A stretch of DNA of 43,411 nt. It comes from Sedimentimonas flavescens (GTDB lineage: Bacteria > Pseudomonadota > Alphaproteobacteria > Rhodobacterales > Rhodobacteraceae). The notes beneath the pieces were generated by a model. It saw nothing but the letters and a program-made list of their open reading frames with translations. It searched no databases and was not told where the DNA came from. Below are positions 1 to 43,411 of the stretch, one piece after another (the first letter of the stretch is position 1; each line of letters opens with the position of its first letter). The stretch is from positions 1 through 43,411 of the forward strand of contig NZ_JAHVAI010000018.1 of assembly GCF_019264375.1 (NCBI RefSeq), in the 5' to 3' direction. Position numbers and translations under genes: made by a program.

Positions 1-72
1 TCGATGGCTTCATGGTCCGATCCTTCTGTTGGGTCGGACTCTAGCATCAACTGGAGGAATTATCGGGGGTCA
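1..72 (-). mobile_element. Left end of an IS3-like insertion sequence (rest lies outside the window)
   Basis: Read on the minus strand, this begins at 72 with TGACCCCCGA, a TG-first terminus typical of IS3-family ends. About 57 bases of leader follow, then an AAGGA ribosome-binding site and an ATG at 13 that opens M-K-P-S before the window ends. IS3-family orfA genes commonly start with MK-P/R-S. Only four codons are visible, so the assignment rests on layout and terminus. It could belong to the same family as the element at the right edge, but the two visible termini are not clearly alike. Confidence 0.42.
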
Positions 73-73
73 C

Positions 74-94
74 AGCACCGGGCATCGCGGTGCT
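74..94. repeat. Perfect 7-bp inverted repeat
   Basis: AGCACCG at 74-80 pairs with CGGTGCT at 88-94 around a 7-base loop, immediately outside the IS-like end. There is no T-run, so it is not an obvious terminator. No other structure is clear between 73 and 168. Confidence 0.5.
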
Positions 95-168
95 CGGTGT
101 AGAACGGACTCTCGACAATAGGCCGTTGATGGCCGGGTGCACGGCGCTGTCTTGATACCTGGGGAGCC

Positions 169-454
169 GCTAACGCCGATCAGTGCGGCGTCAGTATATC
201 CGCGGCACAAAGAGACCTGTCGACAAACCAGATGACACATTGAGCGGAGAAGCATCATGATAGGATATGTCGCTAACATTGAAGAACTGACGGAAGAGAA
301 CACCGACTTTCGACGTGTTCTCTATTCAGGCTCGAAGCTGTAACTGGTTCTGATGTGCGTCAAGCCGGGGGAAGAACTCGGCGGCGAGATCCATGCCGAT
401 ACCGATCAGTTCTTTCGCATCGAAGAAGGCAAGGGGCGGGTCATGATTGACGGC
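169..454 (+). repeat. Direct repeat, left copy: cupin leader plus truncated cupin gene
   Basis: This stretch matches 13986-14271 in the same orientation. The leader starts with an identical 22-base block (169-190 against 13986-14007). From the ATG onward the two copies align without indels to codon 66, then the left copy diverges at about 455. The two copies bracket the arginine deiminase and N-ATPase block. Confidence 0.85.
257..454 (+). pseudogene. Broken cupin-domain gene (copy of the one at 14074)
   Basis: The reading frame opens at ATG 257 (MIGYVANIEELTEENTDF...) and closely follows the intact cupin at 14074. Codon 29 is TAA (341-343), where the intact copy has CAA for glutamine: a single C-to-T change. 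The frame stays open and similar beyond the stop, up to the glycine codon ending at 454, then runs into unrelated sequence. The last third of the cupin is missing, including most of the second cupin motif. The ATG at 353 could restart translation, but its product would be a cupin fragment fused to antisense sequence of the next gene, so I call this a pseudogene. Confidence 0.85.
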
Positions 455-457
455 GTG

Positions 458-487
458 ACTGACCTCTGCGCCGCGAGGCCGGTCAGT
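458..487 (-). terminator. Possible hairpin terminator of the small gene at 488-628
   Basis: ACTGACCTC at 458-466 can pair with GAG (475-477) and GGTCAGT (481-487), leaving a three-base bulge. The hairpin starts directly after the minus-strand stop codon at 488. No T-run follows on the minus strand, so intrinsic termination is uncertain. Confidence 0.35.
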
Positions 488-628
488 TCAGTTCCCGTCG
501 ATGGTCACGCCATGCTCGTTGATCTCGATATCGATGCCACTTTGGCGTTCCTGATAGTAGAGATACCCAGCCCCGATGGCGAAAATGGCGAGCATCGCGA
601 TCAGGATGATCAAGAAGTTGCGACTCAT
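488..628 (-). CDS. Small single-pass membrane protein, 46 aa
   Basis: The frame reads MSRNFLIILIAMLAIFAIGA followed by GYLYYQERQSGIDIEINEHG and VTIDGN. The first 25 residues form one clear membrane segment. A short polar tail follows (residues 26-46) with an alternating D-I-E-I-N-E pattern that would suit a small beta strand. An AAAGGAAGAC ribosome-binding site sits about 7 bases before the ATG. I do not recognise a function. Small proteins of this shape are common in Rhodobacteraceae. It lies directly beyond the break in the cupin pseudogene and is followed upstream, in the same direction, by a small lipoprotein gene. Confidence 0.65.
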   Translation of the reverse strand: MSRNFLIILIAMLAIFAIGAGYLYYQERQSGIDIEINEHGVTIDGN

Positions 629-711
629 TGCCGTCTTCCTTTCAGCTTTCCGGTGTTAGGCGTGTCCAAGGGAACATGTATCAAGCGCTTGTTCCGATGG
701 CTTTTGACCCA

Positions 712-921
712 CTATTCGTTGCGGCAGCCGGGCACGTTCAGGTCTCTGCAAAAGTAACCCGCGGCGCCGCCGATAACAGCGCCGGTAACAGGGCTTCCGC
801 CAGTTGCTCCGGAAATCACCGCGCCGCCTGCAGCACCGGCAACACCGCGTTCTGTATCGCTTCCGAGACATCCACCGAGGCCAAACAAGACCGGCAGGAG
901 AAGAATGGCTTTGAAGTACAT
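712..921 (-). CDS. Small glycine-zipper lipoprotein, 69 aa
   Basis: The protein starts MYFKAILLLPVLFGLGGC, a lipoprotein signal with lipobox LGGC and lipidation at Cys18. The mature part (residues 19-57) is a run of small residues with repeated GG, GAAGG and GATGG spacing, as in glycine-zipper proteins that insert in or line membranes. The tail (FCRDLNVPGCRNE) has two cysteines that could pair. An AAAGGATTATCAG leader precedes the ATG. Short proteins of this kind are usually annotated as hypothetical lipoproteins, and no specific role can be given. It may be co-transcribed with the 46-residue membrane protein about 80 bases downstream. Confidence 0.72.
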   Translation of the reverse strand: MYFKAILLLPVLFGLGGCLGSDTERGVAGAAGGAVISGATGGSPVTGAVIGGAAGYFCRDLNVPGCRNE

Positions 922-1163
922 CTGATAATCCTTTGGTCTGTTGGAGCGGAAATCTGCTCGATACTCCGGACGGATTTTGGCTCGTGCGCGATCGCCAGGC
1001 GGCAGCGTTGGTCTATTTGTTTGTTTCGGGTGTCATTGCATTGTTCTTTCTTGGACGCTCCGGAAACGAGAGACACGCAAGGCAGGGGAACGAGGGGACA
1101 ACTTGCCTAGCGCGTCTCTGGCTCACTCGTACTGGTAAATGTCCACCGATACTCGGCTAACAC

Positions 1164-2180
1164 TCAGACGATCGCACCGCCGTCGTCGAGCCACACTGAT
1201 ACAGGTTGGTCTTGGCCCGTGAATCCGGAGGTTTTTGGGCCGAATTTGGCGTTTGGAGTGGTTTTGACCTTATCCGGCAGGATGCGGGTTCCGGCTTTGC
1301 CTTCTAAGATCGCGCGAGCGTCTGTCAATTGGCCAATGCCGGCAAGCTTGCCGCTGGCCTGGACAAAGGCGACTGCGGCACCGACCTTCGGACCCATCGA
1401 CCCCGGTGCGAGCTCGAGGTCGCCCATCGCCTCGGGTGTCGCTGCGCCAATCGCGCTTTGATCCGCCTTGCCATAGTTGCGGAAGACCGCCGGCACATCG
1501 GTCAGCAGCAGGAGCGCGTCGGCCTCGACGCCCAAAGCCAGCAATGCTGACGTCCGATCCTTGTCGATGACCGCCTCCACGCCCATCATCTCTCCGTCCG
1601 CGTTCCGCATGACGGGAATGCCACCACCCCCGGCGCAGATCACGGTGTGCCCGGCGCCCAGGAGCAGTTTGATGGCTTCCAGCCCCATGATCCTAAGGGG
1701 CAGTGGAGAGGGAACCACGCGACGGCGGCCTCCTGATGCCTCGGTTATCATGGCCCAGCCATGATCGCGTGCTACCCGATCAGCTTCTGTCTCTGTGTAG
1801 ATGGGGCCGATGGGTTTGCTCGGGGCCTCAAAAGCCGGATCCTCCGGGTCCACTTCCACTCGGCTGAGCAGGGTGGCGCATTGGGAGCCCTCGGGCAGCG
1901 CATTCATCAGTTCCTGCTCGATCAGATATCCGATCATGCCCTCGGTTTCGGCACCCAGCACATCCAGCGGCCAAGGTGTCGCCGGATCATAGGCCGCCCC
2001 CTGTAGCGCCAAGAGACCGACCTGCGGCCCATTGCCGTGTGCCACGACGATCTGATGATCGCGGGCCAAATCTGCCAGCGCGATTGCCGCGATCCGGACG
2101 TTCGTGTGTTGCGCGTCAGCTGTCATGGGCTGTCCTCGCTGCAAAAGCGCATTGCCGCCAAGAGCCACTACCACCCGCAT
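1164..2180 (-). CDS. arcC: Carbamate kinase with C-terminal extension
   Basis: The enzyme makes ATP from carbamoyl phosphate and ADP, the last step of the arginine deiminase pathway in the cytoplasm. The start MRVVVALGGNALL carries the GGNALL phosphate-binding motif of the amino-acid-kinase fold. GNGPQVGLLALQ, CAGGGGIPV and the DKD of the nucleotide site also fit the family. The frame stays open further upstream, but only the ATG at 2180 fits. It lies one base after the TAA of the ornithine carbamoyltransferase gene (TAAGATG), so the two are translationally coupled. The product is 338 residues against about 310 for the family. The core ends at GTRILPD, and some 35 extra residues follow. Confidence 0.93.
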   Translation of the reverse strand: MRVVVALGGNALLQRGQPMTADAQHTNVRIAAIALADLARDHQIVVAHGNGPQVGLLALQGAAYDPATPWPLDVLGAETEGMIGYLIEQELMNALPEGSQCATLLSRVEVDPEDPAFEAPSKPIGPIYTETEADRVARDHGWAMITEASGGRRRVVPSPLPLRIMGLEAIKLLLGAGHTVICAGGGGIPVMRNADGEMMGVEAVIDKDRTSALLALGVEADALLLLTDVPAVFRNYGKADQSAIGAATPEAMGDLELAPGSMGPKVGAAVAFVQASGKLAGIGQLTDARAILEGKAGTRILPDKVKTTPNAKFGPKTSGFTGQDQPVSVWLDDGGAIV

Positions 2181-2181
2181 C

Positions 2182-3183
2182 TTAGGACCCCATCGTGGCG
2201 ACAAGAACGGCCTTGATCGTGTGCATTCGGTTTTCCGCCTGATCAAAAATGACCGACGCTGCGCTTTCGAACACCTCTTCGGTCACTTCCATGCAGTCGA
2301 TCCCGAACTTTTGGAACAGCGCCTCGCCCAGTTCAGTGTCGCGGTTGTGGAAAGCCGGCAGGCAATGCAGGAACTTGGCATAAGGATTGCCGGTCATCTC
2401 CATGACTTTAGTGTTGACCTGATAGGGCGATAGCAGTGCGATCCGTTCTTCCCAGACCTCATCAGGTTCGCCCATGGAGACCCAGACATCGGTATAAACG
2501 AAATCGGCCCCTTCCAATCCTTCGGCATGCTTCTCAGTCAGCGTGATCCGCGCTCCCGTGGTCTCGGCGATGGTGCGACATTGCGTGACAAGGTCTGCAT
2601 CTGGCCAGCAACTTTGTGGGCCACACAGGCGGATATCCATGCCGATCAGGGCGGCACCAACCATCAGGCTTGAGCCCATGTTGTTGCCTGCATCCCCCAT
2701 GAAGCAAAAGGCGATATCAGACAGGTGCTTGTGCGTAAACTCGCGCATGGTCATCAGGTCGGCGAGGATCTGTGTCGGGTGAAAATCGTCCGTCAGCCCG
2801 TTGAACACCGGCACGCCGGAGAACTCCGCCAGCACCTCGGCATCCTTTTGGCCGAAGCCGCGATACTCGATGCCATCATAAAATCGGCCCAGAACTCGCG
2901 CGGTGTCCTTCATGGTTTCCTTGTGGCCGATATGGCTGCCGGATGGTCCCAGATAAGTGACATGCGCGCCTTGATCGTAGGCCGCCACCTCAAACCCGCT
3001 GCGGGTGCGCGTGCTGTCCTTCTCGAAAATGAGGGCGATGTTCTTGCCTTCAAGCATGGAGCGTTCATATCCGCCTGCTTTCGCCATCTTGAGGCTGGCG
3101 GCGAGTTGCAACAGGTGCCAGATCTGGTCCGGTGTGAAATCCAGCAGTTTGATAAAGCTACGTCCGCGCAGGTTCTGTGGCAT
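2182..3183 (-). CDS. arcB: Ornithine carbamoyltransferase, catabolic (arginine deiminase pathway)
   Basis: In the arginine deiminase pathway this enzyme runs in the phosphorolytic direction, splitting citrulline into ornithine and carbamoyl phosphate. The 333 residues carry the carbamoyl-phosphate motif STRTR (57-61), HPTQ (135-138), the ornithine-loop sequence DVWVSMGE (about 232-239) and HCLPA with the active cysteine (273-277). The length is normal for the family. The sequence alone does not separate catabolic ArcB from anabolic ArgF. The catabolic call comes from its place between arcA and arcC. It starts 10 bases after the arcA stop. Confidence 0.93.
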
Positions 3184-3193
3184 TGGATGTTCC

Positions 3194-4417
3194 TCAAATG
3201 GGGTCGCGGATCAGCGGACAGGTCATGCAATGCGACCCACCGCGCCCGCGCCCAAGCTCTGATCCGGGAATGGTTATGACCTCGACACCCGCCTTGCGCA
3301 GAAGGGTGTTGGAGTAGACGTTGCGTTCGTATCCGACGACAACGCCAGGCTCGAGGCAGACCACGTTGTTGGCGTCGTCCCATTGTTCGCGGGCGGATTC
3401 GTAAGCATTGCCGCCCGTGGGCACGGTACGCAGTTTCTTGAGGCCAAGGGCGTCGGCCACGACCGCCAGAAACGGTTTCGTTTCGGCCTCCACGACGACG
3501 TCCTCGCCCTTGCCGGGGCGCAGGCTGTAGCAACGGATGGCATCGGTCAGCTCGGCAAAGACCGTGACCAGATCGCGGTCGCAGAAGGTAAAGACCGTAT
3601 CGAGGTGCATGGACCCGCGCGCACGGGGAAACTGACAGGCAATGACACGTGTCGCACCGCCACCGGCAAACAATCCACGGGCAATCTGGCCGACGGCCTG
3701 TGGTGTTGTGCGCTCCCCCATGCCGATCAGAACGGTGCCGTTTCCGATGGGCATGACATCCCCGCCTTCGACCGTCGCCGGGCCATGATCGGCCATCGGG
3801 TCGCCCCACCAGACGGGAAAGCCCACGTCCTTGAAGTCGGGATGAAAGCGGTAGATCGCGGCGAGGTTCAGCGTCTCCAGCCGCCGCGCGGGCCAGTGCA
3901 TCGGGTTGAGTGTAACGCCGCCATAGATCCAAGCCGTCGTATCGCGGGTGAAGATGTGGTTGGGCAGCGGCGCCAGGATAAAATCTGCGGGCTCCAGCAT
4001 GGGGGCCAGCACACCCTTTTCCGGGATCGGCAGTTCGGCCCTGCTCATGCCGCCGATCAGGATGGTCGACAGTAGATCGGCGTCGACCTCCATCAGGTGG
4101 GCCATGAGGTCATCGGCCAGACCGACGCCGACGGTGTTGTCGCTGATCCGCGCATCGAGCAGCCATTTGCGGGCGTCCATATCTTTTAGCGTTTCCATCA
4201 GCAACTGGCGCAGATACACCACCTCGACCCCGCGATTGCGCATGGCATCGGTAAACGTCATGTGGTCAATCCGCGCCTGTTTGACCCACATCACATCATC
4301 GAACAGCAGCTCGGCGCAGTTGGCGGGCGTCAGGCGCGCCATGGCGGCTCCGGGCTTGTGAACGAGGACGCGGCGCAGCTTGCCCGCCTCGGAATGGACA
4401 CCGTAGGTGATGCTCAT
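3194..4417 (-). CDS. arcA: Arginine deiminase
   Basis: This enzyme hydrolyses arginine to citrulline and ammonia, the first step of the pathway. The 407-residue protein has the substrate loop [14 protein letters not shown] near residue 40, [24 protein letters not shown] with the catalytic His and Asp, and [17 protein letters not shown]. Its C-terminus [15 protein letters not shown] closely matches the end of the Pseudomonas enzyme, whose nucleophile is the first cysteine of HCMTC. That corresponds to Cys397 here. The ATG overlaps the stop of the antiporter gene (ATGA at 4414-4417), so the two are coupled. Confidence 0.96.
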
Positions 4418-5865
4418 GTCGGTGTTCCTTGCAAAAGAACGCCAAGGCTGAGGGCAGCCATGACGATGATCGTGAGACCCAGAAGCACCGGCCAGACGAA
4501 GCGCAGCCAGCGCTCATAGGGCACCCGCCCGATGGCAAGGCCGCCCATGACGACCGCAGAGGTGGGGGTGACCAGATTGACCACGCCTTCGGCCGACTGG
4601 AACGCGGTCACCACGAGGCTGCGCGATACCCCGGCAAAGTCGCCGACGGGGGCAAGGATCGGCATGGACAGGACGGCAAGGCCGGAGGTGGAGGGCACGA
4701 AGAAGGACAGAACGACCTGGATCCAGTACATCACGTTGATGAAGATCACCTCATTAAGGCCGGCGACGGTGCCTTCGGCCCAGTGCAGGATCGTGTCGGT
4801 GATGTGGCCCGCGTCCATGATCACGACGATGCCGCGGGCCAACCCGATGATCAGCGCCACGCCCAAAAGGTCGCGCGCACCGCCGACGAAGGCGTCGACC
4901 AGTTTCCTTTCGCCCAGACGTCCCACGATGCCGATGCCGATGCCGGCGAACAGGAAGAGCCCACTCATTTCGGCCATCCACCAGCCGCCCAAGGACACGC
5001 CCCAGATCATCACCGCGAAGGTCGCGCCGAAGAGCAGCAGGACGATCTTGTGCAGACCTGTGAAATCGCTTGTCTCGGCCTCGGTCGTGCTCAGGAAATG
5101 CGCCTCGTTCTCGGCCTTTCTGTCAAAGACCAGCGACCGCGACGGGTCGGCCTTGATCCGTGCGGCATAGCGCATGACGTAAGTGACGGCCGCGGCGAAG
5201 GTCAGCGCAAGCAGGACCAGCCGAAGCATAAGCCCGTCGGTGAAGGGCACTCCGGCGGCGTCCGACGCGATCACGGTTGAAAAGGCGTTCACGGTCGAGC
5301 CGAGCACGCCCACCCCGGCGCCCAGCAGGATCACCGCCACGGCCGTCAGCGCGTCGTAGCCCGCCGCGATCATCACCGGCGTCAGGATGACGTAAAAAGC
5401 CAGCGTTTCCTCGGCCATGCCATAGGTCGAGCCGCCCGCTGCAAAAAGCGCCATGAGGATCGGGATCATCCACTTTTCCCGCCCCTTCAGCCGTGCCATT
5501 GCGCGTTTGATGCCCGCATCGATGGCCCCCGTGGCCGTCACAACACCGATGAACCCGCCGATCATCAGGACGAAGAGCGCGACGTCGATGGCATTGGCAG
5601 AGTAGCTGCCCGGATCGTAGAAGCCCGCGATCGGGGCCAGGATGACGTCGAAGAAGCCCTGCGGATTTGCGTCGGTGGGGGCGTAGGTGCCGGCAACCGG
5701 AACGTCCTTGCCAAGCGCCTCGGACGCCACGCGTTCATACTGGCCGGCCGGGATCACCCATGTAAGGCCTGCTATAATCACGATCAGCGCGTACAGGATG
5801 GTGTAGGCAGAGGGGAAGTGGAAACGGGGGCTGCGTTCGGCAGATGTCGTTGTGGTGGGGGGCAT
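4414..5865 (-). CDS. YfcC-family membrane transporter, probable arginine/ornithine exchanger
   Basis: This is a polytopic inner-membrane protein of 483 residues with roughly eleven to thirteen hydrophobic segments, starting around residue 20 ([25 protein letters not shown]). The [10 protein letters not shown] motif and the later [19 protein letters not shown] segment are typical of the YfcC/ArcD-like family. As first gene of the arginine deiminase operon it most likely imports arginine in exchange for ornithine. That is inferred from context, because the family also includes C4-dicarboxylate-like and uncharacterised members. I chose the ATG at 5865 because AAAGGA sits 7 bases before it. An ATG nine codons upstream lacks such a site. 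Confidence 0.88.
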
Positions 5866-6063
5866 GATGAGATCCTTTCCCTGTCCGGTCATGAAAAAGA
5901 ACCGGCGGCCAACCCAATCATGATCCAGGATCGCAAATGGCGGACTGACCGAGGTTAGGCTGCGCGCATCACAGAGGCTTGTGGATCAGAACGCGAACTG
6001 TGCCCGCGATGCTTCGCCTGAACCTTGCCGCCCGTCTGGACCCGCGCCGGGTAACTCTCGCGA

Positions 6064-6411
6064 TCAACTCAGCGGCGTCTGCTGGTGCGCTAACCGCAAC
6101 CATTTGCCGTCGTCGTTCAGGTAGGTCGAGGTGCAGAGCGCCTCATAGATCGGCTCGTCGCCCCGTTCGGCAGAGACACGATAGGCCAACACGGCAATGT
6201 CGTTTTGGAGGGAGAGGTAACGCTCGCTCATCACGACCGAACGCCACCGCTGGGCGACGTCTTTTTCTCTCCAGAGCGCGTCGCCCTGAAGAATGCCTGC
6301 AGGGTACGGCAAGACGAAGACAGCTCCCTTTGCCGTGGCGTGACGCGCACTGTCGGCGCCTTGTGTCCAGAAGCGTTCTTCCAGATCCCAGATAGTGTCA
6401 TCTGCAGTCAC
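6064..6411 (-). CDS. NTF2/SnoaL-like protein, copy 1 of a duplicated two-gene cassette
   Basis: This 115-residue soluble protein opens IWDLEERFWTQGADSARHATAKGAVFVLPYPAGILQGD and ends with a YEALCTSTYLNDDGKWLRLAHQQTP strand pair. That pattern matches the small cone-shaped NTF2/DUF4440 fold. It is clearly paralogous to the protein at 35821-36234, with shared stretches EERFWT, YPxGILQGD, EALCxSTYLND and HQQTP. The start is GTG at 6411, preceded by AAAGGAG. It lies 63 bases downstream of the tail-anchored protein gene at 6475, whose paralogue has the same partner. No catalytic role can be named, since NTF2-like folds serve as enzymes, toxins' partners or binding proteins. Confidence 0.8.
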   Translation of the reverse strand: MTADDTIWDLEERFWTQGADSARHATAKGAVFVLPYPAGILQGDALWREKDVAQRWRSVVMSERYLSLQNDIAVLAYRVSAERGDEPIYEALCTSTYLNDDGKWLRLAHQQTPLS

Positions 6412-6474
6412 TCAAGGCTCCTTTCAAGATTGACGGTTGTGCTGGGTGATCGCTGTTTTGCGCGGGGGTTCATC

Positions 6475-6891
6475 TCACTGGCCTTGTGCAAGCACGGCGA
6501 CCCAGCCAATGAACAGGGCTGCAGCAATGATCCAGTAGAAGGGGGATCCCTGCGGCGGCAGCGCAAGCTTGGCCGGAGTGCCGTCCCGGGGCGAACTTGC
6601 CATCGTCGCCCGCCTCGGCAGCAGGGCAAGAAGGCCCGAGACAATCCTGCTCCGATCCGGAACAGGGGTCGGTACGTCATGGAAACGTGTCATCAGCGCC
6701 TCCAACCTTTGCCGTGCCGCCGCTGCGGGCAGCCTGGAAAGCTCCGAGGCTTCGCTCCAGGGATCCATGCCGAGCCGGGCGAGCATCGATAGAACGGTGA
6801 CGCTTCTTCCGCGTCGATCTTCACCCAAGGGTGCGTACAGAAACGGCTCGAATTGCGGGTCTTGTCCAAGTTGCGTCGGGGCGTATGCCAT
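6475..6891 (-). CDS. Tail-anchored membrane protein, copy 1 of a duplicated two-gene cassette
   Basis: The 138-residue product has a cytoplasmic-looking helical region and ends with one membrane segment (GSPFYWIIAAALFIGWVAVLAQ). Its signature is FLYAPLGEDRRGRSVTVLS followed by ARLGMDPWSEASEL, repeated with few changes in the protein at 36231-36650. The frame is open further upstream, but ATG 6891 has an AAGGA site. It also gives a start that aligns residue for residue with the paralogue's own start. The gene lies 170 bases beyond atpG on the same strand, so it may be read from the N-ATPase operon or from its own promoter. Function unknown. Confidence 0.78.
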   Translation of the reverse strand: MAYAPTQLGQDPQFEPFLYAPLGEDRRGRSVTVLSMLARLGMDPWSEASELSRLPAAAARQRLEALMTRFHDVPTPVPDRSRIVSGLLALLPRRATMASSPRDGTPAKLALPPQGSPFYWIIAAALFIGWVAVLAQGQ

Positions 6892-7060
6892 TGCGGGATC
6901 CTTGCTGGCGCCGTTTGCATGAGCCGAACTGGCCGATGTCATGGCGCCGGTCGAACCAAAACGGGCGGGTGCCACACCTTTGGTGACGACCAACATGACG
7001 GAAATCGCGTTACCTTGTACTTACCCAGATCAATAGGAGGCTACGATAGCCCTGTAGCGC

Positions 7061-7915
7061 TCACCTTACGCCTCGCGCGGACGCGGTCCCGGTCCCCAGT
7101 TCGATGATTTCGGCTGTGATCGCTTCCTGTCGTACCTGGCGCAGAGTCGCCTCGAATTCACCCAGCTCGCGCGTGATCTGGCTGCCCGCGGCGGACATGG
7201 CCTCCATGCGCGCCTCGTTCTCGGCGGCAAAGGCATGAAGTGCTGCCTTGCAGACCAGAGCATGAAGATAGTCCCCGCTGAGGCTATTGATCAGGGCGTC
7301 TGTTGGAAGCTGGGTCAGCGGACGTATCGCCCCGGGCGGCGGCAGGGCCGACAGATCGACCGGCAACAGAACCTGCCGGACGACTTGAGGTTGCCGGGAC
7401 GCCCATCCGGCATGGACCATATCCATACGCTCAAAACGACCCTCGCCCAGGGCGCGGTAGATCGCCTTGGTAATTTGATCGGCCAGTTTCGGAATGCCGG
7501 GCGTGTGCGAGGACATCGGCGCAGACCAGACCGGATCTAGCCCGCGCGCGGCGGCGATCGACAAGCCACGGGTGCCGATCAGAAACAAGCTGGTGGCCGA
7601 CAAGTCGTCTTCGATGCTGTCCAGAACGCGTTCACTGAAGGCCCCGGCAAAGCCCTGTTCTGCGCAGAACACCAAAAGACCGGTGTTGCCGTCGGCTTGG
7701 CTATCGGAGGTCTTGGCCGATGATGCGGGACTTGCGGGGCCAAGTGCATCGGATATGGCGGTTGCAATTGTCGCGGCATAGCTGTCGACGGCCTTGATCT
7801 CGGTGCGCGCGGTGCTGGCGCGCGCCGCGGCGATGCCCTTCATCGCGTTTACCACGGCCCCCAACTGGCGAATGCCGTCGATCCGGGCGCTGACATCGGC
7901 CAACCGTTCGGTCAT
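7061..7915 (-). CDS. atpG: N-ATPase gamma subunit
   Basis: This is the central rotor shaft of the peripheral ATPase sector. The 284 residues begin [31 protein letters not shown], the N-terminal half of the gamma coiled coil. They end in the second helix ([21 protein letters not shown]) that packs against it inside the alpha3beta3 head. It is the last gene of the atpDCQRBEFAG order, typical of N-ATPases and unlike the atpHAGDC order of ordinary F-ATPases. The start overlaps the atpA stop (ATGA at 7912-7915). It is more diverged than housekeeping gamma subunits, as usual for this family. Confidence 0.93.
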
Positions 7916-9435
7916 GGCGCGGGCTCCGCATTGCCAAGCTGCGTCGCGAGGCGGGTCATCGCGGCCATCAGGGTGGCTCGTGCCGTCTCATTCAGTTCCC
8001 CTGTCTCGGCAATGGCACGCAGTGCATCGGCGGCATCCTGATCAAGATTTTCCGGCAGTTTGTCCCGAAAGGTAGCAACCGCATCGAGCGACAGGGGGTC
8101 CAGCAGCCCTGACTGCACGGCGAGCAGGATCGCCACCTCATCTGCCAGGCGAAGCGGCGCATTCTGCGGCTGACGCAGGATTGCGCGGATCCTTTTCCCG
8201 CGTCTGAGTTGCTCGCGCACGCGACCTTCGGGCATGCCCCCGAACCGGGTAAACACCTCGAGTTCCAGAAACTGCGCATGATCGAGCCGCAGCGTGCCGG
8301 CCGCCTCGCGCAGCACAGGCGCCTGGGTCTTGCCACCCACACGGCTGACGCTCAGCCCCACGTCCACAGCCGGTTTCTGCCCCTGATGGAACAGGTCCGC
8401 GTCCAGCACGATCTGCCCGTCGGTGATCGAGATCAGATTGGTAGGAATATAGGCCGACAGGTTTCCCGCATCGGTTTCCGCGATCGGTAAGGCGGTCAGA
8501 GACCCGCCGCCACGCGCCTTCGAAAGCTTGGCCGCCCGTTCCAGCAGGCGGGCATGGATGTAGAACACGTCCCCCGGATAGGCCTCGCGCCCCGGCGATT
8601 GCCGGGTCAGGAGGGCGATCTCGCGGTGGGTGGCGGCGTGTTTGGACAGATCGTCGATCACCACGAGGGCGTGCCCGCCCTTGTCGCGGAAGTATTCCGC
8701 CATCGTAACGCCCGCATAGGGCGCGATCCATTGCAGTCCCGGCGCCGAGGCGGAGCCCGCAACAATCACGATGCAGCGTGCGAAATTCCCATGCGCCTGA
8801 AGCGCGTCGATGGCACGTCGCACGCTGGATGTTTTTTGCCCCACGGCGACATAGACGCAGATCATGTCGCTGTGCGCTTGGGCGATCATCGCGTCGGTGG
8901 CCAGCGTCGTCTTTCCGGTGGAATGGTCCCCGACGATCAACTCGCGCTGGCCCCGGCCAAGCGCGAACAGCGTGTCCATCACGAGTATCCCGGTTTGCAC
9001 CGGCTGGGTCACGAGATCTCGTTCGATGATCGACGGCGCCGGGCGCTCGATCGGCCAGCGCTCCTCTGCCTCGATCGCTCCCTCGCCGTCCAGCGGGCGG
9101 CCGAGCGGGTCCACGATGCGCCCAAGCAGCGCGTCACCGACAGGCACGCTTATCACTTCGCCGGTGCCGAAAACGGCATCGCCCGCCTCGACCTTGGTCG
9201 CCGCGTCGATGAACACACAGCCAATCAGGTCTGGGTCCAGAACCCGAGCGAACCCGAATTGGCCGCCCTCGAACCGCAGAACCTCGTCCAGCCGCACATC
9301 GCGCAGCCCAGAGATCATGGCCACACCGTCCCCGATCTCTTCGACACGGCCCCTGTGTTCGGGTCTCGGACCCAGTGCCGCGCGCCGCACCGCGTCTTGC
9401 GCCGATGCGAACCAGTCTGGTGTATCAACCGGCAT
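7912..9435 (-). CDS. atpA: N-ATPase alpha subunit
   Basis: This is the non-catalytic nucleotide-binding subunit of the F1-like head, 507 residues. The N-terminal beta-barrel region includes [17 protein letters not shown] Walker A motif GDHSTGKT lies near residue 168. The family line [35 protein letters not shown] and the segment [17 protein letters not shown] follow. It overlaps the end of atpF by 11 bases. Housekeeping alpha subunits usually have GDRQTGKT, and the GDHSTGKT form is one mark of this second, laterally transferred ATPase type. Confidence 0.95.
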
Positions 9436-10162
9436 TCTCGACCTCCTTCAGGACATTCTCCAGATCGGCCCGCCAGCTGTTGTGAAGCACGAAATGCCCG
9501 CTGCGGAGTTCCAGTCCGGCGATCAGGCTGGGATCGGTGACAAGACGAACGCTGGGCGTGCCGTCCAATGCATCCTTTACCGCTTGTTCGATGTTGGCCC
9601 TTTCCGCGTCCTCCGGGTTTGTCGCGGTGATGATCTCGATGTCGTCTGCCGAGGCTATCAGCGCCGTTCGGTCGGAGGCGGACATGCCCGCGATCGCCTC
9701 GACAAGTTGCGCAAGGAACGTCGCCTGAACCGCAGGCGTGTTGAACCGGCCCAGAAGCCGGGCTGCAATCTCGACCGACAATTCGGCGGCCCTCGTTGCG
9801 TTCTCTTTCCGCGCTGTGTTTCTGTCGCGGTCAATGGCGGTGCGCGCGGCAGCGATCATGGCGTCCGCCTTGCTCTGCGCCTCCTTCAGCTCGGCTTTCG
9901 TGGCTTTGTCCGCAGCCGCCTTGGCCTCGGCAAGTATGGCATCGCGTTCCTTCGCGATTCCTGCGCGGGTCTCAACTACCTCGGCCAGCGCAGCGTCGGC
10001 TTTCGCTTGTGCTGTCTTGCCTTCCTCCAGCATGGCCTGCGCCGCGTCCTGTCGCCGGGTGATGGCCCCGGCTATCGGCCGCCAGAACACGCGGCTGAGC
10101 AGCCAGACGAGGATTAGGACGTTGATGGCCTGAAGACCCAGTCCCCACCAATCGAGGGTCAT
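9425..10162 (-). CDS. atpF: N-ATPase b subunit with a delta-like C-terminal part
   Basis: The 245-residue peripheral stalk protein has one N-terminal membrane helix ([23 protein letters not shown]), then a long Ala/Glu/Lys-rich coiled coil (about residues 35-145). Its C-terminal part contains [31 protein letters not shown]. That region resembles the end of F-ATPase delta subunits. N-ATPase operons carry no separate delta gene, and none is seen here, so this extension probably does that job. The ATG at 10162 lies 4 bases after the atpE stop. A longer open frame upstream would overlap atpE and is not needed. Confidence 0.92.
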
Positions 10163-10166
10163 GCGC

Positions 10167-10415
10167 TCATGCCAGTAGCGGGTTGGCGAAGAGCAGCAGG
10201 AGCGCAATAACCAGACAATAGATTGCCGTCGTCTCGATCATCGCGAGCCCGACAAACAGCGTGCGCGAAATCGTATTTGCGGCATCGGGCTGACGGGCGA
10301 TGGCATCCATCGCCGCGGCAACGGCGCGCCCCTCTGCAAGGGCGGGGCCGATAGCGCCAAAGGCAACCGCAAAGGCCGCACAGAAGATACTGGCAAGCGA
10401 AGCATAGTCCATCAT
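10167..10415 (-). CDS. atpE: N-ATPase c subunit (rotor ring)
   Basis: This 82-residue hairpin of two membrane helices would assemble into the ion-carrying ring. Helix 1 holds GAIGPALAEGRAVAAA, the polar loop is ARQPDA (40-45), and helix 2 holds GLAMIETTAIYCLVIALLLLF. Glu61 is the ion-binding carboxylate. Thr62 and Thr63 take the places of the Ser66 and Thr67 ligands known from the Ilyobacter Na+ ring. Glu28 sits where Ilyobacter has Gln32, so two acidic residues face the site. Na+ use is plausible from the T-T ligands. However, at least one studied N-ATPase ring (Burkholderia) is proton-specific, so the ion is not settled. The start overlaps the atpB stop. Confidence 0.95.
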   Translation of the reverse strand: MMDYASLASIFCAAFAVAFGAIGPALAEGRAVAAAMDAIARQPDAANTISRTLFVGLAMIETTAIYCLVIALLLLFANPLLA

Positions 10416-11125
10416 GAATCCTTTTTCGTTGGGGAAGGGGCAAGGTCGATAGTCGGTTGAGTCCGCGCGCCGTCCTCGACCGCAGAGGTAATGAACACCA
10501 TCGCCAACACCGCGAAGATGTAGGCCTGCACCAGCCCGGTCAGCAGATCGAGCGCCATCAATGGGATCGGTACCAGCAGGCCAGCCAATGAGGCGACTAT
10601 GCCGATGACAAATACCCCACTCATCACGTTGCCGAACAGGCGGACGAACATGGAAAAGACCCGCGTCAGGCTTTGCAGGATGTTCAGCGGGATCATCACC
10701 GGATTGGGCGCGGCGAAAGTTTTCAGCCAGCCGCCAACACCGCCCGCGCGTATGCCGAACCAGATTACGGACAGGAACACCAGAACGGCGAGGGCGGCAT
10801 CGGTTTCAAGCTTTGCGGTCGGAGGGTCGATCCCCGGCACAAGAGAGGACCAATTCGCCACGAGGATGAACACAAAGAGCGTGCCGATGAACCCTCGATA
10901 GGGGGCGGGCGCGGCGCCTGTCGTCTCGGTGATCTGGGTATCGAGCGTAGCGACCATCAGCTCCAGCGCTGCCTGACGCCGGGTTGGTCTGAGATCAAGC
11001 CGCCGGGTCAAGAGGAACGCCCCGATCACCAGTATCGCCATGATCGCCCATGTCGTGACAATGGCTTGCGTGATCGGAACCGGTCCGATCTGGAACAGAA
11101 CGGTGGAGTCGAGGGGAGAGTTCAT
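10412..11125 (-). CDS. atpB: N-ATPase a subunit
   Basis: The stator membrane subunit, 237 residues, starts MNSPLDSTVLFQIGPVPITQAIVTTWAIM at ATG 11125. It has about five or six hydrophobic helices. The helix VFSMFVRLFGNVMSGVFVIGI contains the essential arginine of the a subunit (R of VRLFGN), which separates the two ion half-channels. The C-terminal PIPLMALDLLTGLVQAYIFAVLAMVFI helix is also standard. The ATG overlaps the atpR stop in an ATGA. A longer in-frame extension upstream is antisense-like and overlaps atpR, so it was not used. Confidence 0.94.
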   Translation of the reverse strand: MNSPLDSTVLFQIGPVPITQAIVTTWAIMAILVIGAFLLTRRLDLRPTRRQAALELMVATLDTQITETTGAAPAPYRGFIGTLFVFILVANWSSLVPGIDPPTAKLETDAALAVLVFLSVIWFGIRAGGVGGWLKTFAAPNPVMIPLNILQSLTRVFSMFVRLFGNVMSGVFVIGIVASLAGLLVPIPLMALDLLTGLVQAYIFAVLAMVFITSAVEDGARTQPTIDLAPSPTKKDS

Positions 11126-11412
11126 GTTTGGATATCCCCCATCCTGCGGAGCAGGATCCACTTTGCGCAGAGGACCCCTGCAAGGGCCGCCAACAGGGCA
11201 AGGCCGCCTGCCAGCACGACGATGAAGAACCCGGTGGCCAGAAGCGAGATGCGCGCGAGAGTCAGGACGATCGCCCTGAGCGGTTTGCCCCCACCCACGA
11301 TCAGGTTGGCGGTCTCGCGAAGCGCACGGAAATAGCCCCATCCGATGAATAACCCACCCAGAAAGCAGATCGGAAGAAGGACGATGAGCGGGAGAGTGGA
11401 GGGATCGGTCAT
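11122..11412 (-). CDS. atpR: N-ATPase AtpR subunit
   Basis: A 96-residue inner-membrane protein with three hydrophobic helices (about residues 8-25, 43-65 and 66-85). It matches the small AtpR subunit found only in N-ATPase operons between atpQ and atpB. From family knowledge, AtpR and AtpQ are thought to help assemble or stabilise the c ring. The ATG at 11412 is coupled to the atpQ stop through an ATGA overlap. Two other possible starts lie a few codons upstream inside atpQ. Confidence 0.85.
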   Translation of the reverse strand: MTDPSTLPLIVLLPICFLGGLFIGWGYFRALRETANLIVGGGKPLRAIVLTLARISLLATGFFIVVLAGGLALLAALAGVLCAKWILLRRMGDIQT

Positions 11413-11698
11413 CGTGCGTTCATCCATTTCCAAGCGGTCCAGCCGCCTATGCAAAGCCCGAGCAGCATCATCGGGGCGCTCCAGAAAATGCCCGTCTCAA
11501 ATTGCGCATCGAGCCAGCGTCCGAAGAACAGGCCCGCCAGAGTCGGCACCACGAAAATCCAGCCCAGCACGCCGATCTGCGCCAGACGCCTGCCGACGGA
11601 CATGTCACCTTCGCGCAACCACTGCTCGCGCCGGCTGCGATGCTTGCGGATTTCCTCGACCAGAGGATCGGTTTCTGGGGGCTCAGATGGGTCTTCGG

Positions 11699-11702
<4 letters not shown>
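11409..11702 (-). CDS. atpQ: N-ATPase AtpQ subunit
   Basis: The 97-residue protein starts with a charged cytoplasmic part (EEIRKHRSRREQWLREGD). Two membrane helices follow: VGRRLAQIGVLGWIFVVPTLAGLFFGRWLD and the segment through WSAPMMLLGLCIGGWTAWKWM. This layout and the GxFxGRxLD turn match AtpQ, the 'ATPase gene 1' type subunit related to the AtpI family. Like AtpR it is specific to N-ATPase operons and is thought to aid c-ring assembly. The start overlaps the atpC stop in an ATGA. Confidence 0.86.
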
Positions 11703-13985
<2,283 letters not shown>

Positions 13986-14271
13986 GCTAACGCCGATCAG
14001 TGCGGCGAGGGTTTATCCGCGGCACACAGGGTCACGTCTTCGAGCCAGACGATGAAATGAACGGAGAGGCGTCATGATCGGATATGTTGCGAACGTCGAG
14101 GAACTGACCGAAGAAAACACCGACTTTCGGCGTGTTCTTTATTCAGGAACGAAGCTGCAACTGGTTCTGATGTCGCTTGAGCCCGGGACGGAAATCGGTG
14201 GCGAGATACACGCTGAAACGGATCAGTTCTTTCGCATCGAAGAGGGCAAGGGACGGGTCGTGATCGACGGC
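13986..14271 (+). repeat. Direct repeat, right copy: cupin leader plus first part of intact cupin gene
   Basis: This is the partner of 169-454 in the same orientation. The first 22 bases are identical to 169-190 and include a CGCCG...CGGCG inverted pair. The coding part aligns codon for codon with the pseudogene up to 14271. The leader differs mainly by substitutions and small length changes. Confidence 0.85.
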
Positions 14272-14505
14272 ACGCCGCACAAGGTTGGCCCCGGCGACGG
14301 TGTGGTTGTTCCAGCCGGCACGCATCACAACGTGATCTGCACCGGGCATGAGGCTCTCAAGCTCTACACCCTTTACGGCCCACCGCATCACGAGGACCAA
14401 CTGGTTCAAAAGACGAAGAGCGAGGCCGATGCGTCTGACGAGGCTTTCTCGGGAGAAGGCACCGAGCGGGCTTCAGAGGTGGTCCGGGTTTCGGCCCAAA
14501 CATGA
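14074..14505 (+). CDS. Cupin-domain protein, intact
   Basis: A 143-residue single-domain cupin. Motif 1 is LEPGTEIGGEIHAETDQFFRIEEGKGRVVIDG (about residues 35-66) and motif 2 is PGDGVVVPAGTHHNVI (about 72-87). The metal-binding set is largely present, with His and Glu in the first motif and His in the second. Such proteins may bind a metal and a small sugar or acid, and many are uncharacterised. The last 25 residues are an acidic tail. A GGAGAGGCGTC site precedes the ATG. A broken near-copy lies at 257. It starts a run of plus-strand genes ending with the dehydrogenase at 15370. Confidence 0.87.
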   Translation: MIGYVANVEELTEENTDFRRVLYSGTKLQLVLMSLEPGTEIGGEIHAETDQFFRIEEGKGRVVIDGTPHKVGPGDGVVVPAGTHHNVICTGHEALKLYTLYGPPHHEDQLVQKTKSEADASDEAFSGEGTERASEVVRVSAQT

Positions 14506-14586
14506 TGCACGACGCATTCACGCCGCTCTCGGACAGAATGTCAGGCGGCACAATACCCCACTCCCCAACAAACAAAGGAAATCAAA

Positions 14587-14898
14587 ATGTCACTTGATAG
14601 CAAGACGAACCCGCAAGCTACCGCCGCAACTGATATCGAGGCGGTCAGCCGTCAAATGGCCGCCCTGCGAGAGGATTTGTCCCGACTCACCGAGACTGTC
14701 AGCGGGATCGCGGGACGGCGCGGCAGCCGCATGGCCGCGGACATCGCGGAAGGCTTTGACGAAGCGAAGCATTATGCAGCAAGCAAGGGCCGCTCTGCAG
14801 AGGCGCGACTGGAGGAGTCCGTTGCGGCCCACCCTTTCATGACAATTGGCCTCGCCGCGGGTGCGGGTTTTTTGGTTGGCGCCCTGTCGCGGCGCTGA
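14587..14898 (+). CDS. DUF883/ElaB-YqjD-like membrane-anchored protein
   Basis: The 103-residue protein has a long amphipathic helical part (residues 15-80, with SRQMAALREDLSRLTETVSG). It ends in one membrane segment with the family's closing pattern HPFMTIGLAAGAGFLVGALSRR. ElaB/YqjD proteins of this family bind ribosomes and anchor at the inner membrane in stationary phase in E. coli. Whether that holds here is inference. AAAGGAAATCAAA precedes the ATG. Its TGA shares a base with the next ATG (TGATG), so the two genes are coupled, like yqjD-yqjE. Confidence 0.85.
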   Translation: MSLDSKTNPQATAATDIEAVSRQMAALREDLSRLTETVSGIAGRRGSRMAADIAEGFDEAKHYAASKGRSAEARLEESVAAHPFMTIGLAAGAGFLVGALSRR

Positions 14899-15284
14899 TG
14901 GGTATTGTCGATGACATCCTGCACAGCGTTGGCCGAAACGTCCGAAGGGACGCTAGACGATTGCTGTTGCCGATCTTGCTTACTCTGGTCGGGGGACTGA
15001 CAGCAGCCGCAGGAGTGGCGTTCCTGACGGCTTGGGCGTATCTCACGCTCAGTATTGCGGTAGGGCAAGGTCCAGCGTCCCTCTTGATCGGCCTCGGATT
15101 AACGATTTTGGCTGCGGTCCTTCTGGTCTTCGCCAGAAATCGATTTGCGAAAAGGGCTCTGACCGACCCACCGGTCTCCCAACCGGCGGCACCTGCAACC
15201 GGCGAAACCGGATTAGCCTCTCAGATTGCGTTCACGGCAGCATTTGTTCTGGCGCGATCCCTGGGCGAGGGCAGGCGGAACTGA
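14898..15284 (+). CDS. YqjE/phage-holin-superfamily membrane protein
   Basis: A 128-residue protein with two strong membrane helices: LLPILLTLVGGLTAAAGVAFLTAWAYLTLS (about 24-54) and ASLLIGLGLTILAAVLLVFA (about 60-79). The size and two-helix layout fit the YqjE/DUF1469 putative holin-like family, which usually follows a DUF883 gene, as here. It starts on the overlapping TGATG of the upstream gene. Despite the family name there are no phage genes nearby, so a lysis role is unlikely. Confidence 0.75.
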   Translation: MGIVDDILHSVGRNVRRDARRLLLPILLTLVGGLTAAAGVAFLTAWAYLTLSIAVGQGPASLLIGLGLTILAAVLLVFARNRFAKRALTDPPVSQPAAPATGETGLASQIAFTAAFVLARSLGEGRRN

Positions 15285-15369
15285 AATTGGCCCGGTTCAC
15301 CCAAGTTGGCGCGCCACGATTCAATCTGTGCAGCCTCTCCCAGAATTATCCATTTGCAGGAGACTGAAA

Positions 15370-16125
15370 ATGAGCATTGAGTTCAATGCCAAGACAGCCA
15401 TCGTGACTGGTGCCGCCTCCGGCATCGGCGCCGCAATCGCGCATGATCTGGCAGGCTACGGGGCACGGGTCGTTCTGGCGGATATGGACGAGGCAGGGAT
15501 GTCTGCCGTGGCCGAACAGATCAAGGTATCCGGTGGGGAGGCCTTCATCCACAAGACCGACACAAGCGTTGCCGCTGAGGTGGAGGCCCTTGTCGCGTTC
15601 GCAGTGGCGCAGACGGGTGGATTGCATCTTCTTGTCAACAACGCCGGTATCGGTGGCCCCGCGCATCCGGTTGGGGAATATCCTCTGGATGGTTGGCAGC
15701 AGGTCATCGACGTCAACCTGACCGGTGTGTTTCATGGCATGCGCTTTGGCCTTCCCGAAATGGTCAAGGCGGGTGGCGGCGCGATCGTCAATATGGCGTC
15801 TATCCTAGGGTCGGTCGGTTTTGCGACGGCCGGTGCCTATGTCGCGGCGAAACATGGGGTTGTCGGCCTGACAAAGGTTGCGGCCATCGAATACGCCAAG
15901 GCCGGGGTTCGGGTAAACGCGGTTGGTCCGGGCTTCATCGCGACGCCGCTTCTGGAAAAGCACCTCGACGCAGCGGTGCTGGACGGCATCGCCGCCCTGC
16001 ACCCAATCGGGCGGCTGGGTGAGGCTGCGGAGGTGTCGGCGATGACCTGTTTCCTGCTCTCGGATCAGACCAGTTTCATCACCGGAAGCTACCACCTCGT
16101 CGACGGGGGCTATACCGCGCAGTAA
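15370..16125 (+). CDS. Short-chain dehydrogenase/reductase
   Basis: A classical SDR oxidoreductase, 251 residues. The nucleotide-binding TGAASGIG lies at 13-20, NNAG at 90-93, and the catalytic Ser144, Tyr157 and Lys161 have the standard spacing. Asp38 after the second beta strand (VVLADMD) suggests a preference for NAD(H). The substrate cannot be read from the sequence. The ATG at 15370 follows a GCAGGAG site, and an open frame upstream has no homology. It faces the ABC transporter operon with only 17 bases between the two stop codons. Confidence 0.9.
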   Translation: MSIEFNAKTAIVTGAASGIGAAIAHDLAGYGARVVLADMDEAGMSAVAEQIKVSGGEAFIHKTDTSVAAEVEALVAFAVAQTGGLHLLVNNAGIGGPAHPVGEYPLDGWQQVIDVNLTGVFHGMRFGLPEMVKAGGGAIVNMASILGSVGFATAGAYVAAKHGVVGLTKVAAIEYAKAGVRVNAVGPGFIATPLLEKHLDAAVLDGIAALHPIGRLGEAAEVSAMTCFLLSDQTSFITGSYHLVDGGYTAQ

Positions 16126-16142
16126 ACACCCGCTGCGTGGGC

Positions 16143-16820
16143 CTAACCGGTCACAACCCCATCACCCACGACGATCTGTCGCCGACAGAAACCGGCAATC
16201 TTTTCGTCATGTGTCGAGATCAGGAAGGTCGTGCCTTCCTCGCGGTTGATCTGTCCGATCAGGTCCATCACCTGGTTTGCCGAGTCTCGGTCGAGGTTCC
16301 CGGTCGGCTCGTCCGCCAGCACCAGTTCCGGACTGTTCATCAAGGCACGGGCAACTGCGACTCGTTGCTTTTGCCCGCCCGAAAGGTTGGCCGAGGGGAA
16401 TTCGATGCGGTCGGCCAGCCCCATGCGGGACAAGAGATCGCGGCCACGCGCACGGGCGGCAGGCGTCTCGCGCCCTTCACGTACGGCCGTGGGGAAGACC
16501 ACGTTTTCCAGCGCGGTGAAATCCGGCAAGAGGTTGTGAAACTGGAAGACGAAGCCGATGTGCGCATTGCGAAACTCGGTCAGGGCCCGGTCATCGGCGG
16601 AAATCATGTCCTCGCCCAGCATGACATAGCTGCCCGATGTCGGCTTCATCAAGGTGCCCAGTATCGTCAAGAGCGTGCTCTTGCCCGACCCCGACGGCCC
16701 CAGCAGTGCCGCCATCTCGCCGGTGTCCAGGCGCAAGGAAAGGCCGCGCAGGACCCGTGTCGCGGCCTCTCCCGTCCCGTAGGTCTTGAACAGGTCGGTT
16801 ACCTCCAGAAGCGCGCTCAT
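16143..16820 (-). CDS. ABC transporter ATP-binding protein, MacB/LolD type
   Basis: A 225-residue ATPase with Walker A GPSGSGKST (41-49), Q-loop FVFQFHN (about 91-97), signature LSGGQKQRV (146-154) and Walker B with DEPTGNLD (170-177). The Q-loop and DEPTGNLD forms are typical of the LolD/MacB/FtsE group, which works with FtsX-like permeases. It is the last gene of a three-gene operon with a permease and a periplasmic adaptor. Its ATG overlaps the permease stop. The set probably exports a small molecule or peptide, or moves a lipoprotein; the substrate is unknown. Confidence 0.93.
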   Translation of the reverse strand: MSALLEVTDLFKTYGTGEAATRVLRGLSLRLDTGEMAALLGPSGSGKSTLLTILGTLMKPTSGSYVMLGEDMISADDRALTEFRNAHIGFVFQFHNLLPDFTALENVVFPTAVREGRETPAARARGRDLLSRMGLADRIEFPSANLSGGQKQRVAVARALMNSPELVLADEPTGNLDRDSANQVMDLIGQINREEGTTFLISTHDEKIAGFCRRQIVVGDGVVTG

Positions 16821-18022
16821 TGGCCTATCGCCGTGACGGGATCCACGCGGGCGGCCGAACGTGCGGGCAGGATCGAGGCGAGGATCGCGCCGATCACGGT
16901 CAGCGTGATGGCCAGGCCATAGGATCCTTGCGTGATGTCCATCGGCAGGGTTCCCGGCTCAAACGCGTCGCGCGACGGAAAAGGCAGAAGGGCAAGGTAT
17001 CCCAGCGCCGCGCCCATGATACCTCCCATCAGTCCGATCAGCGCGCCCTGCGTGACGAAGACGAAGATGACGAACCCGCGCCCGGCTCCCATCGCGCGCA
17101 TGATCCCGATCTCGGGGCGGCGGCGGTAGGTCGACAGCAAGAGCGCCGAGGCGACGCCGATCACGATGGTGATGAGCGCGAAGGTTTTGAGGAAATACCC
17201 GGTCTGCGCCTGTGCGTTCAGCGCCTCCATCAGTTGCTCCGCCCCGTCCGTCCAGGGCACCGCGTCAAGGCCCGTCAGGGCGCGGATCCGCAGGGCCGTG
17301 GCGTCTGCCGCGTTCAGATCGTCCAGCTTGATCTCGATCCGCGTGACGCCTTGCGGCATGGCATAGAGCGTCCGGGCGGTCGCCAGGCTGACGAAGGCCC
17401 GCGCGCTGTCCATGCTGCCATTACCGGTCTTGAAGATACCGCTGAGCGTCAGCGCCGCCGTGACACCGTTCGAGCTTTCCAGCCGCAGCGTCTGGCCGAT
17501 CGACAGCGCCAGATCATCGGCCAGATCGCGACCCAGCACGATCAGGCCCGACCCAAGCCGCACATCCCCCTCGACCATGTAGCCCGCCAGATCGAGGATG
17601 GCGGATTCGCGACCCGGCTCGACCCCGGTCACGCTGACCTGCGCGACCTGCGCCCCGCGAGTGACGAACCCCGCGCCGCTGATCTGCGGCGAGACGGACC
17701 TGACCCCCGGAACCCCTTCGATCAGGGGCAGCCAGGTCGCGGCCTCGGACAGCGTCGCGGTGCGGGTGCGCCCCCGTTCGGCCACGACCAGCACATGGCC
17801 CTCGGGCGAGATCAGCACGGACGGGTCGTCGGTCTCGGCCTCGATGGTGATATGGCTGATGTCGCCCACGGTGCGTGACAAGATGAATTCGGCCAGCCCC
17901 CCGATCAGGGCCGACATGAAGATGAAGATGAACACGCCCACCGCCACACCTGTGACCAACAGGGCAGTCTGGGCCTTGCTCGCCGTCAGATACCGGGTCG
18001 CGATCTTCAGGGCATAGAGCAT
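16817..18022 (-). CDS. ABC transporter permease, FtsX/MacB-like
   Basis: The 401-residue protein has an N-terminal membrane helix (residues about 17-42), a periplasmic domain of roughly 220 residues, and three C-terminal helices (about 275-295, 325-350 and 365-390). That is the MacB/LolC/FtsX topology. Typical phrases are EIGIMRAMGAGRGFVIFVFVTQGALIGLMG near the second helix and PARSAARVDPVTAIGQ at the end, the usual final motif of the family. The start shares a base with the stop of the adaptor gene (TGATG). Confidence 0.92.
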   Translation of the reverse strand: MLYALKIATRYLTASKAQTALLVTGVAVGVFIFIFMSALIGGLAEFILSRTVGDISHITIEAETDDPSVLISPEGHVLVVAERGRTRTATLSEAATWLPLIEGVPGVRSVSPQISGAGFVTRGAQVAQVSVTGVEPGRESAILDLAGYMVEGDVRLGSGLIVLGRDLADDLALSIGQTLRLESSNGVTAALTLSGIFKTGNGSMDSARAFVSLATARTLYAMPQGVTRIEIKLDDLNAADATALRIRALTGLDAVPWTDGAEQLMEALNAQAQTGYFLKTFALITIVIGVASALLLSTYRRRPEIGIMRAMGAGRGFVIFVFVTQGALIGLMGGIMGAALGYLALLPFPSRDAFEPGTLPMDITQGSYGLAITLTVIGAILASILPARSAARVDPVTAIGQ

Positions 18023-19164
18023 CAGGGTTGATCCACTGCGACCGTCTGCCCATCCGCGATGCCTGTGGCGTCCACGATCACCGCCTCGCCCGCCTCAAGG
18101 CCGCCGGTCACGATCAGGCGCGCGGCTGGCCAGTCCACCACCGTCACGGGCCGCAACTCCGTCACGTCGTCCGACACCACGAAAACCCCGTCGTCGTTCA
18201 GCAAGGCGGTGCGCGGCACGGTCAGCGCGGCCTCGCGCTGCTCGACGATGATATTCGTCGCCACGGTAAGGCCGATGGGGGCCGAAACCGGGCTGTCGAA
18301 GGCGATCTTGATGGCAAGGCCCCCGGTGGCCTCGTCCACGCGGTTCGACACGAAGCTGACATGACCCTCCCGCGTCATGGGTTCCCCGGCCAGTTGCACG
18401 ATGGCGGGCAGATCGACCGCGATCTGTGTCGCATAGGCCTCGTCCACATCCGCTTCGACGACAAGTTCCGTGAGATCGGCCAAGGTCAGCAAACGTGCGG
18501 ACGGGCCGACGATCTGCCCCGCCTCGGCGTCAAGCTCAAGGACGGTGCCCGCAATGGGCGCCCGGATCGTGTAGGTCCCAAGCGCGATGTGCGCCTGGTC
18601 GAGCAGCGCGGTCAGTCGCGCCACCTCCTGTGCCGCGGATCGCAAGGCGAAGGTATCCGCCTCAAGTACGGTCCGAGCGACGTTGTCGCCCAGCGCGACA
18701 GCGCGATCATAGGCCTCCGACGCTTGTTGCTGTGTCACCAGTGCGGCGTCGAGCGCGGCCATGGCCTGCCGGACGGCGGCGGCCTGCGCGCCCGCATCGA
18801 GCTGCGCGAGGATCTGGTCTGCCTCGACCATGTCACCCTCTGCCACCGGAAGCTGCGCGAGGGTGCCGGAAACCACCGATCTGACATCGACGGACCGAAC
18901 CGCCGCGATCCGGCCGTTGACGGCAAGTACACGCGTGACCGGGGCGAGGGTCGCGATCTCGACCGTGACAACGGTCGGCCGTGCCATCCAGACCTGCGAC
19001 CAGACCAGGCCGCCAACCGCAAGGACCAGCAGGCCCGCACCCCCCCAAAGCCATCGGCGACGCCTTTTCACAGGGGTGGGCGCGACCGGGCGCAGGGCTG
19101 GCACGCGCGGCGCTGATGCAGCCTCGTTTTCCGTTCCGGCGCGGGGGTTATCCCGTGTCTCCAT
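18022..19164 (-). CDS. Periplasmic adaptor (membrane fusion protein, HlyD/MacA-like)
   Basis: The protein has a cytoplasmic arginine-rich stretch before one membrane helix (WLWGGAGLLVLAVGGLVW). Lipoyl-like halves follow (VNGRIAAVRSVDVRSVVSGTLAQLPVAEGDMV and later PIAGTVLELDAEAGQIVGPSARLL) around an alpha-hairpin rich in Ala and Gln, then beta-barrel domains. This is the adaptor that would link the ABC permease to an outer-membrane channel. No TolC-like gene is in the window. I used the ATG at 19164 (METRDNPRAGTE). A TTG at 19182 has a better ribosome-binding site (AAAGGA, 6 bases) and could be the true start, adding six residues. Confidence 0.87.
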   Translation of the reverse strand: METRDNPRAGTENEAASAPRVPALRPVAPTPVKRRRRWLWGGAGLLVLAVGGLVWSQVWMARPTVVTVEIATLAPVTRVLAVNGRIAAVRSVDVRSVVSGTLAQLPVAEGDMVEADQILAQLDAGAQAAAVRQAMAALDAALVTQQQASEAYDRAVALGDNVARTVLEADTFALRSAAQEVARLTALLDQAHIALGTYTIRAPIAGTVLELDAEAGQIVGPSARLLTLADLTELVVEADVDEAYATQIAVDLPAIVQLAGEPMTREGHVSFVSNRVDEATGGLAIKIAFDSPVSAPIGLTVATNIIVEQREAALTVPRTALLNDDGVFVVSDDVTELRPVTVVDWPAARLIVTGGLEAGEAVIVDATGIADGQTVAVDQP

Positions 19165-19387
19165 GGTGTTTGCCGAGGCCAAGCTGGATCCTTTCCGAAC
19201 GTCATTCCGCATCGGCGGAGTGATGGCTCCGATCAGACAGCGGCCGGGACAAGATATCCGGCCAGCGCGACCGCGCCCTGACATGGATCAGGGACGCCAC
19301 CGGCATCGCCATGGCATTTAGAACGGGAAGAGGCCACCTGCGCGCGCGTCGCCCGGCCTTGAGCCGGTTGTCCAATGGGAGGCTCCG

Positions 19388-20332
19388 ATGCCCGACGATC
19401 CATATGAGGTGCTTGGCCTGACCAAGGCCGCATTGGCCGACGACATCAAGAAGGCGTATCGGAAACTGGTGCGGACAAGCCATCCTGACTTGCATCCCGA
19501 CGATGCCGGGGCCGAGGCGCGGTTCAAGGCAATCTCTGCTGCCTATGAGATCCTGAAAGATCCCGAGACCCGCGCCCGATATGATGCGGGAGAGATCGAC
19601 GGGCTCGGCGCAGAGCGCCCACAGCGGCAGTACTATCGTGATTTTGCAGACGCGTCGGATAACGCCTACCAGCAAACGCGCGGGTACGGGCAGAATGCCG
19701 ATCCGGCTGACATCTTCGCGGAGATCCTGCGCAATCGTTCGCGGTCGTCCGGTGGCGACTTTTCTGACCGTGGGTTTTCAGCCCATGGCCCGGATGTGCG
19801 CTATACGCTTGAGGTGCCGTTTCTGGATGCAGCACGAGGTGCCGAGACCCGTATCACACTGCCGGATGGCCAGAGCCTCGCCGTCAAGATCCCAAGGGGC
19901 ACCGAGGACGGCCAGACGCTCCGGTTGCGCGGAAAAGGCGCGCCCGGCTTCGGTGGTGGTCCGGCAGGGGATGCGCTCGTCACCGTTCTGGTGCGGCCCC
20001 ACCCGGTGTTCCGTCGTGACGGCGACGACATTCTCCTGACGCTCCCGATCACCATCGACGAGGCTGTTCTCGGCGGCAAGGTCACGGCACCGACCATCGA
20101 CGGCCCCGTAGGTCTCACCATTCCCCCGGGGACAAGCTCGGGCCAGGTTCTGCGTCTGCGGGCGCGCGGGGTCGCACGGGCAGGGCGCCAGACAAAGGGC
20201 GACCAGCGGGTCGAGCTGAAGATCGTCGCGCCGCCTGACGTGGACGTTGGACTGCGCGAGTTCCTTGCGGAATGGCGCAAGACCCATGCCTACGACCCGC
20301 GCGCCGATCTGATGAAAGGGGCCGGGACATGA
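19388..20332 (+). CDS. cbpA: CbpA-type DnaJ co-chaperone
   Basis: A 314-residue J-domain protein. The J domain (about 4-68) has the HPD motif at 32-34. A linker with Gln, Tyr and Arg follows, then two DnaJ C-terminal substrate-binding domains (about 130-290) with LPDGQSLAVKIPRGTEDGQTLRLRGKG and VGLTIPPGTSSGQVLRLRARG. There is no cysteine-rich zinc finger, which separates CbpA from DnaJ. It would stimulate DnaK and present clients. The next gene, coupled by an ATGA overlap, encodes the matching modulator CbpM. Together they form an accessory chaperone pair in this stress-related region. Confidence 0.93.
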   Translation: MPDDPYEVLGLTKAALADDIKKAYRKLVRTSHPDLHPDDAGAEARFKAISAAYEILKDPETRARYDAGEIDGLGAERPQRQYYRDFADASDNAYQQTRGYGQNADPADIFAEILRNRSRSSGGDFSDRGFSAHGPDVRYTLEVPFLDAARGAETRITLPDGQSLAVKIPRGTEDGQTLRLRGKGAPGFGGGPAGDALVTVLVRPHPVFRRDGDDILLTLPITIDEAVLGGKVTAPTIDGPVGLTIPPGTSSGQVLRLRARGVARAGRQTKGDQRVELKIVAPPDVDVGLREFLAEWRKTHAYDPRADLMKGAGT

Positions 20333-20658
20333 CAGACCGCTATTCCGAAGACGACGTCGTTGCCAGCGTGACGCGGCTGACCCGCAGCCAGCTTGTTACC
20401 TTCATCGAAGGTGATTTTGTCAGGCCAGAGCGCGAAGCGGGCGCGTATGTCTTTCGCCGCATCGATCTCGCGCGGCTGGAGCTTTTGTGCGATCTGTCCC
20501 AAGACCTTGATCTGGATGAGATCGGCCTGGGCATTGTGATCTCGCTCATCGACCAATTGCACGCCGCGCTGCAGGATATCGCGACCATGTCGCGCGCGAT
20601 AGGCGCGCTGCCGGCCGACCTGCAGGCCCGGATCATAGCGGAAATGAAAAGGCCTTGA
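20329..20658 (+). CDS. cbpM: Chaperone modulator CbpM
   Basis: A 109-residue, largely helical protein related to MerR-like folds. VVASVTRLTRSQLVTFIEGDFVRPER is the first helical part and IDLARLELLCDLSQDLDLDEIGLGIVISLIDQLHA the core. In E. coli CbpM binds the J domain of CbpA and blocks its stimulation of DnaK. The start at ATG 20329 overlaps the cbpA stop (ATGA). A longer frame from 20272 lies within cbpA and is not needed. Confidence 0.9.
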   Translation: MTDRYSEDDVVASVTRLTRSQLVTFIEGDFVRPEREAGAYVFRRIDLARLELLCDLSQDLDLDEIGLGIVISLIDQLHAALQDIATMSRAIGALPADLQARIIAEMKRP

Positions 20659-21012
20659 GCGGAATTCCAACGGGACCGAGGAGCGGTGTCCCTACGTCCA
20701 ATAAAACGCTACGCCTGTTCCCGACGCCGACGTTGGCATGCGGGTCACGCAGCGCCTGCCCCATCAAAGAAGAATGGTTTTTCTTGTCGCATAGTCGTCG
20801 CAACGTCTTTGCTAAGGTCTTTCTGAGACTCAGTCGCTTCTGGCGCCGATGGGGGATTGGATGGATTTGTTCTATGCTTCTGCTGGTTAGCAGATCTGGC
20901 TCAGCAAACCCTGTGGAGATGTCGATACAGCAAGCGACGGAACATAAACTTCCCTATCGGATCTTGACATCTGTGGTCGTATTTTCCCGACTCCAAAGCC
21001 TGGCAAGCGAGC
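20659..21012. other. Gene-free stretch between cbpM and the HTH gene
   Basis: About 350 bases between two converging genes. A 121-codon open frame runs through it on the plus strand but has no ribosome-binding site, no recognisable domain and unusual composition. I see no tRNA, terminator hairpin or transposase relic. The left edge of the secretion-system block should lie somewhere here or just beyond. Confidence 0.5.
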
Positions 21013-21855
21013 CTACCTAGAAATTTCCCCTACCAACACCGCTCGTCCGTGCACGGCCAAGGTTGCTGAAAACCTCTGGCACCCAAACTTGCGGATCACA
21101 TCGAGTACCCGCGCTTCGTAAGCAGCGTGCCCGATCAAACGACACAGGTCGGACGCATGGAACTGGCGGTTCGCAGTTGGTGCGGCTTGCATCTGTCTCA
21201 GCAATTCGCGCTCTTTGGGGTCTGCTACCCGTTTCTGCGATGGTTTCACCTCGGGACGAGGCGGAGTCCCCGACGAATTTCGCCATCGGCGCATGAAGCC
21301 AAGCAGGAAGCCGGCCGGCACCTTTCCGTTGCCTCGGGACCGGTTGAAGGCCAGGAAGCGATCCCAGATGACCTGGGTGTCGATGTTCCAGCAAGGCAAC
21401 GTGGCCTTCGCTGCTTTGATGAGCTCTGCCCAACTGGTCTGGAAAACGTTCGAACTCGCGGTGATTTCGATCAGCCCTGAGAAGATAGTTTTGTTATTAT
21501 TATCTCTAGATAGTGATGTGTCGCCTTCACCTGACACGAGATCATGGGTTTCACTCTCCTTGTCGAAGGCGGAAAACCGAAAGATCCAGGGCGCGAACTT
21601 GCCATTCGGCTTCGCCCGCTCGAGCTGCAATTCCGACGTCTCAAGTTCGCTCAAAAGAACCGAAAGATATTGTCGTGAGACACCCATCTTCTCCGCTAGG
21701 GCCGAGAGGGTGAAGGCTGCCGTTCCGCGCGACAAACCGTTGTAGCCATCCTTCCAAGCGATGACATCGAGGATGAGGGTAGCAAGCTTGTGCGCAGCAA
21801 CAGAGAGATTTGTCTGCGTGATCCGTCGCAGGATCAGGCCGGTCGTAGGTTCCAT
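21013..21855 (-). CDS. Helix-turn-helix protein, replication- or element-associated
   Basis: A 280-residue protein. Near residues 50-80 it has a clear helix-turn-helix (SALAEKMGVSRQYLSVLLSELE). A low-complexity Asp/Asn/Ser-rich linker (about 110-130) and a basic C-terminal half follow. HTH proteins of this sort often sit next to conjugation or plasmid genes and may control replication or transfer; no more specific family is evident to me. I chose ATG 21855 for its AAGGAGACC site. Two inverted repeats lie 55-130 bases upstream and could be its binding sites. It is transcribed away from the rest of the element. Confidence 0.7.
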   Translation of the reverse strand: MEPTTGLILRRITQTNLSVAAHKLATLILDVIAWKDGYNGLSRGTAAFTLSALAEKMGVSRQYLSVLLSELETSELQLERAKPNGKFAPWIFRFSAFDKESETHDLVSGEGDTSLSRDNNNKTIFSGLIEITASSNVFQTSWAELIKAAKATLPCWNIDTQVIWDRFLAFNRSRGNGKVPAGFLLGFMRRWRNSSGTPPRPEVKPSQKRVADPKERELLRQMQAAPTANRQFHASDLCRLIGHAAYEARVLDVIRKFGCQRFSATLAVHGRAVLVGEISR

Positions 21856-21909
21856 GGTCGAGGTCTCCTTGGAGATCCGACGCCATGTCGTGAGACAACA
21901 ACATTCTTG

Positions 21910-21930
21910 CCAGCAAAACAACTTTGCTGG
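21910..21930. promoter_or_regulatory. Perfect inverted repeat upstream of the HTH gene, possible operator
   Basis: CCAGCAAA at 21910-21917 and TTTGCTGG at 21923-21930 are perfect inverted copies around a 5-base centre. Half-site spacing is close to one helical turn, which suits a dimeric HTH protein. Self-regulation by the protein at 21013 is an inference. Confidence 0.5.
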
Positions 21931-21947
21931 TTGCAGGTGTTTTAGCG

Positions 21948-21986
21948 GTGCGCTAGGAAACTCTTGCTCACGGAGTTTTCTAGCAC
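21948..21986. repeat. Long imperfect stem-loop upstream of the HTH gene
   Basis: GTGCGCTAGGAAACTC (21948-21963) can pair with GAGTTTTCTAGCAC (21973-21986) with one mismatch and a two-base bulge. It could be a second operator, a transcript structure or an origin-type hairpin. Confidence 0.5.
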
Positions 21987-22062
21987 GGCGTCAGGCTTCA
22001 CGGTCTGGCGTCGTCTCCTTTTCAGGGGTTTTGCACAGCCTCCCGTGCGGGGTTGAGATGAC

Positions 22063-22083
22063 GCGCGCGGCAAAACCGCGCGC
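22063..22083 (-). terminator. GC-rich hairpin after the TrbM-like gene
   Basis: GCGCGCGG (22063-22070) and CCGCGCGC (22076-22083) are perfect inverted copies with a 5-base loop, 9 bases beyond the stop of the minus-strand gene at 22092. No T-run follows on that strand, so termination is probable in position but unproven in form. Confidence 0.45.
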
Positions 22084-22091
22084 AGATTTTG

Positions 22092-22745
22092 TCAGTAGCG
22101 AACTTCTTCAGAACCATAGTTCCCGGCGTGATCACGCCAGTCGACGAAGACGGAACGGTAAAAGTAGCTGCCACATCCATTCGGGATGCTCAGTCCGGAT
22201 GCGGTCGGCACTTGGCCCACGTTCGACCTTGTCCATCGGTAATCGCCCTGCACGCCGTAGGACCCCAACCGCGTAGAGTCGCTGCGATTGCAGTCGCCAT
22301 CTCGGTTTTCATGCTGGCGGTACTGGATGTGATAAACGCGAATGCTACGCACGAAATCAAAGGCGTCGCCTGAGATGTCGATGTCGGCTTGCTCATCTGC
22401 TTGGACGCGAACAAGGGGGATCGGAGTCGATTTCGGCGGTTCGGGCGGATCGCGGAACGTGATGTCATAAAGGCGTTCCATAGGCGACATCGGACTGGGA
22501 TCGTTGAGCGACACACCCATCGGACACCGCCAGATTTGTAAGGGCGGCTCGATCGGCCATGGCGTGATCCGCCGAATGAAGACCGCTCTGGCATGCGCGC
22601 AGGGCGCGGAGGCAGGCCAGCCGCCCGCAAGGCAGAGGAGGATCGCACAGTCGACCTGATAGGCCTGAGCCGGACCTGACGAGGCCATTAGTCCGGATAT
22701 GCTTATTGCCGTGGCGGTGGCCACGCCGTGGATCACCTGCTTCAT
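22092..22745 (-). CDS. Secreted TrbM/KikA-like protein of the transfer region
   Basis: A 217-residue protein with a signal peptide (MKQVIHGVATATAISISG...AQA, about 1-28). The segment VDCAILLCLAGGWPASAPCAHA resembles the conserved CxAILCLxxxxxxxxC core of TrbM/KikA proteins found in conjugation loci. The rest is Pro- and Asp-rich with no known domain. The exact family is therefore a tentative call. The ATG at 22745 has a GGAG site, and an open frame upstream covers the promoter element and is ignored. It is driven by the same 30-base element that precedes the virB operon, which supports joint expression. Confidence 0.65.
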   Translation of the reverse strand: MKQVIHGVATATAISISGLMASSGPAQAYQVDCAILLCLAGGWPASAPCAHARAVFIRRITPWPIEPPLQIWRCPMGVSLNDPSPMSPMERLYDITFRDPPEPPKSTPIPLVRVQADEQADIDISGDAFDFVRSIRVYHIQYRQHENRDGDCNRSDSTRLGSYGVQGDYRWTRSNVGQVPTASGLSIPNGCGSYFYRSVFVDWRDHAGNYGSEEVRY

Positions 22746-22771
22746 GATGCCGACTCCATCTATAATGGTGC

Positions 22772-22801
22772 AGCGATACGAAACAACATTAGTGATAGCA
22801 A
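22772..22801 (-). promoter_or_regulatory. Shared 30-base promoter element, copy in front of the TrbM-like gene
   Basis: On the minus strand it starts TTGCTATCAC and ends GTATCGCT. It matches 24168-24197 at 28 of 30 positions. TTGCTA followed by 17 bases and TATCGC fits a -35/-10 promoter. The end of the element lies 26 bases from the ATG at 22745. Confidence 0.7.
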
Positions 22802-23165
22802 GGAGATTTGATTGATGGTTGCGCGCGATTGTTCGCTTGTGCCGCTTGACGGCTTCCAAGATATGACGCCGGTGTTGGCTGTTTCGGCGTCTTGAAAGTG
22901 GCCAAAATTGCGGACCCCTTTCATGTAAATCTCCAAACTAACATCTGTAATAAAATACAAATGTGGCGTTCCAATACGGCCAAGAAAGCGGTCACGGCAG
23001 AACAGACAGTATGAGCCCGTCAAACGGCGAGTCGCAGCGCTCATGGTCTCGGGACGGGCAGTATCGGAAAACTGTCCCGCCTGGTTCCCCGGTTGGGCTC
23101 CTGGAGCAAAAGGTCGGGATGAAGCAACGAGCCTATGTTGGGATCGAACATCAGCTTGAAGATTT
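22802..23165. other. Gene-free stretch before parDE
   Basis: About 360 bases lacking a credible gene. The part around 22870-22990 is poorer in GC than its surroundings. It includes GTGGCCAAAATTGCGGACC, a phrase that could be a relic of an insertion sequence, but neither ends nor a transposase are visible. A plus-strand promoter for parDE should lie near its end, next to the operator at 23166. Confidence 0.4.
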
Positions 23166-23182
23166 ATATCAGTATCTGATAT
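23166..23182 (+). promoter_or_regulatory. Palindromic operator of the parDE genes
   Basis: ATATCAG (23166-23172) and CTGATAT (23176-23182) are perfect inverted copies around TAT, 25 bases before the parD ATG. ParD antitoxins are ribbon-helix-helix proteins that bind such short palindromes to repress their own operon, so this is the likely site. Confidence 0.65.
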
Positions 23183-23207
23183 GATTGAGCATAGATAGGA
23201 GAGTCTG

Positions 23208-23450
23208 ATGCCAAACGTCCACCTGACCGAACCGATGCAGAAATATGTGCAGGCGCAGATCGAGTCCGGCGCCTACGCCAATCTGAGCGAAGTCGTGCGC
23301 GCCGGCGTAAGGATGCTGATGGAGAAGGATGGCGCCCGGCAATTCTATGCCCTCAAGGCCGACCTAGAGGAGACAGCCACCCTAGCCGAAAATGGGGATT
23401 TCGCCGAGTTCGATGCTCAAGCCTTCGAACCGGATGCGTTTGATCGCTGA
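23208..23450 (+). CDS. parD: ParD-family antitoxin
   Basis: The 80-residue protein starts MPNVHLTEPMQKYVQAQIES and continues with YANLSEVVRAGVRMLME, the ribbon-helix-helix DNA-binding unit of ParD (about residues 1-45). The acidic C-terminal tail (about 50-80) would wrap the toxin. It should neutralise ParE and repress the operon. AGGAG precedes the ATG. The toxin gene starts 5 bases after its stop. Confidence 0.92.
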   Translation: MPNVHLTEPMQKYVQAQIESGAYANLSEVVRAGVRMLMEKDGARQFYALKADLEETATLAENGDFAEFDAQAFEPDAFDR

Positions 23451-23455
23451 CCCGC

Positions 23456-23776
23456 ATGACCATTCGACTTTCCGGTCGGGCCAGAGCCGACCTTGAAGAG
23501 ATCCGTGCCTACACCGTCGAAACTTGGGGCAGGGACCAATGGCTCGCCTATTACCGTCAGTTGGTCACCGCCTTCGAGCGGATCACTGGCGATCCCGACG
23601 CGGGCCGGGACAGGAGTCTCTTTGTCCCGGGGATGCGGTCCGTCAACTGCCAGCGTCACGTGATCTTCTACAAGCGGCTCGATGCGACGGATGGTGCGGC
23701 AGTCATCCTGCGCATCGTGCACCAGCGCCGCAACATGCCCGCGCTCGTCTACTACGAGGATCTCGACGGCGGCTAA
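23456..23776 (+). CDS. parE: ParE-family toxin
   Basis: A 106-residue RelE/ParE-fold protein: RLSGRARADLEEIRAYTVETWG is the N-terminal helical hairpin, and GMRSVNCQRHVIFYKRLDATD through VILRIVHQRRN forms the sheet and closing strand. ParE toxins block DNA gyrase. RelE-type members instead cut mRNA, but the partner and the sequence both favour ParE. The length is normal. In this location the pair probably stabilises the mobile block. Confidence 0.9.
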   Translation: MTIRLSGRARADLEEIRAYTVETWGRDQWLAYYRQLVTAFERITGDPDAGRDRSLFVPGMRSVNCQRHVIFYKRLDATDGAAVILRIVHQRRNMPALVYYEDLDGG

Positions 23777-23789
23777 GCCATGCGTTCCC

Positions 23790-24068
23790 TCAATCCAATA
23801 GCTCGACCAACCTTCCATAGTCCTCACTGACCTCGCGCGCCTCCTGAAACGCGCGTTGGCGCTCGGCATCAAGGCAACGGAAGTATCCCTGGATGTCGGC
23901 GATGTAGCCCTCAAAATCAGAACGCAGCAGATCGGCGTAGGCACGCATGTCTTCTTGCGACTGAGGCAAGAACGGTCGTTCGGGAGGTACGCAATCCGCA
24001 GCCGCGGCTACCGGCATGCTTCCAAGCAGGAGCGCGAACAGCAACGGTGCGTTGCGCGCAATAAACAA
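23790..24068 (-). CDS. Small secreted protein of the transfer region
   Basis: The 92-residue frame encodes a signal peptide (MFIARNAPLLFALLLGSMPVAAAA) and a mature helical part rich in acidic and aromatic residues (FEGYIADIQGYFRCLDAERQRAFQEAREVSEDYGRL) with two cysteines (Cys26 and the Cys of FRCLD). I do not recognise a family. Similar short exported proteins occur beside roseobacter secretion operons. The start is TTG at 24068, with AAAGGAG 13 bases upstream, a long spacing, so the start is uncertain. The gene converges on parE, with a 13-base gap. Confidence 0.65.
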   Translation of the reverse strand: MFIARNAPLLFALLLGSMPVAAAADCVPPERPFLPQSQEDMRAYADLLRSDFEGYIADIQGYFRCLDAERQRAFQEAREVSEDYGRLVELLD

Positions 24069-24167
24069 GCGCAGAGCAAAACTCCTTTGCCGCCTTTAAG
24101 ATTATCATTCTGTCGGCTATCACCGTTATCGGAGCAAGGCGAACTTCGTCAACACGTTATTATTGTC

Positions 24168-24197
24168 TTGCTATCATTAATGTTGTTTTGTATCGCT
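24168..24197 (+). promoter_or_regulatory. Shared 30-base promoter element, copy in front of the virB operon
   Basis: It starts TTGCTATCAT and ends GTATCGCT, nearly identical to the minus-strand copy at 22772-22801. TTGCTA and TATCGC have the 17-base spacing of a sigma70-type promoter. It ends 65 bases before the first gene of the operon, at 24263. The surrounding sequence is AT-rich compared with the genes. Confidence 0.7.
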
Positions 24198-24262
24198 CAC
24201 GGTGTTGCGACCCCGTGGGCCTGATACTGCACCCAGGCAGAACAAGGACCCAAGGGAAGGCC

Positions 24263-24589
24263 ATGATAGAAGAAGCCCCGAATGTGGTTACAGAAGACGG
24301 ACTGCGCGGCTTGCTCGCCGAGGGCTACCTCATTGAGGTGGTCTGCAAGGAGCGAGCGGAGAAGCGCCATAACAGCTGGTACGGCTCGTGGGTCATCCGC
24401 GCCGTCGCCACTGATGGGCGTGACGATAAAATGCTCGTCACCAGCCGAAGCGTCCTCAAGCTCCGCGACTTCAAAACCATCGTTGGTCTTGTCAGTTTCC
24501 TGGCCGACATGGGCTGTACGACCGCTAGCATCCCACTTGAAGAAGGTGGCCGCGAGCGCCACGCCGCGCCTCCGGTCAAAGGCAGCTGA
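24263..24589 (+). CDS. Unknown protein, first gene of the virB operon
   Basis: A 108-residue, apparently cytoplasmic protein without signal peptide or membrane segment. It has mixed helix and strand patterns, for example LRGLLAEGYLIEVVCKERAE and WYGSWVIRAVATDGRDDKMLVTSRSVLKLRDFKTIVGLVSFLADMG. I know no family for it. AGGGAAGG lies just before the ATG, and a longer open frame upstream crosses the promoter element. It overlaps the start of the transglycosylase gene by 44 bases, so it belongs to the operon. It might be a regulator, but that is speculation. Confidence 0.7.
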   Translation: MIEEAPNVVTEDGLRGLLAEGYLIEVVCKERAEKRHNSWYGSWVIRAVATDGRDDKMLVTSRSVLKLRDFKTIVGLVSFLADMGCTTASIPLEEGGRERHAAPPVKGS

Positions 24590-25229
24590 CCGCGCGACTG
24601 CGCTCGTCGTTGCTTTGGGTACAGGCGTTTGTTCCGCGCCCCCGGCCCTGGCCGACGGTTTCATCTTCTCGGTTGGCCCAGAAGGCCAATTGATTTCCAC
24701 TTCTCAAGAGGCAAACGGGCGCCTTTTTCTCTTCGCAGAACCTCGTGTACCTGACGCCACTGTCGAGACAGCGATCCCGGCTCAATCCGCCGCCCGCGCC
24801 ACTCCAGAAATCCTCCATGCGATCGAGACCACGGCTCTGCGGTATGCCGGGCATGGTGCGCTGCGTCGCGCAGGGCTTTCCGTAACTGATTGGGCGCTCC
24901 TTTACCGGGCCAATATCGAAGTCGAGAGCGCATACAATCCGGCTGCACGCAGCCCTGTCGGTGCCATAGGCCTGGGGCAGCTTATGCCAGACACCGCCCG
25001 CGATCTCGGCGTGGACCCACATGACATTGCGCAGAACCTCGACGGATCAGCCCGCTACCTGCTGATGATGCTCGACCAGTTCGGCGAGGGCTCTCTGGCC
25101 CTTGCGGCCTACAACGCTGGTCCGGAGGCGGTCACGCGCCACGGCGGCATTCCCCCTTTTCGAGAAACCCAAGGGCATGTGGCCCGTGTGACTGCCGTGT
25201 TTGAGCGGCTCAGAGGAGATCTTTCATGA
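24546..25229 (+). CDS. virB1: Lytic transglycosylase, VirB1-like
   Basis: This enzyme cuts peptidoglycan so the secretion channel can be built. The 227-residue protein has a signal peptide ending PPALA-D (about residue 40). Its SLT domain carries catalytic Glu near residue 127 in EVESAYNPAARSPVGAIGLGQLMPDTA, NLDGSARYLLMMLDQFG and LALAAYNAGPEAV. The start is GTG at 24546, because this gives a proper signal peptide. No ATG is available between there and the domain, and the longer open frame upstream is an out-of-frame reading of the previous gene. The stop overlaps virB2. Confidence 0.88.
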   Translation: MAASATPRLRSKAADRATALVVALGTGVCSAPPALADGFIFSVGPEGQLISTSQEANGRLFLFAEPRVPDATVETAIPAQSAARATPEILHAIETTALRYAGHGALRRAGLSVTDWALLYRANIEVESAYNPAARSPVGAIGLGQLMPDTARDLGVDPHDIAQNLDGSARYLLMMLDQFGEGSLALAAYNAGPEAVTRHGGIPPFRETQGHVARVTAVFERLRGDLS

Positions 25230-25516
25230 CATCGAGACCTTCGATCGTCGCGCTCGGCGCGATGGCTCTTATCGTGCTGGCGGGTCCAGCGCTTGCACAG
25301 AGCATCGACCTCTCGCCGGTACAGACCCTGCTTCAAGGAATTGTCGATGCGATCACCGGTCCCTTGGGGATCGTGATTGGCACGCTCGCACTGATCGGGG
25401 TGTTCCTTTCCTGGCTCTTTGGCATCCTCGACTTTCGTCAGGCGCTCTGGGTCGTGGTTGCCATCGCCGGCATCGCCGCAGCACCCACCATCGTCGCCGC
25501 CATCTGGACCACCTGA
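25226..25516 (+). CDS. virB2: VirB2-like pilin
   Basis: A 96-residue prepilin. The signal sequence ends at ALAQS (about residue 25). Two hydrophobic helices follow, LGIVIGTLALIGVFLSWLFG and ALWVVVAIAGIAAAPTIVAAIW, separated by a short basic/aromatic loop. That is the usual VirB2/TrbC form. It would be the main pilus subunit of the type IV system. The ATG overlaps the transglycosylase stop (ATGA at 25226-25229). Confidence 0.9.
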   Translation: MTSRPSIVALGAMALIVLAGPALAQSIDLSPVQTLLQGIVDAITGPLGIVIGTLALIGVFLSWLFGILDFRQALWVVVAIAGIAAAPTIVAAIWTT

Positions 25517-25525
25517 GCTCCGTCC

Positions 25526-25804
25526 ATGGCTGACCAGTCCCGCGTGTTCATCGGTCTTCTCAGGCCACCCAAGCTGATGGGCTTGCCGATCATGTACGCC
25601 ATGGTCTGGCTCTTCGGCTCGACGCTTCTGTTCCTCTGGGTGCAGAGCTGGGTGGTGGCTGTGTTCGCGGGGCTGGCCTGGCCGGCGCTCTGGAAAGCCG
25701 CAGACTGGGATCCGAACTTCCTCGATGTCCTGGTGACCACTCTGCAGGAAACCCCGCCCACGACGAACCGCAAGCTGCACGGAGGCGACAGCTATGCCCC
25801 GTGA
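25526..25804 (+). CDS. virB3: VirB3-like inner-membrane protein
   Basis: The 92-residue protein has FIGLLRPPKLMGLPIMYAM, the VirB3/TrbD pattern with an early Arg-Pro-Pro. Two close membrane helices follow (about 20-38 and 40-58), then a polar tail ending NRKLHGGDSYAP. VirB3 supports pilus assembly together with VirB4, into whose start this gene runs by 11 bases. Confidence 0.9.
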   Translation: MADQSRVFIGLLRPPKLMGLPIMYAMVWLFGSTLLFLWVQSWVVAVFAGLAWPALWKAADWDPNFLDVLVTTLQETPPTTNRKLHGGDSYAP

Positions 25805-28178
25805 TGGAATTGCCGATGAGGTTGAGAACGCCATCGATCCGCTGACCGCGCTACCTGCATGGGTCAAGGGCGAGAAGCGGCTCTCAATGATGCTGCCTTA
25901 TGTGAGCCTCGTGAACGACCGAACGATCCGGACACGCGGCAACGAACTGATGCAGTGCATCCGCCTCGAGGGGGTGAACAGCACCACGAGCGAGGACGGG
26001 CATCTCGACCGGATCGGAGGGTTGCTGGCTGGCATCGTCGCGCAGGTCGGGACCGAGTTCTCATTCTACCTGCACAAGGTCTCGAAAGCGGTCGACGTGA
26101 CCCTGCCGCCCATTCCGGGCGAGGGGTTTTCTGCCGCCGTCGACAAACGATGGCACGCGCATCTCGGCCGCGCGGGCTTGCGCGACAAGACGCTGACCCT
26201 GACTGTGTTGAAGCGCCCGGAGACCGGCAGCCGCTTGCCCTTCGGTCTGGGCGCGTCCCGCGCCCGACATGCGGCGGACACAACCCGGCGCTTGCGAAAA
26301 CTCGACGAGGTTGTGGGGTTTCTGCTGTCCTCCTTCGACGAGTTGAAGCCCCGCCTGCTGGCCGCCAGCAGCGGCGAGCTTCTGGGCTTCCTCGGTTCAC
26401 TCAACACAGGCGAGGAGCACCCGCTCTTCCCCCGGTCGCGCCTCGGTGTGATCGCCGAGGACGTAGCCAATACGCGCGTCACCTTCCGCGGCACGACCAT
26501 CGCACTCTCGGACGGTGCCGTCGGCGACAAGCTCGGGGCGATCTTTGCGGTGAAGAACTACCCGGCCAAGACCGATAGCCTGATGCTCGACGAGTTGAAT
26601 CTGCCCGTCGACATGGTGGTCACGCACTCTTTTGTGCCGATCAACGCCAACATCATGGCGGGCCGGATCAAGCGGCAGCTGCGGCTAATGCAGGCCGCCA
26701 ATGACGGAGCTGTCAGTCTCGCCCAGGAACTGGAACTCGCGCAGGACGATCTGGAATCCAAACGTCTGATCTTCGGCGAGCACCACATGACCGTAGCTGT
26801 CTATGCGCGATCCCAGGCCGCCCTCGACGACATCGCGGCCGAAATCCGCAACATCTCCGCCACTTCCGGGATCAACCTGATCTCGGAAGCCTTCGGGGCG
26901 CGGGCGCATTTCATGGCGCAGCATCCCGGGAACACAGGGGCGCGCAGCCGCAAGGCCGCAATCACGAACCACAACTTCGCCGATCTCGCTACCTTCCACC
27001 GCACCCCGCTCGGAAAGACAGGGCGGGAAGTCCCCTGGGGCGTGCCGATCACGCTCTTTCCGACACCCGAGCGCAGTGGTTTTCGCTTCAACTTCCACGA
27101 ACAGGGCGCGCCGGATCGCGAGCCCACGGGAGGCCACACGCTGATCCTCGGCCGTCCCGGCTCCGGCAAATCTGTCCTGGCGGCTTTCCTGATGACTATG
27201 GCACGGCGGGCAGGTGCGCGGGTCTTCGTATTCGACTATCGCGCGGGCATGAAGATGGCCGTCCGCGCGCTCGGCGGCAGCTATTCGACCGTGCGGGCGG
27301 GGCGCCCCACGGGCCTCAATCCGCTCCAGACCGAGATCGACGTGCGGGGCCAGGCATGGCTTGCTGATTGGCTCGCGAGCCTCTTGGAGCGGCGCGATCG
27401 ACCGCTAACCCCGGTTCAGACCAACCGACTGCAGGAAGTCGTGCGCCAGAACGCGAGCGCAGGACATGCGGGCCTACGGAACTGGTCGGATTTCGCCTCG
27501 CTGCTGGTCTCGACCGATGACGAAGGCGATCTCTTCGAGCGTATGCAGGAATGGACGGCCGAGGGTCGCTACGGCTGGATCTTCGGGGCCAATGCCGAGG
27601 ACAGTTTCAGCATCGACGGTGACGTCGCGGGCTTTGACCTCACCGGCATCCTCGATTCCGAGAGCGAGCGGGAACGCATGGCAGTCCTGTCCTACCTCTT
27701 CCGCCGGGTCGAACGGGTGATCGAGGACCGCAAGCCCACCATCATCGTCATCGACGAGGCATGGAAAGCCCTCGACAACGCCTACTTCGCAGAGCGGCTC
27801 TCAAACTGGCTGGTGACCGCCCGCAAGCAGAACGCCGTCGTCGTGATGATGACCCAATATGCCAGCCAGCTCGAGCGCACGCGCACCGGCAAGACCATCG
27901 TGGAAGCGGTGCCGACTCAGGTGCTCTTGCCCAACATTCGTGCTTCCGCCGCTGACTACGCGATGCTCGGCCTGACCGAGAAAGAGCTCGACGTGCTTCT
28001 GGGCGTCGGCTCGGCCTCGCGGCTCGCGCTTGTACGCGACGACCGGGGTTCCGTCGTGATCGATGCCGATCTCAGCGCGCTCGGCCCGCTCGTGACCATC
28101 CTTGGCGGAATGGAGAAGGGCGAAGCGCTTGTCGGCGCCGATTATCGCGAACGTCCTGATTTCTGGAGAGTGACATGA
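25794..28178 (+). CDS. virB4: VirB4-like ATPase
   Basis: The 794-residue motor ATPase of the secretion channel. The N-terminal VirB4/CagE domain covers about residues 30-400. The C-terminal AAA-like domain has Walker A GRPGSGKS near residue 452 and Walker B TIIVIDEAWKAL near 650, followed by TARKQNAVVVMMTQYASQ. It acts at the inner membrane with VirB3 and energises pilus assembly and substrate passage. The length is normal for the family. The stop overlaps the start of the small lipoprotein gene. Confidence 0.95.
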   Translation: MPRDGIADEVENAIDPLTALPAWVKGEKRLSMMLPYVSLVNDRTIRTRGNELMQCIRLEGVNSTTSEDGHLDRIGGLLAGIVAQVGTEFSFYLHKVSKAVDVTLPPIPGEGFSAAVDKRWHAHLGRAGLRDKTLTLTVLKRPETGSRLPFGLGASRARHAADTTRRLRKLDEVVGFLLSSFDELKPRLLAASSGELLGFLGSLNTGEEHPLFPRSRLGVIAEDVANTRVTFRGTTIALSDGAVGDKLGAIFAVKNYPAKTDSLMLDELNLPVDMVVTHSFVPINANIMAGRIKRQLRLMQAANDGAVSLAQELELAQDDLESKRLIFGEHHMTVAVYARSQAALDDIAAEIRNISATSGINLISEAFGARAHFMAQHPGNTGARSRKAAITNHNFADLATFHRTPLGKTGREVPWGVPITLFPTPERSGFRFNFHEQGAPDREPTGGHTLILGRPGSGKSVLAAFLMTMARRAGARVFVFDYRAGMKMAVRALGGSYSTVRAGRPTGLNPLQTEIDVRGQAWLADWLASLLERRDRPLTPVQTNRLQEVVRQNASAGHAGLRNWSDFASLLVSTDDEGDLFERMQEWTAEGRYGWIFGANAEDSFSIDGDVAGFDLTGILDSESERERMAVLSYLFRRVERVIEDRKPTIIVIDEAWKALDNAYFAERLSNWLVTARKQNAVVVMMTQYASQLERTRTGKTIVEAVPTQVLLPNIRASAADYAMLGLTEKELDVLLGVGSASRLALVRDDRGSVVIDADLSALGPLVTILGGMEKGEALVGADYRERPDFWRVT

Positions 28179-28390
28179 CCCGTACCATCATTCGCAGCGT
28201 CGTGCTGCTCGGGCTCGGCCTGACGCTGACAGCCTGTGCGCAGCATAACGCCCCGCAAGCCAACTGCTTCAGTTTTCGCGAGGCTCCTGCGCAGGCAGGA
28301 ACCGCCACCGCCACGATCTCGACCATGGGGGCGGACGTCACGCGCCGCGACACGGCCTGCGATTTCGTCCTCTTGGGGGCGGGCGGCTGA
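28175..28390 (+). CDS. Small lipoprotein, possible VirB7 counterpart
   Basis: A 71-residue protein with a lipoprotein signal and lipobox LTAC (Cys21). The mature part has two further cysteines, in QANCFSF and DTACDFV, that could pair with each other or with VirB9. VirB7 is also a small lipoprotein, but it normally lies near virB6 or virB8. Equating the two rests on size, lipobox and operon membership only. The start overlaps the virB4 stop (ATGA), and four bases separate its stop from the next ATG. Confidence 0.75.
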   Translation: MTRTIIRSVVLLGLGLTLTACAQHNAPQANCFSFREAPAQAGTATATISTMGADVTRRDTACDFVLLGAGG

Positions 28391-28394
28391 GCCA

Positions 28395-29561
28395 ATGCGG
28401 ACCTGGCTTCCTCTCTCGATGATCGGCTTTGCACTGGCAGCTCCCGCGGCGGGGCCGGCGGTCGCCCAAGGCGTGCCAACCTTCGATCTGCGCCTCTTCG
28501 CAGAGCGGCAGGCGATCCTTGAGCAGACCGATCGGGACCTGGCACTGCAACAGGACCGGCTAAGCCGCGAGGAGGAACTGGCCGAGATCGAGCGCCAGCA
28601 ACTCGCGTCGTTAGAGGGGCTGATGGATGCCATGTCGCTTGGCGCTGGAGACGTGGCCGGAACCGTGGCGGGGCTCGAGGCGGGGCAGGGGGCGGTAGAC
28701 GACGTCGAAAGCGCGGCCGCCAGTCTTTATGCGCCCGAGGACACCAATCCAGCGGCAGCGCGGATGTTCGGCGATGCCAGGGAGGGGATCGAGGAGCTGA
28801 TCATCCGCGCAGCACGCGACACCCATAGTCTGTCCGGGGTCGGCCGCGCAGGTCTTTCGCTCGTGCAATGGCGCTGTCTCTTGCAGGCGCTGATCTGGCA
28901 GGAAAGCCGTTTCCAGATCGGGGCACGCTCACCCGTGGGGGCCTTCGGACTTACCCAGATCATGCCCGGTACCGCGGGCGATCTCGGGATCTACCCGGCC
29001 TATTACGACGATCCCTATCTGCAGGTCACCGGCGGTGCGCGATACCTCGCACAAATGCTGAACATGTTCGATGGCAACATTATCCATGCGCTCGCCGCCT
29101 ATAACGCCGGGCCGGGCAATGTGCAGGATTATGGCGGTGTGCCACCCTTCGCGGAAACCCAGCATTATGTCGTGGTGATCCCGCAGCAGTACAACAGCTA
29201 CCTCGCGGCCGTAGGCGGCATCGATGCGCTCGGCACCATCGACCCTGTGCTACTCGCCAACGCGAGTTTCAGCCTCTCGGCCCACGGCGCAGGGGTCTAT
29301 GGCGACTATTCGCTGGTTTCGGTCCGTGCCGCCGCCCTGCGGGTTCAGGACATCATCACCCGCATCGGTGAGACCGAGGATCTCCACGAGGCCATCGCGC
29401 TCAACACCTATGCCCGGGCCGAACTGGCCCGGCTGGTCGCAATCCGGACCCGGATCAAGGCCGCCCGAACCGAGCCACTCAGTGCCGAGCAGATCGCCTT
29501 GGCGGCGGCCCAGGCTGCCGAGCGGCAATACATGGATTTCAGTCAGGAGGATTTGCGTTGA
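28395..29561 (+). CDS. VirB5-like / lytic transglycosylase chimera
   Basis: A 388-residue exported protein. A signal peptide (1-25) leads to QGVPTFD, then a charged coiled coil (about 30-75, RLSREEELAEIERQQLASLEG). An SLT domain follows with catalytic Glu near 170 (WQESRFQIGARSPVGAFGLTQIMPGTAGDLG) and LAAYNAGPGNV. After it comes a helical C-terminal part ending AAERQYMDFSQEDLR. The ends QGVPTxD and ERxYMDF are the same as those of VirB5 in the next gene, so the enzyme seems inserted in a VirB5-like frame. It would cut peptidoglycan while staying attached to the channel or pilus. The stop and the next TTG start overlap. Confidence 0.87.
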   Translation: MRTWLPLSMIGFALAAPAAGPAVAQGVPTFDLRLFAERQAILEQTDRDLALQQDRLSREEELAEIERQQLASLEGLMDAMSLGAGDVAGTVAGLEAGQGAVDDVESAAASLYAPEDTNPAAARMFGDAREGIEELIIRAARDTHSLSGVGRAGLSLVQWRCLLQALIWQESRFQIGARSPVGAFGLTQIMPGTAGDLGIYPAYYDDPYLQVTGGARYLAQMLNMFDGNIIHALAAYNAGPGNVQDYGGVPPFAETQHYVVVIPQQYNSYLAAVGGIDALGTIDPVLLANASFSLSAHGAGVYGDYSLVSVRAAALRVQDIITRIGETEDLHEAIALNTYARAELARLVAIRTRIKAARTEPLSAEQIALAAAQAAERQYMDFSQEDLR

Positions 29562-30355
29562 ACCTGCGCCTGCCCCGTTCCCTTTTCGCCGGTAGCATTG
29601 CTCTCGCGCTCACCCTCAATGTCACCGGACCTGTCGCGGCACAGGGTGTGCCCACGGTGGACACTCAGAACATTGCTCAGGAAATCCGCCAGCTTCAACA
29701 GATGCTGCAGGATTTCGGGATCCAGACCGATCTTCTGGACAATGCGTTGGAGCAACTGGACATGCTGCAAAGCCAGCTCGATCAGCTGAACGAGATGTAT
29801 GCCTCGCTCACCGGGCCGCGCAGCATCCTCGGGCTCGCCATGGGCGGGGACCTCGACACCTTGCTTGAGGCCAACTTCGAAGACATCCCCGGCCTGATCC
29901 GAGGCATCCAGGCGGGCGATTGGAGCGCTCTCATCGGGCCCAATGCCGGGCCCATGCGCACGCAGATGGAACAGGCGCTGGCAAGCGCCGGGTTCGACGA
30001 GGATTCACTCCGCGAGATCGCCACCAGCGGCAATCCGGGCGCCGAAGGCGTGGCCACGCGGGCAACCACAGGTGCTGTGATGTCGGCGGCGGCGCAGAAC
30101 AGCCACGCAGAGGCGGAACAGTCTCTCGAGCGGGTGGAACGTCTGGTCGAGATGATCCCGGACATGGAAGATCTCAAAGCCTCGATGGATCATAACACAC
30201 GCGTCACGGCGGAACTTGCCATCGCCATGACCCGGATGTGGGAGCTGGAAGCGATCCAAACCCTAGGCGCAGGCAATGGAGGCGTGGTTGACGCCGCCAC
30301 CGTTGCCGAAGAACGCCGCTACATGGACTTCACCTTGCCGGATCTTGAGCCGTGA
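29558..30355 (+). CDS. virB5: VirB5-like minor pilin
   Basis: A 265-residue exported protein with a signal peptide ending PVAAQ (about 29). Residues 30-90 form an alpha-helical core with regular leucine and glutamine heptads (IRQLQQMLQDFGIQTDLL). The long helices near the end finish with AEERRYMDFTLPDLEP. This fits VirB5/TrbJ, the pilus-tip protein. The start is TTG (29558), overlapping the TGA of the gene before, with GGAGG well placed. The stop overlaps the virB8 start (GTGA). Confidence 0.85.
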   Translation: MNLRLPRSLFAGSIALALTLNVTGPVAAQGVPTVDTQNIAQEIRQLQQMLQDFGIQTDLLDNALEQLDMLQSQLDQLNEMYASLTGPRSILGLAMGGDLDTLLEANFEDIPGLIRGIQAGDWSALIGPNAGPMRTQMEQALASAGFDEDSLREIATSGNPGAEGVATRATTGAVMSAAAQNSHAEAEQSLERVERLVEMIPDMEDLKASMDHNTRVTAELAIAMTRMWELEAIQTLGAGNGGVVDAATVAEERRYMDFTLPDLEP

Positions 30356-31017
30356 GTGGGGCAGGGGTGATGACTGCGCGCGAGCTCGTGGAAGAGGAAC
30401 TTGTCTACGGTGCCCTGCGCCGGGAACAGCTTTGGCGGATGATCGGCATTTCCGGGGCAGGTTTTGGCGTATTCGGCTGTTTGGCGGCTGCGGCTGTCGC
30501 GCTGATGGTCGAGACGCCGCCTCCCGTGGTTGTGCCCTACGATCCCGCGACCGGGATGGCGCTCCCCAATGCCACGGTTGAAACCGTGTCGCTGGCCGAA
30601 CGGCCTGCCGTGATCGAAGCGCAAATCTACCGCTATATTCTCGACCGCGAGACCTACAACCAGCTTGACAACGATCTTCGTGTCCGCCGTGTCCTCGTAC
30701 AGTCTTCCGGATCAGCCGAGGCCAACATGCGCGCGATGTGGACATCGGGGCAGGACAGCTATCCGCCGACGCGTTACGGGGCTGCGGCCGAGATGGCCGT
30801 TGAGATCGCATCGATCACCCTTATTGGCGATAACCGCGCCCAGGTGCGGCTCAGAAAGCGCCTGACAAGCCCGCAAGGGGTACAGGATGGATCGTTCACT
30901 GCCACGTTGATGTTCGAATTCCGGCCCGAGCGGACCCGCGCGATCGACGATGTCTGGCAAAACCCTTTCGGCTTCACTGTTACCCAATATGCCATCCGAT
31001 CGGACCGTTCCGAATGA
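30352..31017 (+). CDS. virB8: VirB8-like assembly protein
   Basis: The 221-residue bitopic protein has a short cytoplasmic part, one membrane helix (about 30-52) and a periplasmic NTF2-like domain with IEAQIYRYILDRETYN and the closing VWQNPFGFTVTQYAIRSD. VirB8 links the inner-membrane complex and nucleates assembly. The start is GTG at 30352 in a GTGA overlap. The ATG six codons later is an alternative. Confidence 0.9.
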   Translation: MSGAGVMTARELVEEELVYGALRREQLWRMIGISGAGFGVFGCLAAAAVALMVETPPPVVVPYDPATGMALPNATVETVSLAERPAVIEAQIYRYILDRETYNQLDNDLRVRRVLVQSSGSAEANMRAMWTSGQDSYPPTRYGAAAEMAVEIASITLIGDNRAQVRLRKRLTSPQGVQDGSFTATLMFEFRPERTRAIDDVWQNPFGFTVTQYAIRSDRSE

Positions 31018-31715
31018 CTCGCACTCTAATCTCTACGCTGTTGGCCGCCAGCATTCTCGCGTTCGCGGGAACAACTGCCTTGGCCGAGACCACCCCCCGC
31101 CCAGGCTCGCACGACAATCGCGTGCGCGTGGCGACCTGGACTGAGGGCCAGGTTTACCGTGTCGTCACGACTCTGACCCGCGTCACCACGGTCGAATTCG
31201 GTGAGGGTGAAACCATCCGCTCGATCATCGCCGGCGATACGGTCGGGTTTCAATTCGACGGTGTCCCGGGTGGCCGTGCCTTCGCCATCAAGCCAACAGC
31301 ATCTGGCGTCGCCACCAACATCACCGTCTACACCAACCGCCACTCCTACTACTTCCATGTCGTCGAAGCCCGGGAGACGCCGCATTACGTCGTGCAGTTC
31401 CGCTATCCTGAAAACCGCGTGCAACCCACCAGGGCGGTTGCAGCCGATGCGCCGAACGCGAACTATGCGGTCAGCGCCCGAGAAGAGTTCACGCCGACGG
31501 CCATCTGGGATGATGGTACCTTCACGTATTTCCGGTTTGCACGGAACGCGCCGGTGCCCGCCATCTTCCGATTTTCGAACGGCAGGGAACGCGCGGTGAA
31601 CAGCCACACCTCAAGTGACGGCGTCATCCGCGTGTCTGGCGTCAACCGACAATGGGTCCTTCGCCTTGGAGAAGATGTGGTTTGCGTCCAGGACGCAGGA
31701 CAGGCCACATCATGA
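31014..31715 (+). CDS. virB9: VirB9-like outer-membrane-complex protein
   Basis: A 233-residue exported protein with a signal peptide ending ALAET (about 24). The VirB9 N-terminal pattern includes TVEFGEGETIRSIIAGDTVGFQF and NITVYTNRHSYYFHV. The C-terminal domain has PTAIWDDGTFTYFRFARNAPVPAIF. VirB9 joins VirB7 and VirB10 in the core complex across the outer membrane. It overlaps both neighbours by 4 bases (ATGA). Confidence 0.93.
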   Translation: MTRTLISTLLAASILAFAGTTALAETTPRPGSHDNRVRVATWTEGQVYRVVTTLTRVTTVEFGEGETIRSIIAGDTVGFQFDGVPGGRAFAIKPTASGVATNITVYTNRHSYYFHVVEARETPHYVVQFRYPENRVQPTRAVAADAPNANYAVSAREEFTPTAIWDDGTFTYFRFARNAPVPAIFRFSNGRERAVNSHTSSDGVIRVSGVNRQWVLRLGEDVVCVQDAGQATS

Positions 31716-33037
31716 CCGAAGGTACGGAAGACCTCGCCGCGCGCCTCGCGGCTCTCGAAGGTTCGACAGGCAAAGCGAAGGCCAACAAGCGGCCTGCACC
31801 GCTTGCCGCGATCCTTGGAGTCGTCGGCATCGCCGCAGCAGGTGGTCTGGCGTGGGCTGCCCTGCAGCCGTCGGCAGAAGCACCAATGGCGACCGCCGCG
31901 CCGGAAGAGTTTCAGAGCAACGGCCCCGGATTCGGAGATCTGGCGCCGATTTCTGCCCCGGAGCCCAGCCAAGCCCCGCCTGCGGACACAGGTCCGAGCG
32001 AGTCGGAACTCGCGCTGATGGAAAGTCTTGCGACATTGAGAGCGGAACTCGAGGAACTACGCGCAAGACCGGCCGAGGCCGCGGACAGCGGGGCGGAGCA
32101 GGCGATTGCGGACCTGACGGCGCAAATTGCCACCTTACAGGAAGCATCCGCCGAGGCTCAGCGTGCCCTCGAGCGGCAGCTGACAGAGCGGGATCGCGAA
32201 TTGGATCAGCTCCGAATGGACTTGGAACTTGCAAGGCTTGCGCCACCAGAGCCGACCTCATTGGGACCAAGTGAAGAAGAATTGCGGCTGGCCGAACTCG
32301 AAAGGCGGCGCGCAGCCGAAGCCGAGGCCCGCGCAGAGCGTATCGCGTCTCCTATGATCGCCTTCTCCGGGATGGGCGCAGGTGCGGATAGGGAGAATAC
32401 GCTGGAAGCCGCACGTTTGAATGCAGATGAAGCCTTTGTTCGTTCGGGCGCGCAACCTGCACAGGTGACACGTGCCGAAGTGATCGCGAACCCATCGAAC
32501 ACGGTTGTTCAGGGCACCATGATTCAGGCTGTGACTGAGACGGCCCTCGACAGCACACTGCCCGGCGCGATCCGCGCCATCGTTTCGGAAGACGTCCATT
32601 CTTTCGATGGAACGCGTATCCTGATCCCGCGCGGCGCGCGCCTGATCGGGCGCTACCGCTCCGATGTCGCACTCGCCCAATCGCGCGTCATGGTGGCCTG
32701 GGACCGGATCATCCTTCCCGATAATCAGACCGTTCAGATTAGCGCCTTCGGTGGAGACGAACTCGGCCGTACTGGCACCACCGGGTTTGTCGACACCCGT
32801 TTCGCGCAACGCTTCGGCTCCGCCGCGCTAATCTCCTTGATCGGTGCCCTGCCTGCGGCTGCAGCGGGTCAAATCGACAGCGAGGCGGCGGCCGATGTTG
32901 CGAGTGATGTCGGCACCGATCTGCGCGATAGTACGCAAAGCGTGATGCAGGACTATCTGGCGATCCGGCCGGTGATACATGTCGATCAGGGTACACGGAT
33001 CACGGTCATGGTTGATCGTGACCTCGAGATTTTCTGA
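31712..33037 (+). CDS. virB10: VirB10-like core-complex protein
   Basis: This 441-residue protein spans the envelope. A single inner-membrane helix lies at about 31-52. A Pro/Ala/Glu-rich region and a predicted coiled coil follow (about 95-220, rich in Glu, Ala and Arg). The TrbI/VirB10 beta-barrel domain (about 255-440) includes VQGTMIQAVTETALDSTLPGAIRAIV and the closing DQGTRITVMVDRDLEIF. The coiled coil is longer than in many VirB10 proteins. The start was set to ATG 31712 to match the ATGA overlap with virB9. Confidence 0.94.
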   Translation: MTEGTEDLAARLAALEGSTGKAKANKRPAPLAAILGVVGIAAAGGLAWAALQPSAEAPMATAAPEEFQSNGPGFGDLAPISAPEPSQAPPADTGPSESELALMESLATLRAELEELRARPAEAADSGAEQAIADLTAQIATLQEASAEAQRALERQLTERDRELDQLRMDLELARLAPPEPTSLGPSEEELRLAELERRRAAEAEARAERIASPMIAFSGMGAGADRENTLEAARLNADEAFVRSGAQPAQVTRAEVIANPSNTVVQGTMIQAVTETALDSTLPGAIRAIVSEDVHSFDGTRILIPRGARLIGRYRSDVALAQSRVMVAWDRIILPDNQTVQISAFGGDELGRTGTTGFVDTRFAQRFGSAALISLIGALPAAAAGQIDSEAAADVASDVGTDLRDSTQSVMQDYLAIRPVIHVDQGTRITVMVDRDLEIF

Positions 33038-33038
33038 C

Positions 33039-34073
33039 ATGGCTGCAAGTTATCTGGAGGCGTCGCTCGACCGTTTCGGCCCCGAAGTCCTGCGCGACGA
33101 CACGATCGAGATCTGCATCAATCCCGACGGACAAGTCTGGGGCGAATTCCAGGGCGATCACTTCATGCGAGGTCTCGGCAGCCCGCTGAGCCAGACCGAG
33201 ATCAAGGACCTCGGCAACCAAATCGCCTCGGCCGCCTCGACCACGCTCAGCACCAAGAAGCCCATCGTCTCTGTCTCGATCCTGTATCGAGATCGCCCGA
33301 TCCGTGCGCAGGTGATCCAGCCGCCGGCAGTCGAGGGCGGTTTCTCGATTTCTCTTAGGTTCTTTTCCTCCCTGCCGCTTGAGAAGATCAAACTCGGATT
33401 CCTTTTCGGCAAGGAACGCAGCCTTGAGGATCTGCGCCGGGAACGGAACGCCGCGCTGCGCAATGTGGTTGCCTCCGGCGACATCGACGCCGCGCTGCGC
33501 TTCTGCGTCGAGAACAAGCTCAATATGATCGTCTCGGGCGGCACATCGACCGGCAAGACGGTCGCGGCGCGCAAGATCCTTTCGCTGATCCCGCCCGAAG
33601 AGCGGATCATCACCATCGAGGAGGCGGCCGAGCTGCGCCCCGAGCAGCCCAATGCCGTGACGTTGATCGCGGACCGGGACACGGATGCCCGCAGTGCCGA
33701 TGTGCTCTTGGCCTCAACGCTTCGCATGCGACCTGACCGGATCGTCCTAGGCGAAGTCCGCGGGCGCGAGGCGATGACATTTCTCGAGGCAATCAACACC
33801 GGCCACGGTGGATCGCTGACTACGCTCCATGCCGAGACCCCACAACTTGCTGTTCGCCGCCTCGCCATCGCCGCCCTGAAAACCGATGTGCCGATGACCT
33901 ATGCCGACATGATCGATTACATTGAGGGCTCGATCGACGTGATCATTCAGGCAGGCCGCCATGAAGGCGCGCGCGGAATCACCGAGTTCTTCCTGCCGGG
34001 TCAAACCACAGATTTGAACCTCGACACGGTCGACGGCAGAGGTAACAAGAGCCCCTCCGTTGCCGTTGAGTAA
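33039..34073 (+). CDS. virB11: VirB11-like hexameric ATPase
   Basis: The 344-residue traffic ATPase has an N-terminal domain and a RecA-like domain. Walker A is GGTSTGKT (about 167-174). ITIEEAAELRP and the His box TGHGGSLTTLHAETP are also present. It switches the system between pilus building and substrate transfer together with VirB4. The start at 33039 lies one base after the virB10 stop. An open frame further upstream is inside virB10. Confidence 0.94.
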   Translation: MAASYLEASLDRFGPEVLRDDTIEICINPDGQVWGEFQGDHFMRGLGSPLSQTEIKDLGNQIASAASTTLSTKKPIVSVSILYRDRPIRAQVIQPPAVEGGFSISLRFFSSLPLEKIKLGFLFGKERSLEDLRRERNAALRNVVASGDIDAALRFCVENKLNMIVSGGTSTGKTVAARKILSLIPPEERIITIEEAAELRPEQPNAVTLIADRDTDARSADVLLASTLRMRPDRIVLGEVRGREAMTFLEAINTGHGGSLTTLHAETPQLAVRRLAIAALKTDVPMTYADMIDYIEGSIDVIIQAGRHEGARGITEFFLPGQTTDLNLDTVDGRGNKSPSVAVE

Positions 34074-34088
34074 GAAAGGAACCCCCAG

Positions 34089-34508
34089 ATGCGAAAACCA
34101 ATTCTTGCACTCATGCTTGCCGCCTTGGCGGGTCCCCTTATGGCGCAGACTTCGCCTCAGGTCTCAAACGATCTCACAGTCGATATGTCGCCTCAACAGT
34201 ACCGGATCTGCAACGAGCGTCCGGCGCGACCGACTTGGATGGACGAAATCAATCCGCGTGAAGCTTACAAGGCAGCAGCTTTGATGGAGTTGTACGAAAT
34301 TCGGGCCTGGGAAGAGATTGCTGAATCTGGCGACTGCGGCTGTGAAACCCGCTTTCCCGCTTGGGATAGCTCCGATGGCGAATATCATGAAAGGTATGCA
34401 GGCCTTAGCCAAGCCGAGCATTCGGCGTTTCGCCGCGACTGGATTGAAGTAAAGAAGCAACTCGAGCCGAGAGTGCGTACAATCTGCGAAGCTCAAGGCA
34501 ACTGGTAA
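34089..34508 (+). CDS. Unknown secreted protein between virB11 and virB6
   Basis: A 139-residue protein with a signal peptide (MRKPILALMLAALAGPLMAQ). The mature domain contains four cysteines (in RICNERP, GDCGCET and TICEAQGNW), suggesting two disulfides. It is otherwise helical and rich in acidic and aromatic residues. I know no family for it. It lies where some systems carry a small exclusion or stabilising protein next to virB6, but this is only position. AAAGGAACCCCCAG precedes the ATG. Its TAA shares a base with the virB6 ATG (TAATG). Confidence 0.75.
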   Translation: MRKPILALMLAALAGPLMAQTSPQVSNDLTVDMSPQQYRICNERPARPTWMDEINPREAYKAAALMELYEIRAWEEIAESGDCGCETRFPAWDSSDGEYHERYAGLSQAEHSAFRRDWIEVKKQLEPRVRTICEAQGNW

Positions 34509-35545
34509 TGGGCGTTGTCAGCTGGATGGTCGAAACGGCAGACGCGTTCCTTGTCGATGCGGCTGAGTCCCAGTTCGGGGCCGTGGCAAGCAATACCGGC
34601 ACGATCGTCCTGCTGATGGTCACGCTTTCGCTGATCGGCGTCTGCATCAACATGGCATTCCAGTTCCGCAGCATGGATGGGGCCAGCTTCTTCTGGTACC
34701 TGATCAAGCTGACCCTTATCGGTCTGTTCGCCTTCAACTGGGCAAACTTCAATGCAGTAGCAAACGCAGTCATTGGAGGCTTGGACTACGTCGCTGGCGC
34801 ACTGGTGTCTTCGGTTGGCGGCGGAGGAGCCGGAGCCACACACTTTGCCGGCGAATTCGACATCCTGATCGAAAAATTCAGCCGGTACCTGAATGCCATC
34901 GGCAGCAACCTGAACTGGATGACGGGCGCGATCCTAGGCGGCATCGGGCTTGTTCTTTTGAGCCTCCTTGGCTTTATGACCGGCATCGTCCTCATCTTCG
35001 CCAAGATGATGCTGACCCTCATGCTCGGCCTCGCTCCGATCATGATCGCACTGTCGCTCTTCGACGCGACCAAGGATTTCTTCCATAGGTGGGTCTCGAC
35101 GACAGTCAGCTATGCCTTCTACCCCATCGTAATCGCAGCAATGTTCTCGACGGTCGTCGGCATGGCGAATTCGCTGCTCGCCCAGCTCGGCGATCCGAAC
35201 TCGGCAACCAACATCGGATCGCTAGTGCCATTCTTCGTGATGGTCTTCCTGGCGAAAGGTTTCGTCGCGGCGACACCTCTGATCGTGAGGGGGATTTCGG
35301 GCAACCTGATGGTGGCGGCCGCGCCCGCCATTGTCGCTGGATCGGCTGGGGTCGTGCGTGGGATCTTCAACACGGCCGGCGTCAAAGGCAGGTCGCGGAT
35401 TGGTGCGCTGACCAGCGGGGAGGTGATTGGGAGAGGCCTTGTGCAGGCGCCTGCGTCCGCGCAGAGCTCCGTGGCGATGGCAAGTGTGCAAGTTGTTAGG
35501 ATGGCGGAGAGGGCGAAGCGGTTGGGACAGGGTAGAGCGCATTGA
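34508..35545 (+). CDS. virB6: VirB6/TrbL-like membrane protein
   Basis: A 345-residue inner-membrane protein with six or more hydrophobic helices (about 29-52, 62-78, 142-168, 170-190, 205-228 and 238-262). FAKMMLTLMLGLAPIMIALSLFDATKDFFHRWV is the typical VirB6/TrbL central line. The last 80 residues are polar and basic. VirB6 forms part of the inner-membrane channel. It is the last gene of the operon. Normal neighbours such as VirD4, a relaxase or TraG are not found after it. Confidence 0.92.
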   Translation: MGVVSWMVETADAFLVDAAESQFGAVASNTGTIVLLMVTLSLIGVCINMAFQFRSMDGASFFWYLIKLTLIGLFAFNWANFNAVANAVIGGLDYVAGALVSSVGGGGAGATHFAGEFDILIEKFSRYLNAIGSNLNWMTGAILGGIGLVLLSLLGFMTGIVLIFAKMMLTLMLGLAPIMIALSLFDATKDFFHRWVSTTVSYAFYPIVIAAMFSTVVGMANSLLAQLGDPNSATNIGSLVPFFVMVFLAKGFVAATPLIVRGISGNLMVAAAPAIVAGSAGVVRGIFNTAGVKGRSRIGALTSGEVIGRGLVQAPASAQSSVAMASVQVVRMAERAKRLGQGRAH

Positions 35546-35559
35546 AATGAGAACGCCCA

Positions 35560-35609
35560 TTCGGACTGAGAATATGAAGGCCGTTGGTTTAAATCCTGCC
35601 CCGCAACCG
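35560..35609 (+). pseudogene. Decayed 3' half of an initiator tRNA (tRNA-fMet) gene
   Basis: From memory of alphaproteobacterial tRNA-fMet sequences, TGAAGGCCG, then GGTT-AAATCCTGCCCC, then GCAACC match the variable loop, T arm and acceptor end. The differences are a few substitutions and one missing C. Upstream, TTCGGACTGAGAA aligns with the anticodon arm, but the CAT anticodon is changed to GAG and the stems do not pair well. The 5' half is absent. It therefore cannot be a working tRNA. The 3' ends of tRNA genes are common integration sites for mobile elements, and this one sits 15 bases after the last secretion gene. Confidence 0.6.
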
Positions 35610-35711
35610 CTCTAAACTACGTCAGAATCCTCTAAACTGGAATTCTCGACGACGGGCTATCCCCTAGATGCTTCGATCTGTTAACTCTTTCGCGAAAATT
35701 GTTTGCATACG

Positions 35712-35728
35712 GCATCGGTCTCCGATGC
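35712..35728. terminator. Perfect 7-bp hairpin between converging genes
   Basis: GCATCGG (35712-35718) and CCGATGC (35722-35728) pair around a 3-base loop. It lies between virB6 and the convergent cassette gene at 35821. No T-run follows on either side, so it is only a candidate bidirectional terminator. Confidence 0.4.
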
Positions 35729-35820
35729 TAGCTACCTTGACCATATTCTGAACAACCCGATCCGGAATCGGCCTTTGATTCAGGCAAATACGGAACCGCT
35801 CTATGGGCTCATCATACGGC

Positions 35821-36234
35821 TCAGTCGACTGGAGTCTGCTGGTGAGACGTGCGGAGCCAGCCACCCACATCGTTCAGATAGGTGGAGGCGCAAAGTGCTT
35901 CATAGATGGGCAGATCGGGTTTCTCAGCAGAGGCACGGTAGCTGAGAATGACAATGTCGCCACATTGCATTGCTCTGCGCTCAGCCATCGCCACGGACCG
36001 CCAGCCGGTCCTGCGCGTCAGGCCATGCCAGATCTGATCGCCCTGCAGGATACCCGAAGGATACGGAAAGATCATGACTGCGTTTTTCGCAGTTGTCGTG
36101 CGCGCGTTGTCGGCGCCATTGGTCCAGAAGCGCTCTTCCATAGCCCAGAGACTTTCCTGATCCGCTGGAGAGGGCCTGCCGATCTTATTTGCAGCATGTT
36201 CGACAGTGGTCTTTTGCGGCACGGAGAGGGTCAT
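35821..36234 (-). CDS. NTF2/SnoaL-like protein, copy 2 of a duplicated two-gene cassette
   Basis: A 137-residue protein. After about 20 residues of its own it follows the copy at 6064 closely (AMEERFWTNGADNARTTTAKN, FPYPSGILQGD, EALCASTYLNDVGGWLRTSHQQTP). The domain is the small NTF2/DUF4440-type fold. It starts at ATG 36234, overlapping the stop of the tail-anchored gene (ATGA), so in this copy the two are tightly coupled. The extra N-terminal residues are not shared. No active-site residues can be assigned. Confidence 0.8.
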   Translation of the reverse strand: MTLSVPQKTTVEHAANKIGRPSPADQESLWAMEERFWTNGADNARTTTAKNAVMIFPYPSGILQGDQIWHGLTRRTGWRSVAMAERRAMQCGDIVILSYRASAEKPDLPIYEALCASTYLNDVGGWLRTSHQQTPVD

Positions 36235-36650
36235 TCGGCTGTCTCCCATGTGCCGGAAAAGAGGATCTGGATCAGGATCAGGATCACGAGCGTCACCGAC
36301 AGGACGGCTCCGGGCGAGAAGGCGACGCCCTTATGCAACGCATCGCTAAAACTCGTAGCGGCCGGTGCGGCACCCGGAAGGAGAGCGGCAAGGCTGCGGG
36401 CCACCTCTCCATTCTCCGTCGCAAGTGCAGGCACGTCAATGCTACGTGACAGCAGCTTTCCCAGACGCGAGACGGCCGCTCGACGCCCCGAAGACGCAAG
36501 CTCGGCGGCCACGTCCCAAGGATCGAGGTCCAGCCGGGCAAGCGCAGAGAGCACGGTCACGCTGGAGCCATTTCGATCTTCGCCGACAGAGGCGTAGAGA
36601 AACCGCTCCAATGCGGGGTCATGGGAATTGAGGATACCGGCTACGGGCAT
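36231..36650 (-). CDS. Tail-anchored membrane protein, copy 2 of a duplicated two-gene cassette
   Basis: The 139-residue protein shares FLYASVGEDRNGSSVTVLS, ARLDLDPWDVAAEL and the overall layout with the copy at 6475. It ends in one hydrophobic helix (GAVLSVTLVILILIQILF) and a short polar tail. A strong GGAGGAAGC site precedes ATG 36650, which aligns with the start of the first copy. The middle region (RRAAVSRLGKLLSRSIDVP) looks helical. It may act as a membrane anchor for the NTF2-like partner, since the two always occur together here. Confidence 0.8.
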   Translation of the reverse strand: MPVAGILNSHDPALERFLYASVGEDRNGSSVTVLSALARLDLDPWDVAAELASSGRRAAVSRLGKLLSRSIDVPALATENGEVARSLAALLPGAAPAATSFSDALHKGVAFSPGAVLSVTLVILILIQILFSGTWETAE

Positions 36651-36993
36651 TTTTGCTTCCTCCAGAAATGGGGCTCGGGATCTCGGCAGGTTTAGACACA
36701 GAACGATCTGGGTCGCCAACTCCGGCCGAGAAGACCTCGGTTGGCGTCGATCCTGCCCAAATTCCGCCCTGCACGGGCTGATGCAGATCAGTCTGGCGCC
36801 AAGCTGACGCTGCCAATGCCAGACCCGCTCGGGTCTTGCCCGTCAGCTCACCATTGCGAGCCATGCTAACATGGGTCAGGGCGTGTCGTCCGATCGTCAG
36901 GTAAAAGTACTGATACCAGCACGCTGTGCCTCTTCCCCGAAATCATGGGGTGGACGTGGTGCTGCCCCCCCGCAGACAGCACGGAGATCAGGT
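36651..36993. other. Divergent intergenic region
   Basis: About 340 bases between the minus-strand cassette and the plus-strand HflKC cluster. It should carry both promoters. I see no convincing gene, tRNA or transposon end. A run of seven C at 36966-36972 lies near the start of the next gene. Confidence 0.45.
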
Positions 36994-37302
36994 ATGGCCA
37001 TGCGCTCGACCAAGTCGACTGTGACGTTCGAACACCCGTTTCTCTTGTCCGGTTACACGGATGAATTGCCCGCCGGCGACTACGACGTGGTCGTCGAGGA
37101 AGAGCTTCTGGAAGGTCTCAGCTTCGCGGCCTACCGGCGAACGGCCACGTATCTGACCGTTCGCGGAAAGGGACGCATGGCGGGGCTAGTCGAACGACGA
37201 CCGACCAGCGAGCTCGATCTGGAAACGGCACTTGAATTGGACAGAAGGTCCGTGAAGCCAAATAGCGAGACGGCGCTTTCCCCGTCGGAGGACTTGGAAT
37301 GA
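36994..37302 (+). CDS. Small protein with an LPAGxYD motif, unknown function
   Basis: A 102-residue soluble protein whose first part reads TVTFEHPFLLSGYTDELPAGDYDVVVEEELLEGLSFAAYRRTATYLTV. This resembles a short beta-rich unit and is shared in pattern with the protein at 39764 (FxxPFxxxGxxxxLPAGxYDxxxE). The C-terminal part is a polar tail. GGAGATCAGGT precedes the ATG at 36994, and MRST two codons later is also possible. It opens the plus-strand cluster and overlaps the next gene by 4 bases (ATGA). Confidence 0.72.
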   Translation: MAMRSTKSTVTFEHPFLLSGYTDELPAGDYDVVVEEELLEGLSFAAYRRTATYLTVRGKGRMAGLVERRPTSELDLETALELDRRSVKPNSETALSPSEDLE

Positions 37303-37643
37303 ACACTCCCGAATGGCTCAAACCCGGAATCTACGGCGCCGCAATCGGCGCGGTCATTTTTGGCGTTGTCGGATTTACCTGGGGCGGCTGGGTGACCGGT
37401 GGAACCTCGAGCGACAGGGCCATGACCATGGCCCATAACGATGTTGTCGCGGCCATGGTGCCCGTATGCTTGGAAATGGCCCGGACCGATCCGGAGCGGG
37501 CTGCAAAGCTGGAAGCGATCCGGGCTGCCTCCACCTATCAGAAGCGCGACGCGCTTATGAAGGCCGGATGGGCCACCGTACCAGGCGCAGACGCTCCGAA
37601 CCGCGACATCGCGCAAGCCTGTCTCGCAGAGCTCGAACTGTAA
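37299..37643 (+). CDS. Membrane-anchored protein with a conserved periplasmic helix pair, unknown function
   Basis: The 114-residue protein has an N-terminal membrane segment (YGAAIGAVIFGVVGFTWGGWVTGG, about 12-35). An outer helical part follows, with MAHNDVVAAMVPVCLEMARTDPERAAKLEAIRAA and DIAQACLAELEL, carrying two cysteines. Proteins of this form are widespread in alphaproteobacteria as hypothetical proteins. I know no role. The start overlaps the gene before. Confidence 0.72.
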   Translation: MNTPEWLKPGIYGAAIGAVIFGVVGFTWGGWVTGGTSSDRAMTMAHNDVVAAMVPVCLEMARTDPERAAKLEAIRAASTYQKRDALMKAGWATVPGADAPNRDIAQACLAELEL

Positions 37644-37652
37644 GGGGTCCAA

Positions 37653-37964
37653 ATGGAACAGCCCTCAAATGTCAGCAACGAAAAGACCCCGCCCGCAACG
37701 GAAGAGATTTCCGCGCGCTGCGCTGAGACTACAGAGCTTGAAGGTCGTGTGATCGCTCTCGAAAGGGGTCTTCGACCCACAGGACAGATCGAGTTTGCGG
37801 TCCAGGCAGCGGAGAACGAAGGCATGCCGACACGACCGGTGGCTGTTCCCGTGGCGCGACGCAGGCGCCCGGCGGCAAACCGCAACATCCCGGCCGGTGC
37901 ACCCGAAATCAGGCGCGCAAGCGCACCACCCCCGACCGCGAAGCCCCCCACTGCGAAGGATTGA
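37653..37964 (+). CDS. Small disordered protein with a QAAENEGMPxRP motif
   Basis: A 103-residue protein without membrane segments. The first half is helical and acidic. The middle has FAVQAAENEGMPTRP, and the last third is a basic, Pro/Ala-rich tail likely to be disordered (ARRRRPAANRN, APPPTAKPPTAKD). The QAAENEGMPxRP phrase recurs at the C-terminus of the protein at 39764. AAGGGG precedes the ATG. The gene lies 9 bases after the membrane protein gene and 4 bases before the repeat protein. Confidence 0.65.
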   Translation: MEQPSNVSNEKTPPATEEISARCAETTELEGRVIALERGLRPTGQIEFAVQAAENEGMPTRPVAVPVARRRRPAANRNIPAGAPEIRRASAPPPTAKPPTAKD

Positions 37965-37968
37965 GCAA

Positions 37969-38772
37969 ATGAAACACGATGCGCATTCACATGGCAGGAC
38001 CCTCGGGCGCCTTTTTGCGAAACTGACTGCGGTGGCCGGCATGATCGCCTCTCTCGCGTTTCCAGTCTTTGCGCAGGACGGGACTGGACCGATCCCGCAG
38101 AACGCGCAGGCCCGCAGCTATGGCGGAGGGTGGAACTGTGTCCTGGGGTATCGGGTGGATGGCGCTGAGTGCCTTGCGATTGAACTGCCGGAGAATGCCT
38201 ATGCGACGGGTCGTTCCTACGGAACGGGGTGGGAATGTCGCCGCGGATACGAAGAGGTGGGTGAGGCATCTTGCGCCCCCATCCTTGTGCCCGCCAACGC
38301 CTTCCTGCAATCTTCCGGTTACGACTGGCAGTGCGAACGCGGATATCGGCAGGACCGCGAAACCTGCGTTCCAATCATCCTGCCGGAACACGCATTTCTC
38401 ACGGAAGATCCCGGAGGCACGGGCTGGACCTGTGATCGCGGCTTCGTCGCGGGCGAGGATGCATGCGTGCCAGTTGCGGTGCCGGAGAACGGCTATCTGA
38501 CTAACGCCGAGTACGGCGATACTTGGCGGTGCGATAGAGGATTTTTCGAGGTGGACGATCGCTGCGATGTCGTCGTGCTACCGGCCAATGCCTTCTTGGA
38601 TACAGATACCTACGGGCCTGGATGGCGTTGCGAACGTGGATATGAGAGCAAGGATCGGAACTGCGTCGCGATCGAGTTGCCGCAAAACGCTCATCTCGAC
38701 CGATCCGGCAACCGCTGGACCTGTGACCGAGGCTTTCACTTGTCCGATGGGGGGTGTGCTCTTGGACGATGA
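37969..38772 (+). CDS. Secreted protein of seven cysteine-pair repeats
   Basis: A 267-residue protein. A signal peptide with a long charged N-region (about 1-36, ending FPVFAQ) precedes seven tandem repeats of 31-34 residues. Each repeat has the pattern YGxxWxCxRGYxxxxxxCxxIxLPxNAxL. Each would hold one disulfide (C-x8/9-C). The seventh is cut short after the second cysteine. The start at 37969 gives the only signal peptide. The pattern is not one I can match to a named domain. It might be an adhesive or binding rod on the outer side of the inner membrane. Confidence 0.8.
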   Translation: MKHDAHSHGRTLGRLFAKLTAVAGMIASLAFPVFAQDGTGPIPQNAQARSYGGGWNCVLGYRVDGAECLAIELPENAYATGRSYGTGWECRRGYEEVGEASCAPILVPANAFLQSSGYDWQCERGYRQDRETCVPIILPEHAFLTEDPGGTGWTCDRGFVAGEDACVPVAVPENGYLTNAEYGDTWRCDRGFFEVDDRCDVVVLPANAFLDTDTYGPGWRCERGYESKDRNCVAIELPQNAHLDRSGNRWTCDRGFHLSDGGCALGR

Positions 38773-38806
38773 TCCGCACACTTCGGGGGGTCCTCGTGCG
38801 TCCGGC

Positions 38807-39613
38807 ATGAGCGTCAGCTTAGGATGCCGCCTGCGCTACGCGTTGACCCAACCGACGCCCTTGATCGCAATGCTGAATGTACACTATTCGCGCTTCGGTG
38901 ATCTGGAGCGCGCCGACTATCTCGTCACCTCTCCCAGCGTCCCGCTCGAAAGCTACCGTGACGGTTTCGGAAACTGGTGCACGCGCATGGTGGCACCAGC
39001 GGGCGATTTCACCTTGTCCTCCGATGGCATTTTCCGGGATGGCGGGTTGCTCGACCCCGCTGCTCCGGATGCGGCCCAGCACGCGGTCCAGGATCTGCCG
39101 TTCGAGACGCTCGTCTATCTGCTCGGCAGCCGATATTGCGACACGGATCTTCTGTCCGACGAAGCCTGGCGGCTGTTTGAGAACACAAGGCCCGGATGGG
39201 CCAGGGTCCAGACGATCTGCGATTTCGTCCACGAGACTGTGGCTTTCGACTATATGCAGGCGAATGCGACCCGCACAGCCTCTCAGACGCTTGCCGGCCG
39301 GGCCGGTGTGTGCCGTGATTTTGCGCATCTCGCCATCGCCTTCTGCCGATGCATGAACATTCCGGCCCGCTATTGCACGGGCTATCTGAGCGATATTGGC
39401 GAGCCCGAGCCCTATCCGCCCGGAGATTTCGCGGCCTGGATGGAAGTCTTTCTCGAGGGTCGCTGGTGGGTCTTCGATCCGCGCAACAACACACGGCGCA
39501 CCGCAAGGATCCTGATCGCGCGCGGCCGGGATGCCGCGGATGTGCCTTTGACGCAGACCTTCGGGCCAAGCACGCTGTTGGAATTCCGGGTCTGGACCGA
39601 TCAATTGACCTGA
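38807..39613 (+). CDS. Transglutaminase-like family protein, probably missing the catalytic histidine
   Basis: A 268-residue protein of the bacterial transglutaminase-like (COG1305) type. The N-terminal beta domain starts VSLGCRLRYALTQPTPLIAMLNVHYSR. The catalytic domain has AGVCRDFAHLAIAFCRCMNIPARYCTGYL with the expected Cys, and AAWMEVFLEGRWWVFDPRNNTRR where HAWxEV...DPRN is usual. The residue before AW is Ala, so the His of the Cys-His-Asp triad is not in its normal place. No strong ribosome-binding site is visible. The ATG at 38807 is chosen because the family begins there. Confidence 0.87.
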   Translation: MSVSLGCRLRYALTQPTPLIAMLNVHYSRFGDLERADYLVTSPSVPLESYRDGFGNWCTRMVAPAGDFTLSSDGIFRDGGLLDPAAPDAAQHAVQDLPFETLVYLLGSRYCDTDLLSDEAWRLFENTRPGWARVQTICDFVHETVAFDYMQANATRTASQTLAGRAGVCRDFAHLAIAFCRCMNIPARYCTGYLSDIGEPEPYPPGDFAAWMEVFLEGRWWVFDPRNNTRRTARILIARGRDAADVPLTQTFGPSTLLEFRVWTDQLT

Positions 39614-39763
39614 TCGGGCCTCAATCCAAGTGGTCGGCCATCAGGCGATCACGGCTCTGATCCTCTCTGAGGCAAGGCTCTGGATTTGAAGGTCTTCCAA
39701 CGCAGGGGAGGCCGCTGGCGGAACATGAGATCACCGAATTGACCGTAAACAAGGAGGACGCAG

Positions 39764-40255
39764 ATGGAACACCCCAAACTAAAGAGCGTTGCGGTGTTTT
39801 CGAGACCGTTCACTGTCCCGGGTTTTGACGAAATGCTGCCGGCCGGAACCTACGACATCGAAACCGAGCTGAGTGCGCCGCCCGATGACCGAAACCCCGA
39901 TGCCTGGAAGGCCTCGGTCCTGATAAATCTGCATCCGCGAACTTCACATCCAGGACTGTCACGAACCTTGACGGTTTCTCTGGTTGACCTCGATGCGGCG
40001 CGCGCAAAAGATGAACTCACCGGGAAAGAACTCACGGAGCTCTTCCTCGAAGAGATGCTGGCAGACCCGATGGTGCGGCTGGTTATGCAGGCCGATGGCG
40101 TCTCTGAAATGCAGCTTCGGCAACTCTACTCAGGTAGACGTTCGTCTGAGGCCGCCCCTGATGCCACGACACCCGTCCGTGAAGTCAGAACGCCGCAGGA
40201 CAAATGTTCGATTCAGGCTGCGGAGAATGAGGGAATGCCACCGCGGCCAAATTGA
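39764..40255 (+). CDS. Unknown protein sharing motifs with two neighbours
   Basis: A 163-residue soluble protein. Its N-terminal unit FSRPFTVPGFDEMLPAGTYDIETEL matches the pattern in the protein at 36994. The middle is helical (GKELTELFLEEMLADPMVRLVMQADGVSEMQLRQLY). The last residues (IQAAENEGMPPRPN) repeat the motif of the protein at 37653. It thus carries both cluster motifs in one chain. A perfect AAGGAGGAC site lies before the ATG. A short leader of about 150 bases separates it from the transglutaminase gene, and 80 bases separate it from hflK. Confidence 0.72.
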   Translation: MEHPKLKSVAVFSRPFTVPGFDEMLPAGTYDIETELSAPPDDRNPDAWKASVLINLHPRTSHPGLSRTLTVSLVDLDAARAKDELTGKELTELFLEEMLADPMVRLVMQADGVSEMQLRQLYSGRRSSEAAPDATTPVREVRTPQDKCSIQAAENEGMPPRPN

Positions 40256-40335
40256 GCCGTGCCGAAGTACATACGCAGACCCTTCGGCTCTCGGCCTCAT
40301 CAGAGATGGCCGCAACCCAAAAAGAGGAAAACACC

Positions 40336-41406
40336 ATGACTGATCATGAGGATGACGGCCCGGAAGATCGAGGGCCTTGGAACACCAGACAGAAGCGCGC
40401 TCCACCAGAGATCGATGCCATTCTCCGCCAGGGTCGCGAACGCTTGGGTGGCCTGTTGCCAAGTGGGCTGCCGCCCGCCAAGAGCATCGCGGTGCTAGGG
40501 GCTGTTACTTTCTTCGCAGTTGTCGCCTGGTCGTCCTACTACACGGTTCCGAGTGACTCCGTCGCAGTCGTCCAGCGATTTGGAAAATACACTGATGAGG
40601 TTCCGCCGGGGCTTCACTTCAAATTTCCGCTTGGAATCGATGTGGCAACGCTGGTTCCCGTGAAGCGTCAGCTTAAACAGGAATTCGGCTTCACAACGCC
40701 GGGCGCGAGTGATCCGTTTCAAAGTCCAGTCGATGGCCGTCGCGAAACCGAGATGGTAACCGGCGATCTGAACGCCGCTCTCGTGGAGTGGGTGGTGCAA
40801 TACCGGATATCAGAGCCTCTGAAATTCCTCTTCGAGGTGCGTCAGCCGGGCGCGACGCTTCGATATGTTTCCGAATCCGTGATGCGTGAGGTGGTCGGCG
40901 ACCGCACGGTCGACGAGGTCATCACCATAGGCCGACAGGAGATCGAAAGCGAAGCGCTTCTGAAGATGCAGGCGCTGACGACCAAATATGCGATGGGGAT
41001 CAGCATCGATCAGGTGCAGCTCAAGAACATCAACCCGCCCGAACCGGTTCAGGCCTCATTCAATGAGGTCAATCAGGCGCAGCAGGAGAAGGAGCGCCTG
41101 ATCAACGAAGCGCGTCGCGAATACAACAGAGTCATTCCGCTGGCCGAGGGCGAGAAAGACCAGCGCATCCGCGAGGCCGATGGCTATCGCCTGAAACGCA
41201 TCAACGAGGCTGAAGGTGATGCCGCACGGTTCACCGCGCTTCTGGCCGAATATGTGAAGGCGCCCGAAGTCACGAGACGGCGCATCTATATCGAGACCCT
41301 GCAGGACGTGCTGCCAGGGATCGGGTCGAAGATCATCGTCGATGGCTCGACCGCGAGCATTCTCCCGCTTCTGACGCTCGATCGGGCCCGGGAGGATCAG
41401 CCATGA
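40336..41406 (+). CDS. hflK: HflK, SPFH-domain membrane protein
   Basis: A 356-residue bitopic protein: an acidic N-terminal part, one membrane helix (about 53-72), the SPFH/band-7 domain (VPSDSVAVVQRFGKYTDEVPPGLHFKFPLG...), and a coiled coil (about 250-320, with NEVNQAQQEKERLINEARREYN). HflK with HflC forms a large dome around FtsH that controls membrane-protein turnover. The start is ATG 40336, after an AGAGG site. It overlaps hflC by 4 bases. Whether this is a second copy next to a housekeeping hflKC elsewhere cannot be seen from this window. Confidence 0.93.
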   Translation: MTDHEDDGPEDRGPWNTRQKRAPPEIDAILRQGRERLGGLLPSGLPPAKSIAVLGAVTFFAVVAWSSYYTVPSDSVAVVQRFGKYTDEVPPGLHFKFPLGIDVATLVPVKRQLKQEFGFTTPGASDPFQSPVDGRRETEMVTGDLNAALVEWVVQYRISEPLKFLFEVRQPGATLRYVSESVMREVVGDRTVDEVITIGRQEIESEALLKMQALTTKYAMGISIDQVQLKNINPPEPVQASFNEVNQAQQEKERLINEARREYNRVIPLAEGEKDQRIREADGYRLKRINEAEGDAARFTALLAEYVKAPEVTRRRIYIETLQDVLPGIGSKIIVDGSTASILPLLTLDRAREDQP

Positions 41407-42422
41407 AACTGAAATCTGGCATTCTTGCAGGTCTCGCCGTTGCGGTTGTCGTGACCGCCCCGGGCGCCTTCTACACGGTTGGCGAGGTCGAACAGGCGAT
41501 CATTACGCAATTCGGCAAACCCGTTGGAGAACCGATCACGACAGCCGGCCTCAAGCTGAAACTCCCCTTTATTCAGGAGGTCAATCGGATCGATCGCCGG
41601 GTTCTCGAGTGGGACGGCAACCCTTCGGACATGCCAACCAAGGATAAGCTCTATATTTCCGTGGACTTGTTCGCCCGTTGGAAAATTACAGATCCGTTGC
41701 AGTATTTCCTGCGCCTGCGCGACGAGCGCAGCGCGCAATCGCGGCTCGACGACATTCTCGGCAGCGAGACCCGCAATGCCGTCGCCAAGCACGAGCTGAT
41801 CGAGATCATTCGAACAACGAAAGGCAGGGTGCCGCTGCGGGACACGCTCCTGACGGATGAAGAGCGCGCGCAGGACATCGGTGCGCTGGTCCCCATACAA
41901 AAGGGCCGGGCAATGGTGGAGCAGGAGATCTTCGCGGCTGCCGCAGAGAAGGTTCGTGTCTTCGGGATAGAACTCCTCGACATCCGCTTCAAGCGGATCA
42001 ACTACAACGAAAGCGTGCGTCCGAAGATCTATGATCGCATGATCTCGGAGCGACGACAGATCGCCGAGCGTTTCCTGTCCGAAGGCAATGGCGAAGCCGC
42101 GCGTATCCGCGGCAACCGCGTGCGCGACCTGAACAAGATCCAATCCGAAGCCTACCGGGAGGTGGAAGAAATCCGGGGCCTGGCAGATGCCTCGGCGGCG
42201 GACATCTATGCAAGAGCCTACAACATCACTCCCGAGGCCGCTGAATTCTACGCGTTCACGCGAACCATGCAGGCCTACAAGGATATGATCGCGGGCGGAA
42301 CGACACTTGTTCTCACGACCGACAGCGATCTCTTCGGATACCTGAGGGCAATGGAAGGAGAAACGCCAGGCGCAGGGGCTGACCCTGCCCGTGCAGGGGC
42401 CGAAGCGTTGGTCGAACGATGA
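41403..42422 (+). CDS. hflC: HflC, SPFH-domain membrane protein
   Basis: A 339-residue partner of HflK with an N-terminal membrane helix (about 8-25), then the SPFH domain starting FYTVGEVEQAIITQFGKPVGEPITTAGLKLKLPFIQEVNRID. A coiled coil with RFLSEGNGEAARIRGNRVRDLNKIQSEA follows. The C-terminal PEAAEFYAFTRTMQAYKDMIAGGTTLVLTTDSDLFGYL is a standard HflC ending. There is a polar Gly/Ala tail of about 25 residues. The ATGA overlap shows tight coupling to hflK. Confidence 0.94.
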   Translation: MKLKSGILAGLAVAVVVTAPGAFYTVGEVEQAIITQFGKPVGEPITTAGLKLKLPFIQEVNRIDRRVLEWDGNPSDMPTKDKLYISVDLFARWKITDPLQYFLRLRDERSAQSRLDDILGSETRNAVAKHELIEIIRTTKGRVPLRDTLLTDEERAQDIGALVPIQKGRAMVEQEIFAAAAEKVRVFGIELLDIRFKRINYNESVRPKIYDRMISERRQIAERFLSEGNGEAARIRGNRVRDLNKIQSEAYREVEEIRGLADASAADIYARAYNITPEAAEFYAFTRTMQAYKDMIAGGTTLVLTTDSDLFGYLRAMEGETPGAGADPARAGAEALVER

Positions 42423-42441
42423 TACCAGGGAGACAATAGCG

Positions 42442-42753
42442 ATGACCGACGATCCGGTTGACCTCGATACAAGGCGAAGCGCCGAAGGCCGGATCGCGGC
42501 CGACATCCGGCGACACTCCCTGAAGGATTTCGAAGCCGATCAAAGAGCGCTCCGCTTGCGGCAGGAGGAACTCGAAGTACAGCTCCTCGCCCAACCCGCC
42601 GCCAACTGGCATGAGGCAGCGCTCAAAGCGCAGTATCTGATACGGCGCTACTCGGAAACCGCCGAAGCCAGTGACGCCCGGCGACAGGAACTCATCGAGC
42701 GCACGCTTGGTGATCTGGCACGGCTGATTGAAGAGGGTGGCGCAGATCGATGA
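42442..42753 (+). CDS. Small helical protein downstream of hflC
   Basis: A 103-residue, mostly alpha-helical, charged protein without membrane segments (RIAADIRRHSLKDFEADQRALRLRQEELEVQLLAQPAANWHEAALKAQYLIRRYSE). It may form a coiled coil. AGGGAGAC precedes ATG 42442, and the stop overlaps the next start (ATGA). Proteins of this appearance often follow hflC in stress-related clusters. I cannot give a function. Confidence 0.75.
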   Translation: MTDDPVDLDTRRSAEGRIAADIRRHSLKDFEADQRALRLRQEELEVQLLAQPAANWHEAALKAQYLIRRYSETAEASDARRQELIERTLGDLARLIEEGGADR

Positions 42754-42941
42754 CCGAACTCGTGGATCAGGACAATGGGCCTGTGCGGGCCATCGACGAT
42801 GTCCCGAAAGAGCGTCTTTGTCTCCGTTGCCGCACGCCCTTTCCGAGTGAAGGCTTCGGGGAACGGATTTGTCGGCGGTGCAAAGCGTCGCACTCATGGC
42901 AAACGGCGGTGCAACCTGTCCGCTCGTCAGGGCGCCGGTGA
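42750..42941 (+). CDS. Small zinc-ribbon-like protein, 63 aa
   Basis: The short protein has two CxxC knuckles, CLRC (24-27) and CRRC (41-44), separated by 13 residues with FPSEGFGERI between. This is the usual form of a zinc ribbon that would bind one Zn2+. The tail is basic. Coupling to the helical protein gene by an ATGA overlap indicates a joint operon with hflKC. It might bind nucleic acid or a protein partner. Confidence 0.72.
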   Translation: MTELVDQDNGPVRAIDDVPKERLCLRCRTPFPSEGFGERICRRCKASHSWQTAVQPVRSSGRR

Positions 42942-43028
42942 CAGCTGTATTGCAGCGCCCTGGCCCAAATCCAAAATCCTGGGCACTCCAAAAGGCTGCA
43001 GTCTCTGAGCGTCGTCATGGGTTGCGTA

Positions 43029-43334
43029 TCATGTCCTCGTCTCGAGCCGTGTCAGTTGAAGCAGTATCAGTGTGCCGATTGTCGCAGCGAAGGCCGATCC
43101 TGACAGGATTCCTAGTTTGGCAGCGTTAAGCATCGTCGCATCGAAGGCCAGATCCGCGATGAAGACCGACATCGTGAACCCAATGCCCGCCAGAAACGAG
43201 CCGGCCACGATGAAGGGCCAGGACAGGCCCGGCGCAAGCACCGCAATACCGGAACGAACTGCAAGCCAGCTGAAACCGAGTACGCCGATCGGCTTTCCCA
43301 ATACCAATCCGGCAATGACCGCCAGAGTGACTGT
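43029..43334 (-). pseudogene. nhaA: C-terminal remnant of an NhaA Na+/H+ antiporter, cut by an IS
   Basis: On the minus strand the frame reads TVTLAVIAGLVLGKPIGVLG, then SWLAVRSGIAVLAPGLSWPFIVAGSFLAGIGFTMSVFIADLAFD. That is the last three membrane helices of NhaA. Codons match the family up to ACA at 43332-43334. Directly beyond lies the terminus of an IS3-type element, and the same frame meets a TGA about 50 bases further on. Only about 100 of roughly 390 residues remain. The essential aspartates of the N-terminal half are gone, so it cannot work as an antiporter. Confidence 0.85.
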
Positions 43335-43335
43335 T

Positions 43336-43411
43336 TGAATAGCCCCGCGTTTTCTAGACGCCTTCGGGTCTCAGTTTCCGCTGCCGTTCGAACTCGACGG
43401 GCGACAGCATC
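43336..43411 (-). mobile_element. Right end of an IS3-family element with the transposase C-terminus
   Basis: On the minus strand the frame entering from the window edge reads MLSPVEFERQRKLRPEGV and stops at TAG (43354-43356). The SPVEFER phrase near the C-terminus is typical of IS3-family OrfB transposases. After 17 more bases the element ends with GGGGCTATTCA at 43336, giving the TG...CA ends of the family. The main part lies beyond the window. It has interrupted the nhaA gene. Confidence 0.8.

Follow-up and report, generated by a model that had tools for sequence, protein, structure and literature searches.

The window analysed here is a 43,411-nucleotide stretch of Sedimentimonas flavescens DNA. 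At positions 36994-42941 it carries ten intact ORFs, all on the + strand and all complete from start to stop codon without an internal stop, with gaps of −4, 9, 4, 34, 150, 80, −4, 19 and −4 bp between successive ORFs, which confirms the co-directional, closely spaced run described in the initial annotation. The run begins with P1, an LPAGxYD protein of 102 aa (36994-37302), and its partner P2, a membrane-anchored protein of 114 aa (37299-37643), followed by P3, a disordered protein with the motif FAVQAAENEGMPTRP (37653-37964), P4, a secreted Cys-repeat protein (37969-38772), P5, a transglutaminase-fold protein (38807-39613), and P6, a second LPAGxYD protein with a helical domain in its AF2 model and the C-terminal motif SIQAAENEGMPPRP (39764-40255). 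HflK and HflC of a mobile lineage come next (HflK2, 40336-41406, and HflC2, 41403-42422), and a helical protein, P9 (42442-42753), and a zinc-ribbon protein, P10 (42750-42941; best Pfam match under the cut-off), close the run.

The conserved unit extends on both sides of these genes, into parts absent from the initial annotation. On the left are two divergent genes on the − strand, D146 (36231-36650), encoding 139 aa with a hydrophobic C-terminal end, and the conserved left-arm gene D4440 (35821-36249), encoding a small protein whose resemblance to DUF4440 is weak (a homologue other than the window copy matched PF14534 at E 0.02, under the cut-off). The interval between D146 and P1 holds two palindromes that are candidate regulator sites, CTGATGCAGATCAG (36778-36791), which fits both the regulator-gene pattern and the wide promoter pattern described below, and CTAACATGGGTCAG (36866-36879), which ends 114 bp 5' of the P1 start. 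On the right, the gene of an NhaA Na+/H+ antiporter, a frequent cargo neighbour, lies on the − strand (43029-43411), colinear with nhaA of the Paracoccus zhejiangensis plasmid pPZ02 and truncated by the contig end. The unit continues beyond that end to a regulator gene, located in this genome on contig C14 (2739-3470); C14 was judged to adjoin the window contig because it is colinear with pPZ02, and the regulator copy is 95% identical to that of pPZ02.

Pfam searches of P1, P2, P3, P4, P6, P9 and P10 reached no family at the cut-off. A P1 profile recovered P6 in the same genome (E 2e-7), so the common LPAGxYD motif reflects homology. The AF2 model of P1 has four strands and one helix (pLDDT 81.5), with no clear relative in the PDB; among 44 P1/P6-type sequences, only one member matched any Pfam family (E 0.03), which we took as chance. 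P3 and P6 share the peptide QAAENEGMPxRP, and a search for its DNA pattern that tolerated one mismatch hit exactly two places in the whole genome, both in the cluster. The view that shared motifs link the uncharacterized members was thus borne out for P1, P3 and P6. In the P6 family, exact AENEGM was found within the last 60 aa of 41/58 members and with one mismatch in 5 more, and 12/58 lacked it with one mismatch allowed. Of 40 places with the peptide motif, 35 had a P1/P6 match no more than 6 kb away. IQAAENEGMPPRP is a peptide form of the island motif. P3 was not retained as a family of its own, as its iterated profile drew in 99 ORFs, among which P1/P6 and P4 ORFs were numerous, and a DsrC protein carrying the motif at one locus (L085) was taken as chance.

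P5 matched the transglutaminase core PF01841 (E 5e-20), and 249 residues aligned with 3isr, a bacterial transglutaminase-like protein (E 6e-32). The two are alike in fold, and the Cys and Asp motifs are retained in most rows of the family alignment; however, P5 has Ala where 3isr has the His of its DFHA motif. DFAAW was present in 47 of the 49 readable rows and DFCAW in the other 2 (53 rows in all). The catalytic Cys-His-Asp of transglutaminase-like cysteine enzymes is therefore not present in the P5 family, its His position being replaced.

Both Hfl proteins passed the curated TIGRFAM cut-offs, HflK2 with 264 bits against TIGR01933 (cut-off 159) and HflC2 with 230 bits against TIGR01932 (cut-off 134), which upholds their initial assignment and likens them by sequence to the HflK-HflC modulator that forms a cage with FtsH (SPFH3 family). 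E. coli HflK (7vhp) was the nearest solved structure to HflK2 by sequence. HflC2 and the HflC on contig C3 of the same genome share 33% identity, and HflK2 is at most 38.5% identical to the 31 ordinary HflKs compared. In two trees, both quick runs, a branch with SH-aLRT 100 set the HflK2 lineage to one side; the second tree left out L001, a more distant SPFH protein on a long branch. By these comparisons HflK2 is a separate, laterally spread lineage. Unlike ordinary HflKC, the island pair is plasmid-borne in several records, is additional to the host's other pair and has no FtsH motif nearby: a motif search for the FtsH zinc motif HE(A/S)GH(A/T) in ORFs of more than 300 aa found it in 0/131 sources. 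Membership of the HflK/HflC family would suggest a role in membrane protein quality control, and E. coli HflKC is described as contributing to tolerance of oxidative and aminoglycoside stress (PMC10434171).

A gene-neighbourhood survey, which the initial annotation had proposed, was run on three locus sets: 43 HflK2-centred loci, 40 hand-picked P1/P6-centred loci and 37 further hflKC loci, mostly from metagenome-assembled genomes of other groups. Results showed that the set is conserved. Across 131 sources the recurrent order had a FixK/FNR-like regulator gene and a pair of small divergent genes, with P1-P2-P4-P5-P6-P10 pointing away from them. Exchangeable cassettes lay between or beside these core genes, namely hflKC, groESL, nhaA, a fatty acid desaturase, an SLC13 transporter, glucan synthase with transglutaminase, and DUF1611 with a racemase. 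The D4440 family occurred at 21/43 HflK2-centred and 21/40 P1/P6-centred loci and the D146 family at 28/43 and 27/40, and NhaA was found at 17/43 HflK2-centred loci. In the HflK2-centred, P1/P6-centred and further sets, respectively, P4 was present at 13/43, 28/40 and 8/37 loci, P9 at 8/43, 4/40 and 3/37, and P10 at 16/43, 21/40 and 5/37. Of the 76 P1 genes of the first two sets, 63 had P2 no more than 700 bp away in the same orientation and 46 had D146 divergent within 1.5 kb. Plasmids from several genera, and large contigs, carry near-identical, rearranged or partial versions of the set, so the ten genes are not a chance run.

The regulator is related to FixK and FNR and stands apart from the named families. 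Its homologue at locus L020 matched PF13545 (Crp-type HTH, E 3e-16) and PF00027 (cNMP-binding, E 2e-12), and annotated relatives are on plasmids of Ruegeria conchae and Leisingera caerulea. The nearest PDB sequence was FixK2 (4i2o, E 1.7e-16); the score against NCBIfam FixK NF050806 was 59.9 bits, below the cut-off of 300, and those against NCBIfam Fnr and FnrL were also under their cut-offs. The majority consensus of 78 family sequences has no N-terminal Cys cluster for [4Fe-4S], and neither of its two Cys columns is near the N-terminus. Sites for FNR and FixK have 5-bp half-sites and a 4-bp spacer. The island palindrome is alike in this, and its half-sites differ (CTGAT/CTAAC/CTGCT). The redox-sensitive residue of FixK2 is given as Cys183 (PMC12937710); consensus Cys 178 of the regulator family is near it, out of register in the HMMER alignment, and was not counted as evidence.

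In the window genome, the regulator gene's own site, CTGAT-N4-AGCAG, ends 48 bp 5' of its start. The pattern defined at the regulator gene, CTGMT-N4-AKCAG, occurred at 93 places in 1.86 Mb of alphaproteobacterial loci, compared with 9-16 for four control palindromes, and 68 of the 93, in loci that include near-duplicates, were nearest to a regulator or sD78 start. At the divergent promoter, the wide palindrome CTRAY-N4-RTYAG, whose final form was set after inspection of the promoters, was present in 41/46 distinct D146/P1 intergenic regions (shuffle mean 0.0). The pattern fixed beforehand at the regulator gene was found in only 3/46 (shuffles 0.0), and a matrix trained there hit 9/46 at 8 bits, against 0.2 expected. 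The window genome holds 39 wide palindromes, 6 of them on the window contig (Poisson expectation 0.35, P 1.8e-6); the regulator-gene pattern is not island-specific there, with 8 of its 24 places on C9, C10 and C14. We infer that the regulator binds the promoter palindrome. The promoter palindrome resembles the regulator's usual own site, but that site fails the wide form because one half-site differs, and therefore that one protein reads both palindromes is a guess. The matrix at 8 bits gave no hits upstream of GroES (0/21), P6 (0/54), HflK2 (0/52) or TG2 (0/31). A dyad upstream of GroES, TGAT-N7-ATCA, is conserved, yet does not match the regulator matrix, and a dyad in P1, TCGA-N5-TCGA, was rejected as a regulatory site because it is coding sequence. 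The arginine deiminase operon in the window also has a palindrome, some 52 bp ahead of its first gene; the palindrome was absent from 3/3 other plasmid-borne deiminase operons checked, so an island-wide regulon that includes this operon was set aside and kept as a lead only.

The initial annotation placed HflKC at the centre of the cluster; a rival reading in that line is a dedicated system for membrane quality control whose small members would serve as HflKC/FtsH adaptors and sensors. The initial annotation had taken hflKC standing without the other genes, and without common regulation, as evidence against a system. Within the order of the window genome, by contrast, HflK2 occurred in 8/196 sampled genomes, all with a P1/P6 match adjoining (557-1522 bp, start to start), and the divergent promoter palindrome was conserved; moreover, 44/49 HflK2 genes in two sets sharing at least 2 genomes were within 3 kb of P1, P2 or P6. 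The reverse association fails, as the P1/P6 family was found in 45/196 genomes and 37 of these 45 had no HflK2. The 37 further hflKC2 loci had P1 in only 7 and P2 in only 4, and one locus (L045, 15 kb of sequence) had HflK2 with none of P1, P2 and P6. HflKC is thus apparently an optional part of the island, and we regard a system built around it as improbable. What stands of the proposed system is that several genes form a conserved set, that they show evidence of joint regulation and that a role in stress is plausible; an HflKC centre is not supported. The motif could instead belong to a proteolysis tag system, in which AENEGMP is a degron or docking tag for FtsH tuned by HflKC2. Such tagging would suit the recurrence of IQxAENEGMPxRP on several island proteins of several architectures, the low-confidence, disordered-like P6 tail ahead of the motif in the AF2 model, and the presence of the motif in all 8 HflK2 genomes. 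We doubt it strongly, given that 20 of the 28 genomes with the motif have no HflK2 (which counts equally against an HflKC centre) and that in P3 and the P4 leader the motif is internal or near the N-terminus (many loci carry it near the N-terminus of the P4 ORF itself), not a terminal degron.

Unlinked genes might also have been gathered on related plasmids by hitch-hiking, as several copies are carried by plasmids that are conjugative or mobilisable, in some cases close to transposases or to genes of a T4SS. We consider this unlikely, because the order is the same on contigs of up to 4.37 Mb, a related order is found in Stappiaceae as well as Rhodobacterales, the divergent promoter is conserved, and the motif is common to unrelated members. 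An anti-phage or conflict island would fit the mobile setting and the Abi-family genes about 8 kb downstream in one relative (L012), but 0/10 proteins matched in PADLOC at E 0.01 and the genes that recur beside the island concern ions, lipids and chaperones, which makes this reading very improbable.

We consider it probable, on the comparative sequence evidence, that the cluster forms one arm of a stress island of Alphaproteobacteria that is horizontally mobile and under FixK-type regulation, and not an HflKC system. A conserved set of mostly unstudied genes that travels between marine and salt-loving bacteria, apparently switched by a FixK-like regulator of its own and with hflK-hflC only sometimes present, has the look of a stress-survival island not described before, with HflKC as an optional part; among the matches listed in PubMed Central open-licence full texts, none described such an island. 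It is best read as designed like the tLST and made of other genes. The likeness is that of a laterally transferred island with xenologues of core quality-control genes and ion-transport genes, and relatives carry counterparts a few kb away, a PsiE gene (L017) and an M48 protease (L013). The island differs in its core genes, its FixK-like regulator and palindrome, HflKC instead of an FtsH xenologue, and its distribution in Alphaproteobacteria. An FtsH xenologue is a feature of only some tLST (TLPQC) variants, and none of the tLST genes ClpK, small heat-shock proteins, YfdX and HdeD was named in the annotated plasmid loci. The main text of a tLST review has no occurrence of HflK, HflC, NhaA or 'alphaproteobacteria' (PMC8290217).

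In the proposed stress island, the regulator would bind the palindrome and turn on both arms under redox, low-oxygen or salt stress. HflK2 and HflC2 would assemble around the FtsH of the host, which we invoke because no FtsH was found near the island, either together with the host's other HflKC pair or in place of it, and could thereby shift inner-membrane proteolysis or microdomain organisation. NhaA would act on ions, the desaturase on lipids, GroESL on folding and the glucan synthase on osmolytes of the periplasm. P1, P6 and the motif-bearing proteins may form a cytoplasmic assembly, with IQxAENEGMPxRP docking on a common partner other than HflKC2; P2 and P4 would be the envelope side, and P5 would bind rather than catalyse. 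More speculatively, the unrelated motif-bearing proteins might all bind one hub, perhaps a P1-type LPAGxYD domain, so that the island would assemble an inducible envelope-stress complex with plug-in effectors such as HflKC2 or GroESL; we hold this as a tentative possibility.

Rhodobacterales and Stappiaceae abound in the sea and carry numerous plasmids, most of whose cargo has yet to be named. Our analysis brings together, as one unit open to testing, about 12 unnamed families, a candidate regulator with its candidate sites, a mobile lineage of HflKC and a peptide motif that several proteins share. If this reading is true, the island would be an alphaproteobacterial counterpart of the tLST, and HflKC, usually viewed as a fixed housekeeping partner of FtsH, would be traded as an accessory part.

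All ten genes that the initial annotation placed at 36994..42941 (+) were present, intact and in the same direction, with spacing from -4 (an overlap) to 150 bp. HflK and HflC (the hflKC2 pair, 40336..42422 (+)) were genuine by curated cut-offs, and a transglutaminase core was found in P5. None of the LPAGxYD proteins P1 and P6, the membrane-anchored P2, the disordered, motif-bearing P3, the secreted Cys-repeat protein P4, the helical P9 and the zinc-ribbon protein P10 reached a Pfam cut-off. Two small genes divergent from P1, D4440 (35821..36249 (-)) and D146 (36231..36650 (-)), lie on the left side, outside the set originally named. The window is contig C10 (43,411 bases) in full, and its right end falls within nhaA; the genome comprises 3.38 Mb in 62 contigs. 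Comparison with plasmid pPZ02 of Paracoccus zhejiangensis showed 97% identity over 99% of 36800-43400, on which basis the genome was treated as Paracoccus-like and assigned to the order Rhodobacterales.

The remainder of this plasmid-like contig carries an arginine deiminase operon (1164-5892 (-); DcuC-type carrier, deiminase, ornithine carbamoyltransferase and an amino acid kinase family protein) and an F-type ATPase operon (7061-13809 (-); subunits A, B/OSCP-like, two alpha/beta-type and gamma-type), of the kind known as N-ATPase. Conjugation-type genes precede the cluster at 24282-35545 (+); Pfam identified a TrbE/VirB4-type ATPase and a transglycosylase among them, and further ORFs there have sizes that would suit such genes.

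The cluster had been described as HflKC-centred, which the distribution of its genes contradicts. The P1/P6 profile matched 45 of 196 genomes of the order, whereas HflK2, the HflK of the window's lineage, was found at E 1e-90 in 8 of the identical sample, and each of the 8 HflK2 genes had a P1/P6 match at a distance of 557-1522 bp, measured between starts. Thus, within the order HflK2 stands practically always beside P1/P6, whereas P1/P6 usually occur without HflK2, and HflKC is an optional part. P1/P6-type proteins were present in 27 of 289 genomes across the class. Among the first 43 listed HflK2 loci (L020-L062), P1 was found in 37, P2 in 38, the FixK/FNR-like regulator in 36, D146 and P5 in 28 each, P6 in 20 and P4 in 13. 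The 37 later loci (L063-L099), mostly MAGs and including a Rhodovulum (L064) that carries most of the set, had P1 in 7, P2 in 4 and the regulator in 1; besides hflKC2, these loci held a DUF1488 gene (13/37), a P4-type Cys-repeat gene (8) and a cold-shock gene (6). The counts in both groups vary with fragment length, as several contigs are just 3-7 kb. A same-strand P1, P2 or P6 lay within 3 kb of 44 of 49 HflK2 genes, taken from two sets with at least two genomes in common; of the five exceptions (L022, L028, L044, L045 and L055), only L045 had more than 8 kb of sequence.

By sequence comparison, the window's HflKC pair is a member of a separate, mobile lineage. The second hflKC of the genome, on contig C3, was taken as the ordinary chromosomal pair and shared 33% identity with it. 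Against 31 HflKs (the 30 best-scoring of a 60-genome phylum sample, plus that on C3), the window HflK reached at most 38.5% identity, and the branch setting the HflK2 lineage to one side received SH-aLRT 100 in quick trees that included 27 of the 88 HflK2 rows. A seven-sequence HflK alignment searched against 84,980 species genomes (tblastn, E 1e-3) gave at least 443 relatives; the best 80, which were retained, showed 71-98% identity and came from Rhodobacterales, Stappiaceae, Cohaesibacter, Filomicrobium, Rhizobium, many gammaproteobacterial MAGs and one Verrucomicrobia-labelled MAG. A Photobacterium plasmid (L014) carries hflKC of this lineage (about 74% protein identity) without P1-P10, and six Vibrio plasmid matches (H41, H42, H44, H45, H47 and H48) have a similar hflKC (DNA 66-69%). 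In the available portions of two surveys of SPFH proteins (PMC2636767; PMC13086221), HflK/HflC are handled as a single subfamily or a single conserved operon and a separate mobile lineage was not found, though it may be reported elsewhere.

Over 131 sources, the gene order of the wider island was recurrent, not universal. Its left part comprises cargo, sD78 and the Crp/Fnr regulator (mutually divergent), ZnR63, D4440 and D146. The right part, divergent from the left, comprises P1, P2, optional hflKC, a coiled-coil 159-aa protein and a motif-bearing leader with P4, followed by P5, P6, P9, P10 and a second transglutaminase. Contig C14 of the same genome begins where pPZ02 continues and carries nhaA, desaturase, sD78, regulator, ZnR63, SLC13 transporter, second transglutaminase and glucan synthase-like genes; this colinearity suggests that C10 and C14 are adjacent. 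Variable cargo includes groESL, nhaA, desaturase, SLC13, glucan synthase and PsiE. A DUF1611 protein (23 loci) and a PLP racemase (22 loci) also occur, for example at L115 and L116 and at several loci without hflKC, and we regard them as an alternative cassette of the island. Some island copies were found on plasmids typed conjugative, others on contigs as large as 4.37 Mb. Contig C9 of the window's genome (L163, 2441-9485) has a second regulator (73% identity to that of pPZ02), sD78, ZnR63 and palindromes nearby, with no P1 match in that region, and is possibly a second island.

Several members share the peptide IQxAENEGMPxRP. Across the first 91 sources, AENEG(M/I) gave 54 ORF matches (53 if a DsrC match is excluded); it is C-terminal in P6 and in a 63-69-aa Roseibium protein, central in P3 and close to the N-terminus in the leader (often fused to P4). 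The two copies in the window use different codons, an indication that the peptide is under selection. The motif DNA pattern was present 40 times, in 28 of the 196 genomes (reversed control, 1), with 35 of the occurrences within 6 kb of a P1/P6 match; of the other five, two were on different contigs of P1/P6-positive genomes and three in P1/P6-negative genomes. Because 20 of these 28 genomes are without HflK2, HflK2 is not the motif's general partner. Across the class, three of 289 genomes had the motif: that of the window, G376 (overlapping a P1-type match) and G466 (without P1). The P1 model (pLDDT 81.5) consists of four strands and one helix and has no clear structural relative, and the P6 model has an additional helical part as well as a tail, modelled with low confidence, that bears the motif. 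P5 aligns with 3isr, but the His of DFHA in 3isr is replaced by Ala in P5 (in the family, DFAAW in 47 and DFCAW in 2 of 49 readable rows, 53 in total), so P5 is probably no ordinary transglutaminase or protease.

A palindrome first described as ACTG-N8-CAGT was present in 39 of 72 upstream regions of the regulator gene. The form CTGMT-N4-AKCAG was counted 93 times over 1.86 Mb of alphaproteobacterial loci, near-duplicates included, where four control palindromes gave 11, 9, 15 and 16, and the nearest start was the regulator or sD78 for 68 of the 93. The window's genome has 24 such places, 8 of them on C9, C10 and C14; one in the window is at 36778, between D146 and P1. Of 46 distinct D146/P1 intergenic regions, the regulator-site matrix (>=8 bits) matched 9 vs 0.2 expected. 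The wide form CTRAY-N4-RTYAG, picked after viewing these regions, which share descent, matched 41 of 46 (dinucleotide-shuffle mean 0.0; four control palindromes 0/46), all except L030, L040, L043, L119 and L133. As a partly independent check, it was counted genome-wide: 39 places in 3.38 Mb (reversed pattern, 10), with 6 on C10, 5 on C9 and 2 on C14. For the 6 on C10, where the remainder of the genome would predict 0.35, Poisson P is 1.8e-6. Two of the six belonged to the material that had suggested the pattern; for the other four, P by hand with the same formula is about 4e-4. Of these four, the sites at 170 and 13987 precede similar cupin-like reading frames named by eye (170-480, soon interrupted, and 13987-14420), each with the identical palindrome CTAACGCCGATCAG. 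The site at 5945 is about 52 bp upstream of the first arginine deiminase operon gene, where three of three other plasmids examined lacked it, and that at 19278 is at the start of a MacA/HlyD-like gene. Upstream of island groES, a conserved dyad TGAT-N7-ATCA, which the regulator matrix does not match, occurred in 15 of 25 regions (L011, L020, L033, L040 and others).

The closest solved structure to the regulator was FixK2; the regulator scored under the curated cut-offs for FixK, Fnr and FnrL, and its family consensus has no N-terminal Cys cluster. We infer that it may bind the candidate palindromes. The usual site 5' of its own gene, CTGAT-N4-AGCAG, has one half that does not fit CTRAY-N4-RTYAG. 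We favour with moderate confidence a recurrent, mobile and probably co-regulated island of mostly unnamed families with optional HflKC, and consider it unlikely that functionally unlinked genes simply gathered by hitch-hiking on related plasmids. Because the promoter palindrome resembles the site before the regulator gene without forming one pattern with it, the first reading is held slightly less firmly and hitch-hiking is given slightly more weight than they otherwise would be. The ten-gene observation stands and its interpretation holds in part; the central place of HflKC is given up. The nearest known kind is tLST, a mobile island that combines xenologous genes for quality control with transport genes (PMC8290217); the present island has other genes, another regulator and other hosts, and we do not class it as tLST.

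The proposed working builds on observed parts: the recurrent island, the conserved promoter palindrome, the regulator gene with a similar upstream site, the mobile HflKC lineage and the finding of no FtsH-motif ORF near the island. The known role of HflKC is with FtsH (PMC6629908, PMC13086221 and PMC10434171). A redox, oxygen or salt signal would activate the FixK-like regulator, whereupon the two arms would be expressed together with part of the cargo. P1/P6 may form an assembly with the motif proteins, HflK2-HflC2 would act together with host FtsH, and the remaining cargo may tune ions, lipids and folding.
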